NCBI RefSeq assembly: GCF_016904885.1
Contig: NZ_JADWYI010000001.1
Span: 682,001 to 746,000 of the forward strand
DNA from: Archangium primigenium
GTDB lineage: Bacteria; Myxococcota; Myxococcia; Myxococcales; Myxococcaceae
Length of the DNA stretch: 64,000 nucleotides
Direction of reading: 5' to 3'
Shown: positions 1 to 64,000 of the stretch, piece after piece
Numbering within the stretch: the first letter of the stretch is position 1
How the letters are laid out: every line of letters begins with the position of its first letter
The notes under the pieces: generated by a model
Databases searched by the model: none
What the model was told of the DNA's origin: nothing
What the model saw: the letters and a program-made list of their open reading frames with translations, nothing else
Made by a program: the position numbers and the translations under genes

Positions 1-1
1 G

Positions 2-1084
2 CTGGTGGCCGGGGTGGCGCACGAGCTGAACAACCCGCTCGCCTACGTGATGGCCAACCTGGACTACGCCCGGGACGAACTGCGCGCGGTGCCGGCGCCC
101 GGGACGGAGGGGCTCGCCGAGGCGCTCGACGAGGCGCGCGAGGGCGCCGAGCGCATGCGCACCATCGTGCGGGACCTGAAGCTCTTCAGCCGCAAGGACG
201 ACGAGCACCTGGAGTGGGTGGAGGTGACGCGGGCGCTCGACTCGGCGGCGGCCATGGCGTGGAACGAGGTGCGCCACCGGGCGCGGCTGGTGAAGGACTA
301 CCAGTCCCTGCCGGCGGTGTACGCGAACGAGGCCCGGCTCGGGCAGGTGTTCCTCAACCTCGTCGTCAACGCGGCGCAGGCCATTCCCGAGGGCGCGGCG
401 GAGCGCAACGAGATCCGCCTGAGCACCCGGGTGGACGAGTCGGGCCGGGTGGTGATCGAGGTGCGGGACACGGGCCAGGGGATTCCCGAGGAGGTGCGTG
501 CCCGGGTGCTCGAGCCCTTCTTCACCACCAAGCCGCTGGGACTGGGCACGGGGCTGGGGTTGCCCATCTGCCAGGACATCATCACGCGGCTCGGGGGGAC
601 CTTGTCCTTCGAGAGCGAGGTGGGGGTGGGCACGGTGTTCCGGGTGGTGCTCGCGGCGCCCGAGCCGCCCCAGCGCGAGGACGTGCGGCGCAGCGAGCGC
701 GAGGCCCCGGCGCGGCGGCGGGGCCACCTGGTGGTGGTGGACGACGAGCCGCGGGTGCTCGCGGCGCTGCAGCGCACGCTGGGCTCGGAGCACGACGTGA
801 CGGGCTTCACCCGCGCGGAGGCGGCGCTGGCGTGGCTGGAGCGGGGACAGCCGTGGGATTTGCTCCTGTGTGACGTGATGATGCCGGAGATGACGGGCAT
901 CGAGCTGCACGAGACCCTGGTGCAACGGATGCCCGAGCGGGCCGGGCACATGGTCTTCGTGACGGGGGGCGCGTTCACCAAGCGGGCGCGCGCGTACCTG
1001 GAGCGGGTGGACCTGCCGCGTCTGGAGAAGCCCTTCGATCTCCAGGCGCTCCGGGCCATGCTGGACGCGCGACTTCAGACGTGA
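2..1084 (+). CDS. Hybrid sensor histidine kinase, 3' part (kinase core plus receiver domain)
   Basis: The gene is cut by the left window edge; the reading frame is open from base 2. The visible part starts in the dimerisation/phosphoacceptor helix with a GVAHELNNPL H-box (His about 6 residues in). It continues through an N-box (NLVVNAAQAIPEG), G1 box (DTGQGIPEE) and G2 box (GLGTGLGLPI), so the ATPase domain looks complete. After a short basic linker comes a CheY-like receiver: acidic pair in VVVDDEP, phosphoacceptor Asp in LLCDVMMPEMTG, Thr in FVTGG and Lys in LEKPFD. The family autophosphorylates on His and passes phosphate to its own receiver Asp or another receiver. The sensory N-terminus is outside the window, so the stimulus cannot be guessed. 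The gene ends with TGA just before the convergent DnaJ-like gene. Confidence 0.93.
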   Translation: MVAGVAHELNNPLAYVMANLDYARDELRAVPAPGTEGLAEALDEAREGAERMRTIVRDLKLFSRKDDEHLEWVEVTRALDSAAAMAWNEVRHRARLVKDYQSLPAVYANEARLGQVFLNLVVNAAQAIPEGAAERNEIRLSTRVDESGRVVIEVRDTGQGIPEEVRARVLEPFFTTKPLGLGTGLGLPICQDIITRLGGTLSFESEVGVGTVFRVVLAAPEPPQREDVRRSEREAPARRRGHLVVVDDEPRVLAALQRTLGSEHDVTGFTRAEAALAWLERGQPWDLLLCDVMMPEMTGIELHETLVQRMPERAGHMVFVTGGAFTKRARAYLERVDLPRLEKPFDLQALRAMLDARLQT

Positions 1085-1096
1085 GGCGAGGGTGGC

Positions 1097-1543
1097 TCAC
1101 GAGGGGCGGAAGCGGCCATCCGGCCCCCGGTTTCGTTCCACGTTTGGATCCCACGTGGTGTTGCTCGCCTGAGACATCTTGTGCCAAGCGAAGGCAGCGA
1201 TACCCAGACCGAAGAGGACTCCCCAGAAGTTATCTTCCTTGGACGCGGTGGGCGTGGACGCGGTGGGGGATGGGGGGGGCGGGGGGGCGGAGGCTTGTGC
1301 TTCTTCCGCCGCCGCACGTTGTTTCTGCCACGTTTGCTTGAGCAGCTCCATATCGTACCGCTTCCGTTGGGTTTGATCGCCCAGGATTTCATAGGCGGCG
1401 GAGATGGCCTTGAACTGCTCTTCCTTAACGGAATCCCCTGGATGGTGATCCGGATGGGTGGCGAGGGCGAGCCGATGAAAAGCCTTCTTGATCTCATCGG
1501 CGGTCGCGTCTTGGGCGATGCCGAGCGTTTGATAGTGAGTCAT
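1097..1543 (-). CDS. J-domain (DnaJ-like) protein with hydrophobic C-terminal segment
   Basis: The first 65 or so residues form a J domain: THYQTLGIAQDATADEIKKA, then the HPD motif (ATHPDHHPG) that stimulates DnaK-type ATPases, then YEILGD. A Gln/Ala-rich helix and a Pro/Ser/Thr linker follow. Next is a short hydrophobic stretch (FWGVLFGLGIAAFAW) that may associate with the membrane, and a polar tail. There is no Gly/Phe or zinc-finger region, so this is a type III J protein, a specialised DnaK recruiter rather than a general DnaJ. The ATG at 1543 is preferred over an in-frame start 21 bases upstream because AAGGAA lies just before it and the J domain begins at once. It lies 33 bp downstream of the 122-residue membrane protein gene on the same strand, so the two may be co-transcribed. 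Confidence 0.85.
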   Translation of the reverse strand: MTHYQTLGIAQDATADEIKKAFHRLALATHPDHHPGDSVKEEQFKAISAAYEILGDQTQRKRYDMELLKQTWQKQRAAAEEAQASAPPPPPSPTASTPTASKEDNFWGVLFGLGIAAFAWHKMSQASNTTWDPNVERNRGPDGRFRPS

Positions 1544-1576
1544 AGGTCGTTCCTTTAGGGTCAATGGATGTGATGC

Positions 1577-1945
1577 TTAGTCGTTGTCGTTCGAGGACAG
1601 CAGCCACGTGCCAACGGCGATGGCCAAAGCAGAGCCCCAGAGCACGGGTGTCTCGAAAAAATGTTCGATGGGGTGACGGCGTGGGTCCCATTCGTCCCAG
1701 TGGATGAAGGCGCGCGTGCCATCGATTCTCAGGTGGTAGCAGCCATTGCTCCGCGGCTTGCGGTAGTGCCGACCAGATCCGATTCCGAAATGAACTTGGT
1801 ATCGGTCGTCTTCGAGCAGCCAGTGAGCCTCAGTGAGGCTGATTTCGAGCTCCTCCTGCCGAGCGAGCATGCTGACGCGTTGCTCCGCAGACGGAGAAGA
1901 GGGCGCGGGATTATTCCAAAATGGGTACGTGTAGGCGTCGTTCAT
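1577..1945 (-). CDS. Hypothetical protein with C-terminal membrane anchor
   Basis: The 122-residue protein is not recognised. The N-terminal two thirds are soluble and rich in aromatic and charged residues, including a YHLRIDGTRAFIHWDEWDP stretch that looks like a small beta-rich fold. Residues about 98-118 form one hydrophobic helix (VLWGSALAIAVGTWLL) followed by a short acidic tail, so it is probably tail-anchored. It sits directly upstream of the J-domain gene and diverges from the XRE regulator at 2086. All three encode a hydrophobic segment, which hints at a shared membrane-linked role; that is inference only. Confidence 0.7.
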   Translation of the reverse strand: MNDAYTYPFWNNPAPSSPSAEQRVSMLARQEELEISLTEAHWLLEDDRYQVHFGIGSGRHYRKPRSNGCYHLRIDGTRAFIHWDEWDPRRHPIEHFFETPVLWGSALAIAVGTWLLSSNDND

Positions 1946-2085
1946 GGTGGAGCGGCATACTGAACTTAAGTCACGTACCTGTCAACGACCTAAATCTGCA
2001 TATTATGCGGGAATGGGTGGACAATGTAGTATCTTTCCCGCAATTTGGATGAGTGCACCCCATGTTATGCTGCGCGAGGTGAGCC

Positions 2086-2613
2086 ATGCCCCCTGAACAA
2101 GCGAAGAAGCCAAGCGAATCAGAGGTTTACGCACTGGTCGTTGGGAAGATCATCGCCACACTGCGGGCCCAGAAGGAGTGGTCGCAAGAAGACTTGGCGC
2201 GACGTGTGGGTCTGACGCAGTCGACGCTGTCGCGTATCGAGCGGGGGCAAGCGCACCCAGATCCTTTCACCTTCAAGAAATTTGCCGAGGTGTTCGGGAT
2301 GGGAGTGGAGGAGTTCCACGCTCGGGTGAATGAGGCGATGGAGGCGACCAAGCGAGCCACCCAGGGGGCCACCAAGCGGACTTCCGATGCTTCTCCCTGG
2401 TGGGAAGTGGCTATTGGAATCGCCGGAATTGTAGGACTGGTGGGGCTGGTGTCGTTCGCCGTGGCGGCCATCCTTGAGGAACAGAAGCCAGACGAGCCGG
2501 AAGAACCGGAAGCGTCGCCGCCCGGTTCTTCTTCGCAGTCGCCCGATCCGAGGTCGCCGGGAGGTGCCGGTGCTTCTGAAGCGGGTCCCTCTGCACGTCA
2601 GCGTTCTTCTTGA
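2086..2613 (+). CDS. XRE-family transcriptional regulator with transmembrane anchor
   Basis: Residues about 15-75 form a Cro/C1-type helix-turn-helix (KEWSQEDLARRVGLTQSTLSR, then IERGQAHPDP), which binds operator DNA. Residues about 105-130 are strongly hydrophobic (AIGIAGIVGLVGLVSFAVAAIL), followed by a Glu/Pro then Ser/Gly-rich tail. The protein is therefore predicted to be held in the inner membrane with the DNA-binding domain in the cytoplasm. GAGGTGAGCC directly precedes the ATG. The 3' end overlaps the convergent gene 2598-3128 by 16 bases. The base composition of the 140 bp upstream is lower in GC than its surroundings, as expected for a divergent promoter shared with the gene at 1577-1945. 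Confidence 0.85.
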   Translation: MPPEQAKKPSESEVYALVVGKIIATLRAQKEWSQEDLARRVGLTQSTLSRIERGQAHPDPFTFKKFAEVFGMGVEEFHARVNEAMEATKRATQGATKRTSDASPWWEVAIGIAGIVGLVGLVSFAVAAILEEQKPDEPEEPEASPPGSSSQSPDPRSPGGAGASEAGPSARQRSS

Positions 2614-3128
2614 CGTTCCCTAACCCAGTGGAGAGGGGCCATTTTCGCGAAGGCGCGAGCTTCAGCGATCAGTTGGGAGTTTGGGAAGACGCACAGGGCA
2701 CGTTGGGCGACACCGATGGCCTCCTCGGTCTTGTCCTGTTCTCCCAGGGCTTCGATCAAGCCCGACCAGGAGTCCTCCAGGAGTTCGAGGGTTCGCTGGC
2801 TCGCCTCGCGGTAGAGGGCCTCGGCGCGCTCGGGAGCGGCCCGCACGACGCTCATGAAGCGCGCCAATCCCATGAGGGCCTCGGGCGACCTGTCCGACAA
2901 CTCGACGGCCTCTTGGAGCATGCGCTCGATACGAGCGAAGGCGGCATCCGTCTGTTCGGCGTCTTCACCGCTCCACAGCTCGGCCCGACTCGCCAACAGC
3001 AGCGCGGGGACGAACGCGGGACATCGGGCACGAAGTTCTTCGAGCAATTGCAGTTGTCGGGGGCTTCCTAATTCCAGGCCTTTTGCCTCGGCCATCAATT
3101 GCTGGAGTTCATGGGGACTGGAGTGCAT
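2598..3128 (-). CDS. TPR-like repeat protein
   Basis: The 176-residue protein is almost entirely helical. It has repeated Ala/Leu/Glu helices in pairs of about 34 residues (for example AFARIERMLQEAVELSDRSP followed by EALMGLARFMSV), typical of tetratricopeptide or SEL1-like solenoids that mediate protein-protein contacts. There is no signal peptide or membrane segment, so it is cytoplasmic. It reads toward the XRE regulator and overlaps its last 16 bases tail to tail. Its partner is unknown. Confidence 0.7.
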   Translation of the reverse strand: MHSSPHELQQLMAEAKGLELGSPRQLQLLEELRARCPAFVPALLLASRAELWSGEDAEQTDAAFARIERMLQEAVELSDRSPEALMGLARFMSVVRAAPERAEALYREASQRTLELLEDSWSGLIEALGEQDKTEEAIGVAQRALCVFPNSQLIAEARAFAKMAPLHWVRERQEER

Positions 3129-3151
3129 GGCGCCTCTTGGGTTGTCTGTGT

Positions 3152-4066
3152 TTATCGGTGTGTGGACGACGGACGAGCTTCGGCGCGCCGGAGGGTGTCA
3201 ATAATGAACCGCTTGAGCGCCCGGGCCGCCGCGGTGAGGTATTCCTCTCCTCGGTGCACGAGGGCCACCTGACGTCTCGGACCCCCCTTGCTCAGGGCCA
3301 CCACGTCGAAGCCTCGCGCCGCGTGCTCCTTCGCCATCAACGCGGGCAGGAGCGCCACCCCCAATCCCTGCTCCACCATTCGCCGCATGCCCTCCGCGCT
3401 GTCGATCTCCACCGCGATCCGGGGATGGATTCCGCTCGCCTCGCTCGCCGCCTCCAGCGCCGCCGCCCCCGTCATGCGCGGCATCACCACCCACGTCTCC
3501 GCCAGGGCCTCCGTCAGCGCCACCGGTCGGCCCAGCCGTGACAGCGCATGGCCTTTCGGCACCGCCAGCACGAAGTCCTCCTCCCACAGCTTCTGCGACA
3601 CGAGCTCCACCCGCCGCAGCGGCAGGGCCACGATGCACAGGTCCAGCTCGCCCCCCGCCACCCGCGTCTCGAGCGTGTCATGCGGGCCCTCGCTCAGCTT
3701 GAGCCGCACGTCCGGGTAGCGCTGTTTGAAGTCCCGCGCGAGCTCCGGCAGCACCGACGCGCTCACCGTGCGCAGCGTCCCGAGCGCCACCGACCCCTCG
3801 GGTGTCGTCGTCAGCTCCCCGAGCTGCGCCGCGCCCACCGCCAGCGCGTCCAGCGCCCCTCGCGCGTGCGGCAGGAAGCGCTCCCCCGCCTCCGTCAGCA
3901 CCGTGCCCCCTTGCGTCCGGACGAGCAGGCGCACGCCCAGCTCCTCCTCCAGGGCCTGGAGCTGGCGCGTGAGTCCGGACTGCGACACCCCGAGCTGTTT
4001 CGCCGCCACCGTGAGCCGACCCTCCCGGGCCACCTGGACGAAGGCGCGTAGCTGTTCCGTGTTCAT
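3152..4066 (-). CDS. LysR-family transcriptional regulator
   Basis: At 304 residues this is the standard LysR length. The N-terminus is a winged helix-turn-helix (MNTEQLRAFVQVAREGRLTV, then AAKQLGVSQSGLTRQLQALE) followed by the linker helix. Residues about 90-295 are the two-lobed periplasmic-binding-protein-like effector domain that senses an unknown small molecule. It is transcribed divergently from the MFS exporter at 4139 with only 72 bp between start codons. That is the classic layout in which a LysR protein represses itself and activates the divergent transporter when the substrate is present. A matching palindrome lies at 4096-4110. Confidence 0.93.
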   Translation of the reverse strand: MNTEQLRAFVQVAREGRLTVAAKQLGVSQSGLTRQLQALEEELGVRLLVRTQGGTVLTEAGERFLPHARGALDALAVGAAQLGELTTTPEGSVALGTLRTVSASVLPELARDFKQRYPDVRLKLSEGPHDTLETRVAGGELDLCIVALPLRRVELVSQKLWEEDFVLAVPKGHALSRLGRPVALTEALAETWVVMPRMTGAAALEAASEASGIHPRIAVEIDSAEGMRRMVEQGLGVALLPALMAKEHAARGFDVVALSKGGPRRQVALVHRGEEYLTAAARALKRFIIDTLRRAEARPSSTHR

Positions 4067-4095
4067 GCGGTTTGTGCATGGAGTCTATGCGCGGG

Positions 4096-4110
4096 ATGCG
4101 TCTTTCGCAT
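4096..4110. promoter_or_regulatory. Candidate LysR box (T-N11-A palindrome) between regulator and exporter
   Basis: The 15 bases are a perfect interrupted palindrome, ATGCG-TCTTT-CGCAT, containing the T-N11-A pattern typical of LysR recognition boxes. It sits in the 72-bp gap between the divergent lysR-type and MFS genes. A second, looser GCAT/ATGC inverted repeat lies just beside it at 4076-4090. The position fits autoregulation plus control of the exporter; binding is inferred. Confidence 0.5.
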
Positions 4111-4138
4111 GGCGGGCGATCCGTTATTTCTAAAGGCC

Positions 4139-5509
4139 ATGGATGCGAGTCTTTCGGAAGCCGCCCCCGCCGCCCCTCCGGGTCTGGCCCGGCGCGTGGC
4201 CACCGGCGCGGTGCTCCTGGCCCTGGTGGTCACCGCCTTCGAGGCCACCGTCGTCACCAGCGCCATGCCCACCCTCACGCGCGAGCTGGGCGGACAGCAC
4301 CTCTACTCGTGGGTCTTCTCCGCCTACCTCTTCGCCTCCACGGTGGGCATGCTCCTGTTCGGCAAGCTCGCCGACCACCTGGGCCGCAAGCCCATCTTCA
4401 CCCTGGGCATGGGCCTGTTCCTCCTCGGCTCCGTGCTCTGTGGCGCCGCCCCGAGCGTGCCCGCCCTCATCGCCTTCCGGGTCCTCCAGGGGCTCGGCGC
4501 CGGGGCGCTCCAGCCCACCACCATGACCATCAGCGCGGACCTCTACTCCCTGCGCGAGCGCGCCTCCATCCAGGGCCTGTTCACCGCGGCCTGGGGCGGC
4601 GCCAACGTCGTGGGCCCCCTCATCGGCGGCTGGCTCGTCATGCACGCCTCCTGGCGCTGGGTCTTCCTCGTCAACGTGCCCGTGGGCCTGCTCGCCCTGG
4701 TGCTCCTGCACCTGTCCTTCAAGGATCCCGTGCGCCCCGCCACCCGGGTGGACCTGGTGGGCCCGGCGCTCGTGGGCACCTCGCTCGCCCTGCTCCTCTT
4801 CGCCCTGGAGGGCAACGCGGGCGCGTGGCGGCCCCTGTTCGCGCTCGCCGCGCTCGCGGGCGGCGTGCTCGTCCTGCGCCAGCAGCGCGCCTCCGCCGCC
4901 CCGCTCATCCCCCTGGACCTGCTGGAGGATCGCACCGTGCGCTCGGGCCTGTTCGGCGGACTGCTCGCCGGCGGCCTGCTCTACGCCACCACCGCCTTCG
5001 TCCCCCTGTGGATGACCGAGCGCGGCGGCCACAGCCCCCTCATGGCGGGGCTCGCCCTGGTGCCGCTGCTCGGGGGCTGGGCGTGTGGCTCCACCTTCGG
5101 GGTGCGGGTGTTCGCCCGGGGCGGCCTCCGGGCGAGCGCCGGCGGCGGCTTCTCGCTCGCCTTCCTGGGCACGGTGCTCTTCACCCTCGGCGTTGCCCGG
5201 GGCTGGGACGTGCCCGCCCTCTTCGCGAGCCTGGCGCTGCTGGGCATGGGGCTCGGGCCGGCCGCCTCCACGTCCATCGTGGGCCCCCAGACGCGCGCGC
5301 CCTGGCAGCACCGGGGCATGGTGACGAGCGCCGTGTACGCCTCGCGCATGCTCGGGGGCTCCTTCACCATCGCCCTCGTGGACCTGCTGCCCGGGGGCTT
5401 TCCCGCGCGCTTCGCCTTCATCGCCCTGCTCGCGGGCACCGCCGCGCTGGTGCTGTGCACGTGGGCTCCCGGCCGCGTCGAGCCCCAGGCCTCGCCCGCG
5501 CGCGCCTGA
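4139..5509 (+). CDS. MFS multidrug exporter, DHA2 (14-helix) type
   Basis: The protein is about 456 residues with many evenly spaced hydrophobic helices. The family motif after helix 2 is present (GKLADHLGRKPIF), as is the antiporter motif of proton-driven efflux pumps near helix 5 (GLGAGALQPT, then GGANVVGPLIGGWL). Length and helix density fit the EmrB/QacA-like DHA2 group, which exports drugs or toxic metabolites in exchange for protons across the inner membrane. The ATG at 4139 is chosen because upstream in-frame codons run into the regulatory palindrome. It diverges from the LysR gene, which probably controls it. Confidence 0.88.
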   Translation: MDASLSEAAPAAPPGLARRVATGAVLLALVVTAFEATVVTSAMPTLTRELGGQHLYSWVFSAYLFASTVGMLLFGKLADHLGRKPIFTLGMGLFLLGSVLCGAAPSVPALIAFRVLQGLGAGALQPTTMTISADLYSLRERASIQGLFTAAWGGANVVGPLIGGWLVMHASWRWVFLVNVPVGLLALVLLHLSFKDPVRPATRVDLVGPALVGTSLALLLFALEGNAGAWRPLFALAALAGGVLVLRQQRASAAPLIPLDLLEDRTVRSGLFGGLLAGGLLYATTAFVPLWMTERGGHSPLMAGLALVPLLGGWACGSTFGVRVFARGGLRASAGGGFSLAFLGTVLFTLGVARGWDVPALFASLALLGMGLGPAASTSIVGPQTRAPWQHRGMVTSAVYASRMLGGSFTIALVDLLPGGFPARFAFIALLAGTAALVLCTWAPGRVEPQASPARA

Positions 5510-5605
5510 GTGCTCCCACCCGGGGTGTGCCTCCGGCCCGCCCGGGTTTCCAGGCACAAAGGCTTTGTTCACTCAGGGGGCAAGACGGGCCATGATGCGC
5601 GCCCT

Positions 5606-6490
5606 ATGGGAAGGACGCGTCATCCATCCACGTGGCTCCTGGCCCCCCTGGCCGTGCTGGGGGCGTGGCTCGGGAGCCCGTCCGCGCGCGCCGAGTCGCC
5701 TCCCACACCGGAGACGCCCCTCACCCAGTGCGGCGACAAGCAGGTGGGCCCGGGGGCGGACCAGCTCCAGCCGCTCGGCCAGGGCTTCTACGCGGACGGC
5801 GCGCGGGTGTGGCGCGGCTGCACCCCCCTGCTCCACCGGCCCCTGAAGAACCGGCCCCCCCTGCCCTTCGCCACCGACACCTTCAAGCCGCTCGGCTGCG
5901 GCTTCGTGCGCTCCTCCACGGGCATCTACTGGGACAAGCCCCTGGATGATCAGGACACGGTGGACGGCGCCGACGTGCTCACGCGCCTGGACCTGGTGGA
6001 CGCGGCGACCTTCGAGGTGGACGCGGACTGCCGGCCGCGCGACGCCCGCTTCCTCTACCTCAACCACACCGCGAAGCCCGCGCTGCCCTCCTTCGTGGCC
6101 GTGCCCCGGGGCTCGGGCCAGGGGTACGACGAGCTGGGGTGTGGCTTCGTGCGCACCGAGGGCCGCGTCTACTTCGGCGTGCTGCTGGTGGAGGGGGCCC
6201 AGGCGCCCGCCTTCACCTCGGTCCAGGGGCGGCTGCCCGCCGAGGAGTGTGGCGAGGGCCTGTACGGCAAGGACAGGCAGCGCGTGTGGTGGCGGCAGTA
6301 CCTGGTGAAGGGCGCGCCCGCGCGGCTCTTCCGGGTGCCCAAGGAGGAGAACCCGGGGGCCCGGGTGGGGTGTGTGGGCCGACGCTCGTTCCAGCTCGCC
6401 ATCGCCGACAGGAAGCCCAACCCCGTGTGCCAGCCGGTGAAGAAGAAGAAGCCCGCCCGCCCGGTGAGGGAGAAGAAGGCCCGGCGGTGA
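5606..6490 (+). CDS. Secreted protein with DKNYY-like repeats
   Basis: The ATG at 5606 begins a clear Sec signal peptide (basic start, then WLLAPLAVLGAWLGSPSARA), so the protein leaves the cytoplasm; an upstream in-frame start would bury it. The mature part has recurring units in which a Gly/Tyr turn is followed by 'V/IYW' and a short acidic loop (GQGFYADGARVWRGC, STGIYWDKP, GRVYFGVLL, YGKDRQRVWW). These resemble DKNYY-family repeats, a beta-rich module of unknown function found in secreted proteins. Several Cys residues could pair in the envelope. The C-terminus is a Lys/Arg/Pro tail. No catalytic motif is visible. Confidence 0.65.
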   Translation: MGRTRHPSTWLLAPLAVLGAWLGSPSARAESPPTPETPLTQCGDKQVGPGADQLQPLGQGFYADGARVWRGCTPLLHRPLKNRPPLPFATDTFKPLGCGFVRSSTGIYWDKPLDDQDTVDGADVLTRLDLVDAATFEVDADCRPRDARFLYLNHTAKPALPSFVAVPRGSGQGYDELGCGFVRTEGRVYFGVLLVEGAQAPAFTSVQGRLPAEECGEGLYGKDRQRVWWRQYLVKGAPARLFRVPKEENPGARVGCVGRRSFQLAIADRKPNPVCQPVKKKKPARPVREKKARR

Positions 6491-6616
6491 ACTTCCGGGC
6501 GGGGAGCGAAATCCCCGCCGATCCCACCGGAATCCCCGCTCTCCCGCGCGCGGGGCCTTGGACGCATGCTCCGCTCAGACCATCGCCCTGCCCCACCGGG
6601 CGGGCCGGAGCTGCCC

Positions 6617-7378
6617 ATGTCCTCGCACGACCATTCCCACGCCCACTCCCACGCGCACGCGCACGCCCACGGGGCCCCCGCGCACGGCGCGTCCTTCCGA
6701 AGCCACTTCGGCGCCGAGCGCGCCGCCCAGTACGACGCCCAGATGAAGCACTGGTTCATCGGAGGGGAGGCCCTGCACGAGGCGACCGCCACGGTGCTCA
6801 CGGCCTTGCTGGCCGGCCGGGACACGGCCTCGCTGCTGTGCGTGGGCGTGGGGACGGGACAGGATCTGATTCCCTACGTGAGGCACGGCGCGCCCGGCTG
6901 GCGCTTCACGGGCGTGGACCCGTCCGCGGACATGCTGGAGGTGGCGCGCACGCGGGTGGCCGACCTGGGCTTGAAGGAGCGCACCCACCTGCACGTGGGC
7001 ACCCTGGACTCGCTGCCCGAGGGCCCCCTGTTCGACGGCGCGGAGATGATCGGCGTGCTGCACCACGTGCCGGACGAGGAGGGCCGGCTGGCGCTGTTGC
7101 GCGAGGTGAAGCGGCGGCTCCAGCCGGGGGCGCCCTTCGTCTTCGGCTGCCGGGTGGGCGTGGATCCCGTGCTCACGGCGGTGGAGGAGCACCGGCTGCG
7201 GTGGGCGGGCGCGCCGATCGAGTTCGGCCGGAACATGGCCGAGGCCTTCGCGCGCCAGAACCTGCCCGAGTCCGAGACGGCCCTCGCGGCGCTGCTCGCG
7301 CGCGCGGGCTTCGAGCCTCCGCGTCAGTTCTTCGCCGCGATGCAGTTCAGGGTGTACCTGACGCGCTCAGCCGCTTGA
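6617..7378 (+). CDS. Class I SAM-dependent methyltransferase with His-rich N-terminus
   Basis: The core (residues about 60-250) is a Rossmann methyltransferase: SAM-binding motif I is LCVGVGTGQDL, the acidic residue closing strand 2 is in GVDPSADML, and motif IV-V is AEMIGVLHHVPDEEGRLALL. The GGAG upstream and the position support the ATG at 6617, whose first 18 residues are a run of alternating His with Ala/Ser (HDHSHAHSHAHAHAHG). Such a tail can bind metal ions and is unusual on a methyltransferase. The substrate is unknown; the fold fits small-molecule methylation. The gene end overlaps the convergent lipoprotein gene by 32 bases. Confidence 0.82.
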   Translation: MSSHDHSHAHSHAHAHAHGAPAHGASFRSHFGAERAAQYDAQMKHWFIGGEALHEATATVLTALLAGRDTASLLCVGVGTGQDLIPYVRHGAPGWRFTGVDPSADMLEVARTRVADLGLKERTHLHVGTLDSLPEGPLFDGAEMIGVLHHVPDEEGRLALLREVKRRLQPGAPFVFGCRVGVDPVLTAVEEHRLRWAGAPIEFGRNMAEAFARQNLPESETALAALLARAGFEPPRQFFAAMQFRVYLTRSAA

Positions 7379-7829
7379 TCCACGCCCCATGGGCGGACGA
7401 ATCAGGGCCCGGTCGAGGGGGGGGCTCCTCGGGAGCGGCGGGCGGGGGTGCCCGGGCGATGACCTCGCCCTGGGGCGTGACGGCATAGACATACCACCAG
7501 TCGAGCACGCGCCCCCGGGGGCCTCCGCACCGGTCGAAACGCTCATCCAGGACAACGTAATAGAGCTGGGGCGTGGGACCGGTGAAGACCGCGACGTCCA
7601 ATCCCTGCTCGGGGCTGGTGCAGCCCCAGAAGAGGCCCGGGTCCGTGTTCTCCCGGAGCATCTCGCGGAGGGCACCCGCGGCCGCGAGCGCGGCCCCCGC
7701 CTCCATGGGAGGCACCAGATTCCGGGTGGAATGCGCGTCGGGCCATTCCACCACGGGCTTGGGGGGCGTGGCCCACAGGAAGCATCCTGGGAGCGCCGCC
7801 GTGAGTAAAAATACGCTGGATGGCTTCAT
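7347..7829 (-). CDS. Lipoprotein, paralogue of the one at 62188-62814
   Basis: The signal peptide ends in a lipobox (AALPGC, Cys about residue 16), so the protein is lipidated and anchored in the envelope. The mature domain has a Gly/Ala helix (MEAGAALAAAGALREML), a CTSPEQGLDVAVF segment, LYYVVLDERFDRCGGPRGRV and a C-terminal VTPQGEV strand. The same string of features occurs in the lipoprotein near 62.7 kb, so the two form a small family. Paired Cys residues could form a disulfide. The Pro-rich tail is encoded antisense to the end of the methyltransferase gene. Function is unknown. Confidence 0.75.
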   Translation of the reverse strand: MKPSSVFLLTAALPGCFLWATPPKPVVEWPDAHSTRNLVPPMEAGAALAAAGALREMLRENTDPGLFWGCTSPEQGLDVAVFTGPTPQLYYVVLDERFDRCGGPRGRVLDWWYVYAVTPQGEVIARAPPPAAPEEPPPRPGPDSSAHGAWIKRLSASGTP

Positions 7830-7842
7830 CTGTGAATACCGG

Positions 7843-8277
7843 TTACAGACGTTTATCTTTTAGCAGGATGTAAAGGAAGTGAGAGGTTTCCTTGGTGCTG
7901 AGACTTTCTCCTCCAGGATTGATGTTTGTTATGGGATTGCGGAATCGACACCTGTGTGCGTAGTCGATCAAATCCCGTTCCAGATCGATGGCGATGTCGG
8001 CTCTGTATGCCTCGTAGAGGACGACCATCTGCTCCCAACCGTTGCGCGTATGCTGCTTGTAACGCAATTTGGGTTCGGTGGTCACACCAACGTAGACACT
8101 GTCCCAGTGGCTTCGGTACCCATCAAGAATCGGCTTGATGTAGTGCATCGCTTCATCGCGGTGAACTGCTTGAATTTTTTCGGTGTACAATGGGTGCTCT
8201 ATGTGTGGTTGTGTGGAGCGTCCACTTAGGGTTTCTGGGTTTGCTCGGTCGCTGAGAGACATGACCTTGCGAGCCAT
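7843..8277 (-). CDS. Small GIY-YIG-like domain protein
   Basis: The central segment VYVGVTTEPKLRYKQHTRNG matches the second half of the GIY-YIG nuclease core (YxG, then a conserved Arg and a His). A later Glu (DLERDLID) and Asn (NINPGG) fall where the family keeps its metal-binding Glu and Asn. The first tripeptide of the signature is weak: there is only VYVG after HWDS. It may be a nuclease or a degenerate relative. It is 144 residues from the ATG at 8277, with other starts 9 bases upstream or 15 downstream. Composition is less GC-rich than its neighbours, which suggests acquisition by transfer. Confidence 0.55.
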   Translation of the reverse strand: MARKVMSLSDRANPETLSGRSTQPHIEHPLYTEKIQAVHRDEAMHYIKPILDGYRSHWDSVYVGVTTEPKLRYKQHTRNGWEQMVVLYEAYRADIAIDLERDLIDYAHRCRFRNPITNINPGGESLSTKETSHFLYILLKDKRL

Positions 8278-8336
8278 TGGGTACACGTCCCCGGCGATTA
8301 ACCGATAACATCACGGAGTCAAGTTGGGCAAGAGGG

Positions 8337-9260
8337 TCAGTGACAGACGCCGCGGCCCTGGTCGCCCACGTCGCCGTCTGTCTGGAGGAACTCCCAGGTG
8401 TAGCCCTCCTCCTCCAGCGTGAGCTTCAACACGCCGTGTTTGTCTCCAATGCGCTTCCTGCTGCTCAGGGGCGCGGGCTCCAGCGGATAGAAGAACGTGC
8501 CGCCCGTGCCCACCACGAACTGGCGGATGCCCTGCTCCTCGCTCACTGTCTGGCCTTGCGGTGTCTGGGGCGCGAAGCGCTCGTAGAAGTGATCGTGCCC
8601 CGTCACCATCACCTCCGCGCCCGCCTCGGCGAGAATCTCCCAGAGCGGTCGCACGAAGCCGTTGTTGCGCACCGCGATCGACGTGAAGAGCGGCCGGTGC
8701 ATGTACGCCAGCGTGCAGCGCGTGGGATTCGCCTTCAAATCCTCACGCAGCCAGCGCTGCTGCTCGGTCGAGGCCTCGCCCTGCAATTCCGAGTTGAGCG
8801 CCACCAGGTGCCAGGTGCCCAGGTCGAAGCTGTAGTAGCCTTTGCCCCGCTCGCCCGCCGCCTCGCCGAAGTAGTCGTAGTAGGGGGCCGCCCCGGGCTC
8901 CAGGTACTCGTGGTTGCCCGGCACCGGCCGCGTGCGCGCCTTGTGTCGGCCCCACGAGGGCTCGTAGCAGTTGGTCAGCGCGCTCGCCGAGCCCGTCGGG
9001 TAGGCGCTGTCGCCCAGCACCAGGACTGTCCCCGGCTGCTGGTCCAGCAGCGCCGCCGTGGCCTCGTCCCCGTCCGAGGAGCAGTTACCGATGTCCCCCG
9101 CCGCGAGCACCACTGGCGCCGGCGGCTTGTTCTCCGGCGGCGGCACCTCCTCGCCCGGCGGGGTCGGATCCAGCGAGGGGTGTTTCTGGCAGGCCACGAA
9201 GCACCCCCCCAGCAGCAGGGCGCTCGCGGTGATGGTGGTCAGGACCAGGCGCTTGCTCAT
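8337..9260 (-). CDS. Lipoprotein metallophosphoesterase (purple acid phosphatase-like)
   Basis: The signal peptide ends at a lipobox (LLLGGC, Cys about residue 20), followed by a Pro/Glu-rich spacer. The catalytic domain shows the calcineurin-like metal-binding series in order: AAGDIGN, LGDSAYP (the GDxxY type of purple acid phosphatases), PGNHEYLE, MHRPLF and GHDHFYERF. A two-metal phosphomonoesterase acting in the envelope is therefore expected. At 307 residues it contains the domain and little more. It follows the lipoprotein gene at 9278-9691 by 17 bp and is probably its operon partner. Confidence 0.88.
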   Translation of the reverse strand: MSKRLVLTTITASALLLGGCFVACQKHPSLDPTPPGEEVPPPENKPPAPVVLAAGDIGNCSSDGDEATAALLDQQPGTVLVLGDSAYPTGSASALTNCYEPSWGRHKARTRPVPGNHEYLEPGAAPYYDYFGEAAGERGKGYYSFDLGTWHLVALNSELQGEASTEQQRWLREDLKANPTRCTLAYMHRPLFTSIAVRNNGFVRPLWEILAEAGAEVMVTGHDHFYERFAPQTPQGQTVSEEQGIRQFVVGTGGTFFYPLEPAPLSSRKRIGDKHGVLKLTLEEEGYTWEFLQTDGDVGDQGRGVCH

Positions 9261-9277
9261 GCGCCTTTTGTCTCACG

Positions 9278-9691
9278 TCACGGCACGGCGGTCATCGTGA
9301 GGGTCACCTGCTCGGTGATGATCCCACACGCGTCGCGCGCGACCCGTGCTTCCCCGCTCGCCCTCCATCGCTCGTCCGCGCTCCAGGCCTGGATGAAGTA
9401 GTGCCCCACCCCCTCGACGGACGGGGCCCAGGACTCACAGTGCTCGCGGCAGGTGTCCCGGAGCACCCGATCCTCCGACCAGACGCGGATGAAGGCTTCG
9501 TCGAGGAACCGGTTGCCCTGTGCATCGATGAGGTCCACCACCAGCGGGCTGCGGGCCTCGAGCGTGCACGTCACCGTGGGAAGGGAGTCCAGCGGCGCGC
9601 GGGGCTCGGGCGGCGGCGTGGGGGCGTCGGGACCGCACGCGGTGCACGACGACACCGCGGCGAGCAGCAGGGCAGTGGGCAGTGGGCGCAT
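9278..9691 (-). CDS. Hypothetical lipoprotein, first gene of a two-gene operon
   Basis: The start is a signal peptide (PLPTALLLAAVSSCTACG) in which either Cys could be the lipidated residue. A Pro-rich spacer and a small domain follow, with the pattern VTCTLEARSPLVVDLIDAQG then FIQAWSADERW; alternating hydrophobic strands suggest an immunoglobulin-like or carrier beta sandwich. Two further Cys residues lie in DTCREHCES. It lies 17 bp upstream of the lipoprotein phosphatase gene on the same strand, so both are likely expressed together in the envelope. I do not recognise the family. Confidence 0.68.
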   Translation of the reverse strand: MRPLPTALLLAAVSSCTACGPDAPTPPPEPRAPLDSLPTVTCTLEARSPLVVDLIDAQGNRFLDEAFIRVWSEDRVLRDTCREHCESWAPSVEGVGHYFIQAWSADERWRASGEARVARDACGIITEQVTLTMTAVP

Positions 9692-9793
9692 GCGGCCACC
9701 CTACGCGAAACGGGGGGCCTCGCTCAGGGGCCGGGCCGTCGAGCGTCCGAGGCTCCACACACCCCTCCCCCCGCGCTGCGCGCACACCGTAAG

Positions 9794-11347
9794 ATGCCCG
9801 CCCCCATGCGCTCCCGTTCCCTCCTGTTCTCCGTGCTCGCGCTCGCCTCGCTCGGAGGCTGCGCCACGCCCCGCGTCGCCGCGCCGCCCGAGCCTCCCGC
9901 CGCGCCCCAGCCTCCTCCTCCCGCCCCCGAGGCCCCGCCGGCCCCACCCGCGCCCGAGGCCCCGCCCGCGCCGCCGCCCGTGAGCGAGGCTCCGCCCGCG
10001 CCGCCGGCTCCAGAGGCGCCCCCGCCCCTGGTGTCCACCGCCGCCGAGGTGGACGCGCTCTTCGACCGGGGCGTGGAGGCGATGAAGGCCAAGGATGCCC
10101 CGGGCGCTGTCGCCGCCTTCTCCGCGTGTACTCGCTCGGCGCCCGTGCGCGTGGACTGCCACTGGGAACTGGGCTGGGCCTACTCGCTGCTCAACCGCTG
10201 GCCGGACGCGCTCGCCGAGTGGAACACGGTGCAGAAGCTCGACCCCAAGCACCCGGACCTCGAGGACGCGCTCACCCAGGCCCGGGGTCAGTCCGCGCTC
10301 CAGCGCCAGCTCGCCCAGGACAGCGCCGCCGCGCCCCGTCCGCCGCCCCCGGCCGACGCCCGGCTGCGCATCCGCGCCGTGGGGGACGTGATGCTCGGCA
10401 CCTCCTTCCCCGAGGGCCTCTTGCCCCCGGATGACGGCGCCGCGAGCCTCACCGCGGTGGCTCCACTGCTGCGCGACGCGGACCTCACCTTCATCAACCT
10501 GGAGGGCCCGCTGTGCGACAACGGCGAGACGCAGAAGTGCCGCAAGGGCGGCAACTGCTACGCCTTCCGCTCGCCCACGCGCTACGGGGCCTACCTCAAG
10601 GACGCGGGCGTGGACCTGGCCTCCACGGCCAACAACCACTCAGGCGACTTCGGCGAGCTGTGCCGCCGCGAGACCGAGGCCACGCTGGACGGGCTCGGCA
10701 TCGCCTGGAGCGGCCCCGCTGGCACCGTCGCCACCGTGGAGAAGAACGGCCTGCGCGTGGCCATGGTGGCCTTCCACACCTCGCCCAACTGCAACCACGT
10801 GAACAACCACGCCACCGCCTCGGCCTTCATCCGCTCGGTCAAGCGCGGGCATGACGTGGTGCTGGTGTCCTTCCACGGCGGCGCGGAAGGCGGCAAGGCG
10901 CTCAACATCCCCCAGGGCACGGAGATGTTCTACGGCGAGAACCGGGGCGACCTGCGCGCCTTCACCCACGCCGTCATCGACGCGGGGGCGGACCTGGTCA
11001 TCGGCCACGGCCCCCACGTGGTGCGCGCGCTCGAGTTCTACAAGGACAAGCTCATCCTCTACTCCCTGGGCAACTTCGCCACCTACGGCTCCTTCAACCT
11101 CAAGGGCCCGCAGGGGCTGGGGATGATCGCCGACGTGGAGCTGGACGGCCGGGGCCGCTTCGTCGCCGGGCGGCTCCTGCCCACGCGCCAGGAGGGCCGG
11201 GGCATTCCCCAGCCGGACCCGCGCGGCGAGGTCATCGAGCTGGTGCGCCGCCTCACCGCCGAGGACTTCCCCACCTCGGGCGCCCGGGTGAGCCCCGAGG
11301 GCGTCATCACCCCGCCCAAGGCCAGCGCCTCGCGCGCCGCGCCCTGA
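9794..11347 (+). CDS. CapA-family (PgsA-like) lipoprotein
   Basis: The short signal peptide (RSRSLLFSVLALASLGGCA) ends in a lipobox. A long Ala/Pro/Glu linker with repeated 'EAPPAPP' units follows, then a TPR-like pair of helices (residues about 85-160). The C-terminal 330 residues are a CapA domain: RIRAVGDVMLG, FINLEGPL, STANNHSGDFG, VSFHGGAEG, VIGHGPHVVRALEFYKDKLI and YSLGNF. CapA/PgsA proteins are metallophosphatase-fold proteins linked to poly-gamma-glutamate or capsule export, so a role in surface polymer handling is possible. ATG codons at 9794 and 9806 are both plausible; a longer frame upstream lacks a signal peptide. Confidence 0.85.
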   Translation: MPAPMRSRSLLFSVLALASLGGCATPRVAAPPEPPAAPQPPPPAPEAPPAPPAPEAPPAPPPVSEAPPAPPAPEAPPPLVSTAAEVDALFDRGVEAMKAKDAPGAVAAFSACTRSAPVRVDCHWELGWAYSLLNRWPDALAEWNTVQKLDPKHPDLEDALTQARGQSALQRQLAQDSAAAPRPPPPADARLRIRAVGDVMLGTSFPEGLLPPDDGAASLTAVAPLLRDADLTFINLEGPLCDNGETQKCRKGGNCYAFRSPTRYGAYLKDAGVDLASTANNHSGDFGELCRRETEATLDGLGIAWSGPAGTVATVEKNGLRVAMVAFHTSPNCNHVNNHATASAFIRSVKRGHDVVLVSFHGGAEGGKALNIPQGTEMFYGENRGDLRAFTHAVIDAGADLVIGHGPHVVRALEFYKDKLILYSLGNFATYGSFNLKGPQGLGMIADVELDGRGRFVAGRLLPTRQEGRGIPQPDPRGEVIELVRRLTAEDFPTSGARVSPEGVITPPKASASRAAP

Positions 11348-11529
11348 GCCGGAGCCCGGAGTCCGTTGGACGTCCCACGGATTCCAGGACGGTTTGAAGG
11401 CATATAAGTATGGTTTCACGGCACTTGCCCGCAATGCCTGTCAGCGCGGCGGGCGGGCGTCGTGTTTCGGGCAGGGACGCGGGTGCGCACCGAGCGCGCC
11501 GGGGGGGGACGGGTTAAAAGGAAGCACCC

Positions 11530-12831
11530 GTGTCCGCCCTCCACCTGTCCCGCTTCTCGTCGCTCCGGGCCTTCGGGCACCGGGATTTCGTCCATGTCTG
11601 GTCTGGAGCGCTCGTCTCCAACATCGGCACGTGGATGGAGACGCTCGCGCTGGGCGTGTTCGTCACCACGGTGACGGGCCGCGCGGAGGCGACCGGAGGC
11701 ATCGCCGCCCTGACGTTCCTGCCCGGAGTGGTGCTCGCGCCGGTGAGCGGCGTGCTGGCGGACCGGTTCGACCGGCGGGCCTTCGTGGCCGCGGGCATGC
11801 TCGCCCAGGCGGTGCTCGCCGCGGTGCTCACGCTGCTGGCCTTCACCGGCCGGCTCACGGTGCCCGCGGTGGCGGTGCTGTCCCTGCTCAACGGGTGCGC
11901 GAGCAGCCTGGTCAACCCCGCCTTCGCCGCGCTCATCTCGCGCTCGGTGCCGCCGGAGGATTTGCACAGCGCCTTCAGCCTCAACTCGGCGCAGTACAAC
12001 CTGGGGCGCATCGTCGGTCCGGCGCTGGGCGCGGGGGTGATGGCGACGCACGGCATCGCGTGGGCGCTGGCCGTCAACACGCTGTCCTTCGTGGCGGTGC
12101 TGTGGGCGCTCTGGCGCGTGCGGCCCCAGCCGCCCGCGGCCCACGAGCGTCAGGAGGCGCTGGGCCAGGGGCTGATGCGGGGGCTGCGCGTGTCGCGCGA
12201 GGACGCGACGCTGTGGATGCTGCTCGTGACCGCCTTCGCCGTGTCCCTGTTCGTCTCGCCCTTCATCGGGCTGGTGCCGGTGTTCGCCATCCGCGTCTTC
12301 CACGAGGGCGCCGCCGCCACGTCCTTCCTGGTGGCCGCGCAGGGCGTGGGCGCGGTGCTCGCGGCGGTGCTCATCGGCCCCCTGGTGACGCGGCTCGGAC
12401 GCCGGCGGCTCCTGGAGGTGTGTCTGGTGTTCATCGGCCCCGTGGCGGCCGTGTACTGGATGGCGCCCACCCTGCACACCGCCGCGCTGGCCATGGTGGG
12501 GCTCGGCGCGCTGTACATGGCCACGCTCACCAGCCTCAACACCGCGTGCCAGCTGCGCGTGCCCACGGCCCTGCAGGGCCGCGTGAGCGGCGTCTACAGC
12601 ATGATGGTGGCCGTGGGGTACGCGGTCGGGGTGTGGCTGCAGGGGGCGCTCGCGGACCGGGTGGGGGTGCGCCTCATCACCGCGGGCAGCGCGCTCTTCT
12701 TCCTCGCGCTGGTGCTCACCCAGCGGCTCTGGCGCCCGGAGGCCTTCGCGGCCACCGAGCCCACGCGGGCCGCCGAGCCCCTGGCGGCGCCCGCTCCCTC
12801 GCCCCAACTGGAGGGGGGCGCGGAGTTCTGA
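11530..12831 (+). CDS. MFS transporter, EntS-like (12-helix) family
   Basis: The 433-residue protein has about 12 hydrophobic helices. Near the start are FRHRDFVHVW-like and GTWMETLALGVFV segments, followed by the cytoplasmic loop motif GVLADRFDRRAF, all typical of the MFS_3/EntS group, which often exports siderophores or other metabolites. The central loop is short and the C-terminus is an Ala/Pro tail. The ATG at 11530 follows a run of AAAAGGAAGCA. Neighbours give no hint of the substrate. Confidence 0.85.
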   Translation: MSALHLSRFSSLRAFGHRDFVHVWSGALVSNIGTWMETLALGVFVTTVTGRAEATGGIAALTFLPGVVLAPVSGVLADRFDRRAFVAAGMLAQAVLAAVLTLLAFTGRLTVPAVAVLSLLNGCASSLVNPAFAALISRSVPPEDLHSAFSLNSAQYNLGRIVGPALGAGVMATHGIAWALAVNTLSFVAVLWALWRVRPQPPAAHERQEALGQGLMRGLRVSREDATLWMLLVTAFAVSLFVSPFIGLVPVFAIRVFHEGAAATSFLVAAQGVGAVLAAVLIGPLVTRLGRRRLLEVCLVFIGPVAAVYWMAPTLHTAALAMVGLGALYMATLTSLNTACQLRVPTALQGRVSGVYSMMVAVGYAVGVWLQGALADRVGVRLITAGSALFFLALVLTQRLWRPEAFAATEPTRAAEPLAAPAPSPQLEGGAEF

Positions 12832-12841
12832 GCCGCCAGGC

Positions 12842-12855
12842 GCCCGATTTCGGGC
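12842..12855 (+). terminator. Short hairpin after the MFS gene (weak terminator candidate)
   Basis: GCCCGA and TCGGGC are perfect inverted arms separated by TT, 10 bases after the MFS stop codon. There is no clear T-run after it, so termination would be weak or Rho-assisted. Confidence 0.3.
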
Positions 12856-12859
12856 ATAA

Positions 12860-12874
12860 GCGTCACCGTGACGC
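12860..12874. promoter_or_regulatory. Operator-like palindrome GCGTCAC-C-GTGACGC
   Basis: Perfect 7-base arms around a single C, 66 bp before the ATG of the GAF/pseudokinase gene. The half-site GTCAC/GTGAC is the same as in the palindrome at 16462-16478 upstream of the GH5 gene, which suggests one regulator could recognise both; this is untested. Confidence 0.35.
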
Positions 12875-12940
12875 GCTTCCAAGCCGTCAAGTCCGGTAGA
12901 GGGTCTCGGGAGGCCCGGAACTGGCCGGACAGGACGGCTC

Positions 12941-14197
12941 ATGGATTTCTCCTCACGTGCACGGCAGGCGGGCATCTCCCTCGACGACACCCTGCGGCTC
13001 CTGGAAGCCCAGGCGGCGCTCGCCCGCGTGGACGACGCCGGGGTGCTCGCCCGGCGGACGTGCGAGCTGGCCCGGGGCCTCATCGAGGCGGACGGGGCCT
13101 CGTTCGTGCTGAGCGAGGGGGAGCACGTCTTCTACGTGGAGGAGGACGTCCCGGGCGCGCTCTGGCGCGGGCGGCGCTTTCCCGTGGGGGAGTGCATCTC
13201 CGGGTGGGCCATCCGCCACCGGCGCCCCGCCGTGGTGACGGACGCGGCGCGGGACGAGCGCGTGCCCTGGGTGCTCTACCAGCCCACCGGGGTGAAGAGC
13301 CTCGCCATGATGCCCATGGGGGGCGCCGAGGCGTGCCGGGGCGCGATCGGGCTCTACTGGTCGCGCGAGCACACGGCGAGCGCGCGCGAGCTCTTCCTGC
13401 TCGAGGTGCTCGCCGAGGCCGCCGCCTCCGCCCTGGCGCACGCCGAGGCCCCGCCCCGCGCGGAAGGGCCTCGGGCCGACGGCTCCCCGTCCCTGGGGGC
13501 GCCCCCGCTGCGCTGGCTGCTGCCCGTGCTCCTGCGGGACATGACGCCGCCGCTCGACACCATCCTGCTCGGGGCCCGGGCGCTGCTCCTGGGCGGCGAG
13601 CTCGGCACGGAGGATCTGCGCCAGGTCGAGCACATCCTCTCGGGCGTGGCGCGCGCGCGCCACCAGGTGGACCAGGCGCTCGCGTATGCGTCCCGGCACG
13701 TGCGCGAGGGCCTGCGGCTCGCCGTGTCCCCCACGCGCATGGACGTGCTCGCGCGCCACGTGGTGGACGCGGCGCGCGAGGCCTTCCCCCACCGCCGGGT
13801 GGACTTCGTCGCCCAGGAGGTGTTGGGGTCGTGGGACGCGTCCCGCATGGCCGAGGCCCTCCAGCACCTGGTGCGCGGCGCGCTCCAACAGGGCTCGCCC
13901 GAGCACCCCGTCACGCTGCGCGTGGAGGCCCGGCCGTCCGAGTCCTACGTGGAGGTGCACACCGAGGGGGTCTGCATCCCCGAGGCCCAGCTGCCCGGCC
14001 TGTTCTCCCCTCCGCTCACGCCGCCCGAGGCGGGGCGCCCGGAGGAGCTGGGGCTGTTCATCGTGGATCAAATCGTCCGGGCGCACGGGGGGCGCATCCA
14101 GGTGCGCTCCACGCCGCGCGAGGGCACGCGCTTCATGCTCCACCTGCCCCGGCACCAGCCCTCCCCCATCCCCCCACCCGGCGAGCACCGCCCCTGA
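12941..14197 (+). CDS. GAF-domain histidine-kinase-like protein with degenerate catalytic motifs
   Basis: Residues about 15-165 form a GAF domain (LEADGASFVL-like segment, then FPVGECISGWAIRHRRPAVV), which binds small ligands or chromophores. The second half has the layout of a histidine kinase but not its key residues. The phosphoacceptor helix reads LLRDMTPPLDTIL, with no His where SHELRTPL would be. The N-box reads LVRGALQQGSPE, lacking the Asn. The G1 box reads VHTEGVCIPEAQL, lacking DxGxG. Only the final ELGLFIVDQIVRAHGG and EGTRFMLHLP segments are conserved. It is therefore probably a pseudokinase that senses through GAF and acts by binding another kinase. Confidence 0.82.
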   Translation: MDFSSRARQAGISLDDTLRLLEAQAALARVDDAGVLARRTCELARGLIEADGASFVLSEGEHVFYVEEDVPGALWRGRRFPVGECISGWAIRHRRPAVVTDAARDERVPWVLYQPTGVKSLAMMPMGGAEACRGAIGLYWSREHTASARELFLLEVLAEAAASALAHAEAPPRAEGPRADGSPSLGAPPLRWLLPVLLRDMTPPLDTILLGARALLLGGELGTEDLRQVEHILSGVARARHQVDQALAYASRHVREGLRLAVSPTRMDVLARHVVDAAREAFPHRRVDFVAQEVLGSWDASRMAEALQHLVRGALQQGSPEHPVTLRVEARPSESYVEVHTEGVCIPEAQLPGLFSPPLTPPEAGRPEELGLFIVDQIVRAHGGRIQVRSTPREGTRFMLHLPRHQPSPIPPPGEHRP

Positions 14198-14233
14198 GGG
14201 ACGAGGCCCCGCCGGGCACGAGGGCACGGGGGA

Positions 14234-14719
14234 CTACTTCGCGTCCACCGTGAGCACCATCCAGCGGTCCGTGCCGTGGTCGATGCGCACGTTGTTCGCG
14301 CCGGCCTCCTGCAACTGGTGGATGACGCGCTCGAGGAACTGCAGCTGCTCCTGCGACGCGTCCACGAACACGTTCTTCACCGCCACGCCCTTGGTGGGCT
14401 TGGGCTTCTTGGCGGCGGTCGCCAGGGCCAGCGGCTCGCTGGAGGCCACCAGCTTGAGCCGGCCGGCCAGGTCGTCCCCGGGCGTCTCGGCCTCGGCCTC
14501 GGCCTCGACGGAGGCCTCCTCGCCGCGCTCGTCCGTCCCGGGCACATCGCGCTGGGACTGCTCGCGCAGCTCGTTGAACGTCTTGGCGTTGAGCGACGCG
14601 CCGAACTTGTCCTTGTAGGTGTCCATCGCCTCGTTGCGGCTGATGTCCGGCTGGGCGCGGAACAGCTCGAGCAGGAAGCTGTGCCGCTCCTGCGCCTGAT
14701 CCTGGGAAATCCTTGCCAT
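14234..14719 (-). CDS. Hypothetical protein with acidic linker
   Basis: The 161-residue product starts at the ATG at 14719, preceded by GAGG 11 bases upstream; longer in-frame extensions upstream are non-coding. The N-terminal 55 residues are helical and charged (DQAQERHSFLLELFRAQPDI, then KDKFGASLNAKTFNELR), reminiscent of a small DNA- or RNA-binding domain. A linker of alternating Glu/Ala follows, then a C-terminal domain with VFVDASQEQLQFLERVIHQL and a strand ending in WMVLTVDAK. It is unrecognised and probably cytoplasmic. It stands alone between convergent and co-directional genes. Confidence 0.65.
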   Translation of the reverse strand: MARISQDQAQERHSFLLELFRAQPDISRNEAMDTYKDKFGASLNAKTFNELREQSQRDVPGTDERGEEASVEAEAEAETPGDDLAGRLKLVASSEPLALATAAKKPKPTKGVAVKNVFVDASQEQLQFLERVIHQLQEAGANNVRIDHGTDRWMVLTVDAK

Positions 14720-14882
14720 CTGTGCTGAACCTCGGAGTGCGCGCCCGTGTCCCACGACCAGCCGCGAGAGCGCGGGGGCGGCGCGCACGCTAACCGAGCC
14801 CCCGGGAGAGCGGAAGCCACCCGGTGAGAACCCGCCCGCCTGCTCCCCGCCGCGCGGCACGACAGGGAAGAACCCAGGAAGA

Positions 14883-14921
14883 ACCAAAGAAAAACCGGGA
14901 CCCCCGTGTGAGGGGCCCCGG
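14883..14921 (-). terminator. Rho-independent terminator for the Cys-rich lipoprotein gene
   Basis: Arms at 14895-14904 and 14912-14921 pair over 10 positions with one mismatch, around a 7-base loop. On the minus strand the stem is followed by TTTTTCTTTGGT, a good U-tract. It lies 29 bases after the stop codon of the gene at 14950-15345. Confidence 0.7.
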
Positions 14922-14949
14922 CGGGATGCTTCCAGTCGGAAGGGGGGGA

Positions 14950-15345
14950 TTACTTGCAGACGTTGGCGCAGACCGCGGGCTGCTTGGAGGGGTCCGTGCC
15001 GAAGGCGGCGAGGTAGTCCGCGCAGGACAGCTTGGCGCGCGCGTCCGAGCAGTCCGAGGCGGCGCCCAGGTCGAACGTCTTGCCCGCGTTGGTGCCCGTG
15101 CAGTTGTCGTTGTCGTCCTTGCGCGCCGAGCAGCTGCTGGCCGCGTAGAGCTTGGTCTTGCAGTCGCTCTCGCTGGTGCCGAACACGGCCTGGAACTGCG
15201 TGGAGGCCTTGGCCGCGTCCGACTGACACTCGTACTGGCGCTCGCAGACCTGATCCACGCCGGACTTGCAGACGTCCTCGGGGGAAGGACAGCCGATGGC
15301 GAACAGCGACAGGGCGGCGGTGCTGACGAGGAAGAACTTGCGCAT
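14950..15345 (-). CDS. Small Cys-rich lipoprotein
   Basis: The ATG at 15345 is preceded by AAGGAG at good spacing. The signal peptide (KFFLVSTAALSLFAIGC) carries a lipobox with Cys at about residue 19. The 110-residue mature part contains about ten Cys in a regular pattern (DVCKSGVDQVCERQYECQSD, SSCSARKD, SDCSDARAKLSCADY, PAVCANVCK), so it should be disulfide-rich and extracytoplasmic. Such Cys-patterned lipoproteins are common in myxobacteria. The downstream terminator makes it a single-gene unit. Function is unknown. Confidence 0.75.
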   Translation of the reverse strand: MRKFFLVSTAALSLFAIGCPSPEDVCKSGVDQVCERQYECQSDAAKASTQFQAVFGTSESDCKTKLYAASSCSARKDDNDNCTGTNAGKTFDLGAASDCSDARAKLSCADYLAAFGTDPSKQPAVCANVCK

Positions 15346-15544
15346 GGACGTCGTCTCCTTGGGGTAGCCGTGGCGCGGCCACGGGCCCCGGTCGGTTCCC
15401 CCCCTCAGGGTGTTCCAACCGGCGAGCGCCGCCGGTGTTAGCACTCCCCTCGCGCAAAGGCTAACTTCTCTTGACGGAAAGACAGGCTTTACGCCGTGCG
15501 TCACGCCAAACCAGACGTGGCGCGCCGCGACAGGAGATGGGTAA

Positions 15545-16363
15545 TCACCGGGAAGGCGGAAAGATGGCCGCCATTTGCCGGAGTTGGCCCAACAGTTGGC
15601 CCTCCTCATTCCAGACATGGGCGAGGTCGTCCGCGTAGCCCTGGGCGGCGTGCAGGGCGTGGCTCGTGCGCAGGAAGAAGGCGTCCGGCGCGCTCGCGAG
15701 CGGCAGGGGCGCGTAGAAGTGCGCCGTGTAGTCCATGGTGGCGCCCTGGCAGAAGCCGTCCACGCGGGCGAAGGCCGCCGAGGGAAAGGCATCCAACAGC
15801 CCCACGAGCAGGGGCGCGTCGAGGGGCTCGCCCTGGCGCGGGCGCACCCAGCCCGCCATGCGCGGCTCGGCGGCGCCGGCGAAGGGCAGCCCCTGGAACC
15901 AGCGGTAGTCGAAGTGCGCCCCGAACGCGGGCAGGAACTCGCTGGGAATGGAGGGCAGGTCCGCGGGCGGCGGCGCCTCGGGCGCACGCGCCTCGCTGAA
16001 GACGAGCGAGGTGTCACGTGGCAGCGCGAACGTGGCGGTCGCCAGACACGCCACCTTGCCCTCCTGCTCCAGGCGCGCGGACAGGTGCGACACCTGGCGT
16101 CCCGCGCGCTCGAGCCGCACGGTGATGAGGGCCTCGGCCTCGCTCACCGGTCCACAGACGTGCACGGTGAGCGAGCGCGGCGTGCGCTCGGGCTCGGCCA
16201 GCTCGCGCATCATCGAGCGCAAGAGCGCCCCGCCGAGCACGCCGCCATACGCCCCGCGTCCCTGGAACCAGTGGGGGGTGATGCGGCCCGCGTAGCGCCC
16301 CTCCCCCAGGGCGCTCCAGGTGGTGGCGGTGGCGAAGGGCGTCGGATCGGCGGGGTCGGTCAT
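15545..16363 (-). CDS. Thioesterase family protein (TesB-like double hotdog)
   Basis: The 272-residue protein has two hotdog-like halves. The N-terminal half contains WFQGRGAYGGVLGGALLRSM, the long-helix segment of TesB-type acyl-CoA thioesterases, followed by LTVHVCGPVSEAEA strands. The C-terminal half contains PLLVGLLDAFPSAAF and MDYTAHFYAPLP. Family members hydrolyse acyl-CoA thioesters in the cytoplasm. No signal peptide is present. The active-site Asp/Thr/Gln set cannot be fixed by eye, so substrate chain length is open. It diverges from the GH5 gene with about 200 bp between. Confidence 0.82.
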   Translation of the reverse strand: MTDPADPTPFATATTWSALGEGRYAGRITPHWFQGRGAYGGVLGGALLRSMMRELAEPERTPRSLTVHVCGPVSEAEALITVRLERAGRQVSHLSARLEQEGKVACLATATFALPRDTSLVFSEARAPEAPPPADLPSIPSEFLPAFGAHFDYRWFQGLPFAGAAEPRMAGWVRPRQGEPLDAPLLVGLLDAFPSAAFARVDGFCQGATMDYTAHFYAPLPLASAPDAFFLRTSHALHAAQGYADDLAHVWNEEGQLLGQLRQMAAIFPPSR

Positions 16364-16461
16364 GCGCGGACCCTAGCCCACACCCACGGGGGCGTCTCCT
16401 GGCCGCGCCGTGGAGTCCTCCGCCACCCGCGGTGAGGGCGCGCCGGGCGGATGCCGTCCCG

Positions 16462-16478
16462 CTGTCACGTTGTGACAG
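16462..16478. promoter_or_regulatory. Operator-like palindrome CTGTCAC-GTT-GTGACAG
   Basis: Perfect 7-base arms with a 3-base spacer in the divergent gap between the thioesterase and GH5 genes, about 95 bp before the GH5 ATG. Such a palindrome is a likely repressor or activator site. The GTCAC half-site is shared with the palindrome at 12860-12874. Confidence 0.45.
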
Positions 16479-16571
16479 GGATTGAATTGCCGTTCTGTCT
16501 TGGGTTGCTTGACCCGGTTTGTGAATGCAGACACAGTGCCCTCGACCACGACGCGGGAGGACACGACCGTC

Positions 16572-17666
16572 ATGAAGAACCACCGGATGCGGGGTTGGCT
16601 CACGCTGGGGATGCTGCTGGGCGGTTGTGGAGGCGGCGAGGGGTCCGCGTCCGGGAGTGACGCGCCCGCCGTGAAGGAGCCCGTGGCCGAGGGGACTGGA
16701 GCGCCGGAGCCCTCACGGGCGGGCCTTCTGCCCTACCGGGGCATCAACCTGGCGGGCGCCGAGTTCGGCTCGGCGCTGCCGGGCACGCACGGCACCACGT
16801 ATGTCTATCCGGATCCGGCGTACTCCAACTACATGACGGCGGACTATTACATCGCCCAGGGGATGAACACGTTCCGTCTGCCGTTCAAGTGGGAGCGGTT
16901 GCAGCGCACGCGCAACGCCGCCTTCGACGCGGCGGAGCTCACCCGGCTCAAGACCACGGTGAACCGGCTGACGGGCAAGGGCACCTTCGTCATCCTCGAT
17001 CCCCACAACTACGCGCGCTACAACGGCCAGGTCATTGGCGCGGGCGTGCCCAACGCCGACTTCGCGGACTTCTGGAAGCGGCTGGCCACCGAGTTCAAGG
17101 GCAACCCCCAGGTGCTCTTCGGATTGATGAACGAGCCCTACAGCATGCCCACCGAGCAGTGGCTGGGTGCGGCCAACGCCGCCATCCAGGCCATCCGCGC
17201 CGCGGGTGCCCCCCAGCTCATCCTCGTGCCGGGCAACGCGTGGACCGGGGCCCACTCCTGGGGCGGCAGCTGGTACGGCACGCCCAACGCCACGGCGATG
17301 CTGGGCGTGCAGGACCCGGGCAACCACTACGCCTTCGAGGCGCACCAATACCTGGATGGAGATTCCTCGGGCACGCAGGCCGGGTGCGTGAGCGCGACGA
17401 TCGGCGCCCAGCGCATGCAAGGCTTCACGAATTGGCTGCGCGCCCACGGCAAGAAGGGCTTCCTGGGCGAGTTCGCCGGAGGTCCGGACGCCGTCTGCCT
17501 GAGCGCGCTCGACAACATCCTCGGCCACCTCGAGGCCAACGCGGATGTCTATCTGGGCTGGACGTACTGGGCCGGCGGGCCGTGGTGGGGCGACTACTTC
17601 TACTCGCTCGAGCCCCAGGGCGGCACGGACACGCCCCAACTGGGCGCGCTGAGCGGCCACCTCTGA
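16572..17666 (+). CDS. Glycoside hydrolase family 5 (cellulase-like) lipoprotein
   Basis: The ATG at 16572 gives a signal peptide with lipobox (LGMLLGGC). The mature enzyme is a GH5 TIM barrel: YRGINLAGAEFG at strand 1, YYIAQGMNTFRLPFKWERL, FVILDPHNYARYNG, then the acid/base Glu in LFGLMNEPYS, the HQYLDGDSSGT loop, and the nucleophile Glu in KGFLGEFAGG, ending with YLGWTYWAGGPWW. All expected catalytic residues are visible, so it should cleave beta-1,4-glucan or a related polysaccharide from the cell surface. Its 3' half, including both catalytic Glu codons, is repeated after the next gene at 18389-18961. Confidence 0.92.
   Translation: MKNHRMRGWLTLGMLLGGCGGGEGSASGSDAPAVKEPVAEGTGAPEPSRAGLLPYRGINLAGAEFGSALPGTHGTTYVYPDPAYSNYMTADYYIAQGMNTFRLPFKWERLQRTRNAAFDAAELTRLKTTVNRLTGKGTFVILDPHNYARYNGQVIGAGVPNADFADFWKRLATEFKGNPQVLFGLMNEPYSMPTEQWLGAANAAIQAIRAAGAPQLILVPGNAWTGAHSWGGSWYGTPNATAMLGVQDPGNHYAFEAHQYLDGDSSGTQAGCVSATIGAQRMQGFTNWLRAHGKKGFLGEFAGGPDAVCLSALDNILGHLEANADVYLGWTYWAGGPWWGDYFYSLEPQGGTDTPQLGALSGHL
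17094..17666 (+). repeat. Direct repeat, copy 1: 3' half of the GH5 gene
   Basis: This 573-bp stretch is repeated at 18389-18961 with a constant offset of 1295 bases and no visible insertions or deletions; differences are scattered substitutions. It runs from the codons just before the NEP acid/base motif to the stop codon. Confidence 0.85.
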
Positions 17667-17716
17667 GCGGTGGGGCCACGCTCCGGGCGAAACCCATCGC
17701 CTCCGAGTGTGTGTCT

Positions 17717-17728
17717 TTGACGTGTCAA
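17717..17728. promoter_or_regulatory. Operator-like inverted repeat TTGAC-GT-GTCAA
   Basis: Perfect 5-base arms around GT, 58 bp upstream of the VOC-family gene. It may be a regulator site or overlap a -35 element (TTGACG); it cannot be decided from sequence alone. Confidence 0.3.
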
Positions 17729-17751
17729 ACATGGCCTCGCGACCGCGGCTA

Positions 17752-17780
17752 GTCTCCCGGGTCTCAACCCTCCGGGAGAC
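17752..17780 (+). promoter_or_regulatory. 5' leader hairpin that would occlude the ribosome binding site of the VOC gene
   Basis: GTCTCCCGG (17752-17760) and CCGGGAGAC (17772-17780) are perfect 9-base inverted arms around an 11-base loop, ending 6 bases before the ATG at 17787. The only Shine-Dalgarno-like sequence (GGGAG) is inside the 3' arm, so a folded leader would block translation. Confidence 0.45.
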
Positions 17781-17786
17781 GACACC

Positions 17787-18329
17787 ATGAACAGTTCAGC
17801 GAAGGCCCCGAGCCGGCTTCACCACACCGCCTATGTGACGAAGGATCTCGAGGCGACGCGGCGGTTCTACGAGGAGCTGATTGGCCTGCCGCTCGTGGCC
17901 ACCTGGTGCGAGTCCGACGAGCTGTTCGGCGCCATGCGCACCTACTGCCATACCTTCTTCGAATTGGAGGACGGCAGCGCGCTCGCGTTCTTCCAGTTCG
18001 AGAAGCCGGAGGACCAGGCGCTGTTCGGCCCCACCCTGCCGACCTCGCCCTTCCACCACATCGCGCTGCACGTGGGCCGCGAGGCCCAGGACGGCATCGA
18101 GCGGCGGCTGCGCGCTGCGGGCTACGCCGAGCCCGGCATGTACGTGCTGGAGCACGGCTACTGCCGCTCGCTCTACGTGGAGGACCCCAACGGCATGCTC
18201 GTGGAGTTCACCCATGACCTGCCCGAGGCCATCACCCCGGACGCCCACAAGGCCCGCCGCGAGAAGGCCCACCGGGAACTGGCGCGCTGGCTCGCGGGCG
18301 ACCGGACGTCCAACAACGCCTTCCGGTAG
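17787..18329 (+). CDS. VOC-superfamily (glyoxalase/dioxygenase fold) protein
   Basis: The 180-residue protein opens with the typical VOC signature LHHTAYVTKDLEATRRFYEE and repeats it as FHHIALHVGREAQDGIERRL, followed by YVEDPNGMLVEFTHD. The first His (in HHTAY), the second (HHIAL) and the late Glu (VEFTHD) occupy the usual metal-ligand places. VOC proteins use a metal to act on small molecules: glyoxalase I, extradiol dioxygenases and antibiotic-resistance proteins all belong here. The reaction cannot be told. It is flanked by the complete and the partial GH5 copies. Confidence 0.88.
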   Translation: MNSSAKAPSRLHHTAYVTKDLEATRRFYEELIGLPLVATWCESDELFGAMRTYCHTFFELEDGSALAFFQFEKPEDQALFGPTLPTSPFHHIALHVGREAQDGIERRLRAAGYAEPGMYVLEHGYCRSLYVEDPNGMLVEFTHDLPEAITPDAHKARREKAHRELARWLAGDRTSNNAFR

Positions 18330-18332
18330 CGC

Positions 18333-18380
18333 GAGCCACCAGGCGGGCGAGCGCCGCGCCGCCCGTCGCGGGAGGGCCTC
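18333..18380 (+). repeat. 48-bp intergenic repeat, copy 1
   Basis: This GC-rich segment starts 4 bases after the VOC stop codon and recurs at 21315-21362 with only two mismatches. Both copies follow directly after a stop codon on the same strand. It contains GGCGGGC and GCCGCCC tracts able to fold, as in REP-type extragenic elements. Confidence 0.7.
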
Positions 18381-18388
18381 CTGCCCTG

Positions 18389-18961
18389 TTCAAGGGCAAC
18401 CCCCAGGTGCTCTTCGGATTGATGAACGAGCCCCACGGCATGCCCACCGAGCAGTGGCTGGGCGCGGCCAACGCCGCCATCCAGGCCATCCGCGCCGCGG
18501 GCGCCCCCCAGCTCATCCTCGTGCCGGGCAACGCGTGGACCGGGGCCCACTCCTGGGGCGGCAGCTGGTACGGCACGCCCAACGCCACGGCGATGCTGGG
18601 CGTGCGGGACCCGGCCAACCACTACGCCTTCGAGGCGCACCAGTACCTGGAGGGGGATTCCTCGGGCACGCAGGCCGGGTGCGTGAGCGCGACGATCGGC
18701 GCCCAGCGCATGCAAGGCTTCACGAACTGGCTGCGCACCCACGGCAAGAAGGGCTTCCTGGGCGAGTTCGCCGGAGGTCCGGACGCCGTCTGCCTGAGCG
18801 CGCTCGACAACATCCTCGGCCACCTCGAGGCCAACGCGGATGTCTATCTGGGCTGGACGTACTGGGCCGGCGGGCCGTGGTGGGATGACTACTTCTACTC
18901 GCTCGAGCCGCGGGGCGGCACGGACACGCCCCAGCTGGGCGCGCCGCGCGGCCACTTCTGA
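18389..18961 (+). pseudogene. Truncated GH5 gene copy (3' half only)
   Basis: This is a second copy of bases 17094-17666. It keeps the NEP and GEFAGG motifs with both catalytic Glu residues and the natural stop. It lacks the first four barrel strands, the signal peptide and any start codon with a ribosome site (only a GTG at 18407). A half barrel should not fold or be exported, so it is probably a relic of a duplication that spanned the GH5 3' end and the VOC gene. The frame is still open and there are no frameshifts, so the event is recent. Confidence 0.82.
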
Positions 18962-18977
18962 GGGTCGAGCGCCCGCC

Positions 18978-19808
18978 CTACCCTCCCGCCGAGGCGCGGA
19001 GGAAATGCTCGTGCAGCAGGGCATTGACCCGCTCGGGCAGTTGCAGGGGCAGCCCGTGCGAGGCCTCGGCGACCTCGACGTAGCGGGCCCCTGGAATCCC
19101 GGCGGCCAGGGCCCGGCCCAGCCTCGGCGGGGCGATGGGATCATGCGCCGCGCTCACCACCAGCGTGGGCAGGCCCGCGAGTGCTCCCAGCCGGGCCGTG
19201 GCGTCATAGGCGCCCATGGCCGCCATCTGCTTCATCGTGACCGGAGGCGCGTCCGCCAGGTCGTGTCCGAAGTGCTCGGCGAGCCGCTCGGCCCAGGCGT
19301 CCGGGTCTTCGCGGGCGAGGACCTCGGGCGGCAGGACGATGCGCAGGAAGGCCCGGCGGCGTTGGTGCCTCGTCCCCACCCGCGAGCGCAATCCCAACCA
19401 GATCATCCGGGCCGAGGGCCGGGTCACGTCCCGACCCCGGGCGAACGTGCACAGCAGGGACAGGCTGCGCACGCGTGCGCGGTCACTCAGGGCCAGGTGC
19501 TGGGCGATGAGTCCTCCCAGGGAATGCCCGACGACATGCGCCGAGTCCCAACCCCGGGCGTCCATCAACGCCCGGGCATCCTCGGCCATCCGCTCCACGC
19601 TCAATCGTCCGTCCAGCGGCTGACTGCCGCCGAGGCCCCGATTGTCGAACCACAGGCACGCGTGGTGTTCGCGAAGGCGTTCCACCTGGGGCCTCCAGGC
19701 CGCGCCCTGCACGGCCACGCCCTGGATGAACAACACGGGCGGACCCGCCCCCGCGAAGCCATACGCCAGCTGGCATCCCCGGTACTCGTGAAAGGCCATC
19801 TCCCTCAT
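18978..19808 (-). CDS. Alpha/beta hydrolase
   Basis: The 276-residue protein shows the alpha/beta-hydrolase pattern: oxyanion region PPVLFIQGVAVQG, WFDNRGLGGSQP, nucleophile elbow VVGHSLGGLIA (Ser), catalytic Asp in SAAHDPIAP and His in EASHGLPLQ. The full Ser-Asp-His triad is therefore present. It is closest in pattern to the esterase/MhpC-type group that hydrolyses esters or C-C bonds. No signal peptide is visible. It is oriented away from the toxin-like gene at 19990. Confidence 0.9.
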   Translation of the reverse strand: MREMAFHEYRGCQLAYGFAGAGPPVLFIQGVAVQGAAWRPQVERLREHHACLWFDNRGLGGSQPLDGRLSVERMAEDARALMDARGWDSAHVVGHSLGGLIAQHLALSDRARVRSLSLLCTFARGRDVTRPSARMIWLGLRSRVGTRHQRRRAFLRIVLPPEVLAREDPDAWAERLAEHFGHDLADAPPVTMKQMAAMGAYDATARLGALAGLPTLVVSAAHDPIAPPRLGRALAAGIPGARYVEVAEASHGLPLQLPERVNALLHEHFLRASAGG

Positions 19809-19953
19809 GGACGCGACGCTGGCTCCGCCGGAAGCGTCGTGTCAATCCACGGCGGGCAAGGCACCCCGCCGACCCGCGCGTTCCGGTGACGGCCACCCGG
19901 CCGCGACGCGTCCCAGTGGGATGGGTGACCCCGCACCTCTGTGTGGGGTTCTT

Positions 19954-19997
19954 GAATTCATGATTTTACTTGGAGTATTATTTGATTTCATGAATTC
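19954..19997. promoter_or_regulatory. AT-rich inverted repeat over the start of the papain-like toxin gene
   Basis: GAATTCATGA (19954-19963) and TCATGAATTC (19988-19997) are perfect 10-base inverted arms with a 24-base spacer. Both in-frame ATG candidates (19960 and 19990) lie inside the arms and the only GGAG is in the loop. It could be an operator or an mRNA hairpin limiting toxin translation. The patch is markedly AT-rich against very GC-rich surroundings. Confidence 0.5.
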
Positions 19998-20550
19998 CCT
20001 GCGTTTCTGCTTGGTCATTTTCCTGATGCTGTCCGCGGGCGAATCCCGAGGCGCGTCACCGACGGCCCGACTGGTGACCGCGGAGGTGCTGGCCGCGGAT
20101 TCGTTGAGCAATCACACGGCCGCCCTGCTCGCGCGCGGTCAGGTCTCGGAAGCCATCGAGTACTGGGCGCTGACCACGGGGAAGAACGCTCCCGCCTGGC
20201 TCCTGGGCATCCGGACCGCCTTCGACGCGAGCAAGCAGGTGGCGGGAGCCTGTCAGGGGGTCGCACAGACAGTCCACACCGCCTTCACCCGCTTGGGTGG
20301 CAGGCCGGAGTTCGTGGAGTTGAGGACCCGGTCCGCTCAGCAGGTTCCTTACATGGTGTTCAAGATGGCCAACGGTCGGGACTCCATGGTGACCGAGACG
20401 GGGTACCATGTCGTCGTTCGGATGAACGGGCGGGCTTATGATGCGTACACGGGTGCGGCGGGTCTTCCCTGGTCGGAGTACATGAGTCGGCTGAGCGCGC
20501 GATCCGATGTCACCCAGAGCGTGGTCGAGACCGTGACGGGGGCGCGATGA
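19990..20550 (+). CDS. Secreted papain-like-fold protein, candidate toxin
   Basis: From the ATG at 19990 the product is 186 residues with a signal peptide (SLRFCLVIFLMLSAGESRGA). The mature domain has Cys88 in VAGACQGVAQTVHTAF, His140 in TGYHVVVRMNG and Asp151 in YDAYTGAAG. This spacing and local sequence are what papain-fold toxin domains show (Cys at a helix start, then His and Asp on adjacent strands). The 3' end overlaps the next gene by ATGA, and that partner looks like an immunity protein. An alternative ATG at 19960 adds ten residues. The upstream AT-rich patch suggests transfer. The toxin role is inference from fold, size and pairing. Confidence 0.6.
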   Translation: MNSLRFCLVIFLMLSAGESRGASPTARLVTAEVLAADSLSNHTAALLARGQVSEAIEYWALTTGKNAPAWLLGIRTAFDASKQVAGACQGVAQTVHTAFTRLGGRPEFVELRTRSAQQVPYMVFKMANGRDSMVTETGYHVVVRMNGRAYDAYTGAAGLPWSEYMSRLSARSDVTQSVVETVTGAR

Positions 20551-21311
20551 GCCAGACGAGCGTGAGGGCCTCTTCCGCGGTGAAGCCCATGGTCCCTCTC
20601 TGGGATGTCTTGTCGCGCATCCGGCAGGACTTGCTGACACGCACCGCGGGTCCCTACCAGCACATCGGCACACCGGACGTGCGGTGGATGACGGGCTTCG
20701 TGCAGGGCTACCTGGAGTGTCTGCGGGCCGGCGGTGTGCAGGAAGGTCCGGATCGTCTGTTTGGCGAGTGGTTTCGCGACGTGAAGAAGGCCTGGCCCGG
20801 TCAAGGCTGGGGCTCGGCGTATCTGCAGGAGTTCCACGGCGACCACACCCGCGCGGTGCTCAAGTATCTGGATTACGTCGCCGAGTTCCGTGGACTGTCC
20901 GAGGAGGCCCTGGCCGCCATTCCCTGGTACGCCCCGGGTCAACACCCCGCCTCGGTGAAAGCCTCCTGGGTGCCCGCCCATCGGCCCAAGAGCACGGTGG
21001 ACCTCCTCTTGGAGATCCACCGGGAAGTGGGCGATGTCCCGGGCCGGTTGGGCATGTTCATCGGCGCCGTGGAGGCATGGCGCATGGCGGGCTTCATCGA
21101 TGGCTACCGCCTGTGTCTCGGCCTCTCGGGAGCGCGGGACGAGGAATACTCCCGGTTCGAGCGGTGGCTGCACGAGGCCAAGGCCCTTCCCCCGGGTGAG
21201 CGCTGGCCCCAGCCCTTCCTCCAGGCCTGTGGGGACGATTCGGAGCAGGCCATCCAGCGGCTCCTGGAACTCGCCGCCGAGTTCCGCGCCGCGAATCCCT
21301 TGCCGGAATGA
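20547..21311 (+). CDS. Two-repeat partner protein, candidate immunity protein
   Basis: The 254-residue cytoplasmic protein consists of two similar halves of about 100 residues. WMTGFVQGYLECL, FGEWFRDVKKAWPGQGW and VLKYLDYVAEFRGL in the first match MAGFIDGYRLCLGL, FERWLHEAKALPPGERW and IQRLLELAAEFRAA in the second. Such tandem helical units are frequent in immunity proteins of contact-dependent toxins. Its ATG overlaps the stop of the papain-like gene, which couples their translation. If the toxin acts in the periplasm, a cytoplasmic immunity protein would be odd, so the toxin probably acts after entering a neighbour's cytoplasm. Confidence 0.6.
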   Translation: MSQTSVRASSAVKPMVPLWDVLSRIRQDLLTRTAGPYQHIGTPDVRWMTGFVQGYLECLRAGGVQEGPDRLFGEWFRDVKKAWPGQGWGSAYLQEFHGDHTRAVLKYLDYVAEFRGLSEEALAAIPWYAPGQHPASVKASWVPAHRPKSTVDLLLEIHREVGDVPGRLGMFIGAVEAWRMAGFIDGYRLCLGLSGARDEEYSRFERWLHEAKALPPGERWPQPFLQACGDDSEQAIQRLLELAAEFRAANPLPE

Positions 21312-21314
21312 CGG

Positions 21315-21362
21315 GAGCCGCCAGGCGGGCGAGCGCCGCGCCGCCCGTCGCGGGATGGCCTC
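21315..21362 (+). repeat. 48-bp intergenic repeat, copy 2
   Basis: Matches 18333-18380 at 46 of 48 positions and likewise begins 4 bases after a stop codon. The two copies bracket the block from the GH5 relic to the toxin/immunity-like pair. Confidence 0.7.
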
Positions 21363-21426
21363 GGGCCCGGGGGGCGCCCCACATTAGGGAGCGTCGGGGA
21401 ACAGCTCCCGCGCATGGAGGCCTCAC

Positions 21427-21705
21427 ATGGCTCGCAATGACAAGAACGCGCGGCGCGGCGGCACGCCCCCCTTCGAGAAGGACCGGGTCGACCGGGGCCA
21501 GGAGGCGGATGACACCCGGCCGCTCTACGCCGCCGATGCCATCCACTCCACCGAGGAGGCCAAGTTCGCCCTCGACAGCGACGGGCCCGTGGGCGGCCCC
21601 GTCTCGCACATCACCAGCCCCATCGAGGAGTCCGACGAGTACGACCGGCAGGGACTCGGCCGCACCGAGTCCGAGCAGGACGCGGACCCCCAGGAAGGGC
21701 CCTAG
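21427..21705 (+). CDS. Small acidic hypothetical protein
   Basis: The 92-residue product is preceded by a good ribosome site (GGAGG, 6 bases before ATG). It is very hydrophilic, with basic residues at the start (ARNDKNARRGGTPPFEKDR) and an acidic second half (IEESDEYDRQGLGRTESEQD), and is probably disordered. There is no signal peptide or known motif. Codon use fits the host. It may be a small regulatory or stress protein. Confidence 0.6.
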   Translation: MARNDKNARRGGTPPFEKDRVDRGQEADDTRPLYAADAIHSTEEAKFALDSDGPVGGPVSHITSPIEESDEYDRQGLGRTESEQDADPQEGP

Positions 21706-21734
21706 TCGCTGGGCCCTGGTCGCCGGGCCCCTGG

Positions 21735-23249
21735 CTAGCGGCGCGGCTTGGGGGTCTGGGTGGGGTCTTCCACCGTCCACTGGCCCAGCCCCAACCCCTC
21801 CACCTGCTTCTTCACGGTGTCCGGGTCACCCACCAGCACCACCTGCATGCTGCCCGGCGCCAGGTAGGCCTCGGCCACGCGCTGCACCTCGGGCGGGGTG
21901 GCCTTGCGCAGGCCCTCCACCGTCCGCGCGTACTCGTTCATGGGCAGGCGCAGCGTGAAGAGCGCCGAGGCGCTCAGGCCCAGGCCCTCCACCGACTCGA
22001 AGGAGCCCGGGAAGCTCTGGATGAGGCCCTCGCGCGCCGACTCCAGCTCCTTGGCCGTGATGGGCCGCTCGCGCACCCCCTCCAGCTCCCGGAAGAACTC
22101 CTGGAGCGCCGCGCCCGTCACGTCCGCGCGCACCGACGACGAGGCCGTCACCGGCCCCACGCCCAGCCGCCCGTCCGCGCTCGCGTTGGCCCCGTAGCTG
22201 TAGCCCTTGTCCTCGCGCAGGTTCATGTTGAGCCGGCTGCCGAAGAAGCCGCCGAACACCGTGGTGGCCAGCTCCAGCGCCGACTCCTCCGGGTTGCTCG
22301 CGGCGATGCCCGGCCGCCCCAGGAGCACCACCGTCTGGTCCAACCCCGGCTTGGGTACGAACACCACCTGGGTGCGCGTGGGCACGGGCGGCGCGGGCGG
22401 CACCGGCGGCAGCACCGCCTTGCCCTTCCAGTCCCCGAAGGACTTCCTGGCCAGGGCCACGGCCTGCTCCAGGGTGATGTCCCCGGTGATCACGAGCGCC
22501 GTGGTGCGCGGGCCCACGTGCGCCTCGTGGAAGGCGCGCACGTCCTTGGCCGTCACCGCCTGCACCGTGGAGGGCAGGCCACTCACCGAGTGCCCATAGG
22601 GGTGCGTGGGGCCGAACACCGTGCGCAGGAAGGCCTGCTGGGCGAGGAAGCCCGGGCTGCCCAGGGCGCGCACCAGCTCCGCGAGCTGCAGCGTCTTGCG
22701 CCGCTCGAAGTCCTTGGGCGCGAGCGCCGGCCGACGCGTCACGTCCGTGAGCAGCGCCAGCGCCGCCTCGGTGTTGCGCGCGAGCACCCGCACGCCCAGG
22801 GTGGCCCCGTCCGAGGAGACACTCACCGAGGGCGACACGCCCAGGTTCTGGAAGGCCTGGTCGAGCGCGAGCGTGTCCTTGCCGCCCGCCCCCTCCAGCA
22901 TTGTCTTGTAGGTGAGGTCCGCGAGGCCCCACTTGCCCGCGGGGTCCCCCGCGCCGCCCACCGCGAAGCTCAGGCCCACGTAGACGAGCGGCAGCTCGCG
23001 GCGCGTGCTCACCAGCACCGTGAGGCCGTTGTCCAGCTCGGCGCGCTGGAAGGTGGGCAGCACCAGCTCGGGCGGCTTGCCGGGCTGGGGCGGGGTGTCG
23101 CGGAAGGACTCGGCGTCCGCGGCGGGCGCCGGGCCCGGCTCGGACGAGGGCGCGGGCGTGGACGCGTCGGGCACGGGCGCGGGGGCCGTGCGGCAGGCGG
23201 AGGCGGTGAGCACCGCCAGGGTGGACAGGGCCAGGAGCCGGCGGCGCAT
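21735..23249 (-). CDS. M16-family peptidase homologue lacking the zinc site (lipoprotein)
   Basis: The 504-residue product has a lipobox signal peptide (LAVLTASAC) and the fold of an M16B processing-peptidase subunit. Where the zinc motif HxxEH should be, it reads GLADLTYKTMLEGAG: His, Glu and His are replaced by Asp, Tyr and Lys. It keeps the Gly-rich and R/Y substrate-binding parts (EDKGYSYGANASA). It is thus probably the non-catalytic subunit that pairs with the active M16 encoded immediately upstream, whose stop overlaps this start (TGATG). Together they would degrade or process peptides in the envelope. Confidence 0.87.
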   Translation of the reverse strand: MRRRLLALSTLAVLTASACRTAPAPVPDASTPAPSSEPGPAPAADAESFRDTPPQPGKPPELVLPTFQRAELDNGLTVLVSTRRELPLVYVGLSFAVGGAGDPAGKWGLADLTYKTMLEGAGGKDTLALDQAFQNLGVSPSVSVSSDGATLGVRVLARNTEAALALLTDVTRRPALAPKDFERRKTLQLAELVRALGSPGFLAQQAFLRTVFGPTHPYGHSVSGLPSTVQAVTAKDVRAFHEAHVGPRTTALVITGDITLEQAVALARKSFGDWKGKAVLPPVPPAPPVPTRTQVVFVPKPGLDQTVVLLGRPGIAASNPEESALELATTVFGGFFGSRLNMNLREDKGYSYGANASADGRLGVGPVTASSSVRADVTGAALQEFFRELEGVRERPITAKELESAREGLIQSFPGSFESVEGLGLSASALFTLRLPMNEYARTVEGLRKATPPEVQRVAEAYLAPGSMQVVLVGDPDTVKKQVEGLGLGQWTVEDPTQTPKPRR

Positions 23250-24658
23250 CAGGGCTTCTCCTTCTGGGGAGCGGGCGGGGAACCGGCCGCGGGGGCCGAG
23301 GGCACGGCGTGCAGCACCACGCGCTGCTGGGGCTGGAGCGACTCGCGCATGAAGGCGCGCACCGACTCGGGCGTCACCGCGTCGTAGCGCTCCAGGTCGC
23401 CCATGAGGAAGCCCGGGTCGCCCTTGTGGTGGTTGTACGTCTGCAGCACGTCGGCCTTGCCGCCGAAGCTGCCCACGGACTGGAGCCCCGCGAGCATCTG
23501 CGTCTCGAAGCGCGTGCGCGCCTGGTCGAGCTCCGCGGGGGTGGGGCCCTCGCGGCGCAGGGTGTCGAGCACCACGTCGAGCTCCTTGGCGAGCGCGTCA
23601 CTGGACACGCCGGGCCGGGCCACGGCCTCCACGGTGAAGACGGACTGGGCGCCCAGGCTCTGCTGGTTGGCGCTCACGCTCTGCGCGAGCCCCTTGTCCA
23701 CCACCAGGTGCTTGTAGAGCCGGCTGGACTTGCCCGTGCCGAGCACGTTGGCGAGCACGTCCGCGATGGCGTCGCCTTCGGTGAGGTAGGGGGGGCTCAG
23801 CCACGCCATGCTCACGAGCGGCAGCGTGCCCACCTTCTCGTCGTGGCGAATGACTTGCTCCCGGGTGCGCGTGAGCGGGGCCACCTGGGGCCGCGCGGGC
23901 TTGGCGCTGCCCTGGAGCGTGGCGAAGTACTTCTCCACCAGGGCGCGCGCCTGGGCGGGGTCGAAGTCCCCCACGATGGCGAGCGTGGCGTTGGCGGGCG
24001 TGTACCAGGTGCGGAAGAAGGCCTTCACGTCGTCCACGGTGGCCGCGTCCAGGTCCGCCATGGAGCCGATGATCTTCCCGAAGTACGGGTGGGGCGCGGG
24101 GAAGAGCGTCTGCCAGAGCTTCTCCTGGGCGAGCCCGTAGGGGCGCGTCTCCAGCGTCTGGCGGCGCTCGTTCTTCACCACCTCCTGCTGGGTGCGCAGC
24201 TTCTTCTCGTCGAGCGCGTCGAGCAGGAAGCCCATGCGGTCGCTCTCCAGCCAGAGCGCCGTGGCGAGCTGGTTGCTCGGCACCGTCTCGAAGTAGTTGG
24301 TGCGATCGAAGCTCGTGGTGCCGTTGAGGTCCGTGGCGCCCAGCTGCTCGAGCAGGCCGATGTGCACGTCGTCCGGCACGTGCTTGGAGCCCTGGAACAT
24401 CATGTGCTCGAAGAGGTGGGCGAAGCCGGTGCGGCCCGGCTGCTCGTCATAGGAGCCCACGTGGTACCAGATGTTGACGGCCACCACGGGCAGCTTGGCG
24501 TCGCGCGCGAGCAGGACCTCCAGCCCGTTGGGCAGCGTGTACTTCTCGAAGGGAAGCGCCAGCGCCTCGCGTCCGGGGCTCAGCGGCTTCGCCTCGTGTT
24601 GCTGGGCGAAGGCCGGGGCGCCAAGGGCGAGGGCGGCGGCGGCGATGAATGCTTTCAT
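23249..24658 (-). CDS. M16-family zinc metallopeptidase, catalytic subunit
   Basis: From the ATG at 24658 a Sec signal peptide (KAFIAAAALALGAPAFAQQ) exports the protein. The zinc site is intact: GFAHLFEHMMFQGS gives HxxEH (two His ligands and the catalytic Glu), with the third ligand Glu in the following helix (QEVVKNERRQT). About 469 residues equals one M16B two-domain subunit. It forms an operon with the inactive homologue at 21735-23249, an arrangement known for heterodimeric M16 enzymes such as mitochondrial processing peptidase. Confidence 0.92.
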   Translation of the reverse strand: MKAFIAAAALALGAPAFAQQHEAKPLSPGREALALPFEKYTLPNGLEVLLARDAKLPVVAVNIWYHVGSYDEQPGRTGFAHLFEHMMFQGSKHVPDDVHIGLLEQLGATDLNGTTSFDRTNYFETVPSNQLATALWLESDRMGFLLDALDEKKLRTQQEVVKNERRQTLETRPYGLAQEKLWQTLFPAPHPYFGKIIGSMADLDAATVDDVKAFFRTWYTPANATLAIVGDFDPAQARALVEKYFATLQGSAKPARPQVAPLTRTREQVIRHDEKVGTLPLVSMAWLSPPYLTEGDAIADVLANVLGTGKSSRLYKHLVVDKGLAQSVSANQQSLGAQSVFTVEAVARPGVSSDALAKELDVVLDTLRREGPTPAELDQARTRFETQMLAGLQSVGSFGGKADVLQTYNHHKGDPGFLMGDLERYDAVTPESVRAFMRESLQPQQRVVLHAVPSAPAAGSPPAPQKEKP

Positions 24659-24759
24659 GCGAGCGAGGGCCTCCTCGGGGTTCAAGGGCCCACCGCTTAG
24701 CACCGCCCTCGGAGGGGCGGAGCGGGTTTTAGCCGCGCAGTGTTCACTCCGGGCGGTGG

Positions 24760-25482
24760 CTAGCGCCGGGTGGCGATGACCCCGCACAGGCCGAAGCGGT
24801 CATAGGGCGCGGGGAAGACGTCCCGGTACACGTCCACCTGGAAGCCCTGGGCCTCGAGCAGCGCACGGGCGCGCGGCAGCAGGAACGTCAGGTAGTACAT
24901 GACGAAGGGCGGGCGCCACACGGCGTTGCGCACGTGCATGGCGGCGTTGAAGGCCTTGGCCATCCAGTACCCGGGCCGCAGCCGCGAGGGCTCCTCCCCG
25001 GTGACGAAGAGGAAGCGGCCCCCGGGGCGCAGCACCCGGTGGATGCCCGCCACCAGCCGGGGCTCGTCCGCCTCGAGGATGTGGCCGAAGGCGCCAAAGC
25101 TCGTCACCAGGTCGAACGTCTCCGTCCAGGGCAGCGCCAGGGCGTCTCCCTGGACGAACTCGAGCGCGGCCTCGCCCGGCGCGTCCGCGAGCTGGCGCCG
25201 GGCCTCGTCCAGCATGCCCTGGCTCAGGTCCAGCCCCACCACGCGCTCGCGGCACAGCGGGCGCAGGTGGCGCATGCCCGCGCCCGTGCCGCAGCACACG
25301 TCCAGCGCGCTCGCCACGCTCCGGTCCGCCCCGGCCAGCAGCAGGCTCGCGGCCACCACCGGCTCGGGCGTGCGAAACGGCGTGTACTCGAACTTGGGCG
25401 CGAGCAAGTCATAGCCCCGCTCCACCGACTGGAGCCCCTGCCGCACGAGCTCCAGGACGCTGGGACCCTTGGGATGGAACAT
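24760..25482 (-). CDS. Class I SAM-dependent methyltransferase
   Basis: The 240-residue enzyme has motif I as ALDVCCGTGAGMRHL, an acidic strand-2 end in VVGLDLSQGMLDEA, motif II/III QGDALALPWTETFDLV, and SFGAFGHI. This matches the UbiE/Methyltransf_11 group acting on small molecules. GGAGG precedes the ATG. It follows the NAD(P)-binding gene by 16 bp on the same strand, so the two are probably one operon, possibly for a shared metabolite. Confidence 0.88.
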   Translation of the reverse strand: MFHPKGPSVLELVRQGLQSVERGYDLLAPKFEYTPFRTPEPVVAASLLLAGADRSVASALDVCCGTGAGMRHLRPLCRERVVGLDLSQGMLDEARRQLADAPGEAALEFVQGDALALPWTETFDLVTSFGAFGHILEADEPRLVAGIHRVLRPGGRFLFVTGEEPSRLRPGYWMAKAFNAAMHVRNAVWRPPFVMYYLTFLLPRARALLEAQGFQVDVYRDVFPAPYDRFGLCGVIATRR

Positions 25483-25498
25483 GGCGTGGCCTCCGGCC

Positions 25499-26125
25499 TC
25501 AGTCCCCGACGATGCCCACGCGCACCCGGTGGTGGTCCTGGCCGGTGGCCACCTTGAGGGTGAAGTCGGCCACGTCCTCGGCGTACACCTGACGGCCGCC
25601 CGTGGGCAGGGCCTCCACGGCGGTGCGGTACTTGCCCGTCTTCACGCCGCTGGGCATGACGGGCGGACACACCACCACCCAGTCGAGATCACTCTCGCGC
25701 AGGCCGAGGAAGGCCCCCCGGTGATCCTCGAAGGCGTGGCGCAGGAAGGGCGGCACGCCGTGCTCGCCGGTGAGGCCGCCGGACGCGTGGGGCAGGAGGC
25801 CCGCGGCGCCCACGGTGACGAGCCGCTGCACGCCCTCGGCCTTCATGGCGGCCACGATGCTGCGCAGGCCCTCGGTGACGACGGTGACGGCGTGGGTGGC
25901 GTCCCGGGCGCCGAGCGCGCTCACCACCACCTCCGAGCCCCGGATGGCGTCGGCCACGGTGACGCCGTCCTCCAGGCTGCCCTTCTTGATGAGGAGCCGC
26001 GCGTGCTTGAGGCCCAGCCGTTTCGGATCCCGCACGTACGCCGTCACCTCGTGCCCCTGCCCCAGCGCGTCGTGCACCAGTGTGTGCCCGACCCGCCCCG
26101 TCGCTCCGAAGACCGTCAACCGCAT
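25499..26125 (-). CDS. NAD(P)-binding Rossmann (NmrA/SDR-like) protein
   Basis: The ATG at 26125 has GGAGGAG upstream; the longer frame upstream is not coding. The N-terminus MRLTVFGATGRVGHTLV carries the GxxGxxG dinucleotide-binding loop, followed by VTAYVRDPKRL and VVVSALGARD. At 208 residues it fits atypical short-chain reductases or NmrA-like redox sensors, which often lack the Tyr-x-x-x-Lys catalytic pair, and no clear YxxxK is seen. It is the first gene of a likely operon with the methyltransferase. Confidence 0.85.
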   Translation of the reverse strand: MRLTVFGATGRVGHTLVHDALGQGHEVTAYVRDPKRLGLKHARLLIKKGSLEDGVTVADAIRGSEVVVSALGARDATHAVTVVTEGLRSIVAAMKAEGVQRLVTVGAAGLLPHASGGLTGEHGVPPFLRHAFEDHRGAFLGLRESDLDWVVVCPPVMPSGVKTGKYRTAVEALPTGGRQVYAEDVADFTLKVATGQDHHRVRVGIVGD

Positions 26126-26327
26126 GGGTATTGCTCCTCCGCGCCCGTCCCCGCCGGGCCGCGCCTCCGGACAACGCCCGTCCTCGTCCCGGGGGGGACG
26201 AGGGATGGGCCGGAGCGCCTCGCGGGGGGCGGACGGCCCAGAGGTATACCGGACCCGGTGGTGGGTTGTCCCGCCCGGCCGCCACGGCGCGTGTGGGTGT
26301 GGCGGCGCCAAACACCCGCGGGACGGC

Positions 26328-26897
26328 TCAGGCCGTGGGCAGGGGCGCCCACTGCCGCTGGAACGCCTGGGCGAGCTGGTCGCCCAGCCGCTGGACCGCC
26401 TGCTCCAGCATCTCCAGGCGGGTGTTGTGCTGATCCAACCGCTCGGTGACGCTGGCCCGCAGGAATTGCAGCTCCTTGAACCAGGAGTCGCGCAGCTGGT
26501 TGAGGCGCAGGTGCTCCTCGTCCCGGTAGCGCAGGAGTTCCAGGTTGAACTGGCGGTCGCGTTGCTTGCTGGCGGCCGCCTCGATCTCCACCTGGGAGGT
26601 CAGCATTCGCAGCTCCCGTCCCTGCGCGGACACCTTCTCCTCAAGATCCTGGAGCCGGTGTTCCACCAAATCGAGGCGCTGCTCCACGCGCTCCATCCGC
26701 TGCTCCAACGCGTCGAGGCGCTGCTCCACGCGCTCCAGCCGCTGTTCCACGCGCTCCATCCGCTGTTCCAACCGTTGCTGCCCTTGCTCCAGGCGCTCCA
26801 GCCGGGGACCCCACGCCTCGAGCAGCGCCAGGATGCGCTGTTCGCCGTGGGTGAGGTTGGGCTCGTTCCTGAGAGACGACGACCTGGACCCGTCCAT
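26328..26897 (-). CDS. Coiled-coil protein with strict heptad repeats
   Basis: The ATG at 26897 is preferred because GGGAGGA lies 8 bases upstream. Residues about 35-90 repeat the heptad '[20 protein letters not shown]' with Leu/Val at a and d positions, a long parallel coiled coil. The rest is also helical and ends in [15 protein letters not shown]. It is cytoplasmic, with no membrane segment. Located just downstream of dnaA on the same strand but with a 103-bp gap. The function is unknown; it could be a scaffold or a homotypic oligomerisation module. Confidence 0.78.
26650..26805 (-). repeat. 21-bp periodic repeats encoding the heptads
   Basis: DNA repeats such as CGCTGCTCCACGCGCTCCA recur every 21 bases (7 codons) inside the coiled-coil gene, the kind of tract that can expand or contract by slippage while staying in frame. 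Confidence 0.65.
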
Positions 26898-27000
26898 CGA
26901 CACACTCCTCCCGTGATGACCGCGCGGACAAGATGACCTCCCGGGTCACCCGCAGTCAAGTCACGTCCGAGGTCATGTCGAGGGGGACGGGAACGCCCGT

Positions 27001-28353
27001 CTACTCGCCGGTCAGCTTCGCTTCCAGCTCGTCCAGCTCGCGCTTCACGCCGGTGTCGGTCTCGCGCAGCTTCTCCACCTTGCGCACCGCGGAGATGACG
27101 GTGGAGTGGTCCTTGCCAAAGCGCGCGGCGATCTCCGGGAAGGAGCCCTTGGTGAGCTTGCGGCTCAGGTACATGGCCACCTGGCGCGCGTGGGCGAGCG
27201 CCTTGTGCCGCCGGTCCTCCTTCAGGGCCTCCACGGGCACCTTGTAGTAGCGCGCCACTTCCTTCTGGATGGACTCCACGTCCACCACCTGGCGGCTGGG
27301 CAGCACGTCCTTGAGCACGTGCGCCGCGAAGTCCACCGTCACCGGCTGGCGCGACAGCGAGTGGATGGCGCTCACCTTCACCAGCGCCCCCTCCAGCTCG
27401 CGCACGTTCTTCTGGATGGCGCGCGCGATGAAGTGCGCCACGTCGTCCGGCAGGTCCATGCCCTCGAGCGCCGACTTCTTCTGGAGGATGGCCACGCGCG
27501 TCTCGAAGTTGGGCTCCTGGATGTCCGTGATGAGCCCCATGCTGAAGCGGCTGCGCAGCCGGTCCTCCAGCCCCGGCACCTCGGCGGGCACCATGTCGCT
27601 GGTGAGGATGATGGCCTTGCCCAGCTCGTGCAGGGTGTTGAAGGTGTGGAAGAACTCGCGCTGGGTCTCCTCCTTGCGGCCGAGGAACTGCACGTCGTCG
27701 ATGAGCAGCACGTCGCACTCGTCGCGGAACTTGCGGCGGAACTCCGGCATGCGCTGCTCGCGCACGCTCTCGATGAACTCGTTGGTGAACTGCTCGCTCG
27801 ACAGGTAGACCACGCGCTGGCTGGGGTCGCGCTCCCAGATTTTATTGCCGATGGCGTGGAGCAGGTGCGTCTTGCCCAGGCCCGTGCCGCCGTACACGTA
27901 GAGCGGGTTGTAGGCCCGGCCGGGGCTGTCGCTCACGGCGGCGGCCGCCGCGGCGGCGAGCTGGTTGCTGTCGGCCACCACGTAGCTCTGGAAGGTGAAG
28001 CGCGCGTTCATGCGCGGGGGCCGGGGGCCGTCGGGGCGCGCGGCGGGCGCCGCCTGGAGCGTGGGGCTCGGCGCCAGGCCCGCCACCACCTCGTAGCCAA
28101 TCTTCACCGGCCCGTCCGTCACCCGGGCCAGCGTGGACTCCAGGAGCGGCCGGTAGTGATCGTCCACCCAGTCCCGGTAGAACCGGTCGGGCACGCCCAG
28201 CACCAGCACCTCCTCGCGGACCTCCAGGGGGCGCATCCGGCCCACCCACCCCAGGGCGTAGTCGAGCTTGTCCTGGCGGAAGCAGTCGAGCATCCGCTCC
28301 CAGAGATTCTCGGCACTTGAAGGAGGAGCGGCGGTGCGGGCGAGCGCGTTCAC
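27001..28353 (-). CDS. dnaA: Chromosomal replication initiator DnaA
   Basis: This 450-residue protein has all four DnaA domains. Domain I ([20 protein letters not shown]) recruits helicase and a short linker follows. The AAA+ domain starts at [10 protein letters not shown], with Walker [10 protein letters not shown] (about residue 155), Walker [10 protein letters not shown] and the sensor segment [18 protein letters not shown]. The C-terminal helix-turn-helix that reads DnaA boxes is [20 protein letters not shown]. DnaA bound to ATP opens oriC. It diverges from rpmH over a 331-bp gap, the arrangement seen in many bacteria. No perfect DnaA box is seen in that gap, but a cluster lies at 61649-61741. 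Confidence 0.98.
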
Positions 28354-28489
28354 GAGAAGGCCTCCGGTGCGCCGGCGGAGGGCCAGGCAGGGGACCTCGG
28401 GTGCTAACAGGGGGTACCTGGGCGATCAAGTTCCCCACCCCAACCCCAAGGATTCCGGGCACCTGGAGGCCTTGGACTGATCCAGGTGG

Positions 28490-28523
28490 ATCTGGGGGTG
28501 GCGGGGGGCTCCCACCCCCAGAT
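28490..28523. promoter_or_regulatory. Large inverted repeat in the dnaA-rpmH gap
   Basis: ATCTGGGGGTGG (28490-28501) and CCACCCCCAGAT (28512-28523) are perfect 12-base arms around a 10-base spacer. A second, overlapping palindrome GATCC-AGGT-GGATC lies at 28479-28492. The gap (28354-28684) is otherwise G-tract rich with no ORF. The repeat lies 161 bases before rpmH and 137 bases before dnaA, so it could regulate either; without a U-tract it is not a terminator. Confidence 0.5.
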
Positions 28524-28684
28524 ATGGGGGGCTCCGAGGGAAGGCGGGGGCGGCGGGGGGTGGGAAGTGATCCCGCCGTTGACTTGGGTGGGAGATCGGG
28601 TTACGAGCGCCGCCTTCCTCTGTTTCATGGATAAGGGCGTCGCGCCTCCGGGGCGAGCGCCACAGCGTCCGCAGGAGTTCTTCC

Positions 28685-28837
28685 GTGTCCAAGCGCACCT
28701 ACCAGCCCTCGAAGATCAAGCGCAACCGCACCCACGGGTTCCGCAAGCGCAACTCCACCCGCGCGGGCCAGGACGTGCTCAGCCGCCGCCGCGCCAAGGG
28801 CCGCAAGCGTCTGGTCGTGTCCGCCTACAAGAAGTAG
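28685..28837 (+). CDS. rpmH: 50S ribosomal protein L34 (bL34)
   Basis: Fifty codons from a GTG start with AGGAG 7 bases upstream. The sequence [20 protein letters not shown] followed by [17 protein letters not shown] is the canonical, extremely basic L34, which sits near the peptide exit tunnel of the large subunit. It starts the conserved rpmH-rnpA-yidD-yidC-jag operon and diverges from dnaA. Confidence 0.98.
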
Positions 28838-28852
28838 TTCCGGGCGCTCCTC

Positions 28853-29251
28853 GTGAAGGTCGAGGGACAGGCTCCCACCCGCGACGAGCGCTTCCCCAAG
28901 GCCTCGCGCCTCCTCAAGCGGCGCGAGTTCCTCGAGGTCCAGGAGAAGGGTCAGAAGCTTCCCGCTGACTGTCTCCTGGGGCTCGCGAGGCCCAACGGTC
29001 GGCCGTACAGCCGGGTGGGCCTCACCATCTCCAGCAAGGTGGGCAACGCCGTGGAGCGGGCCCGCCTGCGTCGGCTCCTGCGGGAGTGCTTCCGCAAGCG
29101 CCAGGGCCAGTGGCCCCCCGGAGTGGATGTCGTCCTCGTGGTGCGCCAGTCCGCCAAGGACGCTTCCTTCGCCGTCGTGTCGCGGGCCTTCGATGGCGTC
29201 ACCCGCAAGCTCCAGCGGCTCCTCCCCTCGGCCCCCCGCGAGTCCCGATGA
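28853..29251 (+). CDS. rnpA: Ribonuclease P protein component
   Basis: The 132-residue basic protein carries the RnpA pattern: [20 protein letters not shown] at the start, and the RNR motif region [20 protein letters not shown], which binds the RNA subunit and substrate leader. RnpA helps the RNase P RNA cleave 5' leaders from tRNA precursors. The GTG start lies 15 bp after rpmH; the stop overlaps yidD by ATGA. The C-terminal extension after VVSRAFDGV is short and basic. Confidence 0.97.
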
Positions 29252-29466
29252 GTCCCCTCGCCTCGCTCCTCGCGCTGCCCATCCGTTTCTACCGGCGGTG
29301 GATCTCCCCGTGGCTGCCTCCGGCATGCCGCTTCCACCCCACGTGTTCCGTGTACGCCCTGGAGGCGCTCCAGAAGCATGGCGCCTTTCGTGGTCTTGGC
29401 CTCACCCTGCGCCGGCTGAGTCGCTGCCAGCCCTTCCATCCGGGCGGTTTCGACCCGGTGCCCTGA
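29248..29466 (+). CDS. yidD: Membrane protein insertion efficiency factor YidD
   Basis: The 72-residue protein matches Yid[21 protein letters not shown], then [18 protein letters not shown] and a last segment [17 protein letters not shown]. The three conserved Cys of the family are present. YidD is a small amphipathic inner-membrane-associated protein that aids YidC-dependent insertion. The start overlaps the rnpA stop and the stop lies 13 bp before yidC. Confidence 0.97.
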
Positions 29467-29479
29467 CCCCCTCCTGCCT

Positions 29480-31318
29480 ATGAACAACGACCTGGATCCG
29501 CTCTCGCCCAACTCGGCCGAATCCCAGAAGCGGCTGCTGATGGCGCTCGGGCTCGCCATGTTGCTCACGCTCGCCTACACCACCTTCCTGTCCCCCCAGG
29601 GCCCGCCGCCCGGCGCGGGCGAGGCGGACGCGGGCACGCCGGTGGCGCTCGCCGACGCGGGCACGTCCCCGGGCGCGGCCGAGCGCCCCGCGGGCACGCC
29701 CCCCTCCCCGGGCAGCGGGAGCGAGGGCGCCCAGGTGGCCGAGGCCGCCCCCGAGCCGCCCGTACGCACGGTGGACCTCAAGCGCATCGAGACGCTCTAC
29801 GCCTTCTCCACCGAGGGCGCGGGCCTGACCTCGGCGGTGCTCCAGGGCGTGAAGATGCGCGAGCAGGCGCACCTGTCCATCACCGACGGCTACAAGATGC
29901 TCTTCGGGGGCGAGGTGCCGCCGCCGCCGCAGATGAACCTGGCGCAGCCGGTGGCGGGCCAGCCCCTGCCGCTCGCGGTGGCCATCTCCGGCCAGGCGAG
30001 CCTGCCGGCCACGGCGCGCTACGCGCTGGTGGAGTCCGAGGACACCCGGGGCGCGACCTTCACGGCGCGCCAGGGCCCGTGGGAAGTCACCAAGCGCGTG
30101 GAGTGGCCCGAGGAGGGCTTCGAGCTGCTCTACACCGTGCAGGTGAAGAACACCTCGGCGCGCGCGCTCACCGGCGAGCTCGCGGTGCACTACCACCGCG
30201 CCATCGACCCGAACAACGAGCACGCCCCGTCCTTCTTCGGCGGCGTGGGCAACCTCAGCTACGCCTCGTGCCACGTGGGCGAGGACAAGCACAAGCTCGC
30301 CGCGGACGAGAAGCAGCCCGAGCCCGAGGCGCTGCGCGGCCAGGTGCACTACTTCGGCATCGACCAGCAGTACTTCCTCTCCGCGCTCTACCCGCTGGAG
30401 GGCCCCACCCCGGGCCGGTGTGACCTGGTGGCCACGCCCACCGCGCGCGGCGTGGTGGCGCACTTCCCGCTCACCGCCGAGGCCGGCCAGACGGTGACGC
30501 TGCGCTTTGGCGGCTACCTGGGCCCCAAGGAGCCCGACCTGCTCGCCGCCCTGCCCGGCGCTGCCCTGCGCCAGGCCGCGAGCCTGCCCGCGAGCGCCCG
30601 CGCCCCGGAGCTCTCCGAGACGATCGACTACGGCATGTGGGCCGTCATCGCCAAGCTGCTCGTCGGCATCATGAAGTTCTTCCACGGCCTCACCGGCAAC
30701 TGGGGCGTGGCCATCATCCTGCTCACCGTGCTCGTCAAGACGCTGCTGCTGCCGCTCACCCACCGCTCCATGGTGAGCATGGAGGCCATGAAGAAGCTCC
30801 AGCCGCGCATCGAGGAGCTGCGCAAGAAGTACGGCGAGGACCGCGAGCGGCAGAACCTGGAGATGATGAAGCTCTACCAGGAGGCCAAGGTGAACCCCCT
30901 GGGCGGCTGCCTGCCCATGCTCATCCAGATGCCGGTGTGGATCGCCCTCTTCACGGCCCTGCGCAACAGCTACGACATCTACCAGGAGCCCTTCTTCGGC
31001 CCGGTGTGGCGCGACCTCACCTACAAGGACCCCACCTACCTGCTGCCCGTGGCCCTGGGCGTGAGCATGATCATCACCCAGCGGCTGCAGCCCCAGATGG
31101 GTGACCCGGCCCAGGCGCGCATCATGACCTGGGTGGTGCCCATCATCTTCACCGCCACGCTCTTCAACTACCCGGCGGGCCTCGCGCTCTACATCTTCAC
31201 CAACAACCTCTTGTCCATCGCCCAGCAGTACGGCCTGCGCAAGTGGCTCGCCAGCCGGGAGCTCGCCACGGCCACCGCCGGCGGCCCGCCGCCCTCCACC
31301 GGAGGCAAGCGCAAGTGA
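29480..31318 (+). CDS. yidC: Membrane protein insertase YidC
   Basis: The 612-residue protein has an N-terminal membrane helix (KRLLMALGLAMLLTLAYTTF) and an Ala/Pro/Gly-rich linker. A large beta-sandwich periplasmic domain (residues about 95-370) follows, typical of Gram-negative YidC. The conserved insertase core is NWGVAIILLTVLVKTLLLPL, the charged hairpin (KLQPRIEELRKKYGEDRERQ), MLIQMPVWIALFTAL, and further helices up to YIFTNNLLSIAQQY. The hydrophilic-groove Arg typical of YidC would be in the VKTLLLPLTHR region. It inserts membrane proteins alone or with SecYEG. The stop overlaps jag by GTGA. Confidence 0.97.
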   Translation: MNNDLDPLSPNSAESQKRLLMALGLAMLLTLAYTTFLSPQGPPPGAGEADAGTPVALADAGTSPGAAERPAGTPPSPGSGSEGAQVAEAAPEPPVRTVDLKRIETLYAFSTEGAGLTSAVLQGVKMREQAHLSITDGYKMLFGGEVPPPPQMNLAQPVAGQPLPLAVAISGQASLPATARYALVESEDTRGATFTARQGPWEVTKRVEWPEEGFELLYTVQVKNTSARALTGELAVHYHRAIDPNNEHAPSFFGGVGNLSYASCHVGEDKHKLAADEKQPEPEALRGQVHYFGIDQQYFLSALYPLEGPTPGRCDLVATPTARGVVAHFPLTAEAGQTVTLRFGGYLGPKEPDLLAALPGAALRQAASLPASARAPELSETIDYGMWAVIAKLLVGIMKFFHGLTGNWGVAIILLTVLVKTLLLPLTHRSMVSMEAMKKLQPRIEELRKKYGEDRERQNLEMMKLYQEAKVNPLGGCLPMLIQMPVWIALFTALRNSYDIYQEPFFGPVWRDLTYKDPTYLLPVALGVSMIITQRLQPQMGDPAQARIMTWVVPIIFTATLFNYPAGLALYIFTNNLLSIAQQYGLRKWLASRELATATAGGPPPSTGGKRK

Positions 31319-32067
31319 GCGACGCCTCCTCCACCCCCGCCTCCCAGGACCTGCGCCCCCGCGTGGAGAAGCTCCTGTCCGACATCCTCGGGCTCATGGG
31401 CTTTCCCGCCCGGCTCGACTTCAAGGACGCGAGTGACGGCAGCCTCTGTGTCGCCCTGCACTTCCAGGGCGGCCCGCCTCCGGGCGTGGAGCAGGGCAAG
31501 CGCAGCCAGGTGATGGACTCGCTGCAGTTCCTGCTCAACAAGATGCTCCACCGCCCCGGCGCCGAGCGCCGCTTCGTGCTCCTGGGCGCCGGCGTGCACC
31601 CCGAGCCCCGGAGCGAGCGCGCCCGCAAGGAGCCGGCCACGCCCGCCCCCGCCGCCCCGGCGCCCGCCGCGCCCGCCCCCCGGGCCGCTCCGCCCGCCGC
31701 CCCCGCGCGGGGCGCGCGTGCCGCCCCGGTGAAGGCCGCGCCCGCCGCGCCCAAGGCCGTGGCCGCCCGCCCCGTGGAGGGCGACGAGCGCGCCCTGGAG
31801 GTGAGCGAGGAGCCCACCCTGCGCGCGGCCGCCCGGGCCCTGGCCGAGAAGTCGGCCACCCTGGGCCGCGCCTACGCGCTCGTTACAATGAAATCAGAGG
31901 ACCGCGCGCGCGTCCTGAAGGCCGTAGGCGATGTGCCGGGGCTCAAGGTCTCCTGCGAGGGCGAGGGCCGCAACCGGCGTGTGGTGTTCACTCCGGACAA
32001 GCTCGCCCCGCTGCCCAAGCGGAGCATGCTCCCGGCGGACGATGACGAGGACGAACTCGAGGGCTGA
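31315..32067 (+). CDS. jag: Jag/KhpB-family RNA-binding protein
   Basis: The GTG at 31315 overlaps the yidC stop, so the two are coupled. Residues about 12-85 are a KH-like domain (LLSDILGLMGFPARLDFKDA, then QVMDSLQFLLNKMLHRPG), as in the Jag KH domain. A 70-residue Ala/Pro linker follows. The C-terminal domain resembles R3H (LGRAYALVTMKSEDRARVLKA, then CEGEGRNRRVVFTPD), although the typical Arg-x-x-x-His pair is not obvious. The N-terminal Jag-N segment of Firmicutes is absent, as in many Gram-negative relatives. It probably binds RNA next to the YidC machinery. Confidence 0.85.
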   Translation: MSDASSTPASQDLRPRVEKLLSDILGLMGFPARLDFKDASDGSLCVALHFQGGPPPGVEQGKRSQVMDSLQFLLNKMLHRPGAERRFVLLGAGVHPEPRSERARKEPATPAPAAPAPAAPAPRAAPPAAPARGARAAPVKAAPAAPKAVAARPVEGDERALEVSEEPTLRAAARALAEKSATLGRAYALVTMKSEDRARVLKAVGDVPGLKVSCEGEGRNRRVVFTPDKLAPLPKRSMLPADDDEDELEG

Positions 32068-32107
32068 GCGCCCCCGGGGCGTCCTCCCGACAGGAAAGGA
32101 CAACCCG

Positions 32108-32338
32108 ATGGGCAAGGCCAAGTCGCTCAAGGACAAGCTGTACGGCGCGGCCGTGCTGAAGATGAGCTTCCGGCTGCGCGGGGACGAGGAGTCTCCCGCC
32201 TTCAAGGTCGTGTACCCCGGCGTGCTGCGGGACCTGGCCCTGGAGGATGATGCCGTGGAGCGCTACATCCTCGACAATCGCGAGGCGGTGGAGCGCGCCG
32301 CCCGCGGCACCAGTCCCGCCCCCGGCCCACGCACCTGA
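32108..32338 (+). CDS. Small hypothetical protein downstream of jag
   Basis: The 76-residue protein begins MGKAKSLKDKLYGAAVLKMS and is followed by FRLRGDEESPAFKVVYPGVL and a helix ending in ERYILDNREAVERAARG. AAAGGA precedes the ATG at good distance. It is basic at the start and unrecognised. Its position 40 bp after jag on the same strand suggests the same operon and perhaps a ribosome- or RNA-linked role; that is a guess from position. Confidence 0.65.
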   Translation: MGKAKSLKDKLYGAAVLKMSFRLRGDEESPAFKVVYPGVLRDLALEDDAVERYILDNREAVERAARGTSPAPGPRT

Positions 32339-32551
32339 CCCGCGGGGCCCTGCCCCCCGGGCCGAGCCCTCTGTCACTCGGCGGGCGGCGCCCCCGGGCA
32401 ATGCTCCGCCGGTGGACATCGCCCCCGTCGACCACCGGCCGCGCGGCTGGACGCTCGCCGGGGTGGCGCCTACCTCCTGTCGTGTCTCCGGCGGACCCAT
32501 TCCGGGCTTCCGTTCGAGGACGTGCTCCCCCGAGCACCGGAGGGCTTGCCC

Positions 32552-33727
32552 ATGCGACGTCCCCTGCTCCTGTCCGTGTCCATCCTCTGCTCCCTCGCGT
32601 CCGGTTGTGGCGGCGAGGCGACCTCCCCCGGAGGCGACTTCGAGGTCCCCTCCAACCGCACCGGCCCCCAGGGGCCCCAGGGCGAGCGGGGTCCGCCCGG
32701 TCCCGCCGGCCAGTACGCGCGCATCCGCACCGTGTCGCCCGGCGGCTCGGCGCGTGACAGCGGCGAGGCCCTGCGCAAGACCCTCGAGGGCATCCTCGAG
32801 CCGTCCGCCGACTCGCCCTGGCTCATCTACCTGGAGCCCGGCGTGTACGACCTGGGCGAGCAGGGCCTGCACCCGCGGCCCTACATCTACTTCCAGGGCG
32901 CGGGCGCGGGCCTCACCACCGTGCGCTCCACCTCGGCCGAGCCCACCTTCACCGCCGTGGCGCACTCGGAGCTCTCCGCGCTCACCGTGGAGAACCGGGG
33001 CGGCGGCCCGCGCGCCGTGGCCCTGGCCACCCCGTCCTCGGACTTCCGCGCCCACGAACTGGAGGCGCTCGCCCAGGGCGGCCTGGAGCGCACCGCGGCC
33101 ATCGTGGCCACGGGCGCCTCGGGTGAGGTCATCACCCAGGGCGCGGAGTTCACCCGCGTGCGGGCCCGGGCCCAGGCGGACGCGGGGAGCGTGGCGGGCC
33201 TGGAGTGTCAGGACTGCACCCTGCGCCTGACGGGCTCCACCTTCCGGGGCGAGGGCGGCCGCCAGGCGGTGGGCGTGAGCGCCATCGGCGGCTCGCTGGA
33301 GCTGTGGGACACGACGGCCGACGGCTTCAAGGGCGCCGAGGAGAGCCTCGGCGTGGAGGCCCGGAGCTCCGCGCACCTGATGCTCGTGCGCGCCGAGGCC
33401 CGGGGCCGCGAGGCTCCCGCCTCCACCGGCGTGCGCCTGTCCTCCTCCACCGCCAGCGTGCGCGACAGCACGCTCGCGGGCACCGGCCAGCCCGGCCACC
33501 AGACGCGCGCCCTGGACACCTCGCGCGTGGGCCGGCTCACCTACAAGGTGGAGGTGGAGCGCTCCACGCTCGTGGGCGCCTCCCAGGTGGTGCGCGGCGC
33601 CGAGGGCTACTCCATCTTCATCGGCGGCTCCCAACTGCGTGGCGGCCAGGTGGAGGGCGGTGGCATGGTGGCCTGCCACGGTTCCTACGACGAGAACTTC
33701 ACCTCGCCCGCCCCCGCCTGCCCGTAG
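32552..33727 (+). CDS. Lipoprotein with collagen-like segment and beta-helix domain
   Basis: The signal peptide has a lipobox (LCSLASGC, Cys about residue 19). A short collagen-like run of Gly-X-Y triplets follows (TGPQGPQGERGPPGPAG). The remaining 320 residues show repeated short strands with Ser/Thr/Gly turns (AELTVEN-, DFRAHELEA-, VRDSTLAG-like), typical of right-handed parallel beta-helices such as pectate-lyase-like or surface adhesin domains. The C-terminus has paired Cys. It is likely a surface-attached adhesin or polysaccharide-binding protein. Located between the jag and mnmE genes; no operon link is evident. Confidence 0.75.
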   Translation: MRRPLLLSVSILCSLASGCGGEATSPGGDFEVPSNRTGPQGPQGERGPPGPAGQYARIRTVSPGGSARDSGEALRKTLEGILEPSADSPWLIYLEPGVYDLGEQGLHPRPYIYFQGAGAGLTTVRSTSAEPTFTAVAHSELSALTVENRGGGPRAVALATPSSDFRAHELEALAQGGLERTAAIVATGASGEVITQGAEFTRVRARAQADAGSVAGLECQDCTLRLTGSTFRGEGGRQAVGVSAIGGSLELWDTTADGFKGAEESLGVEARSSAHLMLVRAEARGREAPASTGVRLSSSTASVRDSTLAGTGQPGHQTRALDTSRVGRLTYKVEVERSTLVGASQVVRGAEGYSIFIGGSQLRGGQVEGGGMVACHGSYDENFTSPAPACP

Positions 33728-33759
33728 CGCGGCACGCGGCCGGCGGGCCGCCTGACGCC

Positions 33760-35085
33760 ATGCACCCGCCCGTCGCCACCCTCGCCGCGCTCGCCACCGC
33801 TCCCGCCGCCGGAGCGGTGGGCATCCTCCGGCTGTCCGGCCCCGCCGCCCTCGACGTGGGCCGCCTGCTCGCCCCGTCCGTGCCCGAGGCCCCCACGCCC
33901 CGCCATGCCTACCTCGCGCGCTTCGTGGACGCGCAGGGCGCCGCGCTCGACGAGGGCCTCTTCCTCTACTTCCGCGCGCCCCACTCCTTCACCGGCGAGG
34001 ACGTCGTCGAGCTGCAGGCCCACGGCGGGCCGCGCCTGCTCCGCCTCTTGCTCGCGCGCGCCCTCGCCCACCCCGCCGTGCGCCCCGCCGGCCCGGGCGA
34101 GTTCACCCGCCGCGCCTTCTTGAATGGCCGCCTGGATTTGACGCGCGCCGAGGCCGTGGCGGACCTCGTGGCCGCGGACTCGGAGGCCGCCGTGCGCGCC
34201 GCCGCGGCGGGCCTGTCCGGGGCCCTGGCCGCGCGGGTGGCCGCCCTGGAGGCCCCGCTGGGCGCGCTGCACGCGGACCTGGAAGGCGTGCTGGACTTCC
34301 CCGAGGAGGCCGAGGGCGCGGACGCGGACGCGGTGCCCCGGCTCGCGCACCTGGAGGCCGAGGCCCGGGCCCTGCTCGCCGAGGCGGGCCGGGGACGGCT
34401 CGTGCGGCGGGGGGCGCGCGTGGCGCTCTACGGGCCCGTCAACGCGGGCAAGTCCACGCTCTTCAACCGGCTGGTCGGCGAGGCGCGCGCGCTGGTGGAC
34501 GAGGAGCCCGGCACCACCCGAGACGTGCTGGAAGCGCGCCTGGAATGGGAGGGCCTTTCCCTCACCCTCTTGGACACCGCGGGCCTGCGCGAGACGCCCG
34601 GCCGGGTGGAGGCGCTCGGCATCGCCCGCGCGCGCGAGGCCCTGGGCACGGTGGATCTGGCGGTGCTGGTGCTGCCCCCGGGCGCCTCCCCGGCCGAGGC
34701 CGAGGGCTGGCGCGCCGAGGCCGGGGACACGCCCGTGCTCCGCGTGGCGGGCAAGAGCGACGTCGGGGTCGGCGTCGGGGACGCGCTCGCGGTGAGTGGC
34801 CGCACGGGGGCGGGGGTGGAGGCCCTGCGCGCCGAGGTGCTCGGGCGGCTGTGGGGCGGAGGCGCGCCGGGCGCGGTGGCCCTGGTGTCCGAGCGCCACG
34901 CGGACGCCCTGCGGCGCGCGGCCGAGGCCCTGGCGCGGGCGCGCGAGGCCCTGGCGGTGAGCACCCTGGAGGCGGTGTCCGGCGAGGTGGGCCTCGCCCG
35001 CGAGGCGCTCGGCGAGGTGTCGGGAACGAGCGCCTCCGAGGCGCTACTCGACGCCCTCTTCGCGCGCTTCTGCATCGGCAAGTGA
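33760..35085 (+). CDS. mnmE: tRNA modification GTPase MnmE
   Basis: The 441-residue protein has the MnmE order. The N-terminal formyl-THF-binding domain includes LSGPAALDVG, SFTGEDVVELQAHGG and PGEFTRRAFLNGRLDLTRAE. The central helical region holds the GTPase: G1 YGPVNAGKSTLFNRL, switch TTRDV, G3 LLDTAGLRET. The C-terminus is FCIGK, whose Cys is family-typical. G4, normally NKxD, reads AGKSD here, with Gly for Asn. With MnmG it adds the carboxymethylaminomethyl group to wobble uridine 34 of certain tRNAs. Its partner mnmG is 26 kb away in this window. Confidence 0.96.
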   Translation: MHPPVATLAALATAPAAGAVGILRLSGPAALDVGRLLAPSVPEAPTPRHAYLARFVDAQGAALDEGLFLYFRAPHSFTGEDVVELQAHGGPRLLRLLLARALAHPAVRPAGPGEFTRRAFLNGRLDLTRAEAVADLVAADSEAAVRAAAAGLSGALAARVAALEAPLGALHADLEGVLDFPEEAEGADADAVPRLAHLEAEARALLAEAGRGRLVRRGARVALYGPVNAGKSTLFNRLVGEARALVDEEPGTTRDVLEARLEWEGLSLTLLDTAGLRETPGRVEALGIARAREALGTVDLAVLVLPPGASPAEAEGWRAEAGDTPVLRVAGKSDVGVGVGDALAVSGRTGAGVEALRAEVLGRLWGGGAPGAVALVSERHADALRRAAEALARAREALAVSTLEAVSGEVGLAREALGEVSGTSASEALLDALFARFCIGK

Positions 35086-35156
35086 TGTCAGACCCGTCCG
35101 TAGAGTGCTGCCCCTGCCCGGCCCGCTGGGGGCCGCAGGAGGACAGGGTGATTTCG

Positions 35157-35741
35157 ATGTGCGACAGCCAGGTGGCGTACTCGGCGCTCGAGGCGCTGCC
35201 GATGGGGTGGGTGGGGGAGATTCTCGACGAGGAGCTGGTGGCCTCGCCCCGCCTGGCCCCGCCACAGGCCCGCGCCGCGTTCATGCTGGGCGTGGAGTTG
35301 GGCGAGCGGCTCGACCCGAGGCGCGGCGGCTCCGGCCGCTGGTGCCTCCTGCGCGCGCCCGAGCTGCGCCTGGGCCCGGACGTGCTCGTGCCGGACCTCG
35401 CCGGCTGGCGCCGCGAGCGCTTCGAGCAGGCCGGGGGACAGGACGCGCCCTTCCTGCGCGTCGCGCCGGACTGGGTGTGCGAGGTGCTCGGCCCCTCCAC
35501 CGCCGCCCTGGACCGCACGCGCAAGCTGCCCGCCTACGCGCGCGCCGGCGTGTCCCATGTCTGGCTCGTGGACCCCGGGGCCCGCACGCTCGAGCACTTC
35601 CAGCGCGTCAAGCGCGGCTGGTTGCTCGCGGGCGTGCACGAGGGCGACGCGCTCATCCGCGCCGAGCCCTTCGCCTCCACGGCGCTGGAGCTCGGCGCGT
35701 TGTGGATGCCCCCGGAGGGGCACCTGGAGCTCGTCCGTTAG
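35157..35741 (+). CDS. Uma2-family (putative restriction-endonuclease-fold) protein
   Basis: The protein matches the Uma2 pattern: EILDEELVASPRLAPPQARA at the start, then APELRLGPDVLVPDLAGWRR (the PD motif of the PD-(D/E)XK core), APDWVCEVLGPST (the catalytic Glu-x-Leu variant), RTRKLPAYARAGVSHVWLVD. Uma2 proteins are very common in cyanobacteria and myxobacteria and are thought to be nucleases of unknown role. The ATG at 35157 is favoured because the domain begins there and AGGGTG lies upstream; an upstream ATG at 35085 that overlaps the mnmE stop would add 24 residues. Confidence 0.82.
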   Translation: MCDSQVAYSALEALPMGWVGEILDEELVASPRLAPPQARAAFMLGVELGERLDPRRGGSGRWCLLRAPELRLGPDVLVPDLAGWRRERFEQAGGQDAPFLRVAPDWVCEVLGPSTAALDRTRKLPAYARAGVSHVWLVDPGARTLEHFQRVKRGWLLAGVHEGDALIRAEPFASTALELGALWMPPEGHLELVR

Positions 35742-35758
35742 CCGCTCGACGCCAGGTG

Positions 35759-36691
35759 TTAGTCCTGGAGGCCGTGGGCCTCGCCCAGCAGTCGCCGCAC
35801 CTCGTCCCGCAGCCGCGCCTCGTCCAGCGGGGCCGCCGGGAGGAAGCCGTGCGCCCCGAAGCGCCGCGCCCGCTCCCCGTCCCGCAGGGGATCCTTGCCC
35901 GCCGCGAGCAGCCGCGCGCGGGGCCGACGCGGCAGCACCTCCAGCCACGGCAGCGGCGCGAGCACCAGCGCGTTCTTGCGCGCGGTGAGCACCTCGCCCT
36001 CGGTGGCCACGGCCGCGCGGTGCCCCTCCCGCGCGAGCAGCCGCACCAGCGCCTCCCCCACCCCGTCCCGCCACCCGTACACGAGCACCAGGCCGTCCGT
36101 GCGCGGCACCTCCGGCAGGGCATGCAGGGTGCGCTCGAGCAGCCCCTCGAAGGTCGTGTCCCCGAGCGCGTCCGCGAGCACGGCGCTCGCGTCGATGTCC
36201 TCCGGCAGCGGCAGGCCCGGGACGAGGGTGTCGTCCGCGTCCGCGGCCGGGCCGTAGAGCCGCTCGAGGGCGCGCGCGAGCGCCTCGTCCGTCACGAGCT
36301 TGGGCACCACCCAGCTCTTGTTCGTCACGGTGCGCACCGCCTCCAGGGACTGCAGGCTCGCGGGCGCGGCGATGGCCACCACGAGCACCGTGTCCCGCGG
36401 GCCCTCCAGCCGCAGGGGCACCAGCCGGTGCCGCTCGGCGAGGCGCCGGGGCACCTGCCGCCCCAGCGCGGGGTCCAACGGCTCGCGGTCCAGGTCCAGC
36501 ATGGGCACGCCCGTCTGCAGCGCGAGCGCCTCGAGCAGCTGGGTGGCGGTGCACAGCCGCAGGTCCAGCATCACCTGGCCCAGCGGCGCGCCCCCATGGC
36601 GGTGGTGGGTGAGCGCGGTGTTGAGCTGGCCGCTGTCGACCATGCGCTTCTCCAACAGGATTTCCCCCAGCCGCTTCCTCGTCATCTGCAT
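35759..36691 (-). CDS. MshEN (type II secretion GspE N-terminal) domain protein
   Basis: Residues about 1-150 form the GspE/PilB N-terminal domain: RLGEILLEKRMVDSGQLNTA, then GQVMLDLRLCTATQLLEALA and LVPLRLEGPRDTVLVVAIAA. In other proteins this domain binds cyclic-di-GMP or docks secretion ATPases. The C-terminal 150 residues resemble a receiver-like Rossmann fold (LVLVYGWRDGVGEALVRLLA and EGHRAAVATEGE) but lack the phosphoacceptor Asp. There is no ATPase domain, so it is a regulator-like stand-alone protein. The start at 36691 has GGAG upstream. Confidence 0.8.
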   Translation of the reverse strand: MQMTRKRLGEILLEKRMVDSGQLNTALTHHRHGGAPLGQVMLDLRLCTATQLLEALALQTGVPMLDLDREPLDPALGRQVPRRLAERHRLVPLRLEGPRDTVLVVAIAAPASLQSLEAVRTVTNKSWVVPKLVTDEALARALERLYGPAADADDTLVPGLPLPEDIDASAVLADALGDTTFEGLLERTLHALPEVPRTDGLVLVYGWRDGVGEALVRLLAREGHRAAVATEGEVLTARKNALVLAPLPWLEVLPRRPRARLLAAGKDPLRDGERARRFGAHGFLPAAPLDEARLRDEVRRLLGEAHGLQD

Positions 36692-36861
36692 GGACTCCCC
36701 CCGTGTGTTCCGTCCCATGGGTAGGGCGGCCCTTTCCGGGGCGCCAACGGCGCGCCCCCGGGGGGGTTCTTCGCTGGACGTCCGCGCGCCGCGCCTTGAT
36801 TGGCTGTCCGTTTTGTCGGGGCGGGGCGCGCGGGGGCTGTGGGGTTGTCGACGGCCGTCTG

Positions 36862-38658
36862 CTACCAGCGCGTCTCCGGCACCGGCGTGGAGAGCACCCG
36901 GGGACGCTCGCCCGCCAGCCCCAGCTGCACGCCGAGCCGGTGCAGCGCCTGGAGTTGCGCGGTGATCGGGGCCCACGCGGCTGTGGGACGCACGCCCGCC
37001 TGCACGTCGTCGCTGTTGTCCCCCTGGTCGTTGCCGAGCAGCCCTGCCACCACCTCGGCCGTGCCCTTCTTCTTGGGGAAGAGCTCCAGGCGCACGTCGT
37101 CGCCCTCGAGCTTCGCCACCTCGCGCACGAGCCTCAGCGCCACCGGGAAGCCGCCCAGCTCGTCCACCAGGCCCCGCTCCTTGGCGTCCGTGCCGCTCCA
37201 GATGCGGCCCTTGGCCACCGCGCGCAGCTTCTCCACCGGCAGGTTGCGCCCCGCGGCGGCCTTGGCGGTGAAGTCCTCGTAGACCCGGTCGAGGAAGCCC
37301 TCGTTCTTGGCGAGCTGCTCCGGGGTGAACTCGCGCGAGGTGGCGTACATGGTGGCGTTCTTGCCCACGCCCAGGGGCTCCCAGTTGACGCCCAGCTTGT
37401 CCCACGCCTCCTGGGTGACGAGCTTGCCGCTGTACACGCCGATGCTGCCGGTGAGCGTGCCCGGCTGGGCGACGATTCTGTCCGCGTCCATGGAGATGAA
37501 GTAGCCGCCGCTGGCCGCGTACGTGCCCATGGAGACGATGACGGGCTTGCCCTTGTCCCGCGCGCGGCGCACCTCGCGGCGCACGGTGTCGCTCGCCACG
37601 TAGCTGCCCCCGGGGCTGTCCACCCGGAAGAGGATGGCCTTGACCCGCTCGTCGTCCACCGCCTTGCGGAACGCCGCGGACACCGTGTCGCTGCCCATGC
37701 CGCCCTCGCCCGACACGGGGTTGCCCCCGCTGCTCTCGCCCCGGGAGATGGCGCCCGTGCCGTAGATGAGCGCCACCACCGGGCCCGTGGTGTGCGGCCG
37801 CCCCGCGCGCTCGAGGTACTTCTCCAGGAAGAGCAGCTTTGCGTCCGCCCCCGCCTCCTCCTTCACCTTCGCGTACACCTCGTCGCGGTAGAGCAGCCCG
37901 TCCACCAGCTTGAGCTCCAGCGCCCGCGCGGCGAGCAGCGGGGCCTCGTCGATGGCGGCGCGCACCTGCTCGGCGCTCAAGCTCCGGTCCTCCCCCACCC
38001 CCGCGGCCATCTGCTCCACCACGCTCGTCAGGTAGCGCTCCAGCTCCTCGCGGTGCGGCTCGGTGTACGTCTGCTCGGTGTAGCTGTTGACGGCCGCCTT
38101 GTACTCGTAGCGCTTGCCCATCTGCGGCTTGACGCCCACCTTGGCCAGCGCGTCGCGGAAGAAGGGCGTCTCGGTGCCCACGCCGGTGATGGACAGGTCC
38201 CCCGAGGGCTGCACGTACACCGCGTCGAACGCCGAGGCCAGGTAGTACGCCCCCGTGCCGCTGCCGTCCTCGCCGAAGGTGTCCGCGTACGCCACGGCCT
38301 TCTTGCCCTTGGCCCGGAACGCCTTCACCGCGTCGCGCAGCTCCTGCACCACCGCCACGCTGCCGGGGCTCGCGCCCACGCGCGCCACCAGCATCTTCAC
38401 CCGCGTGTCCCCGCCCGCCTTCTCCAGCGCCTCCACCACGTCGCGCACCGTGGGCTTGTTCGCCCCGAACGCGCTCGCCAGCGAGTCCTCCCCCACGTGC
38501 TCGCTCAGGGGCTCGTGCAGGTCCAGCTCCAGCACCACCGCCCCGGGCACCCCCGGCTTGCTCGAGGCCCCCAGGAAGGCGAGCCCGATGATCGCGCCCA
38601 CGAACAGCAGGGTGAAGGCTCCCACCACCGCGAGCAGTCCGATGAAGAAACGTTTCAT
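36862..38658 (-). CDS. sppA: Signal peptide peptidase SppA, long (67K) type
   Basis: About 598 residues, the length of the E. coli-type tandem SppA. An N-terminal membrane helix (RFFIGLLAVVGAFTLLFVGA) anchors it with the bulk in the periplasm. The S49 signature appears twice. The first half holds the Lys (YEYKAAVNSYTEQTYTEPH) and the second half the nucleophile Ser region (MGTYAASGGYFISMDADRIV), preceded by FRVDSPGGSYVAS. The Ser-Lys dyad split across halves is the family rule. It degrades cleaved signal peptides in the inner membrane. The tail after the protease domain is unusual and Pro/Arg-rich. Confidence 0.93.
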   Translation of the reverse strand: MKRFFIGLLAVVGAFTLLFVGAIIGLAFLGASSKPGVPGAVVLELDLHEPLSEHVGEDSLASAFGANKPTVRDVVEALEKAGGDTRVKMLVARVGASPGSVAVVQELRDAVKAFRAKGKKAVAYADTFGEDGSGTGAYYLASAFDAVYVQPSGDLSITGVGTETPFFRDALAKVGVKPQMGKRYEYKAAVNSYTEQTYTEPHREELERYLTSVVEQMAAGVGEDRSLSAEQVRAAIDEAPLLAARALELKLVDGLLYRDEVYAKVKEEAGADAKLLFLEKYLERAGRPHTTGPVVALIYGTGAISRGESSGGNPVSGEGGMGSDTVSAAFRKAVDDERVKAILFRVDSPGGSYVASDTVRREVRRARDKGKPVIVSMGTYAASGGYFISMDADRIVAQPGTLTGSIGVYSGKLVTQEAWDKLGVNWEPLGVGKNATMYATSREFTPEQLAKNEGFLDRVYEDFTAKAAAGRNLPVEKLRAVAKGRIWSGTDAKERGLVDELGGFPVALRLVREVAKLEGDDVRLELFPKKKGTAEVVAGLLGNDQGDNSDDVQAGVRPTAAWAPITAQLQALHRLGVQLGLAGERPRVLSTPVPETRW

Positions 38659-38872
38659 GTGCATGTACTCCCTGGCCCCAACGCCTCGGCCCTCGGCTTA
38701 ACACCACCCCGTGCCCGCTCCGCCTGCGGACGAGCGGGTGTTCACCCGCGGACGAACGAAGCCCGGCGCCCCGCCGGTTGTCTCTTCCCGCGGAGCCCCG
38801 GGGTCTTCCCCGCCCGACGCGATGACTACTCCTTTCGCCAGCACCTCGCACCCTTCACGTCTGGAACCCGTC

Positions 38873-39763
38873 ATGACGCCCACCCTCCACCCCGAGCGCA
38901 CGAGTGCCCTGGACGCGCCGCCCACCTGCGAGCCCCTCTGCAGCCGGGTGCACACGGTGGTGGGCGGCGGCGGGCTCGTCCTGCGGGTGCGCGAGCTGGG
39001 CGACCCGGACGGGCCCCCGCTGCTCTTCGTGCACGGCTTCTCCCAGTCCCACCAGGCGTGGCGGCGGCAGTTGCACAGCGCCCTGGCCCTGGGCTTCCGG
39101 CTGCTGGCGGTGGACCTGCGCGGGCACGGGGACTCGGAGGCCCCCGAGGGGGCGTACGGCGACGGGCGGCTGTGGGCCGAGGACGTGCACGCCGTCATCA
39201 CCACGCTGGGCCTGGAGCAGGTGCTGCTCGTGGCGTGGAGCTACGGGGGCATGGTGGTGCTCGACTACCTGCGCCACCACGGCGAGGGGCGCGTGGCGGG
39301 GGTGAACTTCGTGGGCGCCATGGTGAAGAGCGGCTCGGAGGAGGCCTTCGGGCTGCTCGCGCCGGAGATGCTGGCGCTCATCCCCGGCCTGTTCTCGCGC
39401 GAGCCCGAGCCGGGCGGGCGGGCCATGGAGTCCTTCGTGTCGCTGCTCCACCACACGCCCCCGGCGCCCGAGACGCGCCGCGCGGTGCTGGCCTACACCG
39501 CGCGCGTGCCCGCCCACGTGCGCGAGGGCCTGGGCTCGCGCGCCCAGGACAACGACGACGTGCTCCGGAGGCTGCACGTGCCGGTGCTCGTGTCCCACGG
39601 CCTGGAGGACCGGGTGGTGCTGCCCGCCTCGGGCCGGCACATCGCCGCGCTCGTGCCCCATGCCCAGCTGTCCTTCTACCCGGAGACCGGCCACTCGCCC
39701 TTCTGGGAGGCGGACCGCCGCTTCAACCGGGAACTGGCCGCGTTCGCCGCCCGGTGCTGGTGA
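38873..39763 (+). CDS. Alpha/beta hydrolase
   Basis: About 296 residues with a full alpha/beta-hydrolase pattern: PPLLFVHGFSQSHQAWRRQL, AVDLRGHGDSEAPEG, nucleophile elbow LLVAWSYGGMVVLDYL (Ser in AWSYGG instead of the usual GxSxG), catalytic Asp in SHGLEDRVVLP and His in PETGHSPFWEA. It belongs to the MhpC/esterase-like group. ATG codons at 38822 and 38873 are both in frame; 38873 is preferred by the domain start. It lies just upstream of the broken HEAT-type gene on the same strand. Confidence 0.88.
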   Translation: MTPTLHPERTSALDAPPTCEPLCSRVHTVVGGGGLVLRVRELGDPDGPPLLFVHGFSQSHQAWRRQLHSALALGFRLLAVDLRGHGDSEAPEGAYGDGRLWAEDVHAVITTLGLEQVLLVAWSYGGMVVLDYLRHHGEGRVAGVNFVGAMVKSGSEEAFGLLAPEMLALIPGLFSREPEPGGRAMESFVSLLHHTPPAPETRRAVLAYTARVPAHVREGLGSRAQDNDDVLRRLHVPVLVSHGLEDRVVLPASGRHIAALVPHAQLSFYPETGHSPFWEADRRFNRELAAFAARCW

Positions 39764-39771
39764 GGGGACGC

Positions 39772-40086
39772 ATGGGCGACGAGACGTTCACGCGGGAGCG
39801 CGAGGCCATGGCCCGCCACACGATCCCCGAACTCATCGAACTCCTGGCGAGCGAGTCCCTGCGCACGCGCTTCCTGGCGGAGATGGTGCTGCGCGACGCC
39901 ACGTCCATATGACTGCACTTCCAGCCCGCGGGTCCGCGGGCCGAGCGGGAGCAGGCCATTCAGGAGTGGCGCGATTGGTGGGAAGCGCACCGGAGCACCT
40001 TCAAGCGGCGCTGGGGCCGCTCGGTGGAGGCGTGCGCGCGGCCCGCCGGTGGTTCGCTCCGGGGGGCGCGCAAGCCCTCCAGGTAG
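39772..40086 (+). pseudogene. HEAT-repeat-like gene interrupted by an in-frame TGA
   Basis: From the ATG at 39772 the frame reads a HEAT-like helix pair (ARHTIPELIELLASESLRTR, then FLAEMVLRD), reaches a TGA at 39910-39912, and then continues open in the same frame to a TAG at 40084-40086. The continuation (LHFQPAGPRAEREQAIQEWR, then DWWEAHRSTFKRRW) is the W-rich ending seen in HEAT-type proteins of myxobacteria. A single base change at the TGA would restore 105 codons. It is either a pseudogene or read through; the first is far likelier. Confidence 0.72.
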
Positions 40087-40212
40087 GTGGGTGAAGCGAG
40101 GCGTGTGCGAAGCGGCTCCCGCGACCCAGGACAACCGTTCTGACCGCGAATGCCTGGCGGAATGCCCCGAGGCGTGCGTCCGACACGCACTGGACAGCCC
40201 TGCCTCCAGCTG

Positions 40213-40230
40213 CTCTCTTCGTGAAGAGAG
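40213..40230. promoter_or_regulatory. Perfect inverted repeat upstream of the L,D-transpeptidase-like gene
   Basis: CTCTCTTC and GAAGAGAG form perfect 8-base arms around GT, 33 bases before the ATG at 40264. The surrounding 177-bp gap (40087-40263) holds nothing else I can identify. It may be a leader hairpin or operator for the toxin-like operon. Confidence 0.4.
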
Positions 40231-40263
40231 ACCGGACAAGGGGTCTCACTGGGGGCATGAACC

Positions 40264-40815
40264 ATGAGGGGCGTGAAGCTATCGGTGGGCGGTTCGGTCA
40301 TCGGGAAGGCCAAGACGTGGGCCTACCCCGACGGAGCGCGGTTGGGGCTCTACAAGATTCCGACGTATGAGCTGACGGTGGCCGGAACGAATGCCAAGGG
40401 CAAACGCGTGAGCAAGAACTTCGAGGTCATGCGCTTCGGGGTTCAATTCAAGGAAGGGTTTGCCTCGCCCAAGGTGGTTGGACTGGCCGACAAACAGACG
40501 CATGTCATCAAGAAGTGGATTCCCACCTATACCGTCCACTCCGCCGATTCCTTGGAGAAAGGCGCCTGGCAGGTGTACGACAGCTTCTTGATCCACGATG
40601 GCCCGGACGACCCCTCGATCGAGGAATACGCCTCGATCGGTTGTGTGGAGATCTGCAACGGGCCGCAAGGCTTTGACTCCTTCAATGACCTGATCATCTC
40701 CCTGTCGGGCTCCTCGAAGACCCAACGTGGGGAGCAACTCCTGGAGATCGGAAGTTCGGGCCAGCTGTCGATTTCCTACGAGCAGGCGAAACGGCCCGCC
40801 CTCGAGCGGTGGTAG
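40264..40815 (+). CDS. L,D-transpeptidase-like protein, candidate peptidoglycan-targeting effector
   Basis: The 183-residue protein lacks a signal peptide. Residues about 104-135 carry VYDSFLIHDGPDDPS and YASIGCVEICNG, that is His111, 12 residues, Ser124-Ile-Gly-Cys127. This is the HxnS/T-x-GC pattern of L,D-transpeptidases and of the Tlde1-type secreted effectors. The first 100 residues are beta-rich (YKIPTYELTVAG, FEVMRFGVQF). It has no own export signal while the adjacent gene encodes an exported protein. This matches effectors injected into a neighbour's periplasm, with immunity kept in the owner's periplasm. The enzyme class is fairly clear; the effector role is inferred. Confidence 0.68.
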   Translation: MRGVKLSVGGSVIGKAKTWAYPDGARLGLYKIPTYELTVAGTNAKGKRVSKNFEVMRFGVQFKEGFASPKVVGLADKQTHVIKKWIPTYTVHSADSLEKGAWQVYDSFLIHDGPDDPSIEEYASIGCVEICNGPQGFDSFNDLIISLSGSSKTQRGEQLLEIGSSGQLSISYEQAKRPALERW

Positions 40816-40825
40816 GGGGCCGCGC

Positions 40826-41332
40826 ATGACCCACTCAATCGTCGCCGCGCTGCTCCTCCTTCCGTTATTGGTCACGGCGGCTCCTCGACAGGAGGACTCG
40901 GCCTCCGCTCTGCTCGACCAGTTCGCCGCCGACTTCATCGAGACCGCATCGCGTTCCTGGTCGGACTACCGTGTGTGTGAATACCGCTCGAAGACAGACG
41001 ACAAGCGGGACTTCCTGGGCAGGAGCTTTGGCCGGGACGTGTTTCCCGCGAATGCGCACATTCGTTGGAAGGAACTGCAAGTCAGTGAGACCGGCGACTC
41101 CCGCTCGTTGCATCTCGGGCTTGTGGCCGTCACCTTCCAGGATCCAGCGGCCGCGAATCGCGTCTATGCCCAGCTCGCCGCCGAACCACAACCCTATCTC
41201 CTGAAGACGAAGATCCGGACGCGCTACAAGGCGCTCATCCGTGGCGATTCGGTGGTGATCCTGTACTCGGAAACGCACGGCCATGAGTCGTTGAAACGCT
41301 TCTTCGAGGCGGTCGACAAGCTCCCGGGATAG
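40826..41332 (+). CDS. Exported partner of the L,D-transpeptidase-like protein (candidate immunity)
   Basis: The ATG at 40826 lies 10 bp after the effector-like gene. The product begins with a signal peptide (SIVAALLLLPLLVTAAPRQ), so it is predicted in the periplasm. The mature 145 residues contain DYRVCEYRSKTDDKRDFLGR, VFPANAHIRWKELQ, HLGLVAVTFQDPAAANRVYA and a final VVILYSETHGHESLKRFFE. The family is not recognised. Position, size and the exported location fit an inhibitor of the preceding enzyme. Alternatively it could be an unrelated periplasmic protein. Confidence 0.62.
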   Translation: MTHSIVAALLLLPLLVTAAPRQEDSASALLDQFAADFIETASRSWSDYRVCEYRSKTDDKRDFLGRSFGRDVFPANAHIRWKELQVSETGDSRSLHLGLVAVTFQDPAAANRVYAQLAAEPQPYLLKTKIRTRYKALIRGDSVVILYSETHGHESLKRFFEAVDKLPG

Positions 41333-41380
41333 ACCGCGTCCGCGTCGTTCCACCTCAGCGGGTTTGGCGGGCTCAAGCGC

Positions 41381-42775
41381 GTGGAGTCATTTCCAGACGT
41401 GAAGGGTCGTGGAGGTTGGTGGCTCGGGTGGGTGCTGGCGCTCCTGCTGGCGAGCGGGTGCGCGACGGACCTGGGCGCGGGAGGCGCCGCTGAGGACGAG
41501 GCGAGACCGGACGCTTTCCAGGTGCTGCAAGCGGCCAGTGGGCTCGACCCCGAGGCGTGGCACGCGCCGGGGCGGCCCCTCACCGTGGCGCGGGCGCGGG
41601 AACTGCTCGGCCAGGTGGCACGGGCGCGCGTAACCCAGCGCAGCTTCGCGCCGCGCCGGGCCCTGGCGTGGCTGCTGACCGAGGCGCTGGAGGGGGGCGA
41701 GGCCGTGGCGCCCGGAGAGCTGCGGCGCCGGGCGAGGCGCTTCGAGCAGGTGGGCGTGGTTCGGCCGGACGGCGTTTGGGTGGCGGCACTCACGGGTGAG
41801 CCGCTGCACTCCCTGGGCCGGCTGGAGCTGGTGGACGGGGAGTGGCGGGTGGGCCGGCTCGTGGTGGGCGACTTCTACGCGTCACGTGGCGGGGTGCTCT
41901 ACCCGGTGAACGCGGTACTGCGACGCGAGCCCGGGCCTCCGTGGGGAGAGGTGGGCCTGGGGCGCGACTGGCTCAACGCGGCGCTGGATGGCGCGGAGGA
42001 CGCCGTGGGGGAGATGGCACGGGCGCTCGGGCACACGGTGCTCCACCCCGTACGGACAGCGGAAGACCTGGCGCTGCTGCCCAGGACGGTGGCGCGACTG
42101 CTGCTGGCGTCACCCGCGTACTTCGAGCGCTACGGCGCCCTGCCCCGAGAGGCGCAGCTCCGCGAGGCGGCGAGGCTGTCCACGCACGTGGTGATGCTGG
42201 TGGGAGGAGGCGAGGTCGCGGCGGGACGGCTGGGCGGGCTGGGGCTGGAGCTGACGGCTCAGGGCGAGCTGGTGCTGGCGCGGAGCGTGGCGGGCGTGGA
42301 GGCAGGTGCGGCGGTGCTGGGAGTGGGCGCGCTCTCGGTGGTGCACATGGCTCGGCCCGGAGAGACACCATCGCGCGCGGGACCGGGGCGGTGGGTGCAC
42401 CAGACGCCGACGACGGAGTCGGCGCAGGCGCTGGACTACCAGGAGCAGGTGACGGGCCAGCCGGCGTGGCGGGTGTACCGGGTGGGCGAGGTGGAGTTCG
42501 ACGGCTTCAACGGCGTGGAACTCCTGGAGGCCAAGGGCGGCAGCTACAAGAAGTTCCTGGAGAAGGGCGGCACGGCCCAACCGTGGTTCGCGCGAGGCAA
42601 GGGGCTCAAGGGCGTGTTGAAGCAAGCGGAGGCGCAGTGGAAGGTTTCCCAACGCTTGGGCATTCCGCTGGTGTGGCATGTGGCCGAAGTGGAGTTCGCG
42701 AACTTCCTTCGCGCCACATTCGAGTTCCGTGGTTGGAGCAGCATCCAGGTTCGCCACACGCCGCCAACGCGCTAG
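41381..42775 (+). CDS. Lipoprotein toxin with Tox-REase-5-like C-terminal nuclease domain (SitA-like)
   Basis: The N-terminus is a lipoprotein signal (GRGGWWLGWVLALLLASGCA, Cys about 27; an alternative GTG at 41399 shortens it by six residues). A long middle region rich in Ala/Leu/Arg follows. The last 110 residues contain YRVGEVEFDGFNGVELLEAK, AKGGSYKKFLEKGG, KQAEAQWKVSQRLGIPLVWH and VAEVEFANFLRATF, matching restriction-endonuclease-fold toxin 5. The Asp/Glu/Lys set is present (EFDGF, ELLEAKG). Lipid-anchored toxins with polymorphic C-termini and a downstream immunity gene are the SitA type, passed between myxobacteria by outer-membrane exchange. The following gene fits Imm52. Confidence 0.75.
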   Translation: MESFPDVKGRGGWWLGWVLALLLASGCATDLGAGGAAEDEARPDAFQVLQAASGLDPEAWHAPGRPLTVARARELLGQVARARVTQRSFAPRRALAWLLTEALEGGEAVAPGELRRRARRFEQVGVVRPDGVWVAALTGEPLHSLGRLELVDGEWRVGRLVVGDFYASRGGVLYPVNAVLRREPGPPWGEVGLGRDWLNAALDGAEDAVGEMARALGHTVLHPVRTAEDLALLPRTVARLLLASPAYFERYGALPREAQLREAARLSTHVVMLVGGGEVAAGRLGGLGLELTAQGELVLARSVAGVEAGAAVLGVGALSVVHMARPGETPSRAGPGRWVHQTPTTESAQALDYQEQVTGQPAWRVYRVGEVEFDGFNGVELLEAKGGSYKKFLEKGGTAQPWFARGKGLKGVLKQAEAQWKVSQRLGIPLVWHVAEVEFANFLRATFEFRGWSSIQVRHTPPTR

Positions 42776-42784
42776 AAAGCCCGC

Positions 42785-43522
42785 ATGAGCGAGCATTACT
42801 TCGTGGGGGCCTACTGGGGACCTCGTCAGGAGACGGCGCGGGCGTGTGCCCAACGCTCGGAACTCTTCCTGCGCCTGCTCGCTGAATGTGACCCCTCCTT
42901 CGCCCAGTGGTATCGAGTGGGAAAGAAGGCTCCCCCGGGGCTCCCCGGTCATCCCATCCAGAGCGTGGATGACTTGGAGCGGTTGATGTTGTCGGGACGC
43001 AACCGCAGCAGTGTTGGCCGGAAGGTGCTTGAGGACCTGGGCTTCCTGACCGGCGTATTCAACGCGCGGAAGGAGGACACGAGGCTGGAGTTCCACTGTG
43101 GCGCGTACTACCCAGAGGGCCACAATTACTGCCTGTTGGAGCCGCCCAGGGATGGCCCCGTCCATGAGCGGCTGTTGAGCGCGCCCGTCCTGGCGCGAAT
43201 CGTCACGAGTCTGGTGACGGCTTGGGATCCAAACTTCGTGACGGCCTCGTCCCTGGAGATGCTGCGACTCGTGGAGGGGCCAGAGCGGGAGACGCGCGTG
43301 GGCTGGCTCACGTACGTGTCGCGGAGGTTGGGCACGGTGCCACCGCTGCCCGCGCCCGTGCGCATCGAGCCCGTGGGCACCCAGGGCTGGTTGCTCACCC
43401 TGTCCCCCGAGCGCATGACGGCGGCCAGTCCCGAGCACGTGGCCCTCACCGCCCGCGTGCGCGAATTGCTCGACCGCGCGGGCCTCATCGCCCGGCCTCA
43501 CGCGCCCCGGGAGCCCTCGTGA
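42785..43522 (+). CDS. Imm52-like immunity protein
   Basis: The 245-residue cytoplasmic protein begins EHYFVGAYWGPRQETARACA, then LRLLAECDPSFAQWYRVGKK, SVGRKVLEDLGFLTGVFNAR and RVGWLTYVSRRLGTVPPLPA. This pattern is the one annotated as Imm52, the usual partner of Tox-REase-5 toxins. It starts 10 bp after the toxin gene. It would bind and neutralise the nuclease received from siblings. Its stop overlaps the GTG of the next gene. Confidence 0.72.
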   Translation: MSEHYFVGAYWGPRQETARACAQRSELFLRLLAECDPSFAQWYRVGKKAPPGLPGHPIQSVDDLERLMLSGRNRSSVGRKVLEDLGFLTGVFNARKEDTRLEFHCGAYYPEGHNYCLLEPPRDGPVHERLLSAPVLARIVTSLVTAWDPNFVTASSLEMLRLVEGPERETRVGWLTYVSRRLGTVPPLPAPVRIEPVGTQGWLLTLSPERMTAASPEHVALTARVRELLDRAGLIARPHAPREPS

Positions 43523-44106
43523 CCCGACACCGGCACTGGCGGCGCGACGTGCCGCCCGCCCACCTCGACCGCCTCGTGCGCGCCCTCGCGAGCGGAGACC
43601 CCGAGCTGAGTCCCACCACCGCCGGACAGCGGCTCGCGCGCTCCCGCGTCGGCATGCGGCGGCTCGTCCGCGTCGTCCGCTCCTCCGCCGACCTGTCCAC
43701 CCGCCTGACCGCGCTGTACGAGTTCCTCACCGCCCGCCTCGCCCCCTGGCACCTCGCCCTGCTCGGGCGCGTGTTCGCCGACCCCCACGCGCCCGCCCTG
43801 CTGCGCGCCCTCGCCGCCGAGGGCCTCGGCATCCACCTCCCCCGCCTCTCCTCCCGCCGCCGTCCCCGCCGCCGCGACGCGCGCCTGCTCGACGCGCTCC
43901 ACCGGGGCCTCGCGGACCCCGAGCCCGAGGTCCGCTTCTGGTGCATCTACGCCCTCACCGCGCTCGGCGATGCGCGCTGTCTGCCCCGGCTGCGCCTCAT
44001 CGCCGCCACGGACACCGCCGCGGCGAGCCTGTGGACCCTTCGTCAGGAGGCGCTGTGGGCCCTCGGACAGTTCGAGGGCCGGGACCTGGATCCCCACGCC
44101 TTGTAG
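43519..44106 (+). CDS. HEAT-repeat-like protein coupled to the toxin/immunity operon
   Basis: The GTG at 43519 overlaps the Imm52-like stop codon (GTGA), so translation is coupled. The 195-residue product is very Arg- and Leu-rich, with helix pairs like RFWCIYALTALGDARCLPRL and LWTLRQEALWALGQFEGRDL, as in HEAT/PBS-lyase repeats. It resembles adaptor or accessory proteins found next to toxin cassettes, but could be unrelated. No signal peptide or membrane segment is present. Confidence 0.65.
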   Translation: MTRHRHWRRDVPPAHLDRLVRALASGDPELSPTTAGQRLARSRVGMRRLVRVVRSSADLSTRLTALYEFLTARLAPWHLALLGRVFADPHAPALLRALAAEGLGIHLPRLSSRRRPRRRDARLLDALHRGLADPEPEVRFWCIYALTALGDARCLPRLRLIAATDTAAASLWTLRQEALWALGQFEGRDLDPHAL

Positions 44107-44206
44107 GGCCTCGGGCGCGCACACGGGAACACACCCCGGGGGCCTCGGGTTGGTAGGTTTCGTTCGTCGTCCAGGCTTCCCCCCCCGTCCCTTTCGAGGC
44201 CCCCGC

Positions 44207-47023
44207 ATGCCCCTGCTGTCCCGCCCGCGCCTCCTCGTCCTCGGCCTGCTGCTCGCGGCCGCCCCCGCGCTCGCCCAGGCGCCCGCCTCCAAGGCCGCTC
44301 CCTCCAAGGCCGCGCCGGCGTCCGCCCCGCCCGCCCCCGTCACGAGCGTGGAAGGCATCTCCGAGTACCGCCTGCCCAATGGCCTGCGGGTGCTGCTCTT
44401 CCCGGACCCCACCAAGTCCACCGTCACGGTGAACCTCACCTACTTCGTCGGCTCGCGCCACGAGGGCTACGGCGAGACGGGCATGGCGCACCTGCTCGAG
44501 CACCTGATGTTCAAGGGCACGCCCACCACGCCCAACGTGCCCCAGGCCCTCACCCAGCGCGGCGCCCGCCCCAACGGCACCACCTGGCTCGACCGGACCA
44601 ACTACTACGAGACCCTGCCCGCCTCGGGCGACAACCTGCGCTGGGCGCTCGGCTTCGAGGCGGACCGCATGCGCCACAGCTTCATCGCCCAGAAGGACCT
44701 GGACAGCGAGATGACCGTGGTGCGCAACGAGCTGGAGCGCGGCGAGAACAGCCCCCAGCGCATCCTCAACCAGCGCGTCATGAGCGCCGCCTACGCCTGG
44801 CACAACTACGGCAAGCCCACCATCGGCGCGCGCGCCGACCTGGAGCACGTGCCCATCGAGCGGCTCCAGGCCTTCTACAAGCGCTACTACCGGCCGGACA
44901 ACGCCCTGCTCGTCATCGCCGGCCAGTTCGACCCGGCGCGGGCGCTCGCCGACGCGCGCGCCACCCTGGGCCGCGTGCCCGTCCCCAAGGAGCCCCTGCC
45001 GGTCACCTACACCGAGGAGCCCACCCAGGACGGCGAGCGCCGCGTCACCCTGCGCCGCGTGGGCGACGTGAGCGCCCTCAGCGCCGTCTACCACGTGCCC
45101 GAGGGCGCCCACCCGGACTTCGCCGCCATCGACGTGCTCACCCACGCGCTGGGCAACACCCCCTCGGGCCGCCTGTACAAGGCGCTCGTGGAGACGAAGA
45201 AGGCGACCAGCGCGAGCGCCTACAACCTGCAGCTGCACGACCCGGGCGTGCTCACGCTGTCCGCCGAGGTGCGCGAGGGCCAGTCGCTCGACGCCGCGCG
45301 CGAGGCGCTGCTGGCCACCGCGGAGAACGCCGCCGCCACGCCCTTCACCCCGGACGAGGTCAATCGCGCCAAGACGTCCCTGCTCAAGTCCGTGGAGCTG
45401 CTCCTGCGCGACTCGGAGGGCGCCGCCATCCAGCTGTCCGAGTGGGCCGCCGCCGGTGACTGGCGCCTGCTCTTCCTGCACCGCGACCGCATCGAGGCCG
45501 TCACCCCCGAGGACGTCACGCGCGTGGCCTCGCAGTATCTCAAGCAGAGCAACCGCACCCTCGGTGAGTTCATCCCCACGCCCCAGCCGGACCGCGCCCC
45601 CATGCCGCCGCGCGTGGACCTCACCGCCATGCTCCAGGGCTACCAGGGCCGGGGCGCGGTCGTCGCCGGCGAGGCGTTCGACCCCTCGCCCGCGAACATC
45701 GAGCGGCGCGTGACGCGCTCCACCCTGGGGGGCCTGCAGCTCGCGCTCCTGCCCAAGAAGACGCGCGGGGAGATGGTGAACGTGTCGCTCGCGCTGCGCT
45801 GGGGCACCGAGCAGGCGCTCCAGGGCCGGGACACCGCGGCGGACCTGGCCGGCTCGCTGCTCATGCGCGGCACCCGGAAGCACTCGCGCCAGGAGCTGCG
45901 CGACACGTTCGACCGGCTCCGGGCCCGGGTGGGCGTGGAGGGCGGGGCCACGGGGGCCACGGTCTGGGTGGAGGCGCCCACGCAGAGCCTGCCCGAGGTG
46001 CTGGCGCTCGTGGCCGAGGTGCTGCGCGAGCCCGCGTTCGAGCCGCGTGAGTTCGAGCTGCTCCGCCAGGAGCGCCTCGCGTCGCTCGAGTCGCAGAAGA
46101 GCGAGCCCACGGTGCGCGGCCGCACGGCCTTCTACCGGGCCCTGTCGCCCTACCCCAAGGGGCACCCCTACCACGTGGACTCGGTGGAGGAGTCGCTCGC
46201 GGACGTGCAGGCGGTGACGCTCGAGCAGGTGCGCGCCTTCCACCGCGACTTCTACGGCGCGTCCAAGGGCGAGCTCGCCGCGGTGGGCGACTTCGAGCCC
46301 GAGGCCCTGGTGAAGCAGGTGGGCGCGCTGTTTGGGGACTGGAAGAGCCCGGCGCCCTACGCGCGCGTGGAGGCCCGGCCCTACCAGCGGGGCGTGGCGG
46401 GCCAGGTGGTGGAGACGCCGGACAAGGCCAACGCCCTGTTCCTCGCGGGCCAGGGGCTGGACTTGCGCGATGACGACCCGGACTACCCGGCGCTGGTGCT
46501 CGGCAACTTCGTGCTCGGCGGGGGCTTTCTCAACTCGCGCCTGGCCACGCGCGTGCGGCAGAAGGACGGCCTGTCCTACACGGTGAGCAGCTCCCTGAGC
46601 GCGGGGGTGTTGGACCCGGTGGGCCTGTTCTCCACGTACGCCATCTACGCGCCGCAGAACGCCGAGCGGCTGGAGACGGCCGTGCGCGAGGAGCTGCAGC
46701 GGGTGCTCGACCAGGGCTTCACCGCCGAGGAGGTGGACAAGGCGCGCGCGGGGCTCCTGGAGTACCGGCGCACGGCGCGCGCGGACGACGGCGGCCTGGC
46801 GCGCACGCTCGCGGCGTACCTGTACTACGGGCGCACGCTGGCGTTCGACGAGGCCTTCGAGAAGCGCATGGCCGCGCTCAAGCCGGCGGACATACGCGCG
46901 GCCCTGGGCAAGCGGCTCGACTGGAAGCAGGTGACGGTGGTGAAGGCGGGCGACTTCGAGGGCGCCCGGACCAAGGCCTCCGCGCCCCCGGCCGCCGGAG
47001 TGAAGACACCCACCGCGCCGTGA
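44207..47023 (+). CDS. Two-lobed M16-family zinc peptidase, exported
   Basis: From the ATG at 44207 a signal peptide (LLVLGLLLAAAPALAQAPAS) exports the protein. At 938 residues it holds two M16 halves in one chain. The first half is catalytic: GMAHLLEHLMFKGTP gives HxxEH, with the third ligand Glu in VVRNELERGENS. The second half lacks the motif (AADLAGSLLMRGTRKHSRQE) but keeps the late LSYTVSSSLSAGV and related segments. It resembles pitrilysin-type enzymes that chop peptides in the periplasm. Its stop codon overlaps the start of the gutted toxin gene at 47020. Confidence 0.93.
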   Translation: MPLLSRPRLLVLGLLLAAAPALAQAPASKAAPSKAAPASAPPAPVTSVEGISEYRLPNGLRVLLFPDPTKSTVTVNLTYFVGSRHEGYGETGMAHLLEHLMFKGTPTTPNVPQALTQRGARPNGTTWLDRTNYYETLPASGDNLRWALGFEADRMRHSFIAQKDLDSEMTVVRNELERGENSPQRILNQRVMSAAYAWHNYGKPTIGARADLEHVPIERLQAFYKRYYRPDNALLVIAGQFDPARALADARATLGRVPVPKEPLPVTYTEEPTQDGERRVTLRRVGDVSALSAVYHVPEGAHPDFAAIDVLTHALGNTPSGRLYKALVETKKATSASAYNLQLHDPGVLTLSAEVREGQSLDAAREALLATAENAAATPFTPDEVNRAKTSLLKSVELLLRDSEGAAIQLSEWAAAGDWRLLFLHRDRIEAVTPEDVTRVASQYLKQSNRTLGEFIPTPQPDRAPMPPRVDLTAMLQGYQGRGAVVAGEAFDPSPANIERRVTRSTLGGLQLALLPKKTRGEMVNVSLALRWGTEQALQGRDTAADLAGSLLMRGTRKHSRQELRDTFDRLRARVGVEGGATGATVWVEAPTQSLPEVLALVAEVLREPAFEPREFELLRQERLASLESQKSEPTVRGRTAFYRALSPYPKGHPYHVDSVEESLADVQAVTLEQVRAFHRDFYGASKGELAAVGDFEPEALVKQVGALFGDWKSPAPYARVEARPYQRGVAGQVVETPDKANALFLAGQGLDLRDDDPDYPALVLGNFVLGGGFLNSRLATRVRQKDGLSYTVSSSLSAGVLDPVGLFSTYAIYAPQNAERLETAVREELQRVLDQGFTAEEVDKARAGLLEYRRTARADDGGLARTLAAYLYYGRTLAFDEAFEKRMAALKPADIRAALGKRLDWKQVTVVKAGDFEGARTKASAPPAAGVKTPTAP

Positions 47024-47178
47024 GGCGGGGGCTCGGGGGGGTACTCCTGGGACTGGGGCTGGGGTGCGCCCCCGGGCTCCAGTCCCAGTCGTGCGTGCTG
47101 AGCCCCGGGGGCTTGGCGATGCGCTGCCCGGAGAGCCGCCGCGCGCTCGTCACACCTCAACTGGGTATCAGCCGATGA
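47020..47178 (+). pseudogene. Gutted lipoprotein toxin gene (in-frame internal deletion)
   Basis: A 52-codon frame starts at a GTG that overlaps the M16 stop and ends in ATGA with the immunity gene. Its product keeps only the lipoprotein leader (GVLLGLGLGCAPGLQSQSCV) and the last residues RRALVTPQLGISR of the intact toxin at 48110-48841. About 190 codons in between are missing, without a frameshift. The stretch 47061-47109 is identical to 48160-48208. The toxin is therefore dead while its immunity gene downstream remains. Confidence 0.78.
47061..47109 (+). repeat. 49-bp direct repeat, copy 1 (toxin leader)
   Basis: Identical to 48160-48208; it encodes the lipobox-proximal part of both toxin genes and is the left boundary of the shared sequence in the gutted copy. 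Confidence 0.8.
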
Positions 47179-48080
47179 AGGTGCTCCGGCTCGTGTTGCA
47201 CCTGCCCTTCGATCACGCGGACGTGGCGGCGGGCGTGAACCACGCGCTCGACGTCTACCTCGACGCCCTCGGGAGGGGACCCGAAGGCCTGTCCGACTGG
47301 CGTGATGTCGAGGGCGAGGACGACGTGTTTCCGCTCGAGGGCGAGGGCTGGGACTTCATCCGCTCCATGCTGGCGCCTCCGACGGGGCCGCGCTTCCTGG
47401 ACGACATCCCGGAGGAGCCCTTCGTGCGGCACCGGGTGAAGAAGCAGTTCGACCGCTGCGTGGAACTGACGGGCGGCGCCGGGTACGGCTTCTTCTACTG
47501 GGCCCGCCTGCCGTGGCGGACGCCCGAGCCGGATGCGATGAGTCTGGTGAGCTTCTCCTGGCCCACCGAGTCCCTGGAGGCGCACGGCGCCGAGGCCTCG
47601 CGCGCGCTGATGGAGCGCCTGGCCGCGCTGATGCCGTATGCGTCGGGGCACGCGGGACTGGCGTTCTATTCGCCCAACGTGTGGGGCCCGGAGGTCGCGT
47701 CCATCCACGAGGAGGCGCTGCGCCACCCGGGTCTGGACGTGACGCACGGCGAGCGGCACCTGGGGGTGCGGGTGGACGGGGTGCACTGGCTCAACTTCCT
47801 GGGGCCCGAGGTGCTCGGACGGGTGGGCGGCACCGAGGCCCTGTGCGCGCGGCTGCACGCTCCCGGCACCACGGTGCAGGCGCTGGAGGGAGGGCGGGCG
47901 CTGGTGGCGCTGGGCCCCGCGCCCGAGGCGGGTGACGTCACGCGCGGGGACACGCTGCCCGCGTACCGGGAATTGGCGCGGGTGCTCGAGCCCTGGCTGC
48001 TGCCCTGCCCCGAGACCCGGGTCTGGCACGGCTGTCCTCCGGGCATCGCCCGCCGCTGGGGGCGCCGCTTCCTCGACTGA
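47175..48080 (+). CDS. DUF3396-type immunity protein, N-terminally shortened copy
   Basis: The ATG at 47175 overlaps the stop of the gutted toxin. The protein is about 300 residues with VLRLVLHLPFDHADVAAGVN, MSLVSFSWPTESLEAHGAEA, LAFYSPNVWGPEVASIHEEA and HPGLDVTHGERHLGVRVDGV, the DUF3396 (type VI immunity) pattern. The second copy at 48838 is longer at the start by about 24 residues (including RPYPRIRHEATGP). Except at the start and near residues 30-95, the two are highly alike. It is an orphan immunity gene, since its toxin partner is destroyed. Confidence 0.82.
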   Translation: MKVLRLVLHLPFDHADVAAGVNHALDVYLDALGRGPEGLSDWRDVEGEDDVFPLEGEGWDFIRSMLAPPTGPRFLDDIPEEPFVRHRVKKQFDRCVELTGGAGYGFFYWARLPWRTPEPDAMSLVSFSWPTESLEAHGAEASRALMERLAALMPYASGHAGLAFYSPNVWGPEVASIHEEALRHPGLDVTHGERHLGVRVDGVHWLNFLGPEVLGRVGGTEALCARLHAPGTTVQALEGGRALVALGPAPEAGDVTRGDTLPAYRELARVLEPWLLPCPETRVWHGCPPGIARRWGRRFLD

Positions 48081-48109
48081 GTCGGTTCCCGGGGGCGAAG
48101 CTGTAGGGG

Positions 48110-48841
48110 ATGCCGAGAACGAGACGCCTGTGGCTGTGGGTCGGCGGAGGGCTCGCGGTGGGGTGCGCCCCCGGGCTCCAGTCCCAGTCGTGCGTGCTGA
48201 GCCCCGGGTGCCTGGCGCCCGCGGCGGGTGGGGAGGTGTGGCTCACCCCCGCGCCGGCGGTGGTGCGGGCGGCCCAGGCGGTGCGGGGCTTGCTGACGCT
48301 CAAGGACTTCCTGGACGAGGCCGAGGTGGCGCGGGTGGAGGCGGTGTTGGTGGCGTGCGCCCGGGAGGCGGACTTCCAGGTCAACGAGCGCGAGTACGGC
48401 CCGGGCAGGGCTCCGGATGACCGGGAGTGCAATCGCGTGGTGGGCCATGACTCCAAGGGACGTGAAGTCCTACGGGCGATGGAGCTTGGAAAGCTGAAGC
48501 ATGCGGTGGCATTCGCTTGTGTCGAGCGGGAACTCGGGCGCGACTTCTCCGAACACTTCACGCGGGAGCCTGGCTATCGCCAAGATCCAGCGACGGGCGC
48601 GTTCCATTTGACGCAGACCCTCGCGGGCTCCCTGCGGCCAGACATCGTCCTTCATCTAGGACGTGACGCGAACCGGATCCAGTACCTGTATGACTTCCTC
48701 TTTCCTTGCACGTCGGCGAGCAAGAGCAATCCATTGGGCGAGATGAACCGGACACTTCAGGAGAAGTTGGACAAGTATCGCCGCCTCACGGAGGATTCAC
48801 GACGGGCGCTCGTCACACCTCAACTGGGAATCAGTCGATGA
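48110..48841 (+). CDS. Intact lipoprotein toxin-like gene paired with DUF3396-type immunity
   Basis: A 243-residue product with lipobox signal (WLWVGGGLAVGC, Cys19). The middle has RAAQAVRGLLTLKDFLDEAE, and the C-terminal 110 residues contain FACVERELGRDFSEHFTREP, LAGSLRPDIVLHLGRDANRI and QYLYDFLFPCTSASKSNPLG. The 'RPDIV...YDFxFPC' order looks like a PD-(D/E)XK nuclease core, but the position usually occupied by Lys is Leu (DFL), so catalysis is uncertain. Composition falls in GC from about 48420 on, as in a swapped-in toxin domain. The stop overlaps the immunity gene by ATGA. Confidence 0.68.
   Translation: MPRTRRLWLWVGGGLAVGCAPGLQSQSCVLSPGCLAPAAGGEVWLTPAPAVVRAAQAVRGLLTLKDFLDEAEVARVEAVLVACAREADFQVNEREYGPGRAPDDRECNRVVGHDSKGREVLRAMELGKLKHAVAFACVERELGRDFSEHFTREPGYRQDPATGAFHLTQTLAGSLRPDIVLHLGRDANRIQYLYDFLFPCTSASKSNPLGEMNRTLQEKLDKYRRLTEDSRRALVTPQLGISR
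48160..48208 (+). repeat. 49-bp direct repeat, copy 2 (toxin leader)
   Basis: Identical to 47061-47109. A second shared stretch follows at the gene end (CGTCACACCTCAACTGGG in both), which with this repeat frames the deleted part of the gutted copy. Confidence 0.8.
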
Positions 48842-49809
48842 CCCGCCCGTATCCTCGAATCCGCCACGAAGCCACGGGCCCGGATGGACGACACCTCGTG
48901 CACCGCGAAGTCATCCGACTCGTGTTGCACTTGCCCTTCGACCATCAGGACCTGGCGAGCGCGGTCGGCCATGCGCTCGATGTTTATCTGGAGGCGGTGG
49001 GTTCGACCCAGGAGGTGTTCAGTGAATACTTCCTGGGCTACGAGCCGAACACGCTGACCTCGGAGGACTGGCCACGGATTCGATCGATGCTCGCGCCACC
49101 GCGTGGGCCGCGGTTCCTCGATGACCTGGAGGACGAGGAGGTCCGCCCCTACCTCAAGGAGCAATTCGAGCGTCGGGTGGACCTCTTGGGCGGAGCCCAG
49201 GGCTTGAGTGGCTACGGTTTCTTCTACGGCTCGCGCCTGCCGTGGCGGACACCGGAGCCGGACGCGATGAGTCTGGTGAGCTTCTCCTGGCCCACCGAGT
49301 TCCTGGAGGCGCATGGCGCCGAGGCCTCGCGCGCGCTGATGGAGCGCCTGGCCTCGCTCCTGCCCTATGCGTCGGGGCACGCGGGACTGGCGTTCTATTC
49401 GCCCAACGTGTGGGGCTTGGAGGAGGCCGCCATCCACGAGGAGGCGCTGCGCCACCCGGGCCTGGACGTGACGCACGGCGAGCGGCACCTGGGGGTGCGG
49501 GTGGACGGGGTGCACTGGCTCAACTTCCTGGGGCCCGAGGTGCTCGGACGGGTGGGCGGCCCGGAGGCCCTGCGCGCGCGGCTGCACGCGCCCGGCACCA
49601 CGGTGCAGGCGCTGGACGGGGGGCGGGCGCTGGTGGCGCTGGGCCCCGTGCCCGAGGCGGGTGACATCGCGCGCGGGGACACGCTGCCCGCGTACCGGGA
49701 GCTGGCGCGGGTGCTCGAGCCCTGGCTGCTGCCCTGCCCCGAGACCCGCGTCTGGCATGGCTGTCCTCCAGGCACCGCTCGCCGCTGGGGGCGCCGCTTC
49801 CTCGACTGA
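48838..49809 (+). CDS. DUF3396-type immunity protein, full-length copy
   Basis: A 323-residue cytoplasmic protein translated from the ATG overlapping the toxin stop. It begins TRPYPRIRHEATGPDGRHLV, then IRLVLHLPFDHQDLASAVGH, and ends as its sister copy does, with WHGCPPGTARRWGRRFLD. DUF3396 proteins act as immunity to type VI and related toxins. The last 200 residues are almost the same as in the copy at 47175-48080. The two differ mainly around residues 45-110, where specificity may lie. Confidence 0.82.
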   Translation: MTRPYPRIRHEATGPDGRHLVHREVIRLVLHLPFDHQDLASAVGHALDVYLEAVGSTQEVFSEYFLGYEPNTLTSEDWPRIRSMLAPPRGPRFLDDLEDEEVRPYLKEQFERRVDLLGGAQGLSGYGFFYGSRLPWRTPEPDAMSLVSFSWPTEFLEAHGAEASRALMERLASLLPYASGHAGLAFYSPNVWGLEEAAIHEEALRHPGLDVTHGERHLGVRVDGVHWLNFLGPEVLGRVGGPEALRARLHAPGTTVQALDGGRALVALGPVPEAGDIARGDTLPAYRELARVLEPWLLPCPETRVWHGCPPGTARRWGRRFLD

Positions 49810-49867
49810 GTGCCCTCGGGGGCCATGGCGGCGCCGCCCGTCGGACGCCGCGCGGGCCCCGTGCCAT

Positions 49868-49932
49868 GCAAGCCGGACCCCCGGGGGCAGGGGGATGTCC
49901 GCCCCCGAGGCCCCACCCGGTGTCCGGCTTGC
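49868..49932. repeat. Large imperfect hairpin with 11-bp perfect outer arms
   Basis: GCAAGCCGGAC (49868-49878) and GTCCGGCTTGC (49922-49932) are perfect inverted arms; inside them GGGGGC (49883-49888) and GCCCCC (49901-49906) pair again. It lies 59 bases after the last immunity stop. No U-tract follows, so it is not a classic terminator. It might mark an element end or be a strong mRNA structure. Confidence 0.45.
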
Positions 49933-49996
49933 CCGGGGAATGGCGAGTCCCATGTTCTTCCCAGACGTCACGCGAAGAGGAGGAGCCTGTCATTCC

Positions 49997-50533
49997 ATGA
50001 GTCCGTCCAAGCTGGTGTCGTGTCTGTCGGTGATGTGTGTCCTGGGTGCGGCGGCGGTGGGGGCCAGTCCCCGGGAGCCGTCCGCCATGCTCCCCGCGGG
50101 GGGTTTTCCCCTGCCCGAGCGGGAGTTCCTGCTCGTCAACGTGGGCTACTCGCTCTGTCTGACCGTGGTGGACGGCGTGGCCGAGGGCCAGCCGTGTGCC
50201 TGGGACGACGCGCCCGCCGCCCAGCGCTGGCGCTATCAGGATCGCCAACTCATCAGCATGCTCGGCGGCGACTGTGTCCTCGCGCCCTCGCTGGTGCCGT
50301 GCCAGGGCGCGGGCGCCTTCGAGCTGTCCTACAACCTGCTCACCCAGCACCTGGTGCTCTCTCCGGGCGGCACCTTCCAGGGCGGCAGTTGTCATGTGAT
50401 TGATCAGGTGTTCCAGCAAGACGAGACCACGGGCGTGCTGGTGCCGCGCCACTTGTCCCGGCGCGCGGCCCTGGAGTCCACCGCGTGCGAGGTCACCCGC
50501 TCCACGTCCCGGTGGGTCATCGTCCCGCTGTAG
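49997..50533 (+). CDS. Secreted protein, possibly ricin-B-like fold
   Basis: A 178-residue product from the ATG at 49997 with GGAGGAG upstream. The signal peptide is KLVSCLSVMCVLGAAAVGAS. The mature part has FLLVNVGYSLCLTVVDGVAE, CAWDDAPAAQRWRYQDRQLI (a QxW-like unit) and LGGDCVLAPSLV. This is reminiscent of ricin-type carbohydrate-binding beta-trefoils, with paired Cys. The match is short, so only a tentative call. A strong terminator follows. Confidence 0.6.
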   Translation: MSPSKLVSCLSVMCVLGAAAVGASPREPSAMLPAGGFPLPEREFLLVNVGYSLCLTVVDGVAEGQPCAWDDAPAAQRWRYQDRQLISMLGGDCVLAPSLVPCQGAGAFELSYNLLTQHLVLSPGGTFQGGSCHVIDQVFQQDETTGVLVPRHLSRRAALESTACEVTRSTSRWVIVPL

Positions 50534-50547
50534 CCGCCAAGCCCGGC

Positions 50548-50588
50548 CCAGACACCCACCCCCCCTCCGGTGGCGGGTGTCTGGTTTC
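50548..50588. terminator. Intrinsic terminator between convergent secreted-protein genes
   Basis: CCAGACACCC (50548-50557) and GGGTGTCTGG (50575-50584) form a perfect 10-bp stem followed on the plus strand by TTTC. It lies 15 bases after the stop of 49997-50533 and 19 bases past the end of the minus-strand gene at 50607, so it may serve both. Confidence 0.75.
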
Positions 50589-50606
50589 AGGCCGGGGCCG
50601 CGCGGA

Positions 50607-51182
50607 CTACAGCAGCGTCAGCACGAGGTTGGAGATGCCATGCGCCTGCGTCAGGCCTTCCACCGACAGGCAGCCGCCGATGAAGTCCGTATTCACATAC
50701 GTGATGGTGCGCACCGCCGTGGCCCCGGCGTATTTGCCCTCGGTCACCACGCCGTTGTACGTCTCCACGGTGAGCAGGCCCTGCACGTCCACCGCGTAGA
50801 GCGAGAAGGTGAGCTCGGACGTCTCACCCGTGTTCCAGCTCAGCGTCGTCTCGGAGGCCTGTCCCAGGCGCGTCAGCCCGCAGGACTGGCCCCGCCGGGC
50901 CGTGTGCTCGATGGCCGTGGCCCACACCACCGGCTCGCCCAGTACCGTGAGGCAGCTGTTGAAGGAGGACTGCGTGGCCACCGTCACGTCCTGGGACTGC
51001 TGGCGCAGCCCCGGCGAGAAGCTCGTGGTCACCGAGCCCAGCGGGCAGCTCACCACCGCGGGCAGTCCCAATCCCTGACGCCCACCGGCCGCCTGGCTCA
51101 TGCCCGGCATCAGCGACAGCAGCATGCCCACGACCACGTTTCGCACAAACCGCGCACCCTGACCCTGGTTCTGGTTCATCAT
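50607..51182 (-). CDS. Secreted hypothetical protein
   Basis: The ATG at 51182 has AGGAG nine bases upstream. The N-terminus is a signal peptide (RFVRNVVVGMLLSLMPGMSQ, cleaved near AAGG). The mature 155 residues are beta-rich with two Cys pairs: VVSCPLGSVTTSFSPGLRQQ, SSFNSCLTVLGE, RGQSCGLTRLGQASETTLSW, FIGGCLSVEGLTQAHG. No known motif is recognised. It converges on the gene ending at 50533 across the terminator. A 286-bp region upstream (51183-51468) has no gene I can see. Confidence 0.68.
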   Translation of the reverse strand: MMNQNQGQGARFVRNVVVGMLLSLMPGMSQAAGGRQGLGLPAVVSCPLGSVTTSFSPGLRQQSQDVTVATQSSFNSCLTVLGEPVVWATAIEHTARRGQSCGLTRLGQASETTLSWNTGETSELTFSLYAVDVQGLLTVETYNGVVTEGKYAGATAVRTITYVNTDFIGGCLSVEGLTQAHGISNLVLTLL

Positions 51183-51468
51183 TGGGGATGACTCCTGGAC
51201 GGATTCTGGGACGTTGGTGAGGCTCGACAGCACTTCGCCGCTCGACGGCGCGAGAGGAGGGCCCGGGACAGGCGTCGGCGCTTCCGCGGCATCCCGGTGA
51301 CCACCGCCCCCCCCTCGTGAAACCCATTGAAAGGGATTCGGGCCCTCGAAACAATACAGACCCGGGGGTTCCGTGATTGCGGGTTTGTCCGCACTTCCCT
51401 TGCTCGTGCTTGAGACACGGAATTTTCCCTGTTAGTGGGAAGGAGTCGTCTGTCTATCGGGGGGTGCG

Positions 51469-53334
51469 ATGATGAGAAAGATTGCCCGGGCATCCGGAGT
51501 GTCTGTGATGGGCTGGGGGGTGCTGTTGGTGCTCACGGCGGGCTGGAGCGGCGCGCTGCGCTCGCCCACCCAGGCCCCCGCGGCGCGTGAGGTGTTGGAG
51601 GACGCGCGGCGGCTGGAGGCCTGGTACGCCGCCGCCACGCGGGGCACGGGCCGCGCGAGTGTCTCGCTGGACCTGGGCCAGGAGGCGCACCGGGCCTTCC
51701 TCCTGCGCCGGCTCCAGGCCGCGGGCAAGACGCCCCGCTCCGCGCCGGAGCTCTTCCGCCGGCTCGCCGCCGCGCGCGCCCGGAGCCCCGCGCCGAGCGA
51801 GGCCGGCCTGTGGTGCGACCACGCCCTGCTGCTGCGCCCCGCCCTCCCCTCCCCTTCCGGCGAGGCGCTCGTCTTCCCCGTGTCCGTGCGCGTGAGCTGC
51901 CTGGGCGGCGCGGACTACGTCTTCGCGGACCTCATCGCCCAGGACGCGCCCCGGGACGACTCGACGCGCACCGTGCTCGCCTCGCGCGCGGGCGAGGAGT
52001 TCGCCGGGGGCACGGACTTCCTCGACGTGGCCGTGGACGTGCCGGCCGCGCCCGCCGACGGCCACCTCTTGCGCGTGGAGTCGCTCGCGCTCGCCTCGGA
52101 CGCCCGGAGCGGCCGCGACTTCGTCTCCTATGCGGTGGCGCGGCACTCGCTCGCGCTGCGGCCCGACGGAGGCCACGGCCTCGTGCACCCGCGCGCGCTC
52201 GTGCCGGGCGCGGGCGAGGAGGTGCTCCTGTGCCAGGCGCGCGGCGGCACCGACTGCGACTACGCCCAGGTGACGCTCACCGACGGCGTGCCCGAGCCCT
52301 TCACCGCCCAGCCCACCGGGCTCGCCGCCGCCCTGCCCGACGCGCCCGGCCGCTTCAGCGCCCAGGACTACTGGCCCTTCACCACCCCGCCCGACCCGCG
52401 CCACCTGCTGCTCCCCGTGCGCGCGCGCCTGTCCCCCGGCGCCCGCCCGGGCGGCCCGTGCACCGTGGCGCGCTACACCGCCGCCCGCCTCAAGCTCCTG
52501 GACACCGCGCGCGGCGCCACCTGCGTGCCCGCGCAGGATCCCCGCGGCCTCTTGCCCACGGGCCTCGTCTCGGGCCCGGTGGACTTCCTCGCCGCGCCCT
52601 CCACCCTGCTCAACGAGGACCTGCCCGACGCCCCCGCCTGCGAGGCCGCCGCGCTGCGCGACGCCCCCCTGAGCCTGAGCCTCACCCTGGTGGGCGAGGC
52701 CCGGTGCGAGGACGCCGACGGCACCGCCACGCTCGAGCCCTTTTTCCTCTCGGACGCGCTCGACCGCCGCGCCCCGGGCGCGCGCCGGCTCGTCTTCCAC
52801 GAGGGCTGCCTCGCCGAGGGCACCCCCATCACCCTCGCCGATGGCCGCGGCGTGCCCGTGGAGGACGTGCGCCCGGGGGACCGCGTGCGCGCGGACACGC
52901 TCGGCGCGGTGCTCACCGTGACGGACGTGAGCCGGGGCCAGGAGCCCGAGCCCCTGGTGCTGCTGCGCGACAGCGCCGGCCACGTGCTGCGCCTCACCGA
53001 GCGCCACCCCGTGCTCCTCCCGGACGGCGGCGGGGTGGCCGCCGGCGCGCTGCACCCCGGGGACACGGTGCGCACGGACGCGGGCCCCGCGCGCCTGGTC
53101 TCCGTGGCGCGGGTGCCCGGCGGCACGCGTGTCTTCAACCTGCGGCTGGGCACCGCGTCGGAGCTCGCGCGCCGCCCGGCCGGGGCCCCCGCCGCGCTCT
53201 TCGCCGGCGGCTTCCTCGTGGGGGACCTCGCCCTGCAGCGCGCCCTGGCCACCCCCACCCCCGCCGCGAGTCCGCCCCTCGCGCGCCTGCCACCCGCCTG
53301 GCACGCGGATCTGCACCACGCCCTCGCGCGCTGA
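51469..53334 (+). CDS. Secreted protein with C-terminal Hint (intein-like) domain
   Basis: A 621-residue product with a signal peptide (VMGWGVLLVLTAGWSGALR). Residues about 45-440 are a large beta-rich region with scattered Cys and no known motif. At residue 447 a Hint domain begins: EGCLAEGTPITLADGRGVPV, then EDVRPGDRVRA, TERHPVLLPDGGGV (block B His about 513) and VFNLRLG. The C-terminal splice signal (HN/C) is not there; ALFAGGFLVGDL takes its place. So it could cleave after Cys447 but not splice. Such Hint domains release or attach proteins, as in hedgehog-like and polymorphic toxin systems. Only a short tail follows the Hint domain. Confidence 0.8.
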   Translation: MMRKIARASGVSVMGWGVLLVLTAGWSGALRSPTQAPAAREVLEDARRLEAWYAAATRGTGRASVSLDLGQEAHRAFLLRRLQAAGKTPRSAPELFRRLAAARARSPAPSEAGLWCDHALLLRPALPSPSGEALVFPVSVRVSCLGGADYVFADLIAQDAPRDDSTRTVLASRAGEEFAGGTDFLDVAVDVPAAPADGHLLRVESLALASDARSGRDFVSYAVARHSLALRPDGGHGLVHPRALVPGAGEEVLLCQARGGTDCDYAQVTLTDGVPEPFTAQPTGLAAALPDAPGRFSAQDYWPFTTPPDPRHLLLPVRARLSPGARPGGPCTVARYTAARLKLLDTARGATCVPAQDPRGLLPTGLVSGPVDFLAAPSTLLNEDLPDAPACEAAALRDAPLSLSLTLVGEARCEDADGTATLEPFFLSDALDRRAPGARRLVFHEGCLAEGTPITLADGRGVPVEDVRPGDRVRADTLGAVLTVTDVSRGQEPEPLVLLRDSAGHVLRLTERHPVLLPDGGGVAAGALHPGDTVRTDAGPARLVSVARVPGGTRVFNLRLGTASELARRPAGAPAALFAGGFLVGDLALQRALATPTPAASPPLARLPPAWHADLHHALAR

Positions 53335-53434
53335 GGCCCCTGGGAGGCGCGGCTGGCGGCTGGGCGAGGCGCCGGGCCCGCTCCACCGCCAGGCCCTTCC
53401 GCCCCCGTGGGGGCCCCGGGTTAGCGTCGCCGCC

Positions 53435-54397
53435 ATGTCCCCCTCGCTTCGCGCGTCCCTGCTGCTGCTGTCCCTCTCCGCCTGCTCCCCCGACCCCTCC
53501 CCCGCCCCGGGCCCGGAGACCCCGGCTCCCGCCGACGCGGGGACCCCGCCCGCCTCGCCCGATGCCGGCTCTGACGCCGGCACCGACGCCGGCACCGACG
53601 CCGGCACCCCGCCCGCCACCGGCCCGGAGAGCTCGCGCGGCAGTGGCAAGCTGCCCTGCGCGCGCACGGGCACCCTCGCCTCCGGCGGGCAGACCTACGC
53701 CTACTGCGTGGCCGAGGTGGCCGGCGTGGAGCTGAAGATCTTCGAGCCCGTGGCCGCCTCCCCCGAGGCCCCCCTGCACCTGGCCGTCTACCTGCACGGG
53801 GATGGCGCGCGCACCTACACCAACGACACCGCCCCGCGTGCCCACGCCCCTTGGGCCGCCACCCACGGCACCCTCTACATCGCCGCGCGCGCGCTCAACG
53901 GCTGCGCCTGGTGGACCCGGCCCTCGCTCACCGCCTGCACCGACGAGGCCCCCCCCTCCGAGCGCGACCTGGAGGGCGCCGGCGCCGCCGCGCTGGTCAA
54001 GGTCATCGAGGAGGTGCGCGCGGGCTGGGACATCCTCAACGACGCGCCGCTCCTGCTCGGGGGCTCCTCGGGCGGCTCGGTGTTCCTCACCGCGAGCTTC
54101 CTGCCGCGCTACGGCCAGCGCTACCCCGCCGTCTACGCGCTCGCCTGCGGCGGCGAGGCCTCGTGGACGGGCGCGCTCGCGTGGAACCCCGCCCAGCCCG
54201 GCGCGCTCGGGCCCACGAAGCTCGTCTACACCTACGGGACGAAGGACGACTACCTCGCGGACATCGAGGCCTCGGTCGCCTTCTACCGCGAGCGCGCCTT
54301 CCCCCTCACCGAGACGCGCCTGCCCGACCTGGGCCACTGCGCCTTCGACCACGTGGGCGGCGTGAAGGACGTGTGGAACGCCGCGCTCGCGCCGTGA
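53435..54397 (+). CDS. Lipoprotein alpha/beta hydrolase (esterase/depolymerase-like)
   Basis: The ATG at 53435 gives a lipobox signal (LLLLSLSAC). A linker with DAGTDAG repeats follows. The hydrolase domain has LAVYLHGDGARTYTNDTAPR, a nucleophile elbow LLLGGSSGGSVFLTA, a strand with YTYGTKDDYLADIE (acid) and LPDLGHCAFDHVGG (His). The Ser-Asp-His triad is thus visible. The closest pattern is the PHB-depolymerase/feruloyl-esterase-like group. It would act at the cell surface on esters. The preceding Hint gene ends 100 bp upstream. Confidence 0.82.
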   Translation: MSPSLRASLLLLSLSACSPDPSPAPGPETPAPADAGTPPASPDAGSDAGTDAGTDAGTPPATGPESSRGSGKLPCARTGTLASGGQTYAYCVAEVAGVELKIFEPVAASPEAPLHLAVYLHGDGARTYTNDTAPRAHAPWAATHGTLYIAARALNGCAWWTRPSLTACTDEAPPSERDLEGAGAAALVKVIEEVRAGWDILNDAPLLLGGSSGGSVFLTASFLPRYGQRYPAVYALACGGEASWTGALAWNPAQPGALGPTKLVYTYGTKDDYLADIEASVAFYRERAFPLTETRLPDLGHCAFDHVGGVKDVWNAALAP

Positions 54398-54505
54398 AGC
54401 ACCCGCCGTGAATAGCCGGTGGGACCTGGCGTCAGGGGGAACGGATAGGGTAGGCCCCGGAAGGCCCAACCCGGGCCATCCGTCATTGGGCGGACTTCCA
54501 GGAGA

Positions 54506-54540
54506 ACCGTTTTGTCATAGGTTTACGACAAGACCGTTTT
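54506..54540. promoter_or_regulatory. AT-rich operator-like pair of repeats before the small gene at 54579
   Basis: Two direct copies of ACCGTTTT (54506-54513 and 54533-54540) frame a TTGTC/GACAA inverted repeat (54512-54516, 54527-54531). The patch stands out as AT-rich. It lies 39-73 bases before the ATG and could carry a promoter with regulator sites. Confidence 0.4.
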
Positions 54541-54578
54541 CCTGTAACTCCCGCCGCTCGCCCCCGAGATTCTTCTTC

Positions 54579-54848
54579 ATGCGTGACACCGTCGATGCCG
54601 CCGCCTTCCACCCCGCCCTCCCCGTGTCCCCGGCCCCCGAGCGCCACGTCTCGGCGCTCGCCGACTGGCACGGCCCGGAGGCCCTGGGGACCCAGGTGAG
54701 CGAGGTGCTGGAGGACCTGCACCAGCTCCTGGTCGACATGGAGGCCGAGGCCCACTTCCACGAGGCGCGCCTCACCCCCCGCCACCTGGATGATCAGGTG
54801 GACGCGGCGCTCGCCGACCTGCACCACCTGCTCGTGGAGCTCGGGTAG
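54579..54848 (+). CDS. Small hypothetical protein with two similar helical units
   Basis: An 89-residue soluble protein. TQVSEVLEDLHQLLVDMEAE is echoed at the end by DQVDAALADLHHLLVELG, so it looks like two related amphipathic helices, perhaps a dimerisation or docking module. An intact frame is preceded by an AT-rich promoter-like patch. A decayed partial copy of the gene is at 55475-55561. Function is unknown. Confidence 0.62.
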   Translation: MRDTVDAAAFHPALPVSPAPERHVSALADWHGPEALGTQVSEVLEDLHQLLVDMEAEAHFHEARLTPRHLDDQVDAALADLHHLLVELG

Positions 54849-54853
54849 GCCGG

Positions 54854-55417
54854 CTACTCGGTCACGCTGGTGAGGGGGCGCTTCCTCTCGACGACGGGGA
54901 TGTAGCAGCGCCCCTCGTACTCGTAGAGGTCGCCACACGGAGGCGGTGACACCGCCTCGATCCAGCAGGCATCGTTGAGCAGCACCTGCACGGGTGCGGT
55001 GCCACAAGGGGCGGCCTGCTGCCCCTTCATGCGTTTGGACGGCATCTTCTTCGCCACCACGCCGGCGTCACCCGGGCTGGTGAGGAGCCACTCCGGCACC
55101 TCGGCGTCCTCCACTTCCCAGGCCCACATCGCTCGCGGCGCCCCACTGTCGCCGAGCGCGAGCAGGACCCAGACGGCGAGGCCCCCGGCGAGCGCCCACA
55201 CGGCGCGAGGCAGGTGCCACACCGGGCGCATCCTCCGCCCACCGCTTCGGGTGGAGGTGGTCCGCAGCACGACCCGCAGCGCCAGGAGCACGAGCCCCAC
55301 GGTGCCCATCTCCCGCGCGCACGTGACGGAGAAGAGGAGGAGTCTCGGCCCGCTGATCCCGAGGCGACTGGCACTGAGGAAGACGCGCGCCCACTCCCGC
55401 TTTTTTCTTGAGGTCAT
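54854..55417 (-). CDS. Membrane protein with myxobacterial Cys-rich C-terminal motif
   Basis: The ATG at 55417 is chosen to start the first hydrophobic region; a longer frame upstream overlaps a gene relic. There are probably two membrane segments (TVGLVLLALRVVL and AVWALAGGLAVWVLLAL). The C-terminal 60 residues have CGTAPVQVLLNDACWIEAVS, then PPCGDLYEYEGRCYIPV, a Cys-patterned ending. I recall similar endings in myxobacterial proteins encoded next to Ser/Thr kinases, but no kinase is here. The extracytoplasmic part probably has two disulfides. Confidence 0.65.
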   Translation of the reverse strand: MTSRKKREWARVFLSASRLGISGPRLLLFSVTCAREMGTVGLVLLALRVVLRTTSTRSGGRRMRPVWHLPRAVWALAGGLAVWVLLALGDSGAPRAMWAWEVEDAEVPEWLLTSPGDAGVVAKKMPSKRMKGQQAAPCGTAPVQVLLNDACWIEAVSPPPCGDLYEYEGRCYIPVVERKRPLTSVTE

Positions 55418-55474
55418 ATGGGCGGGGTGACTTAGCGCGTCGTGTGCGCGTGCGTCCACGGTCCACGACCGCGG

Positions 55475-55561
55475 ATGCCGAGCGCCACGGTTCGGCACCT
55501 GGATGACCCACTGGACGCGGCCCTTGGACCCGCGTCACCTGCCCGTGGAGATCGTGGTTAG
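55475..55561 (+). pseudogene. Decayed partial copy of the small gene at 54579
   Basis: The short frame reads ATVRHLDDPLDAALGP, matching RHLDDQVDAALAD in the intact gene. The DNA from CACCTGGATGA on aligns to 54780-54848 with about three quarters of bases equal. A two-base gap shifts the frame before the end, and the middle of the gene is missing. It ends at the 3' end of the DUF262 gene and marks the left border of the defence-like operon. Confidence 0.5.
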
Positions 55562-57201
55562 AACGGCATCAGAGCGTCCTCGGCGAGAGCGTATCGTGCG
55601 TCTTCCTCGACGAATGGGTCGATGAAGTGAGCGTCCAACTCCGCCAGGGTTTGTTGGCGCTCCATCAGGAAGCCCTCGATGTCGTGCTCTTCAATCGCTC
55701 GGAGTGCCGCTGGTGTGATGGCGTGGCTGGCCAGGAAGTCCTTGTCGGCCACAATGGGTCTTCGGGCAAGCAGGCTGCGGATGGCCTCGGCCTCCTGTGG
55801 CCGCACGATGATGCGATTGGCGCTTTCGGGGCGCCCACGAACAAGTGGAACGATGGCATCCGCGCCATGCCGGGCTAGCAGTGCGAGAGGGTTGTCTATG
55901 GGTCGGCCGTCGGCGTCGCGAGGCCTCAATTCCGCCAAGCGGATCGCCAGGGCCTTGGAACGGGCGGACCGGTAATGGAAGCGCTCGGGGAGCGGTTCGA
56001 CGGCCATGGACGTTCCTGCCGCGGCGAAACATGTCTCCCCGCTCGCGAGGCTCCGGACATTCCGCAACAAGCGGTTGAGCTTGTTCCGGTTGACCGCGCG
56101 GAAGACACCTCCATAGGTGGTCAGCCAGAACCAGCGGATGATGTGCGGTGTGACCTCTGACAAGGGCTTGCCCGAGATCCTCCAGACACGCATGGCCTCC
56201 GCGAGGAGGATGAGCTGGTAGCGGGAGGGGAGCAGTTCGGCGGAGAGGACTCCGCACTTGCGCTGCAGGAAGCGGACCGCCTCGTGCAGATTGTCGATGG
56301 CGTCATCCAAGAGGCGGGGATTCGCCGCGAGCTGTTTGCCGAGCGTCTCGACGTTCTCCTCGAAGAGACTCAAGTCGAGCGAAACCTTGCAGACATCGAG
56401 GAACAGATCCTCGTCCGGCTCGGGCGCCCAACTCGACTCCTTGATGAGGGCCTTGGCGGCGGTCAACCGCTCACGCAGGTCGAACTTCTCGTTCCAGGTC
56501 AGCGCCTGCATCATGTGGAACTCACCCATGGGCGTGCCCCGACTGTTGATGCGGTGGAAGATGCGCGTGGCGTGCTCCAGGTCCTCGGTCACGATGGCGA
56601 GCACGGGAATCTTGTAGTCGCGAAACGCGCTCACCAACTCGTCGGATGCCTGGATGAGCCGCTCGGCGTCGGGCTGCTTCGCCAGTTCTCGCTGGAAGCG
56701 CAGCAGCCCGATGCCATCGAGTGTCAACCAGAGCGGCTGCCACGTCGCGGGAGGCGGTTCATCCGTCTCGTGAACCAGGAACGTGCGCTCCTCCAGGTCG
56801 TAATAAAGATCCCAACTCGACCCGCGCCCGATGCTGCGCTCAATGGGTTCCGGTATGCTACCCACGACACGCGGATGGATGCTCCCGAGAAGAGTACTGA
56901 GCCGCTGGACGCCATCCAAGAGGTAGCTGTGCATGAGGCCCTCGATGGGAGGACGCTCGGGGAGCCGGTAGGGACCAATAGCCTGAAAGCACTCCAGGCG
57001 CCGGGTGGCGGTGCGCCAGATGAGGACGCTGCCCATCGGGATGCCGTCGCGCACGCTATTGAGGAGTTCGAGGCGCTGACTGTCGTTCCAGACGAAGTCC
57101 CGCTGGAACAGGGGCAGGCGCAGGTTGCCCTCCATGATCTCCTGGAGCAGACGGGCCAGGGACTGGATTTGAGGCTCACTCAGATAGGACGGGGTCGCCA
57201 T
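55558..57201 (-). CDS. DUF262-domain protein (GmrSD/ParB-nuclease-like), third gene of defence-like operon
   Basis: A 547-residue protein. The N-terminal half is DUF262: LRLPLFQRDFVWNDSQRLEL, IPMGSVLIWRTATRRLECFQ and LLDGVQRLSTLLGSI (family DGQQR, here DGVQR), then RIFHRINSRGTPMGEFHMMQ. DUF262 occurs in nucleotide-dependent restriction proteins such as GmrSD and in many defence genes. The usual C-terminal HNH (DUF1524) is not visible; the second half is helical with HYRSARSKALAIRLAE. It starts 18 bp after the TOPRIM-like gene, so one operon. GC content is lower than the core genes nearby. Confidence 0.85.
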   Translation of the reverse strand: MATPSYLSEPQIQSLARLLQEIMEGNLRLPLFQRDFVWNDSQRLELLNSVRDGIPMGSVLIWRTATRRLECFQAIGPYRLPERPPIEGLMHSYLLDGVQRLSTLLGSIHPRVVGSIPEPIERSIGRGSSWDLYYDLEERTFLVHETDEPPPATWQPLWLTLDGIGLLRFQRELAKQPDAERLIQASDELVSAFRDYKIPVLAIVTEDLEHATRIFHRINSRGTPMGEFHMMQALTWNEKFDLRERLTAAKALIKESSWAPEPDEDLFLDVCKVSLDLSLFEENVETLGKQLAANPRLLDDAIDNLHEAVRFLQRKCGVLSAELLPSRYQLILLAEAMRVWRISGKPLSEVTPHIIRWFWLTTYGGVFRAVNRNKLNRLLRNVRSLASGETCFAAAGTSMAVEPLPERFHYRSARSKALAIRLAELRPRDADGRPIDNPLALLARHGADAIVPLVRGRPESANRIIVRPQEAEAIRSLLARRPIVADKDFLASHAITPAALRAIEEHDIEGFLMERQQTLAELDAHFIDPFVEEDARYALAEDALMPF

Positions 57202-57219
57202 GATCGGATTTCCTTGTGC

Positions 57220-58224
57220 TCAGGCGGCGCGCAGCATCGTTTCGAACAGCCGCATCAACTCGGGGCGCTGTCCATCTTCCGTGAACGCGTTTTCCTCAAT
57301 GCGCTCGTGGAATGCGCGGGCCACGATGGAACTGAAGCCCTCCTCCAACAATGCCGCCTTGTCTGGCTGTTGTGCGATGAGCGGCTCAAAAATGTCTGCG
57401 ACTCCCTCTGCGGACTTTCGGTCCTTCTTCAACCCGTGCTTCATGTTGTAGTGGTGACGTTGCTCCTCCGACAAGGAGCGGAACGCATGAAGCTTGGCGA
57501 GCCATTTTTCATCGAAATCCCGAGCATGTTGCTGCCCGAGCCAATGCTTGAGGGCGGGCTCGGGGATGTAATTTTCAATGGCCCTACGCTCAAGCTGATG
57601 GTGCGGCAGTCCATGGTGGGCGCAGGTGTTCGCGAGTCGTCTGGAGTCCGAGGAGGGTTCCCCTCGCTTGCGTGCATCACTGTCGAGCATGACGAACAGG
57701 CGCAGGCACAACTCGGGGGTCAGATTTTCCTTGGCGAGAACGTGACGCAGATTCTGGATGCCGCCCCGGTGCTCCAGCTTGAAGCATCTGCTCCTGGACC
57801 ACGTCTCGAAGCGCTCCCGGTAGATGAAGGGCACGGACGCCTTGAGGAAGGTCTCGTCATGGACTCCCTCGATGACGACGCTCAGTGGCTCGCGTAGCAG
57901 GGCGTTCGCGGTGCCAAGAGAGAAGCGCGGGACCTTTCCACTCCAATCGACGTCGGGCACATCCGCGATGCGAATGACGGTCGTGGAGGCGTCCCTTGCT
58001 TGCCGCTGTACTCCCTCTTCGAGCAGGAATTCGATGCGCTCTCGCTCTCGTCCTTGCGCTGGCAGGCCATTCAACCACTCACGGAATTCCACTGCATCTG
58101 GAGGGTCCACAGAGATGTAGTGGCAAGTCCTGTCCAAGCAGAGTTGCCAGAGCGTGGGGAGCGCGAAGGGATCGCGTTGGAGTTGCGCGGAGGCGAAGAG
58201 TGGCGCCTCGATGATGAGCCTCAC
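57220..58224 (-). CDS. TOPRIM-like (OLD/DUF4435-like) protein, second gene of defence-like operon
   Basis: Translated from a GTG at 58224 that overlaps the ATPase stop (GTGA). The 334-residue protein has a TOPRIM pattern from about residue 115: LSVVIEGVHDETFLKASV (Glu and Asp), LEHRGGIQNLRHVL, LFVMLDSDARKRGE (Asp-x-Asp) and LERRAIENYIPEPALKHWLG. TOPRIM domains in OLD-type nucleases cut nucleic acids using Mg2+. In PARIS and Gabija systems an ATPase controls a TOPRIM partner. The first 110 residues are of unknown fold. It is clearly the partner of the ATPase by coupling. Confidence 0.75.
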   Translation of the reverse strand: MRLIIEAPLFASAQLQRDPFALPTLWQLCLDRTCHYISVDPPDAVEFREWLNGLPAQGRERERIEFLLEEGVQRQARDASTTVIRIADVPDVDWSGKVPRFSLGTANALLREPLSVVIEGVHDETFLKASVPFIYRERFETWSRSRCFKLEHRGGIQNLRHVLAKENLTPELCLRLFVMLDSDARKRGEPSSDSRRLANTCAHHGLPHHQLERRAIENYIPEPALKHWLGQQHARDFDEKWLAKLHAFRSLSEEQRHHYNMKHGLKKDRKSAEGVADIFEPLIAQQPDKAALLEEGFSSIVARAFHERIEENAFTEDGQRPELMRLFETMLRAA

Positions 58225-59537
58225 GTGCCCTCCTTCCACCGCTCCTTGAGGATGCGGCGCGCCAGTTCCGTGTCCTCGGAGAAGACGCCGGGGGGCCAGT
58301 GGCTGGGCTGTCCCTTGTCGTTGAACGTGATGAGTTCGAGCGTGCTGCTGCCGTCGTCGATTTGCTGGACCCAATACAAGGCGACCCGCTGCGGATCGAG
58401 TCGACCTTGGACGATGGCGAGCTGGATGCCCTGGAGGAAATTCTCCGAGTGCGTCTCGATGAGGGCACAGGGGGCGTTTTCCCTCATGGCGGTCACGCAG
58501 AAGAAGTCCGCGAGCGCCTCATGGAGCTTGGGGTGAAGGTGCAGCTCCGGCTGTTCAATCGCGGTGAGGGTCGACGCCGAGCCTTGGATGCGTGCCTGGG
58601 CGGCGGCCACCAATACAGGAAGCACTTGGGCCATGCCCTCGCCCGTGTCGATGACGTTCACCCGGACGCCGGGGCTCGCGAGTGGCCCGAGCGTGAGCGC
58701 GTAGTAACGCGGGGCGACCGCGCTGACCTCCAAGCGCTGGCGGGTGTGCTTCTCGAACCACGCGGAGAGCGTGGCGAGGAGTGCGCCTCCCTGGAGCTTG
58801 TCTTGGACGAGCATTTCCAGCACGCCCGCGCCGTTTTCCTTGAGCCTGGCTGGCGCGCTCCCTCGGAACTCCAGGCTCCTGTTGGGGAGCTGGCGAATTG
58901 AGCCAAGCCACTGAACTTCATCTCGCAACTCGTTGAGTTGCATTCCCAGGGAAGTGAACGCCATCCAATGAGCGGGAGGCGTCGGCTCCGCGCTCGGCTT
59001 GATGCCGCGAAAGGCGAGATCGAGGATGTCAGCCTCTTCCTCCGATTCAGGGCCTTGGTACTTCGCACGGGTATCGTAGCGCGCTTGCTCCATCACATTT
59101 CGGGGCTGCCACCGACCCTTGAAGTACGAGGCGTTATCTTGATGCTGGTCGAAAAACTCGGTGTCGAAGTGCTCAACGACGGGAGGCATTACCTCGCCTT
59201 GAGCACCAGGCTGTTCACGGACCCGGAACTGATAGCTGCGCACCGAACGAAGACCGCTTGCCCCATCCCACTCCAGGGTGAAGTCGATGTGCCGCTGGTT
59301 CGGGTTGAGCTGACTGCACAGCTCGCGGAAGGCCGCGCCCCGGACCGCAGGACTGTCGAGGTTGAGCGGCGCGCCCCGGGGCTCCCCCACCGAGTTCGCC
59401 AGCAACGGCAGCACGCGCAGCAGCGCGCTCTTGCCCGAGTTGTTGTAGCCGAACAGCAGCGTGAGCGGCCGCAACTCCACCGTGGTGGGCCGGAGGAACG
59501 AGCGGTAGTTGGCGACGGTGAAGGACTTGAGGGCCAT
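58221..59537 (-). CDS. AAA/ABC-type ATPase with DUF3696-like C-terminus, first gene of defence-like operon
   Basis: A 438-residue SMC/OLD-like ATPase. Walker A is LLFGYNNSGKSALLRVL near the start. The ABC-type second half has VIDTGEGMAQVLPVLVAAAQ (signature/Q region), LTAIEQPELHLHPKLHEALA (Walker B with Glu, D-loop) and ALIETHSENFLQGIQ (H-loop). The end WPPGVFSEDTELARRILKER matches DUF3696. Such ATPases sense invading nucleic acid or phage proteins and license a nuclease. It is divergent from mnmG, with a 215-bp gap that would hold both promoters. Confidence 0.88.
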   Translation of the reverse strand: MALKSFTVANYRSFLRPTTVELRPLTLLFGYNNSGKSALLRVLPLLANSVGEPRGAPLNLDSPAVRGAAFRELCSQLNPNQRHIDFTLEWDGASGLRSVRSYQFRVREQPGAQGEVMPPVVEHFDTEFFDQHQDNASYFKGRWQPRNVMEQARYDTRAKYQGPESEEEADILDLAFRGIKPSAEPTPPAHWMAFTSLGMQLNELRDEVQWLGSIRQLPNRSLEFRGSAPARLKENGAGVLEMLVQDKLQGGALLATLSAWFEKHTRQRLEVSAVAPRYYALTLGPLASPGVRVNVIDTGEGMAQVLPVLVAAAQARIQGSASTLTAIEQPELHLHPKLHEALADFFCVTAMRENAPCALIETHSENFLQGIQLAIVQGRLDPQRVALYWVQQIDDGSSTLELITFNDKGQPSHWPPGVFSEDTELARRILKERWKEGT

Positions 59538-59752
59538 GGGCGTGTGAGCGGGGTTCGCACCCGTTCTGAGTTCTGATTCTTGGGTTCCGACTCAGCCTTG
59601 ATTCCTGGCACGGCCCGAGCGGCCCGCCAAGTTCGCGCGCCCCCATCCGCCCGCTTTCCCACGCCCCTCCCCGCCCCCGCTCGCCCGCCGCGCGGCCTCT
59701 CCCACCGTCCCCAACTTGCCAACCGCCGCGCGCCGCGAGAGACAAGGCGGCC

Positions 59753-61633
59753 GTGAGCACCCCTTCCTCCGGCGCCGGTTTGAAGTCGCGGTACGACGTC
59801 ATCGTGGTGGGCCTGGGTCACGCGGGCTGCGAGGCCGCGCTCGCCTGCGCGCGCATGGGCCTTAGCACCCTCGGCCTCACCCTCAAGCGCGAGCGCGCCG
59901 CCGTCATGAGCTGCAACCCCGCCGTGGGCGGCACCGCCAAGGGCCACCTCGTGCGCGAGCTCGACGCGCTCGGCGGCGAGATGGCCCGCGTCGCCGACCT
60001 CACCGGCACCCACTTCAAGACGCTCAACGCCTCCAAGGGCCCCGCCGTCCAGGCCACCCGCGTGCTCTGCGACCGCGACGCCTACGCCCGCGTCATGCAG
60101 TCCGTCCTCTTCTCCCAGCCCGGCCTCACCGTGCACGAGGCCGAGGTCTCCGCCGTGCGCGCCGACGCGGGCCGCGTCTCGGGCGTCACGCTCGCGGACG
60201 GCACCGAGCTCGCCGCCGCCGCCGTGCTGCTCACCACCGGCACCTTCCTCCAGGCCCTCATGCACGTGGGCGAGAAGAAGGAGGTGGGCGGTCGCCTCGG
60301 GGACGAGGCCGCGAAGGGCATGTCGGACTCCTTGCGCGCGCTCGGCTTCACCCTCGGCCGCTTCAAGACCGGCACCCCCGCCCGCCTCCTGCGCGACAGC
60401 ATCGACTGGGCCGCCCTCGCCCCCCAGCCCGGGGACTTCCCGCCCCGCCCCCTCTCCCTGCGCACCCGTCTGGACCCGGGCCCCTTCCCCCTCCAGCCCG
60501 CCGTCACCTGCGCCCTCACCTACACCACCGACGCCACCCACCAGATTCTGCGCGACAACCTCCACCGCTCGCCGCTCTACCAGGGGGAGATCGTCGGCCG
60601 GGGCCCGCGCTACTGCCCCTCGCTGGAGGACAAGGTGGTGCGCTTCTCCGCGCGCGAGCGGCACCTCGTGTTCCTCGAGCCCGAGGGCCCGACCTCCCCG
60701 CTCGTCTACCCCGCCGGCCTGAGCACGAGCCTGCCCGCGGACGTGCAGCTCGCCTTCCTGCGCACCCTGCCGGGGCTCGGGGACGTCCAGGTGGCGCGCT
60801 ACGGCTACGCGGTGGAGTACGACTACGCCCCGCCCACGCAACTGCACCCGACCCTGGAGACCAAACGCGTGCGCGGCCTGTACTTCGCCGGCCAGCTCAA
60901 CGGCACGAGCGGCTACGAGGAGGCCGCCTTCCAGGGGCTCTACGCGGGGATTCAGGCGGCGCTCCAGGTGAAGGGCGAGCCCGTGCTGGAGCTTGGCCGG
61001 CACGAGGCGCACGGCGCGGTGCTGGTGGACGAGCTCGTCACGCGGGGCGTGGATGGCGAGCCCTTCCGCATGTTCACCAGCCGCTCCGAGCACCGGCTGC
61101 GCCTGCGCGAGGGCAACGCGGACCTGCGGCTCGTGCGGCACGGGGCGCGGGTGGGGCTCGTGGGGGAGGAGGTGGCCGGGCGGGTGGCGGCGCGGGGCGA
61201 GGCGGTGGCGGGCGAGGTGGCGCGGCTCAAGCGCTCGGGCCTGGCCGCGCGGCTCAAGCGCCCCGAGGTGACGTACGCGGTGCTCGCGGCGGAGGCCGGG
61301 GGAGGGGAGGCGGGCTGGCCCGTGCTCGCCCCGGACGTGGTGGAGGAGGTGGAGGTGGAGGTGAAGTACGAGGGCTACATCGTCATGGCCGAGCGGGCCG
61401 CGGCGCGCGAGGCCGAGGCGTGGGATGGCTGGCGCATCCCCGGGGACTTCGCGTACGAGCAGGTGCGCGGGCTGTCCGCCGAGGCGCTCGAGAAGTTCGA
61501 GAAGCACCGCCCGGGCACGGTGGGCCAGGCGCGGCGCATTCCGGGGCTCACCCCGGCGGCGTTCTCGCTCCTCTTGGTGGCGCTCAAGCGCGAGGGGCGG
61601 GGGCCGGGCGGCGGGGAGCGCGCGGACGGTTGA
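59753..61633 (+). CDS. mnmG: tRNA uridine-5-carboxymethylaminomethyl modification enzyme MnmG (GidA)
   Basis: The 626-residue protein has the FAD-binding start YDVIVVGLGHAGCEAALACA, then the GidA signatures CNPAVGGTAKGHLVRELDAL, LNASKGPAVQATR, FKTGTPARL, YCPSLEDKVVRF and CALTYTTDATHQILRDNL. The late GidA signature is QLNGTSGYEEAAFQG. Near the end is the region that binds MnmE (IPGDFAYEQVRGLSAEALEK). It uses FAD and NADH with MnmE to modify wobble U34. The GTG start has AAGGCGG upstream. It is next to rsmG as in most bacteria. Confidence 0.97.
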   Translation: MSTPSSGAGLKSRYDVIVVGLGHAGCEAALACARMGLSTLGLTLKRERAAVMSCNPAVGGTAKGHLVRELDALGGEMARVADLTGTHFKTLNASKGPAVQATRVLCDRDAYARVMQSVLFSQPGLTVHEAEVSAVRADAGRVSGVTLADGTELAAAAVLLTTGTFLQALMHVGEKKEVGGRLGDEAAKGMSDSLRALGFTLGRFKTGTPARLLRDSIDWAALAPQPGDFPPRPLSLRTRLDPGPFPLQPAVTCALTYTTDATHQILRDNLHRSPLYQGEIVGRGPRYCPSLEDKVVRFSARERHLVFLEPEGPTSPLVYPAGLSTSLPADVQLAFLRTLPGLGDVQVARYGYAVEYDYAPPTQLHPTLETKRVRGLYFAGQLNGTSGYEEAAFQGLYAGIQAALQVKGEPVLELGRHEAHGAVLVDELVTRGVDGEPFRMFTSRSEHRLRLREGNADLRLVRHGARVGLVGEEVAGRVAARGEAVAGEVARLKRSGLAARLKRPEVTYAVLAAEAGGGEAGWPVLAPDVVEEVEVEVKYEGYIVMAERAAAREAEAWDGWRIPGDFAYEQVRGLSAEALEKFEKHRPGTVGQARRIPGLTPAAFSLLLVALKREGRGPGGGERADG

Positions 61634-61648
61634 GATCGCACCGGGGGG

Positions 61649-61741
61649 TGTGGACAAGGTGTGGGGAACTTTTCGAAGTCCCCTTTGTGGAGTCAATTCA
61701 AGGGCTTGCGAGCCCCAGTCGAGAGGGTGGGTTGTGGATAA
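61649..61741. promoter_or_regulatory. DnaA-box cluster between mnmG and rsmG (candidate origin element)
   Basis: On the plus strand TGTGGATAA (61733-61741) is a perfect DnaA box (TTATCCACA on the other strand) and overlaps the rsmG start codon. TGTGGACAA (61649-61657) differs by one base and TGTGGGGAA (61660-61668) by two. All three point the same way within 93 bp. Three boxes in such GC-rich DNA are unlikely by chance. They may form part of oriC or a DnaA-controlled promoter. No obvious AT-rich unwinding region is seen. Confidence 0.5.
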
Positions 61742-62396
61742 CGCGCGCTTCGCCGATCGGATTCAGGAGGGCTGCCGGGCCTTGGGCGTCACGGTGGCCG
61801 AGGACGTGCCCGGGCGGCTGTTCCGGCTCATGGGCGAGTTGCTCAAGTGGAACGCCAAGGTGAACCTCACGGCCATCACCGCGCCGGACGAGGTGTTGGA
61901 GAAGCACTTCCTGGACTCGCTGGCGGTGCTGCCCGAGGTGGAGGGGGCGGCCACGGTGCTGGACGTGGGCGCGGGGGCGGGCTTCCCCGGACTGCCGTTG
62001 AAGATCGCCCGCGAGTCCCTGTCCGTCACGATGGTGGACGCGGTGGGCAAGAAGGTGGGCTACCTCAAGGCGGTGGTGACGACGCCGGGGTTGGGGCTCG
62101 CGGGGACCAAGGGCGTGCACACGCGCGCGGAGGGCAAGCCCGAGGCGGAGGGGCTGCCGCGCGCGGATCGGGTAGTGGCGCGCGCCTTCATGGATCTGCC
62201 GGACTGGTTGGACCTGGCGCCGGCGTACCTGGCGCCGGGGGGCCGGGTGGTGGCGATGCTGGGCAAGGCGCTGCCGGAGCCGGAGTTGCGGGCGCAGGCG
62301 GAGCAGCGGGGCCTGGTGCTGGTGACGGCGCGGGCGTACCGGCTGCCGTTCTCGGGAGCGGAGCGGCAGGTGGCGTCGTTCGCGCGGGCGGAGTAG
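61734..62396 (+). CDS. rsmG: 16S rRNA (guanine-527-N7)-methyltransferase RsmG (GidB)
   Basis: About 220 residues from the GTG at 61734 with AGAGGGTGGG upstream. It matches RsmG: LLKWNAKVNLTAITAPDEVL, EKHFLDSLAVLP, SAM motif LDVGAGAGFPGLPLKIA, VVARAFMDLPDWLDLA (the VxARA motif) and YRLPFSGAERQVASF. The enzyme methylates G527 of 16S rRNA; loss gives low-level streptomycin resistance in other bacteria. It follows mnmG by 100 bp. The parA-parB genes usually found next are not seen here. Confidence 0.96.
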   Translation: MDNARFADRIQEGCRALGVTVAEDVPGRLFRLMGELLKWNAKVNLTAITAPDEVLEKHFLDSLAVLPEVEGAATVLDVGAGAGFPGLPLKIARESLSVTMVDAVGKKVGYLKAVVTTPGLGLAGTKGVHTRAEGKPEAEGLPRADRVVARAFMDLPDWLDLAPAYLAPGGRVVAMLGKALPEPELRAQAEQRGLVLVTARAYRLPFSGAERQVASFARAE

Positions 62397-62814
62397 CGGC
62401 CCCATCCCCTTCGCCCGGTGGGGGAGGGGACTCACCGAGCACCTCGCCTCGGGCCGTCACGGCGTACTCGGGCAGTGAGCCGAGCACGCGGCCCGAGGGC
62501 CCGCCGCACCGGTCGAAGCGCTGGGCGAGCGTGACGTAGTAGAGCCCGGACGCGGGCTCCTGGAAGACCGCCACGTCGAGTCCCTGGGCCGGGTGGGTGC
62601 ATCCCCGGTACAGATACGGCTCCGGGTGGGTCCGGATGAATTCCTGAAGCGCGGCGGCGGCGGCGATCGCGGCCCCGGCCTCGGACCCGGGCATCACGAG
62701 GGTCGTGGCGTCCGGCTCGGGCCATGGGTTCGGGGCCGGGGGGAGGGGAGGGTGGAAGAGGGCACAACCTCCGAGCCACACCGTGCACAGCACCAGCATT
62801 CCGGTCCGGTTCAT
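62188..62814 (-). CDS. Lipoprotein, paralogue of the one at 7347-7829, overlapping rsmG antisense
   Basis: The lipobox signal is LCTVWLGGC, and GGAGGACGTC precedes the ATG. The mature part repeats the features of the 7.3-kb protein: EAGAAIAAAAALQEFIRTHP, CTHPAQGLDVAVFQEP, LYYVTLAQRFDRCGGPSGRV, YAVTARGEV. After that the frame runs into rsmG on the other strand for 209 bases, giving an Ala/Pro/Gly tail that probably has no structure. Possibly the original stop codon was lost. Function is unknown; the paralogue shares the convergent-overlap arrangement. Confidence 0.72.
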   Translation of the reverse strand: MNRTGMLVLCTVWLGGCALFHPPLPPAPNPWPEPDATTLVMPGSEAGAAIAAAAALQEFIRTHPEPYLYRGCTHPAQGLDVAVFQEPASGLYYVTLAQRFDRCGGPSGRVLGSLPEYAVTARGEVLGESPPPPGEGDGAATPPARTTPPAAPLPRTAAGTPAPSPAPGPAAPPAPATPAPAAPCPASPPPGPPAPGTPAPGPTSPADP

Positions 62815-62907
62815 GACGTCCTCCGCGTGACCTCGGGAGTGGTTCGGGTCATCTCGGAGCGTGTCACTTCCGCCGTTGGGGGCGCACCTGGATTCTGGGC
62901 ATGACGT

Positions 62908-63114
62908 CTACCTCCGGGAGCGCTTTGTGCGGGGCGAACGGTTCCGCCGCTTCGGCGTGTCCGACTTCTGGCGATGCACTTCGGTTTGAGGGAGCAGGCG
63001 CCAGATCACGGCCATCATGAAGATGACGCACAAGACGATGAGGGCGAATGGCGTGAGTTGATTGGCCGCGTCGACCAGATGGGCGACGGCGGCGGCGGTG
63101 ATGAGGAGATTCAT
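62908..63114 (-). CDS. Small membrane protein with basic tail
   Basis: The ATG at 63114 has GAGAA upstream. The 68-residue product has one or two hydrophobic helices (LLITAAAVAHLVDAAN and LTPFALIVLCVIFMMAVIW) and a strongly basic tail (KRRNRSPRTKRSRR) that would stay in the cytoplasm. The short length and lack of homologous features make it tentative. It sits alone between the lipoprotein gene and a 355-bp gap. Confidence 0.5.
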   Translation of the reverse strand: MNLLITAAAVAHLVDAANQLTPFALIVLCVIFMMAVIWRLLPQTEVHRQKSDTPKRRNRSPRTKRSRR

Positions 63115-63469
63115 GGGGGTTCTCGTGGCGGAGCGCGCACGCATGCCGACGTGGGCTGGGGCACTCCGGTGGGGTGGGGTGTTCTACTGTGGTGGGTATG
63201 CGCGATCCCATGACTGGGACCGCGCCTCTGTGTTGCTAAGGGAGCTGGTAAGTCCCCCACCGCGAACCCGAGCCGAGAACCCGCGCCTATAGAGAGGTGT
63301 GTTCGCTCTGGTTGACGATACATTCCTCGAGGGTCGTCGCCCCCAAGTGGAGTCCCTGGATGCCGCGCACATCTTGATGTGACTCGGGTCTGAGAGCGGA
63401 CTCATCCACGGGAACATGATCCGAGCCTGGGCCTCGTTTGGATGAAGGTGCGGCGTAGTCTTCGCCTCC
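63115..63469. other. Gene-free gap with one hairpin
   Basis: These 355 bases hold no convincing gene on either strand. The only structure I see is a hairpin at 63200-63225 (GCGCG-A-TCCCA, loop TGAC, TGGGA-C-CGCGC), with no T-run after it. The later part has short AT-richer patches that may hold the promoter of the gene starting at 63470. Confidence 0.5.
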
Positions 63470-64000
63470 ATGTTCCACCCCCAATCACAGCCCCTCGCGG
63501 CCGGACGGCGCACCGTGGAGATGCTCGAAACACCCGTGTCCGGTCCAGCCTCGCGCCGGTCGCGTCCCGGCTCGGTGGTGCTCGGCAAGGACCATCCTTT
63601 CGAGCGCTACTCCGACCTCGCCGTGCTGGATGAGGCGCGGGTGCTCGTCGGCTGCGGCGGCTCCCTCATCTCCTCGCCCCGGGCCGTGCAGGTGCGTCGA
63701 TGGCCGGACCTCCAGCTGGACGCGACCCTGCCCGCGGGCGCCGACGTCTTCGATGTCCGACCTCCTGAACTCGTGGCCTCGGGGCCGCTGTGGCGGGGCG
63801 AGCGGCAGTCCGCCGTGCGCATGGACCTGGACTCGGGCCGCGTCCTCGCCGAGTACCCGCTGCGCTCGCCCTTCCTCCTCACCGACGGCGGCTTCATCGG
63901 GTGCCTGCGGCGGCGCTTCGACTTCGAGACCGAGCCTGTCACCGACCCGGCCCTGCTGCCCCCCTGGCCCGAGCTCGCGGCGCTGGTCGCCACGGCGCGT
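63470..64000 (+). CDS. Hypothetical protein, 5' part (runs off the window)
   Basis: An ATG at 63470 opens a frame without a stop to the window end (177 codons). The sequence has SVVLGKDHPFERYSDLAVLD, ARVLVGCGGSLISSP, ADVFDVRPPELVASGPLWRG and SAVRMDLDSGRVLAEYPLRS. These short strands with 'SGRVLAE' turns resemble beta-propeller (PQQ/WD-like) blades. No signal peptide is seen. It may be longer than this; the C-terminus is outside. Codon bias is typical of the host, so it is a real gene. Confidence 0.68.
   Translation, partial: MFHPQSQPLAAGRRTVEMLETPVSGPASRRSRPGSVVLGKDHPFERYSDLAVLDEARVLVGCGGSLISSPRAVQVRRWPDLQLDATLPAGADVFDVRPPELVASGPLWRGERQSAVRMDLDSGRVLAEYPLRSPFLLTDGGFIGCLRRRFDFETEPVTDPALLPPWPELAALVATAR

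Follow-up and report, generated by a model that had tools for sequence, protein, structure and literature searches.

OLD and Gabija GajA carry an ABC ATPase and a TOPRIM nuclease in a single polypeptide, and PARIS places an OLD-type ATPase beside a separate TOPRIM protein; PARIS is not known to include a DUF262 gene. Menshen combines a DUF262 protein (NsnA), an OLD-type ATPase (NsnB) and a third gene (NsnC), and ptuXYZ of PMC11980606, where PtuZ is described as PIN-like and YoeB-like, looks like Menshen. PMC10952713 and PMC12137116 present DUF262 proteins as the sensors through which GmrSD, BrxU and GrwAB detect modified DNA. In the window, i.e. the whole 64,000-nucleotide stretch of DNA analysed here, genes A, B and C bring such components together in one operon:

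59537-58221, minus strand: gene A, 438 aa, OLD-type ABC ATPase (AAA_15/AAA_21) with a DUF3696-like C-terminus, PDC-M55A, relative of Menshen NsnB
58224-57220, minus strand: gene B, 334 aa, GTG start, predicted TOPRIM nuclease, PDC-M55B
57201-55558, minus strand: gene C, 547 aa, DUF262 (GmrSD_N) protein of NTPase type, PDC-M55C
58224-58221, minus strand: GTGA overlap, start GTG of B and stop TGA of A
57219-57202, minus strand: gap of 18 bases between B and C
59753-61633, plus strand: mnmG, adjoining the operon start
47042-59792, no strand assigned: interval from a protease-like gene to mnmG, ~12.7 kb, containing the trio and further genes

Coordinates and strand agree with the initial annotation, which had described three tightly linked genes with a GTGA overlap and an 18-bp gap. 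Its picture of a low-G+C insert beside mnmG holds in part. The G+C content of the operon (0.61-0.65 in 1-kb windows, 55500-59499) lies below that of its nearest flanks (0.70-0.80 at 51.0-55.5 kb, 0.73-0.75 at 59.5-62 kb), but further stretches of the region fall to 0.65-0.67 (48-49.5, 50.5-51.5 and 62.5-63.5 kb) and low G+C is thus not peculiar to the operon. The operon does adjoin mnmG, and the interval between mnmG and the conserved block to the left of the operon, called a protease-like gene by eye, is variable, since it spans ~12.7 kb here versus 1.5-2.7 kb in three genomes of the same genus; this ~12.7-kb interval also holds other genes.

A search with defence-system HMMs, as the initial annotation had suggested, matched all three proteins to PDC-M55, a phage defence candidate in PADLOC-DB 2.0.0 (2023). 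The PDC-M55A model matches A with E 1.3e-72 (positions 1-413 of 421) and the PDC-M55C model matches C with E 2.3e-88 (positions 11-537 of 554). B is a divergent member of PDC-M55B (E 5.1e-27, 93.5 bits, model positions 77-290 of 315, B residues 93-316), and this is the sole PADLOC model that matches it at E 10. With each protein matched, the trio, whose genes are adjacent, is on these profile matches a PDC-M55-type operon that differs in its divergent B, hence a catalogued candidate and no unseen kind of system. The claim of an undescribed system matching no named one has to be given up, as the trio is listed in PADLOC-DB and Menshen likewise groups a third gene with a DUF262 protein and an OLD-type ATPase; because of the existing entry the discovery is modest. 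In the open-licence PMC literature we found neither a functional test of PDC-M55 nor the name itself, and no phage assay of the trio was found in the open-licence literature. The domain calls, the operon and its defence-like character, all given in the initial annotation, are supported, and A-B-C probably form a defence operon, an anti-virus unit that would act against phage.

The trio is a real conserved unit. Across 195 genomes from the window's phylum plus 398 from a second one, the order A-B-C is found at 21 of the 22 places matching B, a count that takes in the window's own locus and one fragmentary place. The genes are adjacent and in the same strand and order at 8/8 places in the window's phylum (own locus included) and at 13/14 in the second, where the 13 take in the fragmentary L070 as well as G197 and G198, two genomes known beforehand to carry the trio. 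It also occurs on a Paracoccus plasmid and in MAGs of Acidobacteria and Chromatiaceae; overall the candidate ranges across Myxococcota, Pseudomonadota, Acidobacteria and Actinomycetota, with plasmids among its carriers. Relatives of B and C were not found in viral contigs, in scans that reach close relatives only, and B had no phage record.

Conservation elsewhere, on which the initial annotation had made its proposal depend, is further supported by the agreement of the three protein trees, with r = 0.81 (A-B), 0.49 (B-C) and 0.66 (A-C) for 24 trios. When three short-C trios and one truncated-C trio (L065, C of 232 aa, removed only in this second test) are left out, r becomes 0.79 (A-B), 0.86 (B-C) and 0.90 (A-C). 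In both tests none of 5000 permutations reaches any of the observed r values. The 24-trio trees omit L022, whose B is interrupted by IS1, the fragmentary L070, L067 with its single OLD-like protein, and presumed duplicates, judged by positions and identical scores (L001, L011, L012, L014, L016, L063, L069, L091-L094 and L097); locus ends cut off several of the A or C proteins used, and C is limited to 700 aa (L034). Conservation across the 24 trios shows that the motifs of A, B and C are not due to chance.

In A the Walker A motif GYNNSGKS (A30-37), the Walker B region IEQPELHLHP (A327-336) and the H-loop IETHS (A360-364) are present as previously read, and Walker A residues G30, N32, G35, K36 and S37 are each kept in 24/24 trios. 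Pfam assigns AAA_15/AAA_21, with DUF3696 (20.8 bits) just below its cut-off of 22. The NsnB model (E 1e-39) matches A more weakly than PDC-M55A, and the AriA models (E 9.1e-19) are far weaker than either. An ATPase elsewhere in the same genome (C1 1115298-1116704) was considered as a second copy and rejected; its best PADLOC match is HEC-03B, and neither B nor C adjoins it.

B comprises an N-terminal domain (~1-110) and a TOPRIM domain (~112-331). Its GTG start fits the homologue in L029, which opens MRVIIEAPL where B opens VRLIIEAPL. The TOPRIM-like pattern E119...D123, GG154-155 and D181-S-D183, of which the initial annotation had noticed EG..D and DSD, is conserved (E119 and D181 in 24/24 trios, D123 and D183 in 23/24). 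A Pfam search of B returned no family, and a sequence comparison with the PDB gave nothing credible (best E 0.19 with the B profile). With the structure model (pLDDT 85.7) Foldseek returned no significant match (best E 0.076); the TOPRIM call therefore rests on a second-look aligner, VIA-align, together with residue conservation. In VIA-align, where models with no clear match commonly attain a best Z of 7-8, the OLD C-terminal domain scores Z 10.6, PARIS AriB (8ux9_A) Z 8.5 (rmsd 4.0, 166 aligned) and GajA Z 6.3, AriB-type TOPRIM folds as a group (Z 8.3-8.5) following close behind OLD. B is thus modelled as a TOPRIM nuclease whose nearest solved folds are OLD and then PARIS AriB. Should the AriB match contain no gap after its opening pair (model 112 = chain 19; by arithmetic, not by a residue alignment), E119 of B would correspond to E26 of AriB. 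According to PMC12409363, AriB-type TOPRIM cuts tRNA and the E26A variant of AriB does not. A weak PRORP row is also seen among the matches of the B model (7e8j, Z 5.9).

The locus resembles PARIS in its OLD-type ATPase beside a TOPRIM protein and in the fold of B, though OLD domains score higher than AriB. It differs in the additional DUF262 gene, in a B that has no sequence match to AriB and in ~110 N-terminal residues of B outside the aligned part. Nothing in the genome matches the AriB model PDLC02983 at E 0.001, and the AriA models match A far more weakly than PDC-M55A or NsnB; the locus is no exact match to PARIS, an identity that the initial annotation had named as fatal to its proposal. 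With OLD and GajA the trio shares the pairing of an ABC ATPase with a TOPRIM nuclease, but places the two in separate genes and adds DUF262.

Like BrxU, GmrSD and SspE, type IV enzymes, C has a DUF262 domain with the QR, DGxQR and FxxxN motifs, but it differs from them in having no detectable DUF1524 nuclease domain. FQRDFVW (C32-38) and DGVQR (C96-100) were correctly reported before and FHRIN (C215-219) is added here; Pfam places the domain in GmrSD_N (DUF262) with 76 bits (cut-off 33.2), and R100 is kept in 23/24 trios. In five of the 24 (L013, L031, L032, L034 and L065) DUF262 motif residues are altered, and NTP binding by C may therefore be dispensable in some. No Pfam match to DUF1524 was found in C and none to GmrSD_C in the genome at E 0.001, and local hhalign of C with five GmrSD_C proteins ends at the DUF262 domain. 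In structure C matches BrxU with Z 15.1, though as a hinged match (rmsd 21.6), and ParB with Z 5.4; a weak match to an HNH-like fold also appears (9j2g, Z 3.8). A degenerate DUF1524 domain, prompted by the BrxU match extending to residue 536 and by the HNH-like match, finds no support in the profile alignment. The DUF262 part is better kept than the remainder (median identity 0.33 versus 0.23-0.24 in 19 long-C trios), and C also occurs in forms of 382-390 aa and once as a 1748-aa DUF262-TIR-NB-ARC-WD40 protein. A conserved DUF262 part with a C-terminus varying in kind is what a sensor role of C would predict.

Menshen is the closest named system. Both have three genes, NsnB is homologous to A over its full length (hhalign E 2e-45), and NsnA shares the DUF262 domain with C (hhalign E 1.1e-11, DUF262 part); the NsnA model itself matches C with E 3.9e-7, its best stretch covering 14-56 only, and is outscored by PDC-M55C and HEC-05. 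In contrast, profile comparison shows no relation between NsnC and B (probability 0.1-0.3%), the NsnC models do not match B at E 10, the gene order is DUF262-ATPase-NsnC in 5/5 Menshen loci compared, and the DUF262 protein has 391-432 aa versus 547 aa for C. The identity of B with NsnC is rejected on this profile comparison, whose positive control, pairing the N-terminal domains from either half of the B tree, reached 97.6%. An N-terminal link between B and NsnC, prompted by the PRORP row (7e8j) and the PIN-like domain of PtuZ, found no sequence support in the profile comparison. A 2025 survey of Menshen variants may already place the A-B-C trio.

We favour, as somewhat probable, a PDC-M55-type three-component defence operon in which C senses, A relays and B cuts nucleic acid; the protein contacts, signalling order, substrate, abortive outcome and anti-phage activity are what we infer. 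C, a ParB/Srx-fold DUF262 NTPase with no detectable nuclease domain, would sense infection through a phage cue such as modified DNA. A, the OLD-family ABC ATPase, would serve as an oligomeric relay that holds B and then releases or activates it, and B, as a metal-dependent TOPRIM nuclease, would cleave RNA or DNA so that the infected cell is stopped. The trio joins three research lines in one operon, type IV restriction sensors, PARIS/OLD TOPRIM nucleases and Menshen, and poses the question whether an OLD ATPase can couple a DUF262 sensor to a TOPRIM nuclease on another polypeptide so that the sensor drives it. As the catalytic-type residues are clear, a few point mutants could answer it.

B might instead act on DNA like OLD and GajA, with C recognising modified phage DNA and recruiting A-B, which would make the operon a split modification-dependent restriction system with no cell-suicide relay. 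The OLD nuclease C-terminal domain is indeed the best structural match of B (Z 10.6), that of C is the type IV enzyme BrxU, and sensing of modified DNA is what PMC10952713 and PMC12137116 ascribe to DUF262 in GmrSD, BrxU and GrwAB; yet the tRNA-cutting AriB-type TOPRIM fits nearly as well (Z 8.3-8.5) and C has no detectable DNA-cutting domain, and we regard this reading as rather unlikely. Similarly doubtful is a Menshen subtype that kept the DUF262 and ATPase core and replaced NsnC by a TOPRIM nuclease. The full-length A-NsnB alignment (E 2e-45) and the DUF262 domain common to C and NsnA (E 1.1e-11) argue for it, while the B-NsnC probability of 0.1-0.3% against 97.6% in the control, the unlike gene order and the length of C (547 versus 391-432 aa) argue against. 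A toxin-antitoxin or stress module that is carried selfishly and plays no part against phage would suit the occurrence of the trio on plasmids and the HipA genes adjoining C-like DUF262 genes (22/30 loci checked). It appears improbable, given that the A and C families occur in tested phage-defence systems, that B resembles one by fold and that PADLOC counts A, B and C among its defence candidates.

Beyond the favoured sensor-relay-nuclease scheme, we tentatively suggest that the DUF262 protein may be an exchangeable infection-sensing front end, connected through an OLD-type ATPase to a TOPRIM nuclease in the trio or to the unrelated NsnC in Menshen, directly to HipA in a pair and, in one lineage, to TIR-NB-ARC-WD40 in a fusion. 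PDC-M55 and Menshen would then build on a common relay core in which the effectors have been exchanged, and specificity would lie with the sensor rather than with the nuclease. C-like matches are found in 67/189 genomes, mostly with no adjoining B. Among the 30 C-like loci checked, many of them from close relatives and therefore not independent, a HipA gene adjoins the DUF262 gene in 22; if the suggestion is true, DUF262 beside the HipA kinase would be a two-gene unit common among these myxobacterial loci.

The three genes described in the initial annotation are real and lie where it placed them, in the order:

59537-58221, minus strand: gene A, OLD-type ATPase
58224-57220, minus strand: gene B, predicted TOPRIM protein
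57201-55558, minus strand: gene C, DUF262 protein

A and B overlap in a shared GTGA, 18 bases separate B from C, and the GTG start of B fits the homologue at locus L029, which begins MRVIIEAPL where B reads VRLIIEAPL. The proteins match the PADLOC-DB models PDC-M55A (E 1.3e-72), PDC-M55B (E 5.1e-27, the only PADLOC-DB match of B at E 10) and PDC-M55C (E 2.3e-88), respectively. The earlier statement that no named system matches the trio is therefore wrong. PDC-M55 is a catalogue label only, and we found it named in no paper of the open-licence literature. Pfam assigns AAA_15 and AAA_21 to A, with DUF3696 slightly below its cut-off (20.8 versus 22 bits), GmrSD_N to C and no family to B at E 1, while NCBIfam gives no match above any cut-off for the three proteins.

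The comparison of genomes shows the trio to be conserved as a unit. Among 195 genomes of the phylum to which the window belongs, taken as Myxococcota from named members such as Archangium, 7 have PDC-M55B matches, at 8 places; in Undibacterium's phylum, Pseudomonadota, 11 of 398 genomes have them, at 14 places; in two of these 11 (G197 and G198) the trio was already known from an earlier contig scan. Parsing of the neighbours by script places A, B and C in this order on one strand at 8/8 Myxococcota places (window included) and 13/14 Pseudomonadota places. At the one remaining place, L067, there is just one OLD-like protein of 593 aa (E 4.8e-4). Among the 13 trios, L070 is fragmentary and close to a full trio, C of L065 has 232 aa, and the search reports a stop within B at L060. 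The contig scan itself yielded the trio at 7/7 loci, five of which repeat phylum-search loci by position and score (three Archangium, Magnetococcales, Undibacterium); the new ones come from an Acidobacteria and a Chromatiaceae MAG. An intact trio is carried by the Paracoccus yeei plasmid pYEE5, and a Nonomuraea record deposited as a plasmid also contains the trio, although at 11.85 Mb this record is probably a chromosome. In a Leclercia plasmid trio (L022) IS1 splits gene B; in a second Leclercia plasmid B is matched in one piece over 64-72%.

Across 24 trios the gene trees correlate with r of 0.81 (A-B), 0.49 (B-C) and 0.66 (A-C), or 0.79, 0.86 and 0.90 when three short-C trios and one truncated-C trio are left out, and none of 5000 permutations attains any of these values. 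As the permutation ignores shared species history, this agreement of the trees shows joint inheritance of the three genes and not contact between their products.

PARIS and Menshen each resemble the trio in part. For PARIS, the AriB model PDLC02983 has no match in the window's genome and the AriA models match A at 9.1e-19 at best, so that B resembles AriB in fold only. The structure model of B, built from eight sequences, has a pLDDT of 85.7 and a pTM of 0.81. Foldseek returned nothing significant for it; the best hit is an unrelated polymerase (E 0.076), followed by an OLD C-terminal domain (E 0.085). A second aligner ranked OLD C-terminal domains at the top (Z 10.6-9.3), followed by Thermus OLD (9.1), PARIS AriB (8.5 and 8.3), GajA (6.3) and retron Eco2 (6.1), on a scale where unrelated folds such as lumazine synthase reach Z of about 6. 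The aligned region spans approximately residues 110-334. Within B, E119, G154, G155, D181, R214, Y219 and P221 are kept in 24/24 trios, and D123 and D183 in 23/24, with Glu in the exceptions. Counting on from the range ends of the AriB match, and assuming no gap after the opening pair (112 to 19), E119 would correspond to AriB E26, whose replacement by alanine is reported to abolish tRNA cutting (PMC12409363).

The likeness to Menshen lies in the other two genes. A matches NsnB (E 1e-39 in PADLOC-DB) and aligns with it over the full length (E 2e-45), and C matches NsnA weakly (E 3.9e-7). In contrast, B does not align with NsnC (21 sequences; 0.1-0.3%), while in a positive comparison N-terminal domains from the two halves of the B tree do (97.6%). 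By eye, NsnC contains no TOPRIM motif. Its model PDLC03879 matches 19 genomes in a same-sized draw of 398, and the order DUF262-ATPase-NsnC is found in 5/5 fetched strong loci. We infer that ptuXYZ and Menshen are two names for one system; ptuXYZ is described with a DUF262 protein, an ATPase resembling PtuA and a third protein that is PIN-like plus YoeB-like (PMC11980606).

In published descriptions, DUF262 domains act as NTPases, and those in GmrSD, BrxU, SspE and GrwAB sense modified DNA (PMC10952713, PMC12137116). The model of C (pLDDT 72.8) matches BrxU best (Z 15.1, 463 aligned residues), a hinged match in view of the rmsd of 21.6, followed by SspE, DndI and ParB. Neither Pfam nor profile alignment to five GmrSD_C proteins detects a DUF1524 domain in C, and none was found in the window's genome. 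In 19 long-C trios median identity is 0.33 in the DUF262 part versus 0.23-0.24 in the remainder, and DUF262 motif residues are altered in 5/24 C proteins. Taken together, the trio is a real, conserved and catalogued candidate defence operon, for which we found no functional test in the open-licence literature. We consider it reasonably probable that C would act as a DUF262 sensor, A as an OLD ATPase relay and B as a TOPRIM nuclease effector, with either RNA or DNA as the substrate.

C also exists independently of the trio: PDC-M55C matches in 67/189 genomes of the phylum, versus 7/195 for B. Of 30 C-like loci checked for partners, 22 have HipA directly downstream (many stem from closely related genomes), five are trios, the window included, and three are neither. 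Such pairs of a C-like DUF262 gene and a same-strand HipA-family gene occur at L098-L100 and L102-L120, and on an Azospirillum plasmid (L019); Pfam confirmed the HipA domains for one locus, L120. Short forms of C (382-390 aa), found in several myxobacteria, stand beside A and B with weak or missing DUF262 motifs at L012, L013, L016, L031 and L032, of which L012 and L032 seem to be one locus, as do L016 and L031. In a Magnetococcales MAG trio (L034:8976-14222) C is an NLR-like fusion of 1748 aa that carries TIR, NB-ARC and WD40 repeats.

The lower G+C of the operon noted initially holds against its flanks (0.61-0.65 in 1-kb windows, versus 0.70-0.80 on the left, 51.0-55.5 kb, and 0.73-0.75 on the right, 59.5-62 kb), but other stretches of the region also fall to 0.65-0.67. 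ARAGORN finds no tRNA gene within the 64-kb window. The interval between a conserved block on the left, with a protease-like gene by eye, and mnmG, which adjoins the start of the trio, is variable, the trio being one among its contents: it measures 1.5-2.7 kb in three same-genus genomes versus about 12.7 kb in the window, and in G066, from the same family, it spans 15.6 kb and holds other genes. In G060, also of this family, the stretch fetched showed no left block. Two neighbouring TsiV family genes (type VI immunity for VRR-NUC; 47064-48080 and 48706-49809) lie in this interval in the window. Elsewhere in the window's genome (L126:6775-8705, near 1115000 of contig C1) a second DUF3696-type ATPase, with HEC-03B as its best PADLOC match, overlaps a small gene that is PIN-like by eye and has no Pfam match.
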